Shown: positions 1 through 40,624 of the stretch, piece after piece
Layout: the number at the start of each line of letters is the position of its first letter
How positions within the stretch are numbered: the first letter of the stretch is position 1
NCBI RefSeq assembly: GCF_015690345.1
Contig: NZ_JADPUN010000036.1
Span: forward strand, 1 to 40,624
DNA from: Plantactinospora alkalitolerans
GTDB taxonomy: Bacteria > Actinomycetota > Actinomycetes > Mycobacteriales > Micromonosporaceae
DNA: 40,624 nt
Reading direction: 5' to 3'
Program-made: the position numbers and the translations under genes
The notes under the pieces: model-generated
Databases searched by the model: none
What the model saw: only the letters and a program-made list of their open reading frames with translations
Told to the model about the DNA's origin: nothing

Positions 1-59
1 ATCATGTCGTCGATCTTCACGTACAGTGCGGTCAAGAGGGTGTCCAGGTCTTGCGTCAC
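1..59 (-). CDS. Transposase, N-terminal part (cut by window edge)
   Basis: On the minus strand a GTG at 59 opens a frame reading MTQDLDTLLTALYVKIDDM up to the window edge. This resembles the N-terminus of DDE transposases of actinomycete insertion sequences, probably of the IS982 type; the family is recalled from the shape of the opening, not searched. Only 19 codons are visible, so intactness cannot be judged. Its 5' flank (60-150) should carry the terminal inverted repeat of the element, but the other end is outside the window, so I cannot define it. It shows that the left border of the window is mobile DNA. Confidence 0.6.
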   Translation of the reverse strand, partial: MTQDLDTLLTALYVKIDDM

Positions 60-510
60 AACATGATCTTGGATGCCCTCTCCTCATGCCCGGACATCGA
101 CCCCAGACTTCGGAACTACTCGTCTAGACATCAGGCAGGGGATCCACCGATCACCGAGGGCACCCCCGCAGGACTAGCACCAAGACGCTGACCAGGATCG
201 TCGCCAGGACGCCGAGATCGAAACCGAGGATGCTGCGGTCACGGCACTCCGGCCCGCCGGCCCGCGCTGCCGGCCATGACCACGGTCCCGACGCAACCAG
301 TACAGCAGCCGGAGACCGTACGCGCGGTGCAGACTCGCTACAACCAGGACCGCCGTGCCCCACCATCGGTGCCGGCCCCGGGACGACCACATCCGCGAAG
401 ACGGCAAGAAGGACATGTCCCAACCCGGCGACGACGAGCCCCAAAGGACAGATTAGGATCCGGCGGCCTGGTCCCGGCGCCGAGGGCGCGGTAGCGGAAG
501 GAGTACCTCG
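60..510. other. Intergenic region without a supported gene
   Basis: About 450 bases with only short, mutually overlapping frames. Minus-strand frames near 170-470 carry hydrophobic patches that could be a decayed membrane-protein gene, but no single frame is convincing. The far left part probably includes the end of the insertion sequence starting at base 59. A ribosome binding site (GGAAGGAG, about 497-504) near the right end belongs to the lipoprotein gene at 511. Confidence 0.4.
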
Positions 511-1287
511 ATGGGAACTCGCTGGCATGCCTCAAGGGCGCTGACGGCGGTCGTCGTCTCACTTGCCCTAGCCCTCAACGGCTGCGGGCTCTCGGGCAGG
601 GCCGACGGGCGACCCATGCCCGTCGAGACCACCTCGAGGCAGCTCACCCCACTGGAGAAGCTGGCGGAGTCGGCGGCGCGGATGAACTTTACGACCATCG
701 GGGTCTCGATGCGTGCGCCGGGAATGACTTCGGAGGCCAGGCTGGATCCGGTCGGACGGAAGGGCACCATGCGGATGGAACTGGACCAGAGCGACGGCGA
801 GACCCTGGTGGTCGAGCTGATCCGGACGGAACAGGACCACTACATAAGGTTGTCTGGCCTGCCGGGACTGCCACGGAAGTGGATGCGGACGCCGGCTGAG
901 GGCGTCACGAAGGATGGTGCGCTGGATTTCATGCCGGAGGACGACCCAAGCGGTGCCGTCACCCTGGTGAGGAGCATCGTTGACGCGAAACGGGACGGCG
1001 GGCACACCTTTCTCGGCACCATCGACCTGACCAGGTCGAGGCGTGTCGGCGGGCGGGCGCCTAACGAGTTCACCGAGCGGATGACCGCGGTTCCGTTCGA
1101 GGTCTTCACCGAACCTCAGGGCCGATGGAGCTGGATCGAGATCGACGTGCCGAGCGTCGTGCCGGAGCTGGCCATGGTCAGGTTCAGTTACCACAGTTGG
1201 GGAGAGCCGGTGACCGTCCAAGCGCCACAGCCCGGGGAGATCGACGACGCCCCACGGGCGCTTCTCGAGGACTTTGTCGAGGCATGA
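511..1287 (+). CDS. Secreted lipoprotein of unknown function
   Basis: 258 residues. The N-terminus is a lipoprotein signal: basic residues (RWHASR), a hydrophobic stretch, then the lipobox LNGC with the lipidated Cys at about residue 25. The mature part is a soluble, beta-rich domain without recognised catalytic motifs. Its length and layout recall the LppX/LprG/LolA-like lipoproteins of actinobacteria, which carry lipids or hydrophobic ligands outside the membrane; this is a weak fold-level guess. The ATG at 511 follows GGAAGGAG at good spacing. A DUF397 3' remnant lies directly downstream (1303-1374), so the gene's original neighbour has probably been lost. Confidence 0.8.
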   Translation: MGTRWHASRALTAVVVSLALALNGCGLSGRADGRPMPVETTSRQLTPLEKLAESAARMNFTTIGVSMRAPGMTSEARLDPVGRKGTMRMELDQSDGETLVVELIRTEQDHYIRLSGLPGLPRKWMRTPAEGVTKDGALDFMPEDDPSGAVTLVRSIVDAKRDGGHTFLGTIDLTRSRRVGGRAPNEFTERMTAVPFEVFTEPQGRWSWIEIDVPSVVPELAMVRFSYHSWGEPVTVQAPQPGEIDDAPRALLEDFVEA

Positions 1288-1302
1288 CCTGGCCCGCTGC
1301 TG

Positions 1303-1422
1303 CCGGTCCTCGCCTTCCCCGTACGCCTGTCCGCCTTCGTCGCCGGAGTCAAGGCCGCCACCGTCGTCCGCTGACCGACCCGTTCTAACCGGCGCCGTCG
1401 GCCTCCGGCCAGGGGGCATCCG
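1303..1422 (+). pseudogene. DUF397 gene remnant, 3' end only (copy A)
   Basis: Bases 1303-1374 read PVLAFPVRLSAFVAGVKA..VVR-stop, the C-terminal half of a DUF397 protein (compare the intact copy at 18350-18553). No matching 5' half lies upstream; the preceding bases belong to the lipoprotein gene. Relative to the copy at 29014 it has lost bases in the Pro-Tyr-Ala-Trp stretch, so it has also drifted. Similarity to the other copies runs on for about 48 bases after the stop (TGACCGACCCG, then CCTCCGGCCAGGGG), so the repeated unit is longer than the coding tail. Confidence 0.75.
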
Positions 1423-1457
1423 CCCTCGCCTTCGACCTCACCTGGACCGGTCGTGAA

Positions 1458-2063
1458 TCAGGAGCGTGTCGCGCGGCTGTCGGCGGTCATGAGGCGGATG
1501 CTGAGTTGTGAGCCCAGTTCGCTGAAGCCGAGGGCTGGGGCCACTCGTCGTGACGCTTCGGGACGAGCCCGCCACTGGGGTAGCAGGTCGGCCTCCAGCG
1601 CGGCGACGGCTGCGGCGGCGACGACGCGTGCGAGCCCTCGTCCGCGTTCGGCTGGGGCTGTCAGCACGCTGAGGTGAGCCGTGTTGCCGGGCCAGGCGCG
1701 GTAGCCGGCTGCCGCGAGGATGTGCGATCCGCTACGCACCACGAACGCGGGTGATGTGATCTCCGCCAGGCCGGACTCGTCGGCGTCTTCGGTCGAAACC
1801 CGTGCGAGCAGCGTTCTCATGTCGGTGTGGTCGGCGGGGCTCGCCTGGACGGCACCGGGCTCGCCTGGACGAAAGCTGGCCGTGTCGCAGTAGGCCAGGG
1901 TCGCCGGGCCCAGAGTTTCGATTACCGGCAACCTGGCACATACGGCGCCGATGTCGGTCATGGCGGGGGCGGGGAGTCCGTTGAGAGCGTGCTGCACGAT
2001 CTCGGCGACGCTGCGCTCAGGGGTGGTGGCGATAGCGGCGTTTCCCATGACGACGATGCTCAC
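1458..2063 (-). CDS. GNAT-family N-acetyltransferase, N-terminus probably disrupted
   Basis: 201 residues from the GTG at 2063. The acetyl-CoA binding motif A of GNAT enzymes is visible as VLTAPAERGRGLA (about residues 133-145), preceded by the usual beta strands (FVVRSGSHILAAAGYRAW). The same frame stays open upstream to a TAA at 2156-2154 and, beyond that stop, continues to a GTG at 2195 (MSDDALLARVQRL-stop-ATLAGAPVTF...). The extension reads like natural protein, including SPQSLLCPPGWVSIVVMG. I infer that the gene originally began at 2195 and was cut by a nonsense mutation. The shorter product would keep the GNAT core but lose about 44 residues. Substrate unknown; it may be a pseudogene. 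Confidence 0.7.
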   Translation of the reverse strand: MSIVVMGNAAIATTPERSVAEIVQHALNGLPAPAMTDIGAVCARLPVIETLGPATLAYCDTASFRPGEPGAVQASPADHTDMRTLLARVSTEDADESGLAEITSPAFVVRSGSHILAAAGYRAWPGNTAHLSVLTAPAERGRGLARVVAAAAVAALEADLLPQWRARPEASRRVAPALGFSELGSQLSIRLMTADSRATRS

Positions 2064-2334
2064 CCAGCCTGGCGGACACAGCAGCGACTGCGGGGAGACC
2101 GCCGCCTCGACGGCTGAGGCCGTGAAGGTGACCGGCGCCCCGGCCAGGGTGGCTTAGAGCCGCTGGACGCGTGCGAGGAGGGCATCGTCGGACACGGCTC
2201 ACATGGTCGCAAGCAGGTGGCCGTGCACCACCGAGGATCCATCACGGATCTGGTCGTGGCCGCCGGTCACCCGGCAGTTCTGGAACACCCTGGGTGCCAT
2301 CACGCCCGATGGTGGACAATCGACGCGCCCAACC

Positions 2335-2497
2335 ACCAATGTCATTGGGGAGGTCCATCATGGTTGACCCGGCCGGCGCTCAGTGGCGTAAGAGCACTCG
2401 CAGCGGGAGCAACGGCGGCGACCGCGTCGAGGTCGCCACCACCCTGACCGGCGTCGTCACCGTCGTCCGCTGACCGAACCGCGCCAACCAATGTCAT
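2335..2497 (+). repeat. 11-bp direct repeats bracketing a DUF397 remnant
   Basis: ACCAATGTCAT occurs at 2335-2345 and again at 2487-2497. The similarity extends a little upstream with a small gap (CGCGCCC-AACC and CGCGCCAACC). The pair brackets the deleted DUF397 gene at 2360-2473 and could be the footprint of an insertion or slippage event, or a duplicated promoter element, since the right copy lies just upstream of the NACHT gene. Confidence 0.5.
2360..2473 (+). pseudogene. DUF397 gene with internal deletion
   Basis: The ATG at 2360 follows a good ribosome binding site (GGGGAGG). It opens MVDPAGAQWRKSTRSGSNGG, the canonical DUF397 N-terminus, then runs RVEVATTLTGVVTVVR-stop after 37 codons. 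The intact copy at 18350 has 67 residues; here the middle (RDSKD..GPVLAF..W..FVSGVK) is missing. The 3' end GTCACCGTCGTCCGCTGA nearly equals the end of copy A (GCCACCGTCGTCCGCTGA), which suggests a deletion between short similar sequences. DUF397 proteins normally pair with an upstream XRE/DUF5753 regulator; none is present here. Confidence 0.75.
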
Positions 2498-2546
2498 CGC
2501 GGCGGATCATCTGGACCACCGATAGACGACCGAGCGGGGAGTATGC

Positions 2547-4760
2547 GTGCCGTCACTTCGGATAGCTCGCTACGTGATCTGGCTGAGCATGTTGGCGGCG
2601 ATCGCGACCAACGTTGTCTCCGGTGGCATCCCGCCCGGATACGAGTACGCCGCGCTTGCGATCCTGATCGTGACCGGCTTTGCCATGACGCGGCTGGAAT
2701 CACGCAAGGCCGCAGCCGAGCAGACGCTCGACGACTGGGCGGACAGACTGGCGACGGCGGTAAAGAAGCAGTGGGCCAGGGAAGCCGAGCTTCGCCGGTT
2801 GGCAGCGCCTCCACTGCTGCCGGTGCGTTGGCAGTTGAGTACGCGTCGAGTGGCCAAGCGTTTGAAGTCGGTCGTCGGGACGCAGGGCTGGGAACGCTTC
2901 GCCCCGCTGCCCGGCCTTCCGCCGGCCACCCAGGAGACCCTGACGACGGGCGGCGGTTTGACCGAGTTGCACGCGGTCTACGGCGGGCTCGCCTCCGGGC
3001 GGCTCATCCTGACCGGAAACGCCGCGGCCGGAAAGACCTCGACGGCCGTCCTGCTCCTCCGCGAAGCGTTGAGGTATCGGGAGAGCGTCGGTGTCGGGCC
3101 CGAGCAGCGCCGGAGGATCCCTGTACCCGTCATGCTCGACCTGTCCGACTGGAATCCCAACGACGAAGACCCGACGCAGTGGATCGCGGGAAGACTGGCC
3201 CGTCAGTACACGATATTCCGTGGCCGGTCCGGCCGTACGCGAGCCGAAGATCTGCTGAGGGACGGGCGCCTCGCCGTCCTCCTCGACGGCCTGGATGAGG
3301 TCAAGAAGTCCCTGCGGCCGGTCATCCTATCGGCGCTGAGATCCGCGAACTTCCGGATCGTTCTCATCTCGCGTTCATACGAGACGTCCACGACGTTACA
3401 GAAGGCGCCCCAGGGCTCCACAGCGGTCATCGAGATCAAGGACGTCGACCCGTCGGACGCGGTGACCTACCTCCTGCACGACCGGCCGGAACCGGTCCCT
3501 GCGGCCTGGGCTGCCGTGGTGGCGAATCTCGACGGGGAACCAGCCGGGACGTTGGCGACCGCGCTGTCCAATCCGCTGTTCGTCAGCCTCGTCAACGAGG
3601 TTTACGACGACCCGGACGACGGCCGACGCGTCGACGAGCTACTCGACAGGGACCGCTTTCCCACCCCGCTGGCGATCCAGCGCCACCTCCTCGACCAGGT
3701 CACGCACTCGGCGTACGGGCATCGTCCGCGCCAGCCGCCGCCGCGATACTCGGTCCAGACGGCCGAACGGACGCTGCGGCTCCTTGCCGAACGGCTCGAC
3801 CGGCAGGAGGACAAGTCGCTGGAGTGGTGGACGCTCCCATCATGGGTCGCGTTCCGCCGAACGGCCCTAGTGGCCGGGATCGCGGCCGGAGTGCTCCAGG
3901 CCAGCGCGGCCTTCTTCCTCCTGAAGTATGCGATGGAACCGGGCTGGGTCGTCTTCAACGCGATCGCGTCGGGTCTCGCCGCCTGCCTGTACCTGTCCTC
4001 GATGATCACGAAGTCCGGCGAGCACGGCGCCGTCGCCAGCGCTGGCTGGCGGGACATCTTCCCGCTGCGGGCGATACCCGTGGGACTCGCGGTGTGGTCC
4101 GCGTCCGGTCCACTGGCCGTGGCGGTCACGCGAGCGGGCGTACTGGGAGTTGATCCGCCGCCACCCTGGGTCCTGTACTCGGGAGCGTTGGCGCTGACCT
4201 TCGGCGCGATTCTCATTACCGGTCGTGGCTACGAGATGGTGTCGGGGACGATCATCGGCTTGGGTTCGGGGTCCTCGTTCGCACCACTGCGGGAAGGAAA
4301 TGGCCCGGCGGAGATCGAGTCCCGGTCGCTCGGTCCGCGAGACGTGTGGCGGCACCACATCGGCCTACGACTTGTCCTCGGAATCATGGTGGGCCTCGCG
4401 GTGGGCCTCATAACGGGGGCGTCGGCCGGGTGGGTCGGCGGCGTTCGAGCTGGCCTGGGTACGGGCGCCTGCTTCGCCCTCCTAACCGCTCTCATGGCCG
4501 CACTGGCGAGGAACGTCGGAGTGGTCACCGCGTACGCCATGGTGGAACTCGCCCTCACCAGGGGAACGCCGCTGCGTCTGATGGCCTTCCTCGAAGACGC
4601 GCGGAGGAGGAACATCCTCCGGGCGGTCGGCCCCGTGTACCAGTTCCGCCACCATCTCCTCCTGGAGCACTTCGCCAGAGCTGGCAGAGGAACCTCGAAG
4701 TCGGGCAGGTTTGAGGTGTCGGCCGTACCGCCTTCCTCTGCCGGGCGCGGATCTGTCTGA
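2547..4760 (+). CDS. Membrane-anchored NACHT-type STAND NTPase
   Basis: 737 residues. Two hydrophobic segments sit at the N-terminus (about 8-24 and 33-48). A NACHT-like P-loop module follows, with Walker A GNAAAGKTS at 157-165, Walker B LAVLLDGLDE at 242-251 and the sensor-like ILISRSYE near 275. A C-terminal block of several hydrophobic segments (about 430-655) could span the membrane. STAND/NACHT proteins are ATP-driven switches; bacterial members include anti-phage sensors. The GTG at 2547 has GGGGAG at good spacing; the overlapping ATG at 2543 is in a shadow frame. Its last residues are encoded inside a 50-bp repeat also found at 29223, so the C-terminus may have been re-made by recombination. 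It converges with brxHI. A defence role is inferred from domain and position. Confidence 0.8.
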   Translation: MPSLRIARYVIWLSMLAAIATNVVSGGIPPGYEYAALAILIVTGFAMTRLESRKAAAEQTLDDWADRLATAVKKQWAREAELRRLAAPPLLPVRWQLSTRRVAKRLKSVVGTQGWERFAPLPGLPPATQETLTTGGGLTELHAVYGGLASGRLILTGNAAAGKTSTAVLLLREALRYRESVGVGPEQRRRIPVPVMLDLSDWNPNDEDPTQWIAGRLARQYTIFRGRSGRTRAEDLLRDGRLAVLLDGLDEVKKSLRPVILSALRSANFRIVLISRSYETSTTLQKAPQGSTAVIEIKDVDPSDAVTYLLHDRPEPVPAAWAAVVANLDGEPAGTLATALSNPLFVSLVNEVYDDPDDGRRVDELLDRDRFPTPLAIQRHLLDQVTHSAYGHRPRQPPPRYSVQTAERTLRLLAERLDRQEDKSLEWWTLPSWVAFRRTALVAGIAAGVLQASAAFFLLKYAMEPGWVVFNAIASGLAACLYLSSMITKSGEHGAVASAGWRDIFPLRAIPVGLAVWSASGPLAVAVTRAGVLGVDPPPPWVLYSGALALTFGAILITGRGYEMVSGTIIGLGSGSSFAPLREGNGPAEIESRSLGPRDVWRHHIGLRLVLGIMVGLAVGLITGASAGWVGGVRAGLGTGACFALLTALMAALARNVGVVTAYAMVELALTRGTPLRLMAFLEDARRRNILRAVGPVYQFRHHLLLEHFARAGRGTSKSGRFEVSAVPPSSAGRGSV

Positions 4761-4780
4761 TCGAGACTTGTCGAACCCAA
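4731..4780 (+). repeat. 50-bp direct repeat, left copy
   Basis: This segment matches 29223-29272 at 42 of 50 positions by my count (35 of the first 40). It contains TTGTCGAAC, but the -10 element found in the right copy is not conserved (CTAGGG in place of TAGCTT). It overlaps the stop codon of the NACHT gene. The two copies lie in the same orientation just outside the BREX genes. Confidence 0.65.
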
Positions 4781-4918
4781 GGATCTAGGGCCACAGCACC
4801 CACCCGGACGAGATCAACGGTATCCAGCGAATCCATCCACGCTCACATTACGAAGAAGCCTGGAGCTGATCGGTACTACGATCACGCTGGACCGCTCCCC
4901 CGACATCATGATGGACGC

Positions 4919-4940
4919 GTCGAACCGCATTGGGTTCGGC
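4919..4940. terminator. Possible hairpin terminator between convergent genes
   Basis: CGAACC (4921-4926) pairs with GGTTCG (4933-4938) around a 6-base loop. One G-T and one G-C pair extend the stem to 8. It lies between the convergent ends of the NACHT gene (4760) and brxHI (5041). No T-tract follows, as is usual in actinomycetes. Weak evidence. Confidence 0.35.
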
Positions 4941-5040
4941 GGGCCGCATCGATCCGTGTCCCGCGACCCACCGCGTCGGTCGCCGACCTTACGGGTTCCC
5001 GGTACACGACCGCAGTCTCAGCCGAGCGTGGCGACACTCG

Positions 5041-7164
5041 TCAGCCCCGCAGGTTGACGAACCTCGTCGGCTCGGTCAGGACCGTGCCGGCGCCCTTTAT
5101 GTCGGCGGAACGGGCAGCGAGGGTGGCTACGGCGAGCCGCTTCGGCAGCGCCGCGCTGAATTTCAACCCGCTCACGGCTTTGTCGCTGACCTCGGGTAGG
5201 CAGAGTCGCTGCCCCGCGTCCGTGGTCAGCTCCCGCCACTGGCTCGGCATCAGGTCTTCTCGCAGCCGGATGCTGAAATCGTCGAATCGTGATGCGGGAT
5301 CGACCACGTCGCTCAAGGTGGCGGTCAGGGTGGCGTTGGTCCGGAAGCCGGCCCAGGTCCACCAGTGCAGATCGCCATCCTTGTCACGCAGAATCACATT
5401 TCCGCCGGGGTGGACGAGTTCGCTCAGCTCCTCGCGTCGTGCGACAAGCCGGTCAACGGCGCGCCTCGTCAGCTTGACCGGTGGGTCCGCCCCGAGCAGT
5501 ACCTCGCGGATGGCTCGGGTCAGTTCGAGTCCCAGGCCCGCCCAGCCCCGGTTGGGCCACCGGGCCCGCCCACCGCCGTCGGCCGGCTCGACGAAGCATC
5601 GGCGGCGGCGCCAGTCGATGTACGTCACCCGCCAGCTCCGGCCCGACAGCAGCAGCCGCCGGTCGCCGTGGACCTGTTCGGTCAGCAGACTCGGGTCGAC
5701 CCGGCCCAGTTCAGCTCGTCCGTGTAGCACGGTGAACTCGGGCGACCCGGTGAAGACGGCGGTGAGTTCCATGAAGTGCCGGCGGCCGAACCGCTGCTCG
5801 GCCGCCGGCCCGATGAAGAGCATCCCGCCGTCACGGTCGAGATAGCCATGCTCGATCAGATGGCGGGCGATCGGCTCGGCTGCCGGTCCGAAGGGCTCCA
5901 GGCCGTTCCAGCACCGTGGCCACAGACGATCACCGACCCGGTGCTCCTGAAGGCAGACCGCGAGCAGTTGCTGCGCGACGATGTGCCGTGGCTCCGGCGG
6001 TGCGAGAACGGGCTCGACCCAGCTCCGGCTCCAGAGCAGCAGCAGTCCGGCGGCCGCCGCCAACGTGTCTGCGCTGCGGCAGAGGAAAAGAGTGTTTCGG
6101 GCGGCACCGGGTCGACGGCCGGTACGACCAAGCCGCTGCATGAACGACGAGACTGTGGCGGGTGTGTCGATCTGGATGACCCGATCGAGGTCGCCCACGT
6201 CAATCCCGAGTTCGAGAGTGCTGGTGGAGACGATGACGCAGTTGCGTGCCTCGGCGAACGCCTGCTCGGCACGGCGACGTTCGTCTACGGAGAGCGATGC
6301 GTGGGAGAGGAAGACCGTGACATCACGCTGGCGAAGCAGCAGCCCGAGTTCCTCGACCGTCTGACGGGATTCACAGAACACCAGGCGCTTCTCGCCCTGA
6401 TGCAGGGTGGCGATCACGGTTGCCGCGTTGCTGAGCGACCCGACATAGTCGAGTTCGATCTCCGCGGACTGTGCAGCGGGCGCGCTCGCAGCGGGCGCCG
6501 ACATCTCGGGCGCGACGACCTGCGCCGGGCGCACCCCAGCACCGGAGCCCTGCAGCCAGGTGAGGAGCTGCGCGGGATTACCGACGGTAGCGGACAGCCC
6601 GATCCGCTGCACCGGGCGCCCCACGACGTGGGTCAGCCGTTCCAGCACCGCCAGCAGATGCCACCCGCGATCGTCACCGGCGAACGCGTGCACCTCGTCG
6701 ACCACCACCGTACGCAGCCCGGCGAAGAAGAGCCGGTGATCGACGTTGACGCTGACCAGCATCGACTCCAGGGACTCGGGGGTGGTGAGCAGTATGTCCG
6801 GCCGTTGCCACAGGACGCTCCGCCGGGCAGAGGTACTGACGTCGCCGTGCCAGAGCGCGACTCCGCGACCCACCCAGCCGGTGTATCGCCGAAGCCGGGG
6901 CTCGAGGTTGTTGAGGAGCGCCTTCAACGGACACACGTACAGCACGCTGGTGCCCGACCACCGTTCACTGGACATTCGGGATAGCAGTGGGAACGCTGCG
7001 GCCTCGGTCTTCCCGCCGGCGGTCGGCGCGAGTAGCAGCACGTCCTCGCCAGCCACGATCGGCCCGATGGCGTCCCGCTGTAACGGGCGCAGGTCCCGCC
7101 AACCCAGGTCGTTGACGATGTGGTGCAGTACGACCGGGTCGAGTGCGGAGGGTGGAACGCTCAC
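5041..7164 (-). CDS. brxHI: BREX-2 Lhr-like DEAD/DEAH helicase BrxHI
   Basis: 707 residues from the GTG at 7164. Superfamily 2 helicase motifs appear in order: Walker A APTAGGKT at 46-53, TTPESLESML near 127-136, DEVH at 156-159, IGLSATVGN near 190, then FCESRQTVEELG and the arginine-finger region MQRLGRTGRR of the second RecA domain. The C-terminal extension is of the Lhr type. In type 2 BREX loci brxHI is the last core gene; it is thought to act on DNA during phage exclusion, its exact step unknown. The GTG overlaps the brxD stop (GTGA), which fixes this start, although the frame is open further upstream inside brxD. Last gene of the block; converges with the NACHT gene. Confidence 0.92.
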   Translation of the reverse strand: MSVPPSALDPVVLHHIVNDLGWRDLRPLQRDAIGPIVAGEDVLLLAPTAGGKTEAAAFPLLSRMSSERWSGTSVLYVCPLKALLNNLEPRLRRYTGWVGRGVALWHGDVSTSARRSVLWQRPDILLTTPESLESMLVSVNVDHRLFFAGLRTVVVDEVHAFAGDDRGWHLLAVLERLTHVVGRPVQRIGLSATVGNPAQLLTWLQGSGAGVRPAQVVAPEMSAPAASAPAAQSAEIELDYVGSLSNAATVIATLHQGEKRLVFCESRQTVEELGLLLRQRDVTVFLSHASLSVDERRRAEQAFAEARNCVIVSTSTLELGIDVGDLDRVIQIDTPATVSSFMQRLGRTGRRPGAARNTLFLCRSADTLAAAAGLLLLWSRSWVEPVLAPPEPRHIVAQQLLAVCLQEHRVGDRLWPRCWNGLEPFGPAAEPIARHLIEHGYLDRDGGMLFIGPAAEQRFGRRHFMELTAVFTGSPEFTVLHGRAELGRVDPSLLTEQVHGDRRLLLSGRSWRVTYIDWRRRRCFVEPADGGGRARWPNRGWAGLGLELTRAIREVLLGADPPVKLTRRAVDRLVARREELSELVHPGGNVILRDKDGDLHWWTWAGFRTNATLTATLSDVVDPASRFDDFSIRLREDLMPSQWRELTTDAGQRLCLPEVSDKAVSGLKFSAALPKRLAVATLAARSADIKGAGTVLTEPTRFVNLRG

Positions 7165-8462
7165 ATCGGCAGCTCGATGTCGTCGGCCGAGGCCGCGTTC
7201 CGCTCGACCTCGCTCAGCTCGTCGGTGCGCAGGGTCAACTCGTACTGCCGCCGTGGGTCCCAGTCGTCGAACTGGTCCACTCGGTCGAGCACGTCGGCGA
7301 CGAGCTTCTTGAGGTAGATCCGGGGTGCGACGCCAACCTGGCCACCGAGCCGGCCGGTGACGGCGCGGGCGAGTTCGGCGAGGTACCCGTCGTCGATCTT
7401 CGCGTCCACCCGTGGACTGTGATAGATCTCCCGGACGCGTACGCCCAACTCGACCAGGGCCTCCTGACCGAAGCCGGGCAGCCGGAGCTGGATCGCCCGT
7501 GGGTTGTCCCATCGGGGATCGGCGTCGAAACCGGTGGCCAGCCGTTGGGCCAACGGGGCGAGCCGCTGTACGCCCTGGGGCCCGTCGAAGAAGGCGGGAG
7601 TGCCGGTGATCAGCAGGAACAGTCCGGGGAACCGGCCGGCGTAGATTTCGTCGACGAGTTGGCGCAGTGCGTTCAGCGCCTTGTCCCGGGCGTCCGAGCG
7701 GACCCGTTGCAGCGTCTCGACCTCGTCGAGGACCAGCAGCAGGCCGGGGTGGCCGCTGTCGCGCAGCACTGTCAGCAGTCCCTGGAGGAAGCTGAGCGCA
7801 CCGAAGTGGTCGAGGTCCCCCTTCACCCCGGCGGCACGTCGGGCCTGTGCCGCGACATGCGGCTGACCGGCCAGCCAGGCGGCGAGACCATCGGCGGTGG
7901 CATGGTCACCCAGCGCGGTGGCGGTGCGATAGCCGCGCAGGGCGGCGGCGAACCCCGGCGTACTCCGGGAGATTTCGGCGAGCCGCCGCTCCAGCAGCTC
8001 CCCCACCGCCCGGTCCAGCCCGTCGGCGTCCTCCTCGGTCACCGTGCCCGCGCCGAGTACGTCCTCCTCCAGCGCGAAGATCCAGCCGTCCAGCACCGGC
8101 CGCAGTGCGCTGGGGGTGAACTGTTCGGTACTGAGCTGTTCGACGAGCCGGCGGTAGACCGTCTCCATCCGGTGCAGTGGAGTCTCCAGCTCGGAGATCT
8201 GCACCTCGGCGACGGCGAAGCCACGTCGCTTGGCCCGTTCGGCCAGCCAACGGGTGAAGAAGGTCTTGCCGGCGCCGTACTCACCCCGGATCGCCTTGAA
8301 GACACTGCCGTTGCCGGCCACCCGGTCGAGGTCGTCGTCGAGCGCGGTGGTGAACCGGTCGAGTCCCACGGCGAGGGCGTCGAGCCCGTTGACCGGTACC
8401 ACGCCCCGGCGCAGGGCGTCGATGATGTCCCGACGGCGCCGACTGGACACCTCCGGGGTCAC
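7161..8462 (-). CDS. brxD: BREX system ATP-binding protein BrxD
   Basis: 433 residues. P-loop ATPase of the DUF2791 (BREX BrxD) type: Walker A GEYGAGKT at 60-67 and Walker B LLLVLDE at 241-247, followed by EVETLQRVRSDARDKALNALRQLVDEI, a typical AAA-like sensor helix. Opens MTPEVSSRRRRDIIDALRRG. BrxD is one of six core proteins of type 2 BREX and is required for phage defence; its partner is probably BrxHI, encoded next. The GTG at 8462 overlaps the pglZ stop (GTGA), and its own stop overlaps the brxHI start, so the three genes are probably translationally coupled. Full length, no visible damage. Confidence 0.92.
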   Translation of the reverse strand: MTPEVSSRRRRDIIDALRRGVVPVNGLDALAVGLDRFTTALDDDLDRVAGNGSVFKAIRGEYGAGKTFFTRWLAERAKRRGFAVAEVQISELETPLHRMETVYRRLVEQLSTEQFTPSALRPVLDGWIFALEEDVLGAGTVTEEDADGLDRAVGELLERRLAEISRSTPGFAAALRGYRTATALGDHATADGLAAWLAGQPHVAAQARRAAGVKGDLDHFGALSFLQGLLTVLRDSGHPGLLLVLDEVETLQRVRSDARDKALNALRQLVDEIYAGRFPGLFLLITGTPAFFDGPQGVQRLAPLAQRLATGFDADPRWDNPRAIQLRLPGFGQEALVELGVRVREIYHSPRVDAKIDDGYLAELARAVTGRLGGQVGVAPRIYLKKLVADVLDRVDQFDDWDPRRQYELTLRTDELSEVERNAASADDIELPM

Positions 8463-11242
8463 GACGACTCCAGCTGGAACTGCTCGGCGAGCAGCTTGAC
8501 GTCGAGTTTCGCCGTGGTGCCGTCGGCGTCGAGGGTGAGTACCGGGTAGCCCTCCACCTGGAGCAGCCGACGCAGCGCGGTGAACGCGCCGGAGATCCGG
8601 TGGGCCGGGATGCCGGCGCGCACGGCGAGGGTGTCGAGGGTGACCCGACCACCTCCGATGATCAGCGCGGTGAGCAGGGCCGCCACCCGCTCGTCTGGCA
8701 GGGGCGCCCGGGTGCCTCGACGGGCGGCGTAGATCTCGCTGGCGAGCAGGGCCTCGACCAGTGCGGTGGTCCGGTCCCCCGGGCCGCTGTCCGGCGGAGC
8801 GGCAGTGGCGACGGTCTCGGTAGCAGCATCGACCTGCGCCGGTGCCGCTGTCGGAAGCAGTTCGAACAGACCCTCGTCCTGGGCCGCTTTGCGGGGTTTG
8901 CCGGCACCACGGCGCTTACCGGCGTTGGCTGGACCGGCCGCCGTTCCACCGTCCGCAGCGGCGGCGACGCCCGGCAACGGCTCGCGCCACCACTCCGGGC
9001 TCGGCACCGGCGCGGCGGCCCAGCCGGGCACGGCGTTGTCGTCCACCGCGCTGAACAGCAGCAGCGGGATGACCGCCTCGGCGGTGGAGGCGCCACCGTG
9101 GTAGCCGGCCTTGCGCGGCCCGTACCGCAGCTCCTCCCGCCAGGGCAGCACGACCTGGCCGTCGCCGAGCGCGACCCGGCTGCCGCTGAAGAGCAGCTCT
9201 CCGTCGCCCGGCGCCCCGACCGCCGGTCGCCAGCGGTTTTCGCTGGTCTCGGCGGAGACGAACACCGCGTCGGGGCCCCGGTCGACCACATGTCCGTGGT
9301 CGGAGACCAGGATCAGGATGCGGTCCTGGGCCAGGGCCAACAGGTTGCGCAGCGCGATGATGGTGTCGGTGCCCCACTCGATCGTGCCCGGGTCGCTGCG
9401 GTCGAGCGCGTCGTCGATGGTGTTGATGACCGCGGCGACCAGCGGTACGCCGGGATCGGCCAGCGCGTCGGCGACTTCCGGGTCGACGGCGGAACCGGCC
9501 GCGGCCCGCAGCGCGGCCTTGTGTAGCAGCCTGCCGGTCGGGTAGCGCGCATCGAAGGCTCGCCGCTCGGCCGTCTGGTCACCGACGGCGATCCGACCAG
9601 CCAGCAGGCTGCACCGGCTGACCTCGGTTACCGTCGGCAGCGCCGCGAGCACCCCGGTACGTTCTCCCCCGCCGGGGGTGAGTTCCAGCCAGTTGCCGAG
9701 CCGGGTGATCGAGTCGGCCAGCTCGGTCGCCGCCGCCGTACTCATCCCGTCCATGACGAGCAGCAGCACCCGCTTGCCGTGTTCGAGGATCGGCTGGACC
9801 ACCCGGTCGAGGACATCCTCGACCCGCAGCAGCCGGCCCGGTTCGGCCTCCGCGCCCGTCACGGCCTGCAACGCGGTGGCGAACTGCTGGTCGTGTCGGG
9901 CCCGGCGGGCGTCGACCGCACGGTGCACCAACCGGTACGCCTGCGCCACCTGCTGGTCGGCGTCCCCGGCGAAGATGTCGAGCCGGGCCCGGTCCACCCA
10001 GGCGTCCTCGCGGACCTGCCGATGCAGCGCGTCGTACAGGGTCGCCGGGGCCGGACCGTCGACGGCGGTGAGCCAGCGCAGCAGGCGTACGGCCATCCGG
10101 GCGGTTTCGACGCGAGGGCTGTCTGCCGCCCGGTGCGACTCCACCTCGGCGAGTGCCTGCTGGACCCGCCCCACCTCGGCGGACGAGACGGTGCCGGTGG
10201 TCAGCGCGGTCCCCGGGGGCAGGGCGAGCCGGACGGCGGCGGCGAATGCCCGCATCCGCTGGGTGAAGCCGGTGGGCAGCAGGGCGGAGGCGGCCAGCCG
10301 GTCGGTGACGTCGATCTCGGCCGCGATCGCCTCGGCGCGGTGCAGCATGCGGCGCGCTTCGAGTTGGGTTTCCTGGTCGGAGTCGAGGGCCCGATAGGTC
10401 CAGGCTTCGGCCGCGTCGAGGAATGCCGACGCCTGGGTCGCGGTGAGCCTGATGCCGCCGAAGCGGGGTTCAAGCCGGGTACGGGCGACCGCCACCTCCA
10501 CGTCCGGCGCGGTTTCCGCCCGGCGGGGCCAGAGCACCCCGGCCAGCAGTCCGAGCGGGATCGCGTCGACCCCCTGCCCCGCCCGGACGGCGGCCATCAC
10601 CGGCACGGTGGCCGGCCCGGCAACCTCGGTGAGAAAGTCGGTGATCCCGTCGGCCCAGCCGGACTGCATCTCCAGGAATCGGAGCTGGGCGGGCGCGTTG
10701 GTGCTCCACTGCAACAGGCCGGCGCTGTCCAGCTCGTCCGGTGCCAGCCCGAGCAGTTCGGCGGCGAGGCAGCGCAGCGCGTACGCCCGGGTGAGGATGG
10801 TGCCGGGCGGGGGCGGCCAGCCGTCCGCCGGGGCGAGGTCGCTGAGTGCGTCGGCGACCCACCGGCCGGTCCGGATCAGCGTCGTGTCGAGGTGCACCCG
10901 ACCGCCGAAGGTCTGCTTGACCAGATCCCACGCGTCGACGCTGCGGGTCTTGTGTGCGCTCAGGTGGGCGAGCAGGCCGTCGCCGAGTTCGGCGTCGGTC
11001 AGCTCGGTGAGCAGGACCAACCGTTCGGTCTCGGCCCGGTCCCGAAGCGCGGCCCGGGCGGCGATCGGAGTGGGGCAGGGCACCACCCGCACGGTCGTGC
11101 CGGCAACGATGAGCAGCGACTTTTCGGACCATTCGGGACGGGCCTGCAACGCGATGGCGACGGCGTCGTCCTGCTCGTCGAGCCAGGCTTCGACCTTGCG
11201 GCGTACGGCCGCCGGCCGGACCGCCGGACGGGGGGTGGTCAT
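8459..11242 (-). CDS. pglZ: BREX-2 alkaline-phosphatase-superfamily protein PglZ
   Basis: 927 residues. The PglZ domain occupies about 485-760: LLLVMDGMSTAAATEL (496 onward; metal-binding Asp and a candidate nucleophile Ser/Thr at 501-502), TVTEVSRCSLLAGR (537-550) and LVSDHGHVVDRG (645-656; metal ligands). The N-terminal 480 residues are the helical part typical of type 2 PglZ. An Ala/Gly/Pro-rich linker (GGTAAGPANAGKRRGAGKPRK) precedes a C-terminal winged-helix-like region that ends the protein. PglZ is the hallmark of all BREX types and is needed for exclusion and usually for methylation. The ATG at 11242 follows the pglY stop by 3 bases, with GAGGTGA as ribosome binding site. Confidence 0.95.
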   Translation of the reverse strand: MTTPRPAVRPAAVRRKVEAWLDEQDDAVAIALQARPEWSEKSLLIVAGTTVRVVPCPTPIAARAALRDRAETERLVLLTELTDAELGDGLLAHLSAHKTRSVDAWDLVKQTFGGRVHLDTTLIRTGRWVADALSDLAPADGWPPPPGTILTRAYALRCLAAELLGLAPDELDSAGLLQWSTNAPAQLRFLEMQSGWADGITDFLTEVAGPATVPVMAAVRAGQGVDAIPLGLLAGVLWPRRAETAPDVEVAVARTRLEPRFGGIRLTATQASAFLDAAEAWTYRALDSDQETQLEARRMLHRAEAIAAEIDVTDRLAASALLPTGFTQRMRAFAAAVRLALPPGTALTTGTVSSAEVGRVQQALAEVESHRAADSPRVETARMAVRLLRWLTAVDGPAPATLYDALHRQVREDAWVDRARLDIFAGDADQQVAQAYRLVHRAVDARRARHDQQFATALQAVTGAEAEPGRLLRVEDVLDRVVQPILEHGKRVLLLVMDGMSTAAATELADSITRLGNWLELTPGGGERTGVLAALPTVTEVSRCSLLAGRIAVGDQTAERRAFDARYPTGRLLHKAALRAAAGSAVDPEVADALADPGVPLVAAVINTIDDALDRSDPGTIEWGTDTIIALRNLLALAQDRILILVSDHGHVVDRGPDAVFVSAETSENRWRPAVGAPGDGELLFSGSRVALGDGQVVLPWREELRYGPRKAGYHGGASTAEAVIPLLLFSAVDDNAVPGWAAAPVPSPEWWREPLPGVAAAADGGTAAGPANAGKRRGAGKPRKAAQDEGLFELLPTAAPAQVDAATETVATAAPPDSGPGDRTTALVEALLASEIYAARRGTRAPLPDERVAALLTALIIGGGRVTLDTLAVRAGIPAHRISGAFTALRRLLQVEGYPVLTLDADGTTAKLDVKLLAEQFQLESS

Positions 11243-11245
11243 CGG

Positions 11246-14200
11246 TCAGCTCACCTCGGGATCCTGCTGCGCGGGCTGAACCTGCCAGGTGACGACGACC
11301 TGCCGGCCGGCCTTCACCTCGGCCTCGATCTGCCCGGCCACCGTCCGCCACTGCTCCTCGCTGGCCACCAGCTCCCGATGCGGGTCCGGGTCGGTGGGAT
11401 CGACCGGCGGCAGTTTCGGCGTGGTTCCGCCCGGTGCTACCGGCGGAACGATGGGTGGCTCGACCGGCGGATGCACCGGCGGAAGTGGATCGACGATCGG
11501 GGGTTTCGGTGTCTGTTCGGCCAACAGGGCGGCGGCGTCGGCGACCGCCCGGCGGAGGGCGTCGGCCAGATCCATGGCGTGCTGCTCGTGGTTGGCCGCG
11601 ATGCGCAGTTGCTCGATGATGACCCGGGCCCGATCGTCGTCGACGGCCCGCCGTACGATCGCGGCCAGCATCGGCCACTGGGTGCCGGCGAGTGCCCGGA
11701 TCAACGAGTCGGCCTTCTTGAACACCTCGCTCGCGCCGAGCGGCTCGACCTCGCCGAGATCGGCGCGGGCGACCAGTCCGACCAGCACCACGTCGTCGGT
11801 CTCGGCGGCCACGTTCTCCAGCAACCTCGCCACCCGGCGGGCGGTCGACAGCCGACCGGTCGCCGCGCCGGGATCGAGCCCGAGCAGGTCGGCGTGACCG
11901 GTCAGTTCGTTGACGAGTTGGGTGGCCGATCCGACGTACTGCTTGGCCACCTGGCGCAGGTCGGCGGCGAGTGGGCCGAGGTTGGTCGGGCTGCGCCAGA
12001 TCGGTAGCACTGTGCCGAAGAAAGGCTGGCCGAACTGCACCGCCTTGCGCCAGTCATCCTCCGACGGCATCGGCGGCTCGCGGAGGGTGAAGCGGTCCTC
12101 GACACCGCCGATCCCGGCGACGCTGACCTTGTCATCGTCGTGGTACCAGCCGAGCTGCTGTTGCAACGCGAACACCGCGATGATCAGATTTTGCAGGTCG
12201 CGGTCGAAGCCACGCTTCTTCGGCTGGTCCAGCAGCTCCCGGAGCAGGCTCACCGGGAAGTGCTTCCGATAGTCGTGCTTCGCCGCCTCCTGGAGCAGGT
12301 GGCGGCTCCAGAAACAGGTGCCGATCTCCAGCACGTACCGGTGGTCGATCATCTCGCCGAGTTGCAGGTTGTTGCAGATCCGGCGCAGGATCCGCTGGTC
12401 GGCGGGGGTGCTCACCGCGACGCCGTTGGTCGGGTCGGCGGCGGCCAGCCGGGCATAGTCGAGGACCTTGGTCAGTTCGGCCCGGGTGAGCGGCTTCTCG
12501 TCCACCGGCAGCGTCGGGGTGCCGGGGTAGCTCCACTCCAGCAGCTCCCCGGTGAGGTTATGGAAGGCGTCGGCCAGGGTGCCACCACGGGGATCGCCGA
12601 TTCGCAGCCCGTCGGCCAGGGTGTGCAGCACTCCGACCGAATCCTCCTGGACGTCCGACGCCTGGGGATTCGCGGCCCCGTACGCCTGCTTCAGCGCGGT
12701 GAGGATGCCATCGCGGAGTTGGCTCTGCCGCTGCTGGAGGTAGACCTTGCCCTGCTGCCGATCGCTCTGCGGCCAGTCTGCGGCCAGGGTGTTGAGCCGG
12801 TCGCCGTTGCCGCCGGTACCGAGCAAATAGTTGATCTTCGCGAGTTGGGCGACCCGGGCCATCATGTCGTCGGTGAAATACAACGGCAGCCAGAAGACCG
12901 TGTTGGAACCCCGGGGCAGGGTGTCGATCCGGGCCCGGTCGTCGCTGCGTGGGTAGTCGCGGGGGTCGAACGGGTAGTCGATGACGATCCGCCAACCCTC
13001 GCCTGCGGAGACCAGCGCGGCGATCGGCATGCTGTCGGGGTCGCGTACGTTGCCGAACTTAACCTGCACGTAGTGCCGCCGGCCGCGCCACTCCCGGGGT
13101 TGCAGCAGTTCCCCGTGCGCGCCCTCAGCCCCGGCGAGCCCCAGCTCGGCACTGATCAGCTCCCGCAGCAACTGCTGGCGTACGCCGGCCGAGGTCTCCC
13201 CGTTGGGCACCAGGTCGAGCAGCTTGTCGAAGTCGACGGTGTGCAGTTTGAGCGTGACCACCGGATCGCGGTCGTCGGTGAGGTGCAGCTCCCCCGCGTC
13301 CTGCTCGATCTTCTTCAGCCGGTTGAGTACGACGGTGTTCTCGTAGCCGGGGATCGGCGCGGTGATCGAGCCGAAGTTGAGCGCGTGCAGCTTTGCCGCG
13401 GTGAGGTTGTGCAGGGCCGGCACCTCGGGCACCAGCGCGCCGAGCAGCAACGTCTTGATCAGCTTGTCGTCGAGCTGGAACTGGCTGGAGGTGGCGGCCC
13501 GCTCCTCGGTGATGCCGTTCAGGGTGAGCAGGATCGGCCGCAGCTTGGTCTGGTAGAGCGTCCGGGCGGCGGTGAACATCTGCTTCAGCTTGGGCCGGTC
13601 GGGCAGTTCGCCGCGCAGCACCAGCGGGTCGAACAGGGCAGCGACCCCGATCAGGTCGTTGACCCGCAGGATGTCCCGCCGGTCGACCAGCAACTCGGTC
13701 ATCACCTTGAGCGCGGTACGTTCCCGCTGCAACGCCTGGGAGAGCGCGACCAGGGTCGCCACCAGGGCCGGTGAGAACGGGTAGAGCTGGCGGAACGCGG
13801 TGGCGTCCGAGCCGATGCCGGCGTCGCCGTACTGGGCGCCGAGCAGCAGGGTGTCCCACACCTCGCGGTTGTGCCGGACCGCGCCGAAAGCGTTGTCGAG
13901 CACCGCTCGGGCGGCGTCGTCGTTCGGCTTGAGCAGCCGCTTCTCGGTGATCTCCGGCAGGTTGGTGTCGGCGAGCACGATCTCGCCGAGCCGGCCCTGG
14001 ACGCTGCGCATGACGTGCGCGAGGGCCTCACGCTCGGTGCCGCCGACCTGGGGTCCGAGGAACTCCTCCAGGTTGCGCTGCCGGGCGATGAACGAGATCA
14101 GCGGCAGTGGGCGGGCGGCGTCGGCCGACTCGACCAGCTTGTTGAGCTTGGCACCCTCGGTGTTGACGAAGGTGTGGTCACTGATCTTGGTGGAGAGCCA

Positions 14201-15001
14201 GAGGATCAGTTCGTCGAGGAAGAACACCAGCGCGTCGTACCCGAGGGCCTTGGCGTGCCGGGTGATCACGGCGAGGCCGGTGTCCAGGTCGAGGTATTCG
14301 GCGCTGTGCACGGAGCCGGTGAAGAACGTGGTGGTGAGCGCGCTGACCAGCGCGTCCCGGTCCTTGGTGCCGGGCGGCTCGGCCGCCGCCTCGGCGTACC
14401 GCTCGGGGGTCCAGCCCTCGCGTTGCGCGCGCAACGCCGAAAGGTTGAGGCCGCCGGTGCCGGGGGTGGTGCCGCCGTCGCGCAGCGCGGCGAAGAACTG
14501 CTCGTCACCCATCCCCCGCCGGATCGCGGCGGCGTCGTCGAGCAGGCCGTCCGACCGGTGTACGGGCGGCAGCGGCGCCTCCGGGTGGGCGACGCTGACC
14601 TGCCGCAGGTAGCCCTCCAGGATGGCCTGCTCGACCGAGCGCGCGTCGAGCATGTGGCAGGTCAGGCTGAAGAACTTCCGGCCGGGCAGCCACGATTCGG
14701 CGGCGACGATCGGCTCGGCCAGTCCATGAATCTGCCGGGCGCCCGGGTTGTGCTCCAGGATCTCCCGGAGCACCGCCATGAAGTGCGACTTTCCGGAGCC
14801 GAACGAGCCGTGCAGGAACATCGCCTGGGATCTGCCGGTGGTGACCGCGTGCCCGATCCGGCGCATCGCGTCGGTGAAGTTCTCCCGAAGCTGGTCGGTG
14901 ACGACATAGCGGTGCAGGTCGGCCCCCTCGGCCGCCTTGACCACGAAGTCGCCGTCACCGACCGAGGTCGGAATATCGATCAGGTCACGCAGCAGGGTCA
15001 C
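11246..15001 (-). CDS. pglY: BREX-2 P-loop ATPase PglY
   Basis: 1251 residues from the GTG at 15001. P-loop ATPase: Walker A GSFGSGKS at about 65-72 and Walker B LVFFLDE at about 258-264. Opens VTLLRDLIDIPTSVGDGDFV; the early LLRDLIDIP block is typical of PglY/BrxC ATPases. The C-terminus has a Pro-rich tract (PPIVDPLPPVHPPVEPPIVP) before a short end domain. I chose the GTG at 15001 because TTGGAGGA lies 5 bases upstream; a TTG at 15034 in the same frame would add 11 residues but has no good binding site. PglY is a large core ATPase of type 2 BREX, the counterpart of BrxC. It starts 74 bases after the zinc-finger gene and is followed directly by pglZ. Confidence 0.93.
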   Translation of the reverse strand: MTLLRDLIDIPTSVGDGDFVVKAAEGADLHRYVVTDQLRENFTDAMRRIGHAVTTGRSQAMFLHGSFGSGKSHFMAVLREILEHNPGARQIHGLAEPIVAAESWLPGRKFFSLTCHMLDARSVEQAILEGYLRQVSVAHPEAPLPPVHRSDGLLDDAAAIRRGMGDEQFFAALRDGGTTPGTGGLNLSALRAQREGWTPERYAEAAAEPPGTKDRDALVSALTTTFFTGSVHSAEYLDLDTGLAVITRHAKALGYDALVFFLDELILWLSTKISDHTFVNTEGAKLNKLVESADAARPLPLISFIARQRNLEEFLGPQVGGTEREALAHVMRSVQGRLGEIVLADTNLPEITEKRLLKPNDDAARAVLDNAFGAVRHNREVWDTLLLGAQYGDAGIGSDATAFRQLYPFSPALVATLVALSQALQRERTALKVMTELLVDRRDILRVNDLIGVAALFDPLVLRGELPDRPKLKQMFTAARTLYQTKLRPILLTLNGITEERAATSSQFQLDDKLIKTLLLGALVPEVPALHNLTAAKLHALNFGSITAPIPGYENTVVLNRLKKIEQDAGELHLTDDRDPVVTLKLHTVDFDKLLDLVPNGETSAGVRQQLLRELISAELGLAGAEGAHGELLQPREWRGRRHYVQVKFGNVRDPDSMPIAALVSAGEGWRIVIDYPFDPRDYPRSDDRARIDTLPRGSNTVFWLPLYFTDDMMARVAQLAKINYLLGTGGNGDRLNTLAADWPQSDRQQGKVYLQQRQSQLRDGILTALKQAYGAANPQASDVQEDSVGVLHTLADGLRIGDPRGGTLADAFHNLTGELLEWSYPGTPTLPVDEKPLTRAELTKVLDYARLAAADPTNGVAVSTPADQRILRRICNNLQLGEMIDHRYVLEIGTCFWSRHLLQEAAKHDYRKHFPVSLLRELLDQPKKRGFDRDLQNLIIAVFALQQQLGWYHDDDKVSVAGIGGVEDRFTLREPPMPSEDDWRKAVQFGQPFFGTVLPIWRSPTNLGPLAADLRQVAKQYVGSATQLVNELTGHADLLGLDPGAATGRLSTARRVARLLENVAAETDDVVLVGLVARADLGEVEPLGASEVFKKADSLIRALAGTQWPMLAAIVRRAVDDDRARVIIEQLRIAANHEQHAMDLADALRRAVADAAALLAEQTPKPPIVDPLPPVHPPVEPPIVPPVAPGGTTPKLPPVDPTDPDPHRELVASEEQWRTVAGQIEAEVKAGRQVVVTWQVQPAQQDPEVS

Positions 15002-15075
15002 GCGGTCCTCCAAGACTCCCCAGGGCGACGGCAAGGTTACCGAGCAATGTGGAATATGGGGAACCAGGGCATTGG

Positions 15076-17163
15076 TCAGGTATCTGCCAGACCGAGAGCG
15101 GCGAGTGCACCGGTCAGGTCTGCGGCGGTGGCCAGATGGCGGAGGTTTCCCTGCTCACGCAGGTCGACCCGGCAACCGGTCGACCAGAAGTGGACCGTCA
15201 CCCACTGCTCGGCATGATGGGCGGCGAGCCGGAGCAGCAGCGGTTCCGGGTCGGCGATCGCGTCCGATGCCGGCGTCTGCGGTACCGCGACCGGTTGCGC
15301 GGGATCGTCCGGCACCGCCTCGGCCAGCACGCTCTCCAGGTAGTCGAGGGCGTAGGCGACCGCCCCGGCCAGGGTCGGCCGGTCTGTGGGTGCGATCTCC
15401 CCCGCCGTCCATACCGGAGCGCCGAGGGTGATCTCGACGTGCCAGGAGATGCCCTGCACGCGGAGCGGGTCGTCGGCGTGGTGCCGGTTGTCGCATACCG
15501 AGACGTCGATCGTCAGGCCGAGGCCGAGGGCGAGCCGGATCACCTGTGGCAGCGGCGGCACCTCGGGTGGCGCGGCCAGCACAATCAGCCGGGCGCCGGG
15601 TCGGCCCCGGCCGGCGTGGGCGAGGTGCTGGGTCAGCGGTTCGACGTCGGTGGCGTGCAGGGTGACGTACCCCTGGCGGAGGTCCTGGTCGACCGGCCAG
15701 CCGCCGTCGGCCTCGGTGAGGTCCTCCGGTCGTACGCCGAGAGTGCTGGCATGGGTCGCCAGCCGGAAGCGGTCGGGTAGCTGGACCACCGGCTTGCCGC
15801 CGGGCTGGGTGGCGACCAGCGGCGCGGGAGTGGCGTCGGCGGCCCGCCAGTTGAGGTGCACGACCTGGTGGTCCAGGTCGGTGATGGTGACGATCAGTCC
15901 CTGGTAGATCCGGTGGCTGTCCAGGCAGGTGTGGCAGGCCATCCCCCCGGCGCGCAGGCCGGTGCCGCCGCACCTAATGCAGTCGGGGTCGACCGCAGGG
16001 GCGCCGACGGTGCAGAAGCAGGGCCGTAGCCCTCGTTCCGGGTCGCAGGACGGGCACGGGGTGCGGCCGATCGGCTCGCCGAGCCAGTCGGGGTCCGGCG
16101 GCTCCCAGCCCCGCCGGAGCACCTCGGTGAACCGTCGCACCAGTTGACCGGTCTCCCGCTCGACGAGCCGTTCGGTCCGACCGGCGATTCGCAGGGTGGT
16201 GTGCCACCAGCGCCCGTTCCGCCAGATCACGCTCGCCCCGGGTAGCCGCTCCCCGGTGCGCAGGTCGGTGCAGTCGGCCAGCACCCGACGCTCCAGTTCG
16301 TCCAACTCCCAGACCGGTTTCGTCGGGCCGGTGGCCGATTCGACCGACGGAACGAGATACCGGGCGGGCGCGGCGATCCCGCGCGCCGCGATGCCGGAGA
16401 TCGCGGACGGCACGGTGACGGTGCCGAGCGCCTCGACCAGGCTGTACGTGGTCCCGCGCCGGCTCGCCGGCACCGCCGCCCCGGGTACGTCGAAGCGGAT
16501 GTCCCAGAGCAGATCGTCGCCGTTCAGTCGGCGGGCCTCCAGCACCAGGTCGAGGCAGAGCCGGTCGGCGAGAGCGCAGAGCTGGCCGAGCCGGTGCTCC
16601 GGGGCGACCGGCAGCGGCGCGACGCTCCGGCCCCGGTACACCTGCCAGCTCTCGCCGGAGTCCCCGGCGATGGCCCGGGTTTCCAGCGCCAGCCGTTCGT
16701 CGTCGGGTAGCTCGGGGCTCCACTCGCGGGGCAGCCAGACGGCCGATTCGGTGCCCGACTGCCCGTACGCGTCCGACCAGGTGGCAGCGCCGACCGTCGC
16801 GGCCAGCTCGTCGATCAACGGCTTCAGCGGCAGGTGCCAACCGCCGTCCGGCGCCGGTCGGGGCGACACCGTGCCCGGCTCGACGCTGACCGAGGCGACC
16901 GCGCCGGTGTCGACATTGACAACGGTCAGCACGCGCTGCGCCCGCCGCTGGCCCCGCTGCCCGCACCGCCCGCAGGCGTTCGCGACCCGGCCGACACCGT
17001 GACACACCCGGCATTCCTGGTACGGCTCGCGGGGCGCAGGCTCGTCAGTGACCAGGACGCGGCTGCCGTATCCGACGCAGGCGCAGACGCCCAGGGTGAA
17101 AGTCAGCCCGTCGCAGCTCGGGCAGGTGGTGACCAGGGATCGGCCGGTCGTCGGGTCGCTCAT
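15076..17163 (-). CDS. Multi-zinc-finger protein, possible BREX accessory
   Basis: 695 residues from the ATG at 17163. Two Cys-rich regions: near the N-terminus C14, C17, C27, C29, then C51, C54, C64, C67 (CRVCHGVGRVANACGRCG, DnaJ-like CxxCxGxG spacing); and in the middle C370, C373, C382, C384, C395, C398, C410, C413. The remainder is a mixed alpha/beta protein of no recognised family. The ATG at 17163 is preferred over 17259 because the upstream codons read as untypical sequence. It is first in the minus-strand block with pglY, pglZ, brxD and brxHI. It is not one of the six core type 2 genes I know. The zinc ribbons suggest an adaptor that binds protein or nucleic acid, which is inference only. 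Confidence 0.75.
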   Translation of the reverse strand: MSDPTTGRSLVTTCPSCDGLTFTLGVCACVGYGSRVLVTDEPAPREPYQECRVCHGVGRVANACGRCGQRGQRRAQRVLTVVNVDTGAVASVSVEPGTVSPRPAPDGGWHLPLKPLIDELAATVGAATWSDAYGQSGTESAVWLPREWSPELPDDERLALETRAIAGDSGESWQVYRGRSVAPLPVAPEHRLGQLCALADRLCLDLVLEARRLNGDDLLWDIRFDVPGAAVPASRRGTTYSLVEALGTVTVPSAISGIAARGIAAPARYLVPSVESATGPTKPVWELDELERRVLADCTDLRTGERLPGASVIWRNGRWWHTTLRIAGRTERLVERETGQLVRRFTEVLRRGWEPPDPDWLGEPIGRTPCPSCDPERGLRPCFCTVGAPAVDPDCIRCGGTGLRAGGMACHTCLDSHRIYQGLIVTITDLDHQVVHLNWRAADATPAPLVATQPGGKPVVQLPDRFRLATHASTLGVRPEDLTEADGGWPVDQDLRQGYVTLHATDVEPLTQHLAHAGRGRPGARLIVLAAPPEVPPLPQVIRLALGLGLTIDVSVCDNRHHADDPLRVQGISWHVEITLGAPVWTAGEIAPTDRPTLAGAVAYALDYLESVLAEAVPDDPAQPVAVPQTPASDAIADPEPLLLRLAAHHAEQWVTVHFWSTGCRVDLREQGNLRHLATAADLTGALAALGLADT

Positions 17164-17392
17164 CGCTGCCCGGCCTGGGGCGCGTCGGTGATCCGCCGAT
17201 CGGAACGAGTTCGGTGGCTGGAGCGAATACGACAGGCATTTGCGCGCACGGAGCAGCATCCTTTCGCCGAGGATTGTTGATCAGCGCGGCGACCCGGTCG
17301 GAAACTGTATGGACGGTCGCCTCTCGAAGGCCATCTTGTAGCGTGGGGCTGGTGACTGGCAACGAATTCCGGCGAGAAATTGCCACCGCCTA

Positions 17393-17421
17393 TTGACTTA
17401 TTTTCGGTGAACAGATAAACG
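17393..17421 (+). promoter_or_regulatory. Probable promoter of the XRE gene
   Basis: TTGACT (17393-17398) and TAAACG (17416-17421) are separated by 17 bases in a strikingly AT-rich patch of otherwise GC-rich DNA, about 50 bases before the XRE start codon. The 309-base gap 17164-17472 separates two divergent genes, so the regulator could also control the zinc-finger/pglY block from here. No clear operator palindrome was found. Confidence 0.5.
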
Positions 17422-17472
17422 TTTTAGCGGAGGCGGCAGGATGTTGCAAAATCGAACGCGGGGAGTGATCAA

Positions 17473-18357
17473 ATGACCGAGGAGATGGGGTCGACCGTGC
17501 CGCGCCGGCAACTCGGTCGAACGCTGAAGCAGCTACGCACCGAGGCCGGGGTGACCCTGGACGGGGCCGCCGACGCGCTGGAGTGCAGCCGGCAGAAGGT
17601 CTGGCGGATCGAGAGTGGACTCGGCGTGGTCCGCTCGCTCGACGTCAAGGCCATGTGCGCGCTCTACGACGTCAAGCCGGAGCTGGTCACCGCGCTGGTC
17701 GGGCTGGCCAGCCAGACCAAGGCCAAGGGCTGGTGGCACGCGTACGGCGACGCCATCCCCGAGTGGTTCGAGCTGTACGTCGGCCTCGAAGCGGTCGCCT
17801 CCCGACTGCGGTTCTTCAAGGACGCGCTGCTCCCCGGCATCGTGCAGACACGCGAATATGCCCTTGGGATGTACCGCACCGACCAGCCGGAGATGGACGA
17901 GGATAGTCGGGAACGCGCCATCGGGGCACGGTTACAACGTCAAAGCCTGCTGACCCGGCGCCTGCCTCCGGCACCGAGCGTGGAGATAGTCCTGTCCGAG
18001 GCTGCGCTACTACGGCCCGTCTGCGACCGGCAGGTCATGATCGGGCAGCTCGAACATCTACTGGCGGTATCCGCGCTGCCGAACGTCGTCATCCGAGTGC
18101 TGCCGCTGGCAGCCGGGCAGCACCGCGGTTCCCTGGCCGGCTCGTTCATCATCCTCGACTTCCCCGCCGGCAACCGGAACACTCCGGAGCCACCGATCGT
18201 CTACTGCGAGTCGCTGACCGGGGCTCTCTACCTCGACCGGCCCGCCGAGTACGCCGCCTATGAGAAGGTATGGGCCAGCCTGGATGCACTCGCACTCGAT
18301 GAGGGACAATCGAGAAACATGATCCACAAAATCATCGGGGAGATGCAGCATGGCTGA
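17473..18357 (+). CDS. XRE-family regulator with DUF5753 domain
   Basis: 294 residues. N-terminal helix-turn-helix at about 13-65 (LGRTLKQLRTEAGVTLDGAA ... SRQKVWRIESG), then a DUF5753 domain from about 95 to 285, marked by FFKDALLPGIVQTREYA and VVIRVLPLAAGQHRGSLAGS. The ATG at 17473 has GGGGAGTG upstream at good spacing. Such regulators, of the WhiJ type, occur in many paralogues in actinomycetes, almost always followed by a small DUF397 gene, as here with an 8-base overlap. Some pairs control development or act like antitoxin/toxin partners. Position in the gap between the two BREX blocks, divergent from the zinc-finger gene, makes local control of BREX possible but unproven. Confidence 0.9.
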   Translation: MTEEMGSTVPRRQLGRTLKQLRTEAGVTLDGAADALECSRQKVWRIESGLGVVRSLDVKAMCALYDVKPELVTALVGLASQTKAKGWWHAYGDAIPEWFELYVGLEAVASRLRFFKDALLPGIVQTREYALGMYRTDQPEMDEDSRERAIGARLQRQSLLTRRLPPAPSVEIVLSEAALLRPVCDRQVMIGQLEHLLAVSALPNVVIRVLPLAAGQHRGSLAGSFIILDFPAGNRNTPEPPIVYCESLTGALYLDRPAEYAAYEKVWASLDALALDEGQSRNMIHKIIGEMQHG

Positions 18358-18553
18358 CCTGCGCGATGCGCACTGGCGCAAGAGCACTCGCAGCGGGGGC
18401 AACGGCGGCGAGTGCGTCGAGGTCGCCGACAACCTGGTCGGCGTCGTCGCCGTACGCGACAGCAAGGACCAGGCCGGACCGGTCCTCGCCTTCCCGCCGC
18501 GCGCCTGGTCCGCCTTCGTCTCGGGAGTCAAGACCGCCACGCTCGTCCATTGA
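18350..18553 (+). CDS. DUF397 domain protein
   Basis: 67 residues, full length for the family. It reads MADLRDAHWRKSTRSGGNGG, then ECVEVADNLVGVVAVRDSKD and ends with GPVLAFPPRAW and SAFVSGVKT: all the signature blocks of DUF397 (W-RKS--SG--G-CVEVA, RDSK-P-GP-L-F, W--F---VK). The start overlaps the end of the XRE gene, so the two are co-translated. DUF397 proteins are small partners of XRE/DUF5753 regulators, thought to modulate them. This is the only intact copy in the window; three broken copies lie at 1303, 2360 and 29014. Confidence 0.92.
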   Translation: MADLRDAHWRKSTRSGGNGGECVEVADNLVGVVAVRDSKDQAGPVLAFPPRAWSAFVSGVKTATLVH

Positions 18554-18600
18554 CCGACCCGCTCCTACCGATGCCCTCAGCCTCCGGCCAGGGGCATCCG
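18479..18600 (+). repeat. DUF397 3'-end repeat, intact-gene copy (copy B)
   Basis: The last 25 codons of the intact DUF397 gene plus about 47 bases after its stop match copies A (1303-1422) and C (29014-29125), all on the plus strand. Between A and B the shared downstream part includes CCTCCGGCCAGGGG and GCATCCG, so similarity is not limited to coding sequence under selection. Confidence 0.7.
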
Positions 18601-18895
18601 ATGTTCCCGACTCACTCCGCACACATCATCGGGTGCCGTCGGCTCGACCTCCTCAGCCAGGGCTGTCGGCCTTGGGACTGTGGCCGATTGACCAACCCCG
18701 ATAGTCTTTCGCCATTGGTCGGGCGTGATACCACCTCGGGTTACGTTCCGACGACACGGACGGGCAGCCATACAACGACGGCGATCCGGAGGACCGGCGT
18801 GGCCAGCATCGAGGACGTGGGGCAACACTCGCTCGAACCGCTGGGCTGGGCAGCGACGCCACGAACCAAATCCTCGGCCGATCCGGCTTGATGCA
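18554..18895. other. Intergenic region with a small inverted repeat
   Basis: No gene is supported in these 342 bases. After the DUF397 repeat there is a GACCAA / TTGGTC inverted repeat (18690-18695 and 18715-18720) around an AT-richer core containing GATAGTCT. It could be an operator or promoter element for the three-gene set that starts at 18896, but no clear -35/-10 pair with normal spacing was found. Confidence 0.35.
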
Positions 18896-19156
18896 GTGAC
18901 GATCAACGAGGTCAAGGCCACCCTCCGCGCCGGCATCGAGGCAATCGAGCACGGCCGCTCCACGTTCGAGCAAGCCGCCACTGACGCCGCCGAAGCCATC
19001 GCCCGCGCCCACCAGCTCCTGCAAGACAGTCAGGATGGCGAAGTTAAAAAGATGCGGAAGAGCCTGACTGCGGCAGAGGGCGAGGTCAAGGCGACCGTCG
19101 GCCGGTTCGCCGCTGCCAAAGGCAACGCCGAGTCCTACCTCGCCGACCTCGGATGA
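18896..19156 (+). CDS. Small helical protein of unknown function
   Basis: 86 residues from a GTG at 18896 (MTINEVKATLRAGIEAIEHG...). Almost entirely predicted helix, with heptad-like spacing and no Cys or Trp, like a helical hairpin or coiled coil. I do not recognise the family; the build recalls small alpha-helical proteins common in Micromonosporaceae, often encoded beside a second helical protein, as here. No strong ribosome binding site is visible before the GTG, so the start is uncertain, but the upstream part of the frame looks non-coding. Its stop overlaps the next start (ATGA). First gene of a three-gene set nested between the BREX blocks. Confidence 0.65.
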   Translation: MTINEVKATLRAGIEAIEHGRSTFEQAATDAAEAIARAHQLLQDSQDGEVKKMRKSLTAAEGEVKATVGRFAAAKGNAESYLADLG

Positions 19157-19860
19157 CCGTCAGCGTCGGGGAGGTCGTTGCCCAGTTGCTTGCCGTGCGC
19201 AGAAAACTGGACGCCGCCGCCGTCACCGCACTGCGCGCCCAAGCTGACGCCGACCAGGCCGAAGCACACTTCACCGAGGTCGCCAGGGGCACCAGCCACA
19301 ACGACATCGGTGAGGCCATCACGGCCAGCCACACCGCCAGCGAGAAGGCCGCCCGGTACGCCCGACTCCTCGCCAAGGCGAACGGAAGCCTGACCGCCTA
19401 CATCAACAAGATCGCCCCCGGCTCGGTCCCCACCCATCAGGCCGCCGAGACCGCAGCACCGTCAGGCGAGCAACTGCTCAATGACACTGTCGAACGATCA
19501 AACACGCGACGCAACATCGACAGTTACCTGAGTAGGATGGCACGCGATGCCGAGAACATCCAGGACACCGCGAAGACCTCGACAGAGGCTGTGCAGCAGG
19601 GTGTCAACATCGTCCGTGCTGCTCCCAGTCCACCAGGGATCCAGCAGGCTGGGACCGGCACGCCGAGCGCGCCAGTCCCGACATCCAGGCCGAAGATCGA
19701 CGCACCCGAAGCGGCAGGCAACATCGTCGTCGTCGCTCTGATAACTGGGATTGCGATTCGACGATTCAGCCAAACAGTCAGTGACACGATAGCGAGGATG
19801 AAGAAGCGTGGGCACGAGGACCGAACTCAGCGACCTGATTCGCGCGATGGCTCGCCGTGA
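19153..19860 (+). CDS. Helical protein with C-terminal hydrophobic segment, unknown function
   Basis: 235 residues. The first 100 or so are helical (VVAQLLAVRRKLDAAAVTAL ... AEAHFTEVARG) and resemble the 86-residue protein just upstream in build. A Pro/Ser/Thr-rich linker (about 155-188) leads to a hydrophobic stretch NIVVVALITGIAI near 190-203, followed by basic residues (RRF...RMKKRG), as in a single membrane span. No signal peptide is apparent. The ATG at 19153 overlaps the previous stop by 4 bases, so translation is coupled. The 3' end overlaps the next gene by 53 bases. Function unknown; the layout (helical domain, linker, membrane span) would suit a membrane-linked sensor or scaffold. 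Confidence 0.65.
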   Translation: MTVSVGEVVAQLLAVRRKLDAAAVTALRAQADADQAEAHFTEVARGTSHNDIGEAITASHTASEKAARYARLLAKANGSLTAYINKIAPGSVPTHQAAETAAPSGEQLLNDTVERSNTRRNIDSYLSRMARDAENIQDTAKTSTEAVQQGVNIVRAAPSPPGIQQAGTGTPSAPVPTSRPKIDAPEAAGNIVVVALITGIAIRRFSQTVSDTIARMKKRGHEDRTQRPDSRDGSP

Positions 19861-20239
19861 CTGGGGTACCGCCGACCGCCTCATACTTGAACTGGACAAG
19901 CTGGGATGGCAGGGAGGTCCTCAGGTCATCGGTGCCGCTTTCGCTATCGCCGTCAACCGTAGGTTCGAATCCGTCTCCGACGCACGCGCGATCACGCGGT
20001 TCGTCGCCGAAACCCGCTCTCAGTACGAGGGGGGCAGCCAGCTTTCCGCCCTCGAAACAGAGGGCTTGATCCGAGCTGCCCTCGGCGAGGTCGAGTTGGC
20101 GGATACCATCAAACCCGACACTGCCCTGACGATCCAGATCACCATCATCGGCGCACTCCTACAGGACGCCAATTTCACCGATCCTCAACTCGAAGAGTTC
20201 ATCGCCGAGGTCGAACAGGCGGCAGCAAGGTTTATGTGA
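19808..20239 (+). CDS. Conserved-looking small protein of unknown function
   Basis: 143 residues from a GTG at 19808 inside the 3' end of the previous gene (MGTRTELSDLIRAMARRDWG). All-helical prediction, acidic, ending FIAEVEQAAARFM. The even spread of hydrophobic and charged residues looks like a genuine folded protein, but I cannot name the family. The long overlap (53 bases) with the preceding gene supports a single operon. It converges with the membrane-protein gene at 20319-21059; the 79 bases between them contain a tight palindrome CAGGAA-GT-TTCCTG (20251-20264) and no convincing terminator. Confidence 0.65.
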   Translation: MGTRTELSDLIRAMARRDWGTADRLILELDKLGWQGGPQVIGAAFAIAVNRRFESVSDARAITRFVAETRSQYEGGSQLSALETEGLIRAALGEVELADTIKPDTALTIQITIIGALLQDANFTDPQLEEFIAEVEQAAARFM

Positions 20240-20318
20240 GCCTCGATGCCCAGGAAGTTTCCTGTGAAACCGTTGATCAGCCAGCTCAATCGCGCAGTAA
20301 TTCGCCGTCCAGCATCCG

Positions 20319-21059
20319 CTAATCCCATGTACCGATTCGCCGCCAGTGAGCAAGGCGGGCGTCGGTCGTTGCAACGCTGGCCCGCATCGCTAAAGCCCAC
20401 TCTTCCTGCTCTCTCAAGATTGCCACAAATGTTTCATCCTCGCCAACACTTACTAGCGTAACGCCATCATCGGACCGCAATAGTTGGTCGACTTCGAAAC
20501 CACGGTACAGCGGACGAGAGCCAGCGAGACGGCGCCGCCGTTCATGCCAACTCCGGATAGATTTCGTCGGGATCAGTTGCCGCCAGCCGCGCGCCGGACG
20601 TTCTTCCAACAACTTTCGTAGCCCCGTGTCCTGACGACGACAATTTACCACCAACTCGCGTGCCCGTTCATACTGGTCTGATGATCCATCGCGATTCATG
20701 AAGATGGTGCGATAGAAGTCTTGCAATACTGGGCGGATGGCGTTCATATCCGCCACATGAGCCTCTAACAGATCACATGCTTGCACTAGGATCTCGTCGC
20801 AACGTCTACTGCCACTCTCCTTCTCTTCGCCGGGAAGCGGCTCACCTGCGTCGACCTCGCTAACATAATTGCGAGCTATGAAGTTCCAAGCGACATCCCC
20901 AGCCGTCAAGACCAAGTCGTACGCATATTCGCGTCTGGCCGCATGTCTGGCGTCTACAGCAAGTTGTCGGTCGACGCGCTTGCCATAGATACTCACGCTG
21001 CCCGCAATTACGGCACAAAAAACCGCTACAATTGCAGAAACAACGATCCCGATTATCAC
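20319..21059 (-). CDS. Membrane-anchored protein co-encoded with PglX, unknown function
   Basis: 246 residues. One N-terminal membrane span (IIGIVVSAIVAVFCAVIAGS, residues 2-21) followed by a basic, mostly helical cytoplasmic part (RRCDEILVQACDLLEAHVAD and later RSWHERRRRLAG). The GTG at 21059 overlaps the pglX stop as GTGA, so it is translated from the pglWX message. No family recognised. The DNA is clearly less GC-rich than its surroundings and uses codons such as ATA, TTA and AGA-type more freely, a sign of recent arrival. Topology would place the bulk of the protein in the cytoplasm at the membrane. The coupling to PglX makes a BREX-related role plausible; it is not a known core gene. Confidence 0.7.
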   Translation of the reverse strand: MIIGIVVSAIVAVFCAVIAGSVSIYGKRVDRQLAVDARHAARREYAYDLVLTAGDVAWNFIARNYVSEVDAGEPLPGEEKESGSRRCDEILVQACDLLEAHVADMNAIRPVLQDFYRTIFMNRDGSSDQYERARELVVNCRRQDTGLRKLLEERPARGWRQLIPTKSIRSWHERRRRLAGSRPLYRGFEVDQLLRSDDGVTLVSVGEDETFVAILREQEEWALAMRASVATTDARLAHWRRIGTWD

Positions 21060-24000
21060 AGCACAGCCGTCCTCCTGGTCGGGCTAGTGGTGTGGTTCGA
21101 TTGCAAGGTGAGGCGATCGGCATCGAGTTGAGATAGTTCCGTGTCGATCAAGTCTGTGACGAGCTGCGCTGGCGAGCCGAGGAAGCCCTCCCGCTCGTCG
21201 GCATACCACTGGTGCAGCCACGGCTCCAGCTCGACCAGCCCGGCGAGCAACGGCAACAGCCGATCCCGCGACCAGGCAGCCTGCGTCTTGCGGTCTAGGT
21301 AGATGGCGGCCAGGGCCTGGGCCTGCGCCAGGTGGTCCCAGCCGGCCCAGCCGAGTAGCTCACTGCCGTCGCCATCCCGACCCGCCTTCGGGTACGAGAT
21401 GAAGCGTTCTTTCGGCACGTCGAGCTTGCCCCGCTGCCGCCAGTACGACGCCTTCACGAAGTCAGCCGACGAGTACTTCGGCGGCACGTCGATCTGCACG
21501 TCCTCGCCCGCATCCTCCAATCGCTGCAACGCCCAGGTACGCTCCCACTGCGCACGCTTCCGCAGCCCGGATGGCTTGTAGCGCTGCACCGGCAGGTACG
21601 GCACATTCTCATCCGCGACGAGCTTGCCAAGGGTCTTGGTCAGGTCGTGGTCGTCCCGCCCGACCCAGAGGTCCAGCACCGAACGGAAGCCTTCGTCATG
21701 CCGCACCTTGTCGGCGAGTTGCGCCACCGACTGCGGCGTCGGATGCACGCCCCACAACTCTGGCGTCTCGAGCCGATCCAACAGCCAGCCACGCAGTGCA
21801 CTGGTCTGCATCATGTCCCAGCCCTCGCTGGCCCACCGCCGCTTGCACTCCGGCCGCTCGATCAGCCCAATGTTGCGGTCCGACTCAATCACCGCGATGC
21901 GCCGCTCCACCAGTGCCCGGTAGTTATCCGGCCAGTGCGCCGGAAACTCAGTTAGCGGCGTCGACCCATGCCGCGTGAACCACTGGGTCTCTACCTCGCC
22001 GGCCGCCATCTTACGGGCGAGCACGATCTCGAACGCTCGCTCCCCCAGCTTCAACTCCGGCGGCTCCGCACACGTCAGCTCCTCATCCAGCAGCCCGTAG
22101 AGTTGGTAGACCTCCCAGTCCAATTCCTCCTGCACGGCGATCATCTGCGCCCGGATCGACTCGTACTCACCCCGAGCCACCTTCACCTGATCCCGCGTCG
22201 GCGCTTCCGAATCGGCTACCGCAGCCGGCGTCACCTCACCAAGCCGCTGAGCCAACCCATCTAGCCGCCGTGCCAATTCCAACGGGTACGCCCCCGGCAG
22301 CGGAAACTCCTGCAACTTGGTACCCGTGAACTCGTAGAACCGCTCCCAATCATCGCTGGTAAAACCACCACCTTCGCCACGAATGCCCTTATCGTGACTA
22401 ACCTGCTTGAGCCAGAAGCAGGCCGTCGAGCTATTTAGGACGCTGAGTAACTGCAAGTAGTCATGCTCCCCCGCTCCTTCTTTCAACTTCACAACAGGTG
22501 CATGCTGATTGAAAGTCAACCCGCCACGCCCTAACGCAAACTGGCAGTGCGTAGAGACGTGCGAAAACGAGATAGCATACGGAGTGTCATATCGAGATTG
22601 AACCCATCGATACCATGACCACCAAGGGAGACCTGCATCAGCGCGGGTCCGTCTCGAGAAATCCGTGAGCGCCTCAAGCACTTTTTTGCCGAGCCAGAGA
22701 TGCCTGGACCAATGCAATCCCATGTCAACGGCAATCAAATTGCCATGGCTGTCGTAGGGAACGAGAGCCTTCAACCCTGGACGAAGCTCCCAGTCCCTGA
22801 CCTCCTCACCGGTGACCATAGGGCGAACTACAGAGTCAGGAGTTCCGTGTCGGGTGTGCCATGCGGCAGGCAGGTAGAATAGGTCATCGACGCCAGAGAA
22901 GCTCGCAAATCCGACTTGGCCAGATATGAGTCTGGCTACCGTCAAATCCCGCGTGTCTGCAATTCTCTGCATCAAGTCCGATGCGCCACCGCCCGAGAGA
23001 GACCAGGGGAATGCGACCATTCGGGCACGGGGGAGGTCGACGACAGTAACCCAATCAGATTCTGAATCGGGCACGTCTACTTGCCCGACGATCGCCAGCC
23101 ATACCGCTCCCTCTGCGGGTCTGACTGGCTGAGAGGGTTCACCCCTTACACCAAGAACCGCCCGAATTGGGCCACTGTAGCGCGGACTCACGAAGCGGTT
23201 ATTGCCGATCAAGATAACAGTAGGCGTGCCATGGCCAGGAATAAAGGCACCAGAAGTATCGATAACCTCGGTTAATTCGACCCATCCAGCAAAGTATTTC
23301 TCGATAAGATTCTTGCCAAATTCACGCTTCATGAATGCATTACCCGTGATTTGGCCAACGCGACCAGCACCATCGCCCTGGCTATCTCCGCGCTTAGCGA
23401 GTTCAAAGAATCGCTCGGCGAAGGGAACCGTCAGAGCATACTTTCCGGAGCAAGTTTTTTCGTAAATGCTTCGATATAGTTTGTTGCGGGCGGCATCTGA
23501 TACGGTGATGTAAGGCGGATTACCAACTACCACAGTGTACTGATCCTGACGCAGATAGTCCTTAAGAAGCTCGACATCCTCAGTTACATAGGCGAAGCCT
23601 GGACGCCCTTTGAGGTGAGCAATCAGATCGCCCTGGATACCCCACTTGAGCAGTGAATCTCCCGTGGCTACCCGTACGGGCCAGGATGGGATGCGCTCTA
23701 GCGACGACAGGTCGCAGACCTTCATCGCGGCGATCAGCAGACGGAAGCGGGCGATGGCGACCGCGAACGGGTTGATGTCGACGCCGGTGACCTGCCCGAG
23801 CGCCCGCTCGGCGATCACCCTGATGTCCGTCGCCGGCTCGCGTTCCCTCCACTTCGTGACTAGCCGGTGGAAGACACCGAGTAGGAAGTGCCCGGACCCG
23901 CAGGTCGGGTCGATTACGTTCGTCTCGGCCAGGCCGAACTCCTCGACCGCCGGCTCGAACGTCCGGTCGAGGATGAACTCCTCCACGAAGTCCGGCGTCT

Positions 24001-24583
24001 GCAACAGCGCGTACGTCTTCTTCGCGTGCACGGACAGGTCCTGGTACAGGTCACCGAGGAACCGGGTGTCCAGGTCGTCCCGCCGCAGCGACACCAACCC
24101 CGCCCCGCGACGAAAGAAGTCGGAGAGCCCCTCGGCCGCCTCGCCACTCAGATCGAACCGCCAGACCGGATTGTGCTCGTCGAAGATCTTCGCGGTGGCC
24201 CGCAGCCCACGCAGATACCCGAACGCTTCCCGCAGCCAGTGCCGGTCGTTGTGCCGAGGGTTCGCGATCAGATACTGCTGCCGGTGCTGCATCGCCCGCT
24301 CGGCCGGGGCGGTCGGCGCCGGGCCGCCGATCCACAGCGGCTCGACCAGCGAGTTGTCCTCGCAGAAGCGTACGAAGACACAGCCGAGCACCCAGGCCAC
24401 CGCCGCCTGGTCGAGGATGTCCTCCAGCCAGGTTTCGAAGGTCGCCGCCGTACGCTTCGCCTCCCCTGCCTGCCCGTGCTCCTTGCGCAGTGACGATTCC
24501 AGCTCCGAGTCCCGGCCGACCTGTTCGCGCAGGTCGTCGGTGAGCGCGGTGACCTGGGCCTGCAAGGCTTTGAGCGGGATCAT
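21056..24583 (-). CDS. pglX: BREX-2 adenine-specific DNA methyltransferase PglX
   Basis: 1175 residues from the ATG at 24583. Class I N6-adenine methyltransferase: motif I DPTCGSG at 225-231 (S-adenosylmethionine binding), VTGVDINPFAVAIARFR near 265-281 and catalytic motif IV NPPY at 355-358 (VVVGNPPYITVSDAARNK). PglX modifies a specific site in host DNA, marking it as self; in type 2 systems this methylation goes with phage exclusion. The start overlaps the pglW stop (ATGA). The segment from about 23690 to 22350 (residues about 300-745), which includes NPPY and probably the target-recognition part, has GC near 40-50% against about 70% on either side. A run of six C lies at the pglW end, 2 bases before the start; no long G-tract like that of S. 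coelicolor pglX is seen. Confidence 0.95.
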   Translation of the reverse strand: MIPLKALQAQVTALTDDLREQVGRDSELESSLRKEHGQAGEAKRTAATFETWLEDILDQAAVAWVLGCVFVRFCEDNSLVEPLWIGGPAPTAPAERAMQHRQQYLIANPRHNDRHWLREAFGYLRGLRATAKIFDEHNPVWRFDLSGEAAEGLSDFFRRGAGLVSLRRDDLDTRFLGDLYQDLSVHAKKTYALLQTPDFVEEFILDRTFEPAVEEFGLAETNVIDPTCGSGHFLLGVFHRLVTKWREREPATDIRVIAERALGQVTGVDINPFAVAIARFRLLIAAMKVCDLSSLERIPSWPVRVATGDSLLKWGIQGDLIAHLKGRPGFAYVTEDVELLKDYLRQDQYTVVVGNPPYITVSDAARNKLYRSIYEKTCSGKYALTVPFAERFFELAKRGDSQGDGAGRVGQITGNAFMKREFGKNLIEKYFAGWVELTEVIDTSGAFIPGHGTPTVILIGNNRFVSPRYSGPIRAVLGVRGEPSQPVRPAEGAVWLAIVGQVDVPDSESDWVTVVDLPRARMVAFPWSLSGGGASDLMQRIADTRDLTVARLISGQVGFASFSGVDDLFYLPAAWHTRHGTPDSVVRPMVTGEEVRDWELRPGLKALVPYDSHGNLIAVDMGLHWSRHLWLGKKVLEALTDFSRRTRADAGLPWWSWYRWVQSRYDTPYAISFSHVSTHCQFALGRGGLTFNQHAPVVKLKEGAGEHDYLQLLSVLNSSTACFWLKQVSHDKGIRGEGGGFTSDDWERFYEFTGTKLQEFPLPGAYPLELARRLDGLAQRLGEVTPAAVADSEAPTRDQVKVARGEYESIRAQMIAVQEELDWEVYQLYGLLDEELTCAEPPELKLGERAFEIVLARKMAAGEVETQWFTRHGSTPLTEFPAHWPDNYRALVERRIAVIESDRNIGLIERPECKRRWASEGWDMMQTSALRGWLLDRLETPELWGVHPTPQSVAQLADKVRHDEGFRSVLDLWVGRDDHDLTKTLGKLVADENVPYLPVQRYKPSGLRKRAQWERTWALQRLEDAGEDVQIDVPPKYSSADFVKASYWRQRGKLDVPKERFISYPKAGRDGDGSELLGWAGWDHLAQAQALAAIYLDRKTQAAWSRDRLLPLLAGLVELEPWLHQWYADEREGFLGSPAQLVTDLIDTELSQLDADRLTLQSNHTTSPTRRTAVL

Positions 24584-27500
24584 CGGGGGGTGGTCCTCTC
24601 CGGGGCGGGGGTGATCCAGGCTTCGGGTAGCCACATCGACTGGCTTCCTGGTGAGGTGAGCGGGACCTGCACGCCGTCCAGCACGGGGGTTCCGGTGCCC
24701 CGGGCCGGCACCAGCAGCAGCCGGGCGGCCGCGCGGGGACGGGTCGGGTCGGCCAGGTGCTGGATCACCTGGAGTTGGCCGTACCGGGCCAGCGGCGCGG
24801 CCTCGGTGATCAGCACGGGCCGCTCGGCGGCGTCGATCGCCTGCTCGACAGCCGGTACGACGTGATGCTGCACCAGCTCGACCAGGCTTCGGAAATCGGG
24901 GTCGGCCGGCGAACCGCTGTCCGCCGCGACGATCGCCTCCCAGGGGAAGCCAAGCGCCCGCAACTGGTCGAGCAGGATCGCGGTGACGTCCACTTCGGTC
25001 AGTCGCAGCCGGGCCAGCAGCGCCCGCCGGGCCGGGCCGAGCCGGCGGAGCGAGGCGAGCAGCACCAGGAAGCCGTGCCGGTCGATGGTGCCGGTCAGGC
25101 GGGTGTGCGCGGCGGCGACCTCGTCCGGGCCGAGCAGTGGGCTGAGCGTGGTCGCCCACCGGGTGCCGCTGACCGACGAACCGACGTCGCGGGGGCCGTA
25201 CTTTCGCGCGCCAGGATGCCAGGTCAGCGGCGCCTCGCCGGCCCGTAGCAGGTCGTCCAACTCGGGACGGTCCGGCAGCTCCTGAGCGCGGGGGAACCGG
25301 GCGCGCACTCTGGCGCGTACCGTCTCGGGGTCCAGGAACTGGCCGACCAGGCCGCCGATGGCGAGCTTCAGCGCACGCTCGGCGGGCATCGCCCTGGGGT
25401 AGAGCTGGCCCTGCGGGTTGACGTCGGCCTGTCCGTTGCTGCCGGCTGCGGCGAGTTGCAGCAGCCGCTGGTCGCTGAGCAGCGGCATCCCGGCCGGCGC
25501 GGCCAGGGTACGCAGCTCTTCCACCGCCCGTTGCCGGGTCGGCAGCGGGTCGGCGGCGGCCAGGGTCGCCGCCTGGCGGCCGAGCCGGACCACGTAGGCC
25601 AGCAGGTCGGCGGCGGTGCTCTCCGCGGCCGGATCGTCCGGCTCGCGGCCGATCAGCACCGCCTCGGAGCGCTGGAACCGCTGGATGGCGAGCCGCGCGT
25701 CGCCGCCCCGGTTCAGCTCCGCCTCCACGGCGGCCCGGACCAGGCCGATCGCCTGCGCGGTCCGCTTCGGCTCGGCGGTGAACGAGCCCCGGGCGGCGAC
25801 CAGCGCGTCGGCCAGCTCCTCGCTGGACATGACGGCGCCTCGGCCGTCCAGCAGGGCGACGATCTCGTCCCGGATGGTGGTCAACGCGGGATTGTTCAGC
25901 CATTCCTTGCCGGCGAACCGGCGCAGCAGCGTGGAGATCTGCGGCTGGACCTGGTCGGTGGCCCGCGCCACCTCGGCCTGGGCCGGCCAGTGCAGGAAGG
26001 TGTCGCCGTTCCCGGTCGCTTGCCCCAACAACACCTGGAGGGTACGGCGCTGCCGCTGGTTACGGCTGGTCTCCGGCGGCAGCAGGGTGGCGCTGATCGC
26101 CTCGATGCCCTGGGCCGTGGGCTGGCCGGCTACAGGGGCCGGCGACGCGGCGGTCGCATCCGCCTCGGCGAACTCCTCCCGCAGCGCCCGGGTCTTGGCC
26201 AGGATCTCCTTGCGGGTCGCGTCCGGCACCCCCCTGGCCCGAGTCAACGCGGACGGCTCGGCGTCGAGCAGCTCCCCGACCGTGTGTACGCCGAGCCGTT
26301 CCAGCGCCGACCGGGCCCGTGCCGTCAGCGTCGTCGCCTCCAGCGGCGAGTCCTGGTCGAGCAGTACGGTCGCCGGCCCGACCTCGCCCGGCTTCGACTT
26401 CAGTTCGGGGATGTCCCGGAAGATCGCCCGCCAGGCGTCGGTCATCTCGTCCAGGGTGTCGAACCGGCGGGCGGTGTCCCGGGCGAGCGCCTTGTCGAAG
26501 AAGGCGACCAGCCGGTCGGCGACCGACTGGTCGAAGGCGGCCGGGTCGAGGGTCACCTCCTCGCTGATCGCCGCCGGGTTGGCGTTGTCGCCCCAGCGTG
26601 GCAACGTGCCGGTGGCCATCTCGTACAGGGTGACGGCGGCGGAGAACCGTTCGGCAGCGGCGTCGTAGCGCATCCGGCGCGGCGGGCCGAGGAACGGGTC
26701 AAGATAACCGGTGGTGCCGGCGTTGATCTGGTCCGCCGGGGTGTCGGCCAGGGAGAAGTCGAAGATGCACAGATGCGGCTGCTTGTCCTTCGGACGCGGC
26801 CGGGCCGCCAGGTTCGCCGGCTTGATGTCCCGGTGCCACACCCCCTGGCCGTCCAGCATGGCGACGATCTCCAGCAGGTCGCGGCCGTACCGTTCGAGCA
26901 GGTCCAGCGAGAGACGTCCCTCGCGCAGATCCTCGGCCAGGGTGCGGGACCCGGCGTTCTCCATCAGCAGCGCGGTGCGCGGGCCGACCTGGACCGGACC
27001 CTTCACCAGGGCCGCGACCCGGGAGTCGCGGACCTTGTCCAGGGTGCGCGCCTCGGCGGCGAACCGCTCCCGGTGCTGTTCGTCCCGGGCCACCTTCAGC
27101 ACCAGGTCCCGGCGCCCCTCCGGGGTCTCCGCGTCGACCAGCAGGGCGGTGGCGGTGGCGCCACTGCCGAGCCGGTCCTTGACCACCAGACCGCCGTCCA
27201 GCACGTCACCCCGGCGAGCCTGTAGCGGGTCGATCACCGGCTCCGGCTCCGGCGCGGTCAACTCGTCCCAGACGAGTTCCAGGCAGGACCGGAAATCCGC
27301 CATCCGCGCGGTCCGCTCGGCTGGATCACCCCGGGTGGCGTCGTAGACCAACTGCACCAACGCGTACGGCATGCCGTCGACCACGGCGTCCAGGTGCAGC
27401 CCGCCGTCGGCGACGGCGGTGAGCAGCTCGTCCGCACTCGCTGCCGGGTCGGCACCGGCGAAGATCCGGTACGTCAACGCGCCCAGCGCGAACAGGTCGA

Positions 27501-28725
27501 GCTGATGCCCCGGCAGGTGCTCCAGGGTGGTCGCCTCGGGCGCCTGGTAACGCCGGACCTGGTCGTCGAAGAAGATTTCCAGGCTGGCCGGGTCGGACGG
27601 CGGGGTGAGCTGGGTCAGCCGAGTACTGGCCAGTCGGGCACCGGTCTGCCAGTCGGTCACCACGAGGGTGGGCCGGGGACCGTCCGGGTCGCTGACGAAA
27701 ATCGCCCGCGGATGCAGTGACCGGTGCACCAGCCTCCGCGAATGGGCATAGTCGATGATTTCGGCGAGATCCTGCACCAGTTGCAGCCGCTGCGCCATGT
27801 GCAGCTTGGGGCCCCGCTCGACCAACCACTGATCGAACCGTACCCAGCTCGGCTGGTGGTCGAACACCACCGCCGGGCCCCAGGGATGTTCGACCAGATC
27901 GGTGGCGCGGGCGATGCCGGGATGGTGGATGCCCTGCAACAACCGGAATTCCCGCTCGGCCGCCCGCTTGATCGATGGGATGTCCTCCTCGGCCGCCCGG
28001 CTGGTCAGATAGAACCGGACCCGCCGCGTGGTGGCGGCGTCGAGCGAGTGGTCGGCGAGGAAGTCCTGCCAACCGATCCCCTCGGCGAACGGACGCTGAT
28101 GCAGTTGGAGCTGGTTGATGTTGCGTTCGGCCACCGATGGCCGGATCTTCGCGCCCTTGACCAACTCGACGATCTGCCGCGCCCGGACCGCGTCCACCAC
28201 ATGACTCGGATTGCTCGGCTGGGTGAGCAGCAACTTCTTCAGGCTGTCCAGCCCCGCGTTGTGCCCGTCGAGCCCGTAGACGTGCTGACGGCCGATCGGG
28301 TCCAGGCTGGCCCGCATGTTCCGGGCGTGCAGGAAGACCGCCGCGCCGACGTACGGCGTCTTGCCGGGCTGCCGGGCGTAGAACCTGATCAGGCTGGCCA
28401 GCCGCTTCGCCTTCCGGTTCGCCAGGATGTACGGGTTGTCCACCTGGCGCCGCCGACCGTTGGGCATCCGGCGCATCCAGAGCATGCCGTCGCCCTCGAT
28501 CTCGCCCTGCCAGTGCTTCAGCTCCAGCACGTACAGGCCACTGCGGGTGAGGATCAGCGCGTCGACCTCGTTGATCGAGCCGTCGGTGCCGACGAACTCG
28601 ACGTTCGCCCAGACGTGGTACGGCTCCGCGTCCGGCAGGTACGACGCCAGCTCCCGCAACCCGTCCTGCTCGTGTGGGAACGCGCTCGGGTTGATCTGCT
28701 CCCACCGGGGAGAGTCCTCACGCAC
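24580..28725 (-). CDS. pglW: BREX-2 NERD and serine/threonine kinase protein PglW
   Basis: 1381 residues. A NERD nuclease-related domain at about 15-135 keeps the PD-(D/E)xK set D55, E68, K70 (VDALILTRSGLYVLELKHW). A first kinase-like domain (about 225-490) has HRS at 334-336 in place of HRD and DWQ at 358-360 in place of DFG, so it is probably catalytically dead. A second kinase domain (about 508-790) has the glycine loop GSGATA (520-525), K544 in VLKV, HRDIKPAN at 631-638 and DFS at 656-658, and looks active. The C-terminal 500 residues are helical, with a helix-hairpin-helix-like LERLGVHTVGELL segment. PglW is a core type 2 BREX protein with kinase activity in the S. coelicolor system. The GTG at 28725 has a weak binding site. 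Confidence 0.95.
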   Translation of the reverse strand: MREDSPRWEQINPSAFPHEQDGLRELASYLPDAEPYHVWANVEFVGTDGSINEVDALILTRSGLYVLELKHWQGEIEGDGMLWMRRMPNGRRRQVDNPYILANRKAKRLASLIRFYARQPGKTPYVGAAVFLHARNMRASLDPIGRQHVYGLDGHNAGLDSLKKLLLTQPSNPSHVVDAVRARQIVELVKGAKIRPSVAERNINQLQLHQRPFAEGIGWQDFLADHSLDAATTRRVRFYLTSRAAEEDIPSIKRAAEREFRLLQGIHHPGIARATDLVEHPWGPAVVFDHQPSWVRFDQWLVERGPKLHMAQRLQLVQDLAEIIDYAHSRRLVHRSLHPRAIFVSDPDGPRPTLVVTDWQTGARLASTRLTQLTPPSDPASLEIFFDDQVRRYQAPEATTLEHLPGHQLDLFALGALTYRIFAGADPAASADELLTAVADGGLHLDAVVDGMPYALVQLVYDATRGDPAERTARMADFRSCLELVWDELTAPEPEPVIDPLQARRGDVLDGGLVVKDRLGSGATATALLVDAETPEGRRDLVLKVARDEQHRERFAAEARTLDKVRDSRVAALVKGPVQVGPRTALLMENAGSRTLAEDLREGRLSLDLLERYGRDLLEIVAMLDGQGVWHRDIKPANLAARPRPKDKQPHLCIFDFSLADTPADQINAGTTGYLDPFLGPPRRMRYDAAAERFSAAVTLYEMATGTLPRWGDNANPAAISEEVTLDPAAFDQSVADRLVAFFDKALARDTARRFDTLDEMTDAWRAIFRDIPELKSKPGEVGPATVLLDQDSPLEATTLTARARSALERLGVHTVGELLDAEPSALTRARGVPDATRKEILAKTRALREEFAEADATAASPAPVAGQPTAQGIEAISATLLPPETSRNQRQRRTLQVLLGQATGNGDTFLHWPAQAEVARATDQVQPQISTLLRRFAGKEWLNNPALTTIRDEIVALLDGRGAVMSSEELADALVAARGSFTAEPKRTAQAIGLVRAAVEAELNRGGDARLAIQRFQRSEAVLIGREPDDPAAESTAADLLAYVVRLGRQAATLAAADPLPTRQRAVEELRTLAAPAGMPLLSDQRLLQLAAAGSNGQADVNPQGQLYPRAMPAERALKLAIGGLVGQFLDPETVRARVRARFPRAQELPDRPELDDLLRAGEAPLTWHPGARKYGPRDVGSSVSGTRWATTLSPLLGPDEVAAAHTRLTGTIDRHGFLVLLASLRRLGPARRALLARLRLTEVDVTAILLDQLRALGFPWEAIVAADSGSPADPDFRSLVELVQHHVVPAVEQAIDAAERPVLITEAAPLARYGQLQVIQHLADPTRPRAAARLLLVPARGTGTPVLDGVQVPLTSPGSQSMWLPEAWITPAPERTTPR

Positions 28726-29013
28726 GACACATCACGCTCGCCCACGCAGCCCGCACCGCAGCCCCCAGATATGCAGAATTGGTGGGCAACGTTACCGATG
28801 GCTCACAACTACTGTGGAGTGTCCGTTCGGTCGATTCCGAGGGTGATTCGGCGTTTGCCGGTCGTTCTCAGCGCCAATCCGACAAGCCGACAAGAGATCC
28901 ACAAGCACTGTCCGGCCTCATGGTCCGCCAACTGGCCAGGTCGGCAGCAGCTACCGCGGGGTTCACGGGCCTATGCCGGCGGGGCTCTGCGGTCCGGCCG
29001 AAGCCGGCGACCC

Positions 29014-29125
29014 CTCGCGTTTTCGCCGTACGCCTGGTCCGCCTTCGTATCCGGAGTCAAGGCCGTCGCCATCGTCTGCTGACCGACCCGCTTCAACCGA
29101 TGCCCTCGACCTTCGTCCGGGGACG
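29014..29125 (+). pseudogene. DUF397 gene remnant, 3' end only (copy C)
   Basis: Bases 29014-29082 read LAFSPYAWSAFVSGVKAVAI and end VC-stop, the DUF397 C-terminus, with no N-terminal half upstream. After the stop, TGACCGACCCGCTTCAACCG and ATGCCCTC follow, as in the intact copy at 18551. The fragment lies about 290 bases upstream of pglW, in the same orientation as copies A, B and the deleted copy at 2360. Confidence 0.75.
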
Positions 29126-29222
29126 TCTGGCGTTGTCTCCATCTCCACGGAGCCACCCAGAAATCTCCCAGGTCATCGGTGCCGTTTCGGCTCGCAGACC
29201 CTCGAGACCGTCCGGCGGGCAG

Positions 29223-29272
29223 CCTGCCTCTGCGGGGCGCGGACCTGCCTGATCGGGACTTGTCGGACCCTG
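29223..29272 (+). repeat. 50-bp direct repeat, right copy
   Basis: Matches 4731-4780 at 42 of 50 positions by my count, in the same orientation. It includes the -35-like part of the promoter at 29260. The left copy overlaps the 3' end of the NACHT gene and has no gene directly downstream, so this copy is probably the original context. Confidence 0.65.
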
Positions 29273-29282
29273 GCACTAGCTT
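29260..29282 (+). promoter_or_regulatory. PafBC/RecA-NDp-type DNA-damage promoter, leaderless
   Basis: TTGTCGGAC (29260-29268), 8 bases, then TAGCTT (29277-29282) fits the actinobacterial RecA-independent DNA-damage motif tTGTCRgtg-N8-TAnnnT, recognised with the PafBC activator. The start codon ATG at 29290 begins 7 bases after the -10 element, so the transcript would be leaderless. Confidence 0.6.
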
Positions 29283-29289
29283 GCCGGCC

Positions 29290-29649
29290 ATGGCGATTCC
29301 CGAGCGGGTGCCGATCTCGTACGAGCCCGACTACCGCACCGACACCATCGGCACCTACGACGGCGGGCAGTTCTTCGGATCCGTCACGGCGACCGTCGAG
29401 GACGGCGCCGGGGCCGAACCCGACTGGTTCCGTTTCAAACGGTGGTACGCCGTGCTGCACCGGTTCGACCACGACGGCGGCCACACCGACTCGCAGATCT
29501 GGTTCGCCGGCACCAGCGAGCACGAGAGGGCCGCCGTGGAACGGCCTGTACGACACCTGAACCCGACACGCCATGGTGGATGGTCGAACCGCATCGAGAC
29601 CGGAGCGTCGACCTCGTTGATCGAACCAGCAGAAGCAGCCGTAGGCTGA
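29290..29649 (+). CDS. Frameshifted remnant of a damage-inducible small gene
   Basis: The open frame gives 119 residues starting MAIPERVPISYEPDYRTDTI and looks natural to about residue 78 (WFAGTSEHERA). After that it becomes Arg/Pro/Ala-rich and unlike protein. In the +1 frame the bases right after that point read PPWNGLYDT-stop (ending 29560), which looks like a genuine C-terminus. I infer an out-of-frame internal deletion near 29520-29535 joining the first half of the protein to its last few codons. The family is recognised only as a conserved actinomycete protein of unknown role. The promoter directly upstream is of the DNA-damage type and implies a leaderless mRNA. Probably a pseudogene. 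Confidence 0.55.
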   Translation: MAIPERVPISYEPDYRTDTIGTYDGGQFFGSVTATVEDGAGAEPDWFRFKRWYAVLHRFDHDGGHTDSQIWFAGTSEHERAAVERPVRHLNPTRHGGWSNRIETGASTSLIEPAEAAVG

Positions 29650-29664
29650 CAGCACCGAACCAGG

Positions 29665-30252
29665 ATGATGAACATGTGGGACGTCGAGGACATCCAAGCC
29701 CGGCTCGCAGTTATGCGAGCTGAAGACCCCGAACTCAAACGCTTCGGGGCGCGGCGCCATCGATACCGATTCGGACCCACTCTCAGCGAAGCCGACCTGG
29801 CCGCGTTCGAGGGCCACCACCACATCACGTTGCCAGACACCTACCGCAGCTTCCTGCGGGAGGTCGGAAACGGCGGCGCGGGCCCTTACTACGGGCTATT
29901 CGCTCTTGACGGCGACGGTCTGAGAGACCACGACCGAGAGGAACGTTCCCGGCCCGGTTACCTAGCCACCCCCTTCCCGCACACGCAGGCATGGAACCCC
30001 GCCTACCACGTGCCAGAGCCGGGCGTCGCCGGCCCAGCCGACATGATGACCGAAGACGAATACTTCGACGAACGATGGACGGCTGGCTCGCTGGTAATCG
30101 CCGAATTCGGCTGCGGTGCCTTCCACCGCCTGATCATCACGGGGTCAACCCGAGGCCAGGTCTGGTTCGACGACCGAGCCGCCGACGGTGGCCTCACCCC
30201 CGAGACCGACTTTGTCGACTGGTACCACGACTGGCTACGTAATCGCAGGTAA
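29665..30252 (+). CDS. SMI1/KNR4 (SUKH) family protein
   Basis: 195 residues. The SUKH signature ITLPDTYRSFLREVGNGGAG lies at 54-73, preceded by the helix SEADLAAFEGHHH and followed by YYGLFALDGDG. SUKH proteins are often immunity proteins that neutralise polymorphic or contact-delivered toxins, and some act as cytoplasmic scaffolds. No toxin gene is visible nearby, so this is an orphan or has another role. The start is ATG at 29665 or the in-frame ATG at 29674, which has better spacing from AGGATG. Only 15 bases separate it from the preceding broken frame, so the two may once have formed an operon under the damage-type promoter. Confidence 0.8.
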   Translation: MMNMWDVEDIQARLAVMRAEDPELKRFGARRHRYRFGPTLSEADLAAFEGHHHITLPDTYRSFLREVGNGGAGPYYGLFALDGDGLRDHDREERSRPGYLATPFPHTQAWNPAYHVPEPGVAGPADMMTEDEYFDERWTAGSLVIAEFGCGAFHRLIITGSTRGQVWFDDRAADGGLTPETDFVDWYHDWLRNRR

Positions 30253-30374
30253 CCCGACTGCGGCAGCCAACCCAGACCAAACGAACAGAACTAGATCATC
30301 TAGCCGGACGTGTCACCCAGGTCCCGAGAATGATCTGTTTCGCAGTGGACCCCTTCGGTACCCGCTCCGATCGG

Positions 30375-30956
30375 TCAACGGCGTACCCGATAGCGCAGGT
30401 GAAGCACCCGGTTGCCCTGAATCACCACGTCAGGATCCTCCAACAGGTGCTGGGCGTCGACCGACCCGAAGTAGCGCTTGCCGGACCCGAACACGACGGG
30501 TACGACGTCCATGCGCACCTCGTCGACCAGGCCCGCGGCGAGCACCTGGCCACCGACGTCGCCAGCGGCGACCTCGACGATGCGGTCACCCGCGAGCTCC
30601 TGTGCCTTGGCCACGGCCGCCTCGACGCCGTCGACGAAGTGAAACGGCGCCTCGGGGTCCCAGCCCTCGGGCACCGGCCGGTGCGTCACGACGACCACGT
30701 GGTCGATCCCGCCCGGAGGCTTCCCGTCCCAGCCGTCCGTCAGGTCGAAGACGTGGCGGCCGGCGATTGTCACCCCGATCTCGTCCCAGTACGGCCGGAT
30801 GTAGTCGTAGGACGTTTGCGACACCTTCAACGCGCCGCTCTCGTCCAACAGCACGTCACCGCCGAGCAACCAGTCGAACAGCGGTCCGGGCTGGTCGTTC
30901 TCGTCCGCGATGAAGGCGTCCACCGACACCGAGCTGTACATGACCACCTTGCCCAC
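30375..30956 (-). CDS. Dihydrofolate reductase (RibD C-terminal) family protein
   Basis: 193 residues from the GTG at 30956, chosen because GAGGAG lies 5 bases before it; the frame extends to 31025 but that part looks non-coding. The family pattern is clear: VVMYSSVSVDAFIADENDQP at the start, GVTIAGRHVFDLTDGWDGK, then VEVAAGDVGGQVLAAGLVDE and VVFGSGKRYFG. Such RibD-like reductases use NADPH; in this stand-alone subgroup the substrate is unknown. The AraC-type regulator gene lies 86 bases upstream on the same strand, so the two may be one unit. Confidence 0.88.
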   Translation of the reverse strand: MGKVVMYSSVSVDAFIADENDQPGPLFDWLLGGDVLLDESGALKVSQTSYDYIRPYWDEIGVTIAGRHVFDLTDGWDGKPPGGIDHVVVVTHRPVPEGWDPEAPFHFVDGVEAAVAKAQELAGDRIVEVAAGDVGGQVLAAGLVDEVRMDVVPVVFGSGKRYFGSVDAQHLLEDPDVVIQGNRVLHLRYRVRR

Positions 30957-31042
30957 GGGTACTCCTCTGCTTCGGGGTGCCCCCAAATTAGCGTGCCGTG
31001 AGCTGTCGCTCTTGTAAGAAATCAATCAGCCGGTGTAAGAAA

Positions 31043-31882
31043 TCAATCGGCCGGCAGCGGCCAGCCGTCCAGCGTGTGGCCAGGATGCTCGCGCAGGAAC
31101 CGCCGCCGGACTTCGGCGTACCGGGTCGGCGTGAGCCCGGTGAACGCCCGGAACTCGTGGCCGAAGTGGGCCTGGTCGAAGTAGCCTGCGCCACCGGCGA
31201 CGTCGCTCCAGTCGATTGGTTCGGCGAAGTCGATCGCGAGCATGGTGGCGGCGAAGCGCTGGGTGCGGGCCAGTCGCTTCGGCGTGACGCCGATGAGCTC
31301 CTTGAACCGCTGTGCCAGATGAGTGCTGCTGACACCGGCTGCCACGCTCAGGTCGCCGATCGCCACCGCCCCGCTGGTCGCCGCGATGGCGCTGCTGGTG
31401 TGGCGGACCAGCCCCAGACCGGCGGTCTCGCACAGTCGTCGCATCAGCTCCTCCTCGAGCAGCGTCAGCATCTCGTGAGGTCCCTCGGCCGTAGCCAGCC
31501 GGTCTCGCAGTTCGGCGATGGCGGGTCGACCCCAGATTTGCTCTACCGTCACCGGCCGGTCACACAGCTCGGCCGCGGGCATCGGCAGGAACGGCGCCAG
31601 CCCCCACGACTTGACGTGCACGCCGACGGACCGGGTCCGAGGTGGGTAGCCGAATTCCCACGCGCGGGTGGGCGTGGTGACCACGCAGCCGTCGGCGTAC
31701 TCGGCCGTCTCGATGTCGGTGCCGGCGCGGATGCGGAACGGCGCCCCGAGGTTGATGATGAGCAACGCCGCCGGACTTGCCGGCAGCGTCAGCCGGGCGT
31801 ACGGCGACGCACCCTCCAGGTAGTAGAGGTCGTCGATCAGCCCGTCGAGCGGCGGTCGCGGCGCTCTGGACACGTACTCCAC
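31043..31882 (-). CDS. AraC-family transcriptional regulator
   Basis: 279 residues from the GTG at 31882 (MEYVSRAPRPPLDGLIDDLY). The N-terminal sensing domain carries LLIINLGAPFRIRAG and a cupin-like core. The C-terminal double helix-turn-helix covers about 175-270: IGDLSVAAGVSSTHLAQRF and, as the second, GGAGYFDQAHFGHEFRAFTG, the latter a textbook AraC signature. Start: a -10-like GATACT ends 6 bases before this GTG, suggesting leaderless expression; an earlier GTG at 31888 is possible. It probably controls itself and the RibD-like reductase gene downstream. Divergent from the hypothetical gene at 32019. Confidence 0.88.
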   Translation of the reverse strand: MEYVSRAPRPPLDGLIDDLYYLEGASPYARLTLPASPAALLIINLGAPFRIRAGTDIETAEYADGCVVTTPTRAWEFGYPPRTRSVGVHVKSWGLAPFLPMPAAELCDRPVTVEQIWGRPAIAELRDRLATAEGPHEMLTLLEEELMRRLCETAGLGLVRHTSSAIAATSGAVAIGDLSVAAGVSSTHLAQRFKELIGVTPKRLARTQRFAATMLAIDFAEPIDWSDVAGGAGYFDQAHFGHEFRAFTGLTPTRYAEVRRRFLREHPGHTLDGWPLPAD

Positions 31883-32018
31883 GCCCACAGTATCGCCGGC
31901 ATCGCGCGCCGGGACGGTCCAGCCGCGCTGCCGCCAGCATCGAGCCCGCAGCCCCGAGTCGGACGGAAAGCGGCCGTAGGGGTGCCACAATGCCCGGGTT
32001 CCGACCATTGGAGGATCC

Positions 32019-32639
32019 GTGTCCGTGGACCTGCAGGCGACGATGCCCGTCGCCTTCTCCGTCGCCGCGCTGGTGTCGACGACCCGGGATGTGTTGACCG
32101 AACTGCTGGGCGGCTGTTCCGTGCCGGCGATCGTCGTACGCACCGACCGCCGGTGGGATCGCGGCAGATTGGTCGATCCGGGTCGGGTGCTGATACCTGC
32201 CGAGCAGGAAACGGCCGTCGTCGGCGCCGATCTGGTCGGGGCCGACTATGCCCGCTCCGGCCCGGACTACCGCCTGGTCGTGGGCGACGAGGACGACGGG
32301 GCGTCTCTCCATGCCAGCGAATACCCGGCCTATCCCGAGTTCGACGAGCCGGCACGGACCGTCCTGTGGTGCACCCCGGACCGTACCTGCGTGGGCGTTA
32401 CCGTCGGGGCAGCGGTGACTCTGGCCGCGGCCATCCGCGGTGGTGGTCAGATCGAGGAGTGCCAGCTCAGGCTGTTCCCGGTCGTCGACCCGCGCGCGGC
32501 GATGCAGGCGTTGCGCCTGCCCGATGCGGAAGCCGGATTCGTCGACCAGTGTGTGCGGTTCGTGCGTGCGATCGACACGCTCAACGGCTGGCCGTCGGCG
32601 GTCGACGCTGCCTCGTGGTCCGAGGCGCGGCCGAACTGA
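32019..32639 (+). CDS. Protein of unknown function
   Basis: 206 residues from the GTG at 32019, which has GGAGG at good spacing. Soluble, acidic, with no signal peptide or membrane span and two Cys in the middle (VLWCTPDRTC). It reads as a natural alpha/beta protein, with well-formed amphipathic stretches and GC-rich third positions, but I do not recognise its family. Divergent from the AraC gene with 136 bases between; ends 27 bases before the convergent response-regulator gene. Confidence 0.7.
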   Translation: MSVDLQATMPVAFSVAALVSTTRDVLTELLGGCSVPAIVVRTDRRWDRGRLVDPGRVLIPAEQETAVVGADLVGADYARSGPDYRLVVGDEDDGASLHASEYPAYPEFDEPARTVLWCTPDRTCVGVTVGAAVTLAAAIRGGGQIEECQLRLFPVVDPRAAMQALRLPDAEAGFVDQCVRFVRAIDTLNGWPSAVDAASWSEARPN

Positions 32640-32666
32640 GTACCCCGCGTACGCGTGGATGTCCGG

Positions 32667-33362
32667 CTACCCGGATGCCGCAGCGCCCTGGGCCGGCGTA
32701 CCCGGATCGACCAGGCCGCCACGGTACGCGGCCACCACCGCCTGCGCCCGGTCCCGAAGTCCGAGTTTGAGCAGGACCCGCCCGACGTGGGTCTTCACGG
32801 TCGCCTCGCCGATGTAGAGCCGGGCTCCGATCTCGGCGTTCGACAGCCCGTACGCGACCTGCACCAGCACCTGCCGTTCCCGCTCGGTCAGCCGGGCGAG
32901 TTCCTCGGCCCGGGGCGCACGCGGCTCGCCCCGCGCCGCGAACTCGGTCAGCAGGGAGCGGGCCACCGCCGGAGCGAGCCAGGCATCCCCGCGCGCGACC
33001 GCCCGTACCGCCAGGGCGAGTTCCGCCGGAAGGGCGTCCTTGAGCACGAACCCGGACGCCCCGGCCCGCAGCGCTTCCCGCACTGTGTCGTCCACGTGGT
33101 ACGTCGTCAGGATCAGCACCCTGACCAGCTTGTCGGGGTCGGGCTCGTCGGCGGTCAGGATCCGGGTCGCGGCCACCCCGTCGGTGCCCGGCATCCGGAC
33201 GTCCATCAGCGTGACATCGGGCCGCAGTTCGCGGGCCAGCGCGACCGCCGTCGCCCCGTCCCCGCACTCCCCCACCACCTCGATGTCCGGCTCGGCGGCG
33301 AGCAGCATCCCGATGCCGGACCGCACCAGCGGTTGGTCGTCGGCCAGCAGTACCCGGATCAC
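32667..33362 (-). CDS. Two-component response regulator, NarL/LuxR type
   Basis: 231 residues. Receiver domain 1-120 with acidic pocket D8-D9, phospho-acceptor D54 in LMDVRMPG, and the conserved Thr/Lys (LILTTYH, FVLKDA). C-terminal LuxR-type helix-turn-helix at about 165-222 (LTERERQVLVQVAYGLSNAE and IGEATVKTHVGRVLLKLGLR). It would bind DNA when phosphorylated by its partner kinase. The GTG at 33362 overlaps the kinase stop (GTGA). The kinase upstream carries a frameshift, so the regulator may have lost its own input, or the frameshift is a sequencing artefact. Confidence 0.93.
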   Translation of the reverse strand: MIRVLLADDQPLVRSGIGMLLAAEPDIEVVGECGDGATAVALARELRPDVTLMDVRMPGTDGVAATRILTADEPDPDKLVRVLILTTYHVDDTVREALRAGASGFVLKDALPAELALAVRAVARGDAWLAPAVARSLLTEFAARGEPRAPRAEELARLTERERQVLVQVAYGLSNAEIGARLYIGEATVKTHVGRVLLKLGLRDRAQAVVAAYRGGLVDPGTPAQGAAASG

Positions 33363-34805
33363 GACGAGCCGTCCGAAGAAGCCGGACTGAGCGGGCCGTC
33401 CGGCGCCGGAGTGAGCGGGCTGTCCGACGCCGGACCGAGCGGGGCGTCCGACGCCGGAGTGAACGGGCCGTCCGGTGCCGGGGTGCCCGGCTCCTCCAGT
33501 GCCGCAGTGGACAGCGGCAGCCGGGCCGCCACCCGGAACCCGCCGGCCGGAACCGGTCCGGTGGACAGCTCGCCGCCGACGACGGCGACCCGCTCCCGCA
33601 ACCCGAGCAGCCCGTGCCCGGTGGACAGCCGGGGATCTCCGGCGGCGGGTACGGCACCGGCCGGCCCGTCGTCGCAGACCTCCACCGACAGCTCGTCGCC
33701 CCAGCGGATCCGCACGTCGACGCGGGCGTGGGCTCCGGCGTACCGGGCCGCGTTGGTCAGCGCCTCCTGCACCGTCCGGTAGGCGGCCAGCCCGACGCTC
33801 GGCGCCACCGGCCGGGGCGTACCGTCCCGGGTCAGGGCAATGCGTAGACCGGTATCCCGCATCCGGGTCACCAGGTCGTCGATCTCGTCAGGGCCGGGCA
33901 GTCCGGCCTGGTTGTCCGCCGGGCCGGCTGGGCCGGGTGGGCCCGGTGCCTCGGCATCGGCCGGGACGGTGTCGTCCGGAACGAGTACGGCGAGCATCCG
34001 GCGCAACTCGTCGACGGCCTGCCGCCCCGCCTCCTCGATGTGCCCGAGAGCGGTCGCGGCCCGGCCCGGGTCGGTGGGAAGGATCCGCCGGGCACCGCCG
34101 GCCTGCAACAACATCACGGTCACCGAGTGCGCCACGACGTCGTGCAACTCCCGGGAGATCCGGGCCCGTTCGGCGGCGACCGCCCGGCCGGCCTCGGCCA
34201 CCCGACGCCGTTCCGCGTCGGCCAGCCGGCGCCGGCTGGTCCCGGCCCACCGGCCGAGGGCCCAGATCCCGGAAACGACGAGCGTGTAGACCAGCCCGAC
34301 CCCCGAGGAACACGGCGGTACGGCGGTCCGCGTCGGCGCGGCCCGCCAACCAGGCCTCGTTCGCGGCGATGACCATGAACGGCACCAGCGCCGGGGCGAT
34401 CAGCCAGGCCCGGCCCAGCGCCGCGTACGCCCCGACGGTGTAGAGCGCCACCAGGCCGCAGAGCACCGGCTGGTAACCGGCGATCAGGGTGCTGCCGACA
34501 ATCGCGTGCACCCACACCAGCGCGAACACCGGCACCGGGTGCCGGCGGCGCCACAGCAGTGCCGTCGCGCCGAGCCCGGCGTACCCGATCAGCACCAGCG
34601 TGGCCGTCCGGGCGCCCCCGGCGTTGGCCAGGTCGGTGCCGGCGGTGCTGAACAGGGCCAGGTCGAGGATCCAGACCGCGACCGCGAGCACGGCGTCCCG
34701 GCCGATCCGCGCCGGAGCCGGCGGTCCAGCCGGGACCGCGCCGGCCGGTACGCTCGGACCTGGCCGGACCGTCGGCGGCGCGTCGATCCCGGCGGCCGGG
34801 CTCAT
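33359..34805 (-). pseudogene. NarL-type sensor histidine kinase, frameshifted
   Basis: The N-terminal part starts at the ATG at 34805 and has four or five membrane spans (AVLAVAVWILDLALF, ATLVLIGYAGLGATALLW, VFALVWVHAIVGSTLIAGY and others). The catalytic part lies in another frame: HisKA_3 box ISRELHDVVAHSVTVM, N-box EALTNAARYAG, and GHGLLGLRERV of the HATPase. The two parts join if one base is removed from a run of five C at 34300-34304 (plus strand), giving FLGVGLVYTLVVSGIWALGR across the join. The C-terminus ends in a Pro/Ala/Ser-rich repeat tail (about 33362-33480). The start overlaps the stop of the preceding gene (ATGA). Either a real pseudogene, a slippage switch, or a sequencing error in the homopolymer. 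Confidence 0.8.
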
Positions 34806-35371
34806 CGTGGACCGTGGGGTTCGCAGAAACAGAAGAGCACACAGAATCCGGTGGTGAGCTGTTCGAGCGAGTCGAACCGGTGGTCCGCCCGGCGTGGCTC
34901 CCGCTGCGCCAGCTCCAACTCTCCGGCGCGGGCCAGCAGGTCCGGACCGACCTGGTCGATGCCCTCGGGGATGATCCGCTGTCGGCGCAGTGCCTCCCAC
35001 AGGTCGCCGTCGGCCCGGGCGACCTCGGCGGCCAGGGCGGCGGCGTCGGCCCGGCCGATCTGCGCGCTGTAGATCGACGGCCGGCCCAGCTTCGCGGTCA
35101 TCGCGAGTGGTCCCCGGTCACCCACGGCGAACCGTCCCCACTTCCAGATCGGCGGCGCCTCCACGGCCAGCCGGGGTTCCAGGTCCACCGGAAAGACCAG
35201 TATCTCGGCGTCGAGGTCCGGGGCGAACAGCCGCTTCGGAGGGTTCGGCACCAGCACGACGTCGGCGTCGACGAGTACGCCGGCGGCCAGGTGCCCGCTC
35301 ACCCGGTCCGGCGCCCTTCGGTCCTGAATGGACACTCTGATGTCGGCTCGCACCGCTGTTTCGACGCACAT
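34802..35371 (-). CDS. Unknown protein upstream of the two-component system
   Basis: 189 residues from the ATG at 35371, chosen for GGGAGGA 7-8 bases upstream; the open frame reaches 35428. The beta-rich first half (VSIQDRRAPDRVSGHLAAGV, then LVDADVVLVPNPP) recalls the start of trypsin-like serine proteases, but no catalytic triad can be recognised. The second half is helical, and the protein ends with a Cys-rich tail, CVLFCFCEPHGPR. Its stop overlaps the histidine-kinase start, so it belongs to the same operon. It might supply or sense a signal for that system, which is inference. Confidence 0.7.
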   Translation of the reverse strand: MCVETAVRADIRVSIQDRRAPDRVSGHLAAGVLVDADVVLVPNPPKRLFAPDLDAEILVFPVDLEPRLAVEAPPIWKWGRFAVGDRGPLAMTAKLGRPSIYSAQIGRADAAALAAEVARADGDLWEALRRQRIIPEGIDQVGPDLLARAGELELAQREPRRADHRFDSLEQLTTGFCVLFCFCEPHGPR

Positions 35372-35615
35372 ACCGGGGTCCTCCCATGTTCCAGATGTGC
35401 CAGCAGGGTAGGCGGCCTCGATCAACACCGCTGTCAGCTTTGGTCACTTGCCGGGTCCACCGCCCGGCGGAGTCCGACCCCCGGGTACACCGTGGCGACT
35501 ACCCCGGCACTCCGCCTGCGAGCGGACGTCGTGCGCGCCACGTCGGTCCACGATGGATACGCCGCCCCGGCCAGGTTCCGGGACGGCGTCTCCCTGACAC
35601 GACAGGAGCAAAACC

Positions 35616-36893
35616 ATGTCCCGAGTGCCCATCCGCCGCCTGCTCGCGGCGGCCCTGGCCCTGACCGTGGCCGCCGGTCTGGCCACCGGAACGCCCACCA
35701 GGGCCGCCGCCGGTCCGGCCACCGGAACGCCCACCAGGGCCGCCGCCGAGGACAAGCCGGAGTGGACCAGCGACGATCCGAAGGCCGGCTCCAACTCGGC
35801 GGCGGAGATCATGGCCGCGCAGGCGCCGCTTGTCGCGTTCGCCAGCCGGATCACCGAGCTGGACGAGAAGTTCGCGGCCCTCGGCGGACTCCGGCTCCGG
35901 GTGGAGAAGCGGACCGTGGATCTGTGGTGGAAGGGCGAGGTGCCGGCGGAGGTCCGGGAGGAGATCGTCCGCGCCGACGCCGAGGGGGTCCGGGTCGAGC
36001 TGGGCGAGGCGGAGTTCAGCCAGCGGGAGCTGGTCGAGCGTACGGCCAGCCTGCCGGAGAGCTGGCGCGAGTATCCCGGGCTGGTCGAGGTCGGGCCGGC
36101 GGTCGACGGCAGCGGACTGCTACTCGGGGTGACCCGGGACGCCGACCCGTCCGGGTGGGACTTCGGCGTACCGGCCGAGGTGGTACGCACCGAGGAGTTC
36201 ACCGCGTACAGCCGGCGCAACGACGTCGCCCCCTGGTGGGGCGGAGCGGAGATCAGTGCCCCGGTGTCCGGCGCCGGCGGCCGGTGCAGTACCGGCTTCG
36301 CGGTGGCCCGCCACTTCCTGTGGTGGGAGACCAGTCGGGGCATGCTCACCGCCGAACACTGCGCCCCCGGTGGCGGAGTACCGTTCGTCGACCCGACCGG
36401 TGAGCAGATCGGTGTGGCCGAGCCGGCACCGGCCCGGCGGCTCTCCGACTCGCTCTACATCCCGACCCGATCCGGCGCCCGGATCTACGACGGCGGGGTG
36501 GGCGTCGGCGAGTTCTCCAAGCCGGTCGCCGGTGCTACCGCAAACTTCCCCGGGCAGTTCGTCTGCACCTCCGGGGCGGGCACCGGAGTGCACTGCGACA
36601 TCCGGACCGACCGGATCAACCTGCTGGTCTTCGTCTCCGGTGGGTCCTTCGTCAGCAGCGCGGTGCTGGCGCACGAGGTGAACGGACGGGCCGCGGCCGG
36701 TACCGGCGACAGCGGCGGGCCGGTCTTCACGCTGACCCAGAACTTCAGCAAGACCCTGGCCGCCGGGCTGATCGTCGGCGGACGCACCGCGGTGGGCTGC
36801 GGCTCCTTCGGCGCATCCTGCGGCAACGAGGTCGCGTTCGTGGACATCGGTTTCGTGCTGCTGGCCCAGAACGCGAGCCTGCTCACGTCCTGA
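35616..36893 (+). CDS. Secreted S1-family serine peptidase
   Basis: 425 residues. Signal peptide 1 to about 31 (RRLLAAALALTVAAGLATG), then a propeptide-like helical region to about 200 and a chymotrypsin-fold protease. Catalytic residues: H248 in TAEHC, D278 in SDSL and S366 in GTGDSGGPV. Cys pairs at 224/249 and in the 317-327 and late regions fit extracellular disulfides. The layout (signal, long pro-region, protease) matches alpha-lytic/streptogrisin-like enzymes, whose pro-region aids folding. The N-terminus contains a 12-residue tandem duplication (ATGTPTRAAAGP). The ATG at 35616 has AGGAG upstream. Divergent from the gene at 34802-35371. Confidence 0.88.
   Translation: MSRVPIRRLLAAALALTVAAGLATGTPTRAAAGPATGTPTRAAAEDKPEWTSDDPKAGSNSAAEIMAAQAPLVAFASRITELDEKFAALGGLRLRVEKRTVDLWWKGEVPAEVREEIVRADAEGVRVELGEAEFSQRELVERTASLPESWREYPGLVEVGPAVDGSGLLLGVTRDADPSGWDFGVPAEVVRTEEFTAYSRRNDVAPWWGGAEISAPVSGAGGRCSTGFAVARHFLWWETSRGMLTAEHCAPGGGVPFVDPTGEQIGVAEPAPARRLSDSLYIPTRSGARIYDGGVGVGEFSKPVAGATANFPGQFVCTSGAGTGVHCDIRTDRINLLVFVSGGSFVSSAVLAHEVNGRAAAGTGDSGGPVFTLTQNFSKTLAAGLIVGGRTAVGCGSFGASCGNEVAFVDIGFVLLAQNASLLTS
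35681..35748 (+). repeat. 36-bp tandem duplication within the peptidase gene
   Basis: The 32-base segment at 35681-35712 is repeated exactly at 35717-35748 (36-base period). It is in frame and duplicates 12 residues just after the signal peptide. Exact identity implies a recent event. Confidence 0.85.
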
Positions 36894-37009
36894 CCGGGGC
36901 CCGGCACCAGGCCGGCACCGAGCCCGCCACGGAAGGCACTCCGGGCGCCGGACGTTGACGGCGGCACGCCAGCCGGGATAGTTGCCGGCCGCTGTCCACA
37001 CCACCAACT

Positions 37010-37049
37010 CGACCCGCCGCTGTTGTATCCACCCAACGGCGGCGGGTCG
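37010..37049. terminator. Strong bidirectional hairpin terminator
   Basis: 37010-37025 pairs with 37034-37049: 16 base pairs including one G-T, with an 8-base loop. It lies between the convergent ends of the S1 peptidase (36893) and the alpha/beta hydrolase (37062), so it can serve both. No U-tract, as usual in actinomycetes. Confidence 0.75.
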
Positions 37050-37061
37050 GGACGAACCGGC

Positions 37062-37892
37062 TCAGCTCTCCTGGTCCAGGAAGGCGAGGGTGACCGCTGC
37101 GAACAGCGGGGACAGGAACAGGTTGTAATGAGTGAGACCGGGCAGGATCGCCAGTGCGTGACCACCCGTGGGCCGGGACTCGCCCATCCAGCCACCGTCA
37201 CGCTGGCCACCGTCGAGCAGCTTGAAGACGTCGACGTAGTGGCTCGGTGGTGCCATGTCGGCATCGGCGGCGACCACGAGCGTCGGCATCCGCAGGCCGC
37301 GTACCTCCTCGGTGAAGTCGAAGTCCTTCGCCATCGCCTCACCGATCTTGTCGAGCAGCCGCGGGAAGTCCTCGGGACGGGGCGCCACCCGCTGGTAGAG
37401 CTCGTACATCGGGGTGTCCTTCATGTATTCGGCTGCCGCCCCGCTCACCTGGCCCTGCTGCTGGAGCATTTCCGGATAGATCGCGTCGCGCCTGAAGTTC
37501 GCCGCCGCCGCGACCAGGCGGCCCACCTTCTCCGGATACTGGACCGCGACCTGGAACGCCACCCCGCCGCCGAGCGAGTAGCCGACCACGTCCGGCTTCC
37601 GCAGGCCGAGGTGGTCGATGAGCGCGGCGACGTCGCCGGCCATCAGCCGGACGTCGATCGGTCGGTCGATGTCGGCGGTCCGGCCGTGTCCCTGCAGGTC
37701 GACGGCGATGACCTGGTGGTGGTCGGCCAGGGTGGGCAGGATCGGCCCGAACATCTCACCCGAGCCGAGGCCCCCGTGGAGCAGGATCATGGGGCGTCCC
37801 GTCCCGTACGTCTCGTAGTACAGGTTGATGCCGTTGACGTCGGCGTACTGGCCCGAACCGGCGGTCTCGGCGGTCCACTCCGTGGCGGTCAT
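37062..37892 (-). CDS. Alpha/beta hydrolase
   Basis: 276 residues from the ATG at 37892, which has AAGGAG at good spacing; the frame is open to 37973. Alpha/beta-hydrolase fold: oxyanion motif LLHGGLGSG at 37-45, nucleophile S106 in GYSLGG, acid probably in VVAADADM near 205, and catalytic His in LPGLTHYN near the C-terminus. Substrate unknown; sequence style is that of small esterases and epoxide-hydrolase-like enzymes. No signal peptide. Divergent from the SigG-like sigma-factor gene 155 bases away; a SigG/hydrolase neighbourhood is also known in mycobacteria, so the sigma factor may control this gene. Confidence 0.88.
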   Translation of the reverse strand: MTATEWTAETAGSGQYADVNGINLYYETYGTGRPMILLHGGLGSGEMFGPILPTLADHHQVIAVDLQGHGRTADIDRPIDVRLMAGDVAALIDHLGLRKPDVVGYSLGGGVAFQVAVQYPEKVGRLVAAAANFRRDAIYPEMLQQQGQVSGAAAEYMKDTPMYELYQRVAPRPEDFPRLLDKIGEAMAKDFDFTEEVRGLRMPTLVVAADADMAPPSHYVDVFKLLDGGQRDGGWMGESRPTGGHALAILPGLTHYNLFLSPLFAAVTLAFLDQES

Positions 37893-38034
37893 GGTGACTC
37901 CTTGGGCTTCCTGGTCGACTTGACGCCGGGGTAGACCGGCCGGGCACCGGAAACTCATCGCTTCCGGCAGCACAAATCAATCGGGTACCCGGCAGCCTCC
38001 ACGACCCGTCGTCGCCCCGCACCGGGTGCTCGGC

Positions 38035-38040
38035 TAGTTT
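38035..38040 (+). promoter_or_regulatory. Probable -10 element of a leaderless sigma-factor transcript
   Basis: TAGTTT ends 7 bases before the GTG start at 38048, the spacing of a leaderless transcript. No clear -35 element was identified and no ribosome binding site precedes the start. Confidence 0.4.
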
Positions 38041-38047
38041 CGTCCAG

Positions 38048-39025
38048 GTGGATGACGTGGCGACCAGCCCACCGATCGAGGCGCGGCTGGAGGCGTACCG
38101 GTCTGAGCTGATCGGCTACTGCTACCGGATGTTGGGGTCGGTCTTCGAGGCCGAGGACGCCGTGCAGGACACCCTGGTCCGCGCCTGGCGTAGCTTCGAC
38201 CGGTTTGAGGGACGGTCCACCCTGCGATCCTGGCTGTACCGGATCGCGACGAACGTCTGCCTGAACATGCTCGCCAGCGCTCAACAGCGGGTCCGGCCCA
38301 TGGACCTCGGCCCGGCCGGGTCCGGCCGCGCCACCGACGCGGGCGAGCCGCGTCCCGACCAGATCTGGGTGGGCCCGGCACCGGACAGCAGGGTGCTGCC
38401 CGAGGGGGCCGATCCGGCCAACGTGGTCGCCGAGCGCGAGTCGATCCGACTGGCGTTCGTCGCCGCGCTACAGCATCTGCCACCCCGGCAGCGGGCCGTA
38501 CTGATCCTGCGCGAGGTACTGGCCTGGTCGGCCCAGGAGGTGGCCGACCTGCTCGACACCTCGGTACCCAGCGTCAACAGCGCCCTCCAGCGGGCCCGGA
38601 CGACCATCGCCGCCGCCGACACCACCGCCGAACTGCACGAGCCGTTGGACGACCGGCAGAAGACGCTGCTCACCAGGTACGTGAAGGCGTTCGAGGCGTA
38701 CGACCTCGATGCGCTGACGGCACTGCTGCACGACGACGCGACGCTGTCGATGCCGCCGCTGCCGCTGTGGCTGCGTGGCCACGACGACATCGCCGCCTGG
38801 ATGGCCGGTACGGGCAGCGGCTGTCGCGGCTCGCGCCTGCTTCCGGTGGTGGCGAACGGCGTGCCGGCGTTCGGGCAGTACCGGCCCCGAGCCAGTGGTG
38901 ACGGGCACGATCCATGGGCGCTGATCGTGCTGGAGACCTCAGCCGGGCGGATCGTGGCCGTCAACAACTTCCTCGACACCACCCGCCTGTTCCCGCTGTT
39001 CGGACTGCCCGCCCGTCTGGGGTAG
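38048..39025 (+). CDS. ECF-type RNA polymerase sigma factor, SigG-like with SnoaL-type tail
   Basis: 325 residues. Sigma region 2 at about 14-80 (ELIGYCYRMLGSVFEAEDAV and STLRSWLYRIATNVCLNML), region 4 at about 138-188 (LPPRQRAVLILREVLAWSAQ and PSVNSALQRARTTI), then a SnoaL/NTF2-like C-terminal domain at 200-320. This build and length match the TIGR02960 (SigX5/SigG-like) group. In such factors the extra domain is thought to tune activity in place of a classical anti-sigma factor. The GTG at 38048 gives a start without ribosome binding site, probably leaderless. The 3' end overlaps the opposite-strand STAS gene by 87 bases. Confidence 0.9.
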   Translation: MDDVATSPPIEARLEAYRSELIGYCYRMLGSVFEAEDAVQDTLVRAWRSFDRFEGRSTLRSWLYRIATNVCLNMLASAQQRVRPMDLGPAGSGRATDAGEPRPDQIWVGPAPDSRVLPEGADPANVVAERESIRLAFVAALQHLPPRQRAVLILREVLAWSAQEVADLLDTSVPSVNSALQRARTTIAAADTTAELHEPLDDRQKTLLTRYVKAFEAYDLDALTALLHDDATLSMPPLPLWLRGHDDIAAWMAGTGSGCRGSRLLPVVANGVPAFGQYRPRASGDGHDPWALIVLETSAGRIVAVNNFLDTTRLFPLFGLPARLG

Positions 39026-39331
39026 CACGTCGGTCAGTCCGAGCAGTCGCACGAGACCGAGCAGGTCCGGGCCGGCCCCGCTGACCACCAGGCTCCAGCC
39101 GTGTCGTCGGGCGGTCAGGCGCAACCGGGCCAGCGCCTCGACCGTCACCAGGTCGGGACCGGCCAGGTCGGCCACGTCGCAGACCACGACGCCGCCGGCT
39201 CGGCCGCGTAGCAGTTCGGCAAGGTCTGCGCAGAGGACAGGGACATCCGCACGCGTGACCGTCGCGGGGATGGCGGAAAATATCGCGGAGGGCGCCACCT
39301 GGGTAGGACCGCTGGCATCGCGGAAACTCAT
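38939..39331 (-). CDS. STAS-domain protein (anti-sigma-factor antagonist-like)
   Basis: 130 residues from the ATG at 39331 (MSFRDASGPTQVAPSAIFSA). The STAS fold is seen in VVVCDVADLAGPDLVTVEAL, followed by ARLRLTARRHGWSLVVSGAG and LVRLLGLTDVL. The C-terminus is acidic (EQREQAGGVEEVVDGHDPPG), as in many actinomycete STAS proteins. These proteins usually take part in partner switching that frees a sigma factor, but no anti-sigma kinase gene lies nearby. It runs tail-to-tail into the sigma-factor gene with an 87-base overlap. A Pro/Arg-repeat reading of the upstream minisatellite continues its frame, so a longer N-terminus cannot be fully ruled out. Confidence 0.8.
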   Translation of the reverse strand: MSFRDASGPTQVAPSAIFSAIPATVTRADVPVLCADLAELLRGRAGGVVVCDVADLAGPDLVTVEALARLRLTARRHGWSLVVSGAGPDLLGLVRLLGLTDVLPQTGGQSEQREQAGGVEEVVDGHDPPG

Positions 39332-39344
39332 CGGACCGGGCCCC

Positions 39345-39490
39345 CCGGGATGGGGCCTGGGTCTCGGCTTGGGCCTGGGACTCGGCCTGGGTGTTGGCCT
39401 GGGCCTGGGACTCGGCCTGGGGCTCGGCCTGGGCCTGGGGCTCGGCCTGGGCCTGGGGCTCGGCCTGGGACCCGGCCTGGGACCCGTCGG
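39345..39490. repeat. GC-rich minisatellite of 6/18-base units
   Basis: Imperfect tandem repeats built from CTGGGC, CTCGGC and CTGGGG, partly ordered as an 18-base unit (CTCGGCCTGGGCCTGGGG) repeated about three times. It lies between the STAS gene and the hydrolase/membrane gene. All frames are open: minus strand PRPSPRPRP or QAEPQAQAE, plus strand GLGLGLG. I regard it as non-coding or as an N-terminal extension of uncertain status. Confidence 0.8.
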
Positions 39491-39579
39491 TCGCGGGTCC
39501 AGTCGTGGCGCCCGGCATGAGTCGCCGCCAGGACGGGACCAACGGCGGGTGGTGGGGCCGGCGGGACGCCGACGCCGGT

Positions 39580-40624
39580 TCAGGTGATCGGCAGCGCGGT
39601 CGCGACGGGCCAGGCGACCAGCACGGCGCCGGCCGGGATCGTGCGCCACCAGGGCATCCCGGTCAGCCACGCCACGCCGGCAACCAGGAGATACAGCGCA
39701 AGCAGCGCCGCGATCAGCGGGGTGACGAGCGCGAGGAAGCCGGGGGCCAGGCCGACGGTGGCCGCTGCGGGAAGCGGCAGGCACACCGCGACCAGGACCG
39801 CGACGCTCCATGGCGGACGGGCGATGGCGTTCACGCCGCCGAGCAGGACCCCGGTGGCGAGGGCGAGCAACCCGATCAACCACCAGCGCGACCCGTGCGG
39901 CAGCACCGAGGTCAGGCCGAGATGAATGGGTACGACGATCGCCGCGCCCGCCCCGACGGCCAGCGCGACGGTGGAGACCGCCGCCGTCCACGGCGCGGAG
40001 CCGAGCCCTACGGTGCCGCTCGCACCATGCCGAACGCCCTCCGCCGGACGGGCACCGGTCCGGCGGCGGATCACCACGGCGGCGGTCGCGAGAATGGCGC
40101 CGGCCAGCGCGAAGTAGCCGACGAGGTAGCCGGTGACCGGCGCCGGCAGCATCCGGGCCGACAACCAGCCGCCGACCAGGGCCGGTACCGGGGTGACCAG
40201 CACCGCGCCGCCGAGCCACACCATCGACCCGGGTGCGGGCGGTACCGGCCGGGCCGGGATCGAGGGCGCACCACGTGCCGACGGCCGGATCAGCACGGCG
40301 GTCACCAGGAGCAGCATGCCGATCAGGATCACCCCACCCGCCGCCAGCCGACGCTTCGCGGCGATCACCTGTCGCTCCGGCCGGTGCCCCAACGCGTCGT
40401 CGAGCCAGCGTGCGGCCTCCCGATGGGTACGGCCGGCGTAGAGCACCCCGACGTGTTCGACGAACCCCACCCGAACCATCCGGCGCCCGGCGGTGCCGTC
40501 CCCGACCGCCTCCCGCGAAACGGACCGAATGCCGGCGGGTTCCAGTGCGCCGACGATCAGCAGCAGGTGGCGGGGGCCGGGCCGTAACGCCGCTGCCGCA
40601 CCTGCGCCCAGCGCGCTCGCCACG
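39580..40624 (-). CDS. Hydrolase-like protein with C-terminal membrane domain (partial)
   Basis: The frame is open at the right window edge; 347 residues are visible and the true start is probably outside. The first 75 residues (RHLLLIVGALEPAGIRSVSR, FVEHVGVLYAGRTHREAARW) look like the last part of an alpha/beta hydrolase domain, with the late His-containing region. Then come about nine hydrophobic segments (GGVILIGMLLLVTAVLI, YFALAGAILATAAVVI, WWLIGLLALATGVLLGG and others). Proteins with a cytoplasmic hydrolase domain fused to a polytopic membrane part exist in actinomycetes; function unknown. Its 3' end lies about 250 bases from the STAS start, with the minisatellite between. Confidence 0.7.
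   Translation of the reverse strand, partial: VASALGAGAAAALRPGPRHLLLIVGALEPAGIRSVSREAVGDGTAGRRMVRVGFVEHVGVLYAGRTHREAARWLDDALGHRPERQVIAAKRRLAAGGVILIGMLLLVTAVLIRPSARGAPSIPARPVPPAPGSMVWLGGAVLVTPVPALVGGWLSARMLPAPVTGYLVGYFALAGAILATAAVVIRRRTGARPAEGVRHGASGTVGLGSAPWTAAVSTVALAVGAGAAIVVPIHLGLTSVLPHGSRWWLIGLLALATGVLLGGVNAIARPPWSVAVLVAVCLPLPAAATVGLAPGFLALVTPLIAALLALYLLVAGVAWLTGMPWWRTIPAGAVLVAWPVATALPIT

Follow-up and report, generated by a model that had tools for sequence, protein, structure and literature searches.

A low-GC core within BREX type 2 pglX as a probable exchangeable specificity block

A compositional question in a phage defence locus

BREX is a phage defence system whose target word is set by PglX. 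In the locus studied here, the middle of pglX is poor in GC and its two ends resemble the rest of the host genome. The question is whether this core has been exchanged as a specificity module or owes its composition to constraint on the encoded domain.

The locus lies in a 40,624-nucleotide stretch of Plantactinospora alkalitolerans contig NZ_JADPUN010000036.1, referred to below as the window. The source genome comprises 9.2 Mb in 441 contigs, and GC content is 71% in a sample of 277 kb. The locus, a complete BREX type 2 (Pgl) system, occupies the minus strand in the order pglW, pglX, approximately 6 kb of other genes, pglY, pglZ, brxD and brxHI, with all six genes recognized by PADLOC models between positions 5,041 and 28,725. 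The first gene, pglW (24,580-28,725; 1560 bits), encodes a kinase with a NERD domain. Farther along lie pglY, a BrxC-type ATPase (11,246-15,034; BrxC-PglY model, 1392 bits), pglZ (8,459-11,242; E 6e-282), the brxD ATPase (7,161-8,462; 681 bits, with Pfam BrxC_BrxD) and an open frame for the brxHI helicase (5,041-7,512; 1068 bits over residues 123-820).

The pglX coding sequence (21,056-24,583, minus strand) begins at an ATG inside its overlap with pglW and encodes an N6-adenine DNA methyltransferase of 1175 amino acids. It matches the PADLOC PglX model over residues 6-1168 (1648 bits) and the Pfam families Eco57I, MmeI_Mtase and DUF7008. A longer open frame, 21,056-25,903, was rejected as the extent of this gene.

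The GC step inside pglX

In 300-bp windows, GC content is 0.48-0.59 between approximately 22,350 and 23,700, with a minimum of 0.483 at 23,250-23,549, compared to 0.65-0.78 in the remainder of pglX and in pglW (windows starting at 21,150-21,900 and from 23,700 upward). Third codon positions follow the same course. GC3 in 60-codon windows is 0.87-0.95 over residues 1-300, 0.43-0.63 over residues 300-750 and 0.73-0.92 over residues 751-1170, and most of the GC drop is therefore synonymous. The maximum-likelihood low segment spans residues 294-747 (22,343-23,704), where GC3 is 0.53 as against 0.86 outside, for a log-likelihood gain of 72. When high-GC3 flanks are required on both sides, the segment becomes residues 318-745 (22,349-23,629). 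The left border is sharper than the right. The first-pass annotation, made by eye from the letters, had described a GC drop within one uninterrupted gene, with borders near 22,350 and 23,690 and covering residues of about 300-745. This description is confirmed, and the two borders agree with the computed ones to within about 10-60 bases.

Chance or ordinary fluctuation of GC content is rejected as the cause by two sets of controls, genes from the same genome and pglW genes of the same loci (see below). For the former, an interior-dip score was computed for 72 genes of at least 400 codons, drawn from 15 stretches that total 277 kb. The score of pglX is 43.2; the maximum among the 72 genes is 8.5 and the 95th percentile is 4.2. 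An earlier scan of this genome had returned high scores (up to 140) at several frame starts, which were read as false N-terminal extensions, and the interior-dip score was used instead. The neighboring genes pglW, pglY and pglZ have mean GC3 values of 0.90-0.91 and best low-segment gains of 6-11, without a comparable block. Amino-acid composition is likewise rejected as a cause, since the GC3 comparisons below are corrected by amino acid.

Anatomy of the low-GC block

The window gene has all of the features expected of a BREX type 2 PglX, namely motif I, NPPY, a target-recognition domain (TRD) and a carboxy-terminal DUF7008. Its amino-terminal end (residues 1-293; 23,705-24,583) has host-like GC3 and consists of a helical domain, with model helices within residues 4-216, and motif I (DPTCGSGHF, 225-233). 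The dip then extends over the catalytic half (residues 295-450; 23,234-23,701), where GC3 is unusually low. This part contains the catalytic motif NPPY (residues 355-358; 23,510-23,521), as the first-pass annotation had it. N355, P356 and P357 are invariant and Y358 nearly so among 59 sequences.

The same annotation had also placed a probable TRD in the low-GC part. The TRD of E. coli BrxX comprises residues 651-837 according to the accessible text of PMC11842806, and profile comparison by hhalign with an alignment of E. coli type 1 proteins (probability 98.7) transfers it to approximately residues 527-760 of the window protein (22,304-23,005). The block thus begins past motif II and takes in the NPPY-bearing catalytic half and then the TRD. 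Host-like GC3 returns in the carboxy-terminal end (21,074-22,144), which contains DUF7008 (PF22654, E 1.5e-156). An AlphaFold model built from the 59 PglX sequences has a pLDDT of 87.3, and Foldseek matches it to CamA, M.BseCI, MmeI and the type 1 structures BrxX 9ewz and PglX 8c45. By this model, the block is predicted to end in a loop that precedes a run of long helices and DUF7008. These helices may be the spacer helices described for Salmonella PglX.

The dip is family-wide and does not by itself establish exchange

A tblastn search for relatives yielded 189 PglX frames. Removal of 55 fragments, partial matches and over- or under-length frames, and of 17 duplicates, left 117 for alignment, all distinct type 2 PglX sequences of full length; residues 451-745 were taken as the core. 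Amino-acid-corrected GC3 is lower in the core than in the ends at z<-2 in 109 of the 117 homologues and higher at z>2 in none, with a mean difference of -0.20; the dip at z<-2 is absent in eight. A first set of PglX sequences had given z<-2 in 67 of 73 rows. Planctomycetota show it in 8 of 12 rows and lack it in 4, where the 12 rows represent 11 genes (one is counted twice and one is a frameshifted fragment) and some apparently repeat genes among the 117. The control gene behaves differently. There are 77 full-length pglW frames, 63 of which share a key with a retained pglX, and at the same relative place z<-2 occurs in 0 of these 63. The worst window is deeper in pglX than in pglW in 61 of the 63 loci.

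The E. coli type 1 genes repeat the pattern. Thirteen alleles were compared, 12 from loci picked by hand among 60 of 351 records and one from strain HS. In all 13, core GC3 is 0.18-0.31, as against 0.53-0.57 expected from the ends, and the low segments start at residues 514-610 and end at residues 940-977. Core values near 0.24 look lower than the neutral expectation. The HS genes brxC, pglZ and brxL have no comparable block.

A low-GC core that is present in 109 of 117 homologues cannot alone carry a claim of exchange. The first-pass annotation had gone further, holding that a dip in all homologues regardless of host would mean compositional constraint. Taken literally, the dip in the type 2 genes and in every E. 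coli allele examined refutes its proposal by its own standard, but the meaning that it attached to such a dip is contradicted by the behavior of conserved codons.

Constraint or relaxed codon selection could act on a fast-evolving, poorly conserved domain without any import of DNA. The dip does cover the least conserved part of the protein, and within the core the variable columns (<50% conserved) have a slightly lower GC3 residual than the conserved columns (≥80%), at -0.231 versus -0.163. The corresponding GC3 values in E. coli are 0.23 and 0.26. Evolutionary rate therefore adds some part of the effect. However, variable and conserved columns of the ends are nearly equal, with residuals of 0.004 and 0.016, and conserved columns of the core are shifted as well, with GC3 corrected by amino acid. 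In the window gene, conserved columns reach -0.270 in the core and -0.395 at residues 306-440, and the conserved core of the E. coli genes lies far below their ends (0.58). Because conserved core codons are shifted too and variable end codons are not, the composition belongs mainly to the block of DNA, and rate is rejected as the main cause. Rate also cannot yield the tree conflict, or the core identities above end identities, described below. Constraint as a full account of the core is thus quite improbable.

A different account of the dip is that cores circulate across hosts of all GC contents, and that a dip appears in high-GC hosts only because the shared pool has a lower mean. This account addresses why the dip arises and can hold together with exchange. 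Core GC3 follows end GC3 with a slope of only 0.61 (r 0.52), and a Planctomycetota gene with ends at 0.52 (L198) has no dip, as such regression to a pool mean would have it. But the E. coli cores are again lower than their ends, which points to a shift relative to each host group, and this makes regression to one common mean unlikely. The alternative that specificity blocks make up a separate, traded gene pool that stays AT-shifted relative to any host can be put forward tentatively. The common AT-shift is seen in hosts as far apart as Micromonospora and E. coli, conserved codons included. If such a pool exists, a GC3 step within a gene could serve as a general mark of exchanged specificity domains, recognizable from sequence alone.

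Type I specificity genes offer a parallel. Among the matches listed in related genomes, 30 HsdS loci (L228-L257) were taken, 28 of which have usable flanks. HsdS has a mean GC3 of 0.66 versus 0.84 in the flanking frames and is lower in 25 of the 28, although the rule for choosing flanking frames favors high GC3 and the comparison is only indicative.

Cores and ends have separate histories

Evidence for exchange comes instead from the relation between cores and ends. Among the 6786 pairs formed by the 117 sequences, core similarity hardly follows the similarity of the ends. Mean core identity is 0.48 (range 0.37-0.81) in the 25 pairs whose ends are at least 0.90 identical and 0.44 in the 3334 pairs whose ends are 0.50-0.60 identical, the pairs of both groups being non-independent. 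Two loci with nearly the same ends, L174 and L178, are 0.98 identical in the amino-terminal part and 0.95 in the carboxy-terminal part, with a core identity of only 0.49. Conserved flanks around unrelated recognition domains in close relatives are the pattern known from TRD exchange. Few pairs have a core in common, the best being L009 and L013 (ends 0.91, core 0.81). The reverse pattern also occurs, in that some distant proteins have cores closer than their ends; for L117 and L157 the identities are 0.46 (amino-terminal), 0.59 (carboxy-terminal) and 0.68 (core).

Trees were computed for 72 of the 117 rows by quick searches under LG+G4. The end tree can carry a two-clade label taken from the ends with 2 changes; the core tree needs 17, of which supported branches force 11. 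The core of the window protein pairs with a row from the far clade, and its nearest relative by path is L022, of a Streptomyces (SH-aLRT 98). The core data reject the end-clade that unites the window with L008, L009, L013 and L139 (p-AU 0.0005), and the end data reject a grouping of the window with L022 (p-AU 3e-42 as printed). The recognition-domain tree is thus in conflict with the tree of its flanks.

Identity also changes abruptly along the gene. The four nearest relatives of the window PglX ends, three from Micromonospora and a fourth from the same family, are 85-86% identical to it over residues 1-300 and 78-82% over the carboxy-terminal end. At the DNA level, identity to these four is 0.82-0.86 up to residue 290 (0.83-0.85 at 151-290), falls to 0.65-0.72 at residues 291-450 and 0.44-0.51 at 451-745, and rises to 0.73-0.83 after residue 745 (0.73-0.82 at 746-780). 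The drop at approximately residue 290 and the recovery at approximately 746 confine the loss of identity to the segment of odd composition, which is the outcome that the first-pass annotation had named as a check on its proposal.

The low-GC core is therefore read as an exchangeable specificity block of BREX type 2 PglX, with a probability of about 0.88 for exchange of the core. The exchange proposed in the first-pass annotation stands on the decoupling of identities, on the tree conflict with its AU tests and on sharp, recurrent borders; its original argument from GC content is insufficient, given a dip in nearly all homologues.

Recurrent borders and the length of the putative exchanged tract

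Swap borders were mapped in 47 close pairs picked for a core identity below 0.7. The left border falls at residues 281-317 in 27 of these non-independent pairs, at or beyond residue 450 in 14 and between these positions in 6. The right border falls at residues 740-780 in 36 of the 47 and elsewhere in 11. The borders of relatives thus cluster at the GC borders of the window gene, which belongs to the long class. In the 78 non-independent pairs of the 13 E. coli alleles, the right border lies at 950-970 in 77, and the left border lies at 500-520 in 41 (adjoining NPPY at 508), at 540-580 in 19, at 300-350 in 10 and at 640-700 in 8. The HS pglX gene is at least 80% alignable in only 4 of the 351 genomes with a match.

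The amino-acid-corrected GC3 difference of the window gene ranks 19th of 117 for the core. For residues 305-440 it is -0.365, the lowest of all 117 (mean -0.069) and as low as that of the TRD. This value, together with the identity step at approximately residue 290, suggests that the catalytic half joined the TRD in the import, and import of the whole block in a single tract, from a donor with less GC, is fairly likely. Inclusion of the catalytic half rests on GC3, on the DNA identity step and on the long border class seen in relatives.

A shorter swap would have replaced only the TRD (residues of about 450-745), with residues 295-450 being old host DNA that lost GC or the product of a separate event. 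A tree of residues 300-440 fits such a history: the window stays in its end-clade, which these residues do not reject (p-AU 0.29). In addition, 14 of the 47 pairs of relatives have the short left border. But the steps in GC content and DNA identity are at approximately residues 290-300 and not at 450, and the catalytic half has the extreme GC3 value given above. The short swap is accordingly the less probable history, though it deserves more weight than constraint. For import as a single long tract, placement of the 300-440 protein sequence with the end-clade means that the donor pglX would have belonged to the same lineage as the window gene.

A model for exchange and its sources

The most likely mechanism is homologous recombination between pglX genes that swaps the middle and keeps the ends. 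Crossovers would fall in conserved coding sequence flanking the block, the left one mostly after motif II (approximately 281-317) or after the catalytic half (approximately 450-517) and the right one mostly just after the TRD (approximately 740-780). The window gene is consistent with the long version, in which the catalytic half with NPPY and the TRD would move together. The block would keep the base composition of its own AT-shifted history, and its borders would therefore appear as a GC step. A new TRD would direct PglX to a different short DNA word, and modification and phage exclusion would follow. That a new core changes the methylated motif is expected by analogy with the published engineering of type 1 PglX. 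The amino-terminal domain and DUF7008 would stay available to the rest of the complex, and we infer that these ends contact PglW, PglY and PglZ.

A search of plasmids, phages, viral contigs and 396 Actinomycetota genomes found no close donor of the block. In the 396 genomes, the closest relative of the window TRD is 55% identical, and the phage records listed (15 of 18) gave only matches of 23-24%. The window TRD (residues 448-760) is covered to at least 80% by six plasmid records, one of them unannotated and the other five labelled BREX-2 pglX. In the Actinomycetota genomes, the window excepted, the open frames that hold the TRD matches are 1193-1426 codons long, comparable in length to pglX. 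From these labels and frame lengths, the exchange pool appears to be made up of other pglX genes. A 45-kb viral-contig record of IMG/VR (L227), putatively viral, contains a PglX relative of full length that is 43% identical.

Programmed variation within one genome, by on-off switching, inversion or use of silent cassettes, would also diversify specificity, and second copies of pglX do occur in some related loci (L024, L156). The silent cassettes, repeats or slippage tracts that mark phase-variable specificity genes were not seen in the draft genome or in the stretch around pglX. It contains one PglX match at E<=1e-30 and one Eco57I-domain match, in a 441-contig draft that may miss copies. There is no direct or inverted repeat of at least 20 bases in 19,000-26,500, an interval that includes the flanks of the block, and no recombinase was found among ten window proteins scanned with Pfam and PADLOC. 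Streptomyces pglX undergoes phase variation by slippage; this mechanism is rejected for the window pglX, which has only two homopolymer runs of six or more bases, both of A and neither listed as longer than six, and no G tract. Programmed variation is the least probable of the accounts considered, and recombination between pglX genes is preferred.

Relation to known systems

In the accessible text of two studies of type 1 BREX (PMC11842806, PMC11341690), the TRD is the most variable part of PglX/BrxX and substitutions in it alter the methylated BREX motif. The type 1 enzymes resemble the block described here in TRD variability, and a change of motif would be a further likeness. What is available of these papers deals with variability and engineered changes, and contains no mention of natural swap borders, of a co-travelling catalytic half or of base composition. 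Divergence of pglX between Salmonella and E. coli HS is remarked on in the part of PMC9009780 that could be consulted, and TRD divergence between BREX types 1 and 2 in that of PMC12839542. In restriction-modification specificity genes, recombination is reported to move recognition domains and diversify methylomes (PMC3077401).

The case described here differs from TRD exchange in restriction-modification systems, as one block of a single BREX enzyme is involved and this block includes half of the catalytic domain. The TRDs treated by Furuta and colleagues reportedly lie between repeats in a separate S subunit or at the end of a fused enzyme. Enterobacterial O-antigen clusters are likewise highly polymorphic, exchanged and atypically low in GC content, but there whole gene clusters are concerned, whereas the PglX block lies within one uninterrupted gene.

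Variability and swapping of the TRD are known already. What looks new is the fixed ports, the long blocks that take the catalytic half along, and an AT-shift found across most of the family, conserved codons included. No report of natural swap borders or of a GC signature of PglX cores was found in a literature search with thin coverage of subscription papers, which is weak evidence of absence.

The data indicate that, in nature, BREX is retargeted through replacement of a single block whose borders recur; most of the closely related pairs examined accordingly carry different blocks. BREX motifs are predicted to differ between close relatives, natural swap borders are now available for retargeting tests, and the composition mark can be used in finding exchanged specificity domains.

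Other features of the locus and of related loci

The first 120 or so codons of the brxHI frame (7,142-7,512, minus strand) have a GC3 of 0.40 versus 0.82 in the remainder, and the BrxHI profile begins at residue 123. Because of these two features, the true start of brxHI is probably about 120 codons further in; the alternative is another piece of odd composition.

A separate GC dip is located downstream of pglX at approximately 20,100-21,150 (0.54-0.58 in 300-bp windows). Here, a 246-amino-acid open frame (20,319-21,059, minus strand; GC 0.55, GC3 0.55) overlaps the pglX stop. It has no Pfam or PADLOC match and no relative in the other loci compared, and it may be a second imported piece.

The interval between pglX and pglY (15,076-20,239) holds genes outside the BREX core set. 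These include a 727-amino-acid frame (15,076-17,259), a frame at 17,473-18,357 that by appearance resembles a helix-turn-helix regulator, and two frames within 19,153-20,239. Partial relatives of some of the interval genes adjoin pglX in three of the related loci (L013, L174 and L178).

Two pglX genes stand side by side in L024 of Promicromonospora soli (6,001-12,805), the second of which runs off the end of its contig. L156 matches Dactylosporangium fulvum L015 and carries two copies approximately 4.7 kb apart on opposite strands (1,713-13,145); these copies are 40-49% identical outside residues 300-450. Such double-pglX loci are possible reservoirs for exchange. In a locus from the same genus as the window (L130, 6,346-11,284), a second pglX is in two pieces, and the 493-amino-acid frame between them resembles a transposase by appearance.
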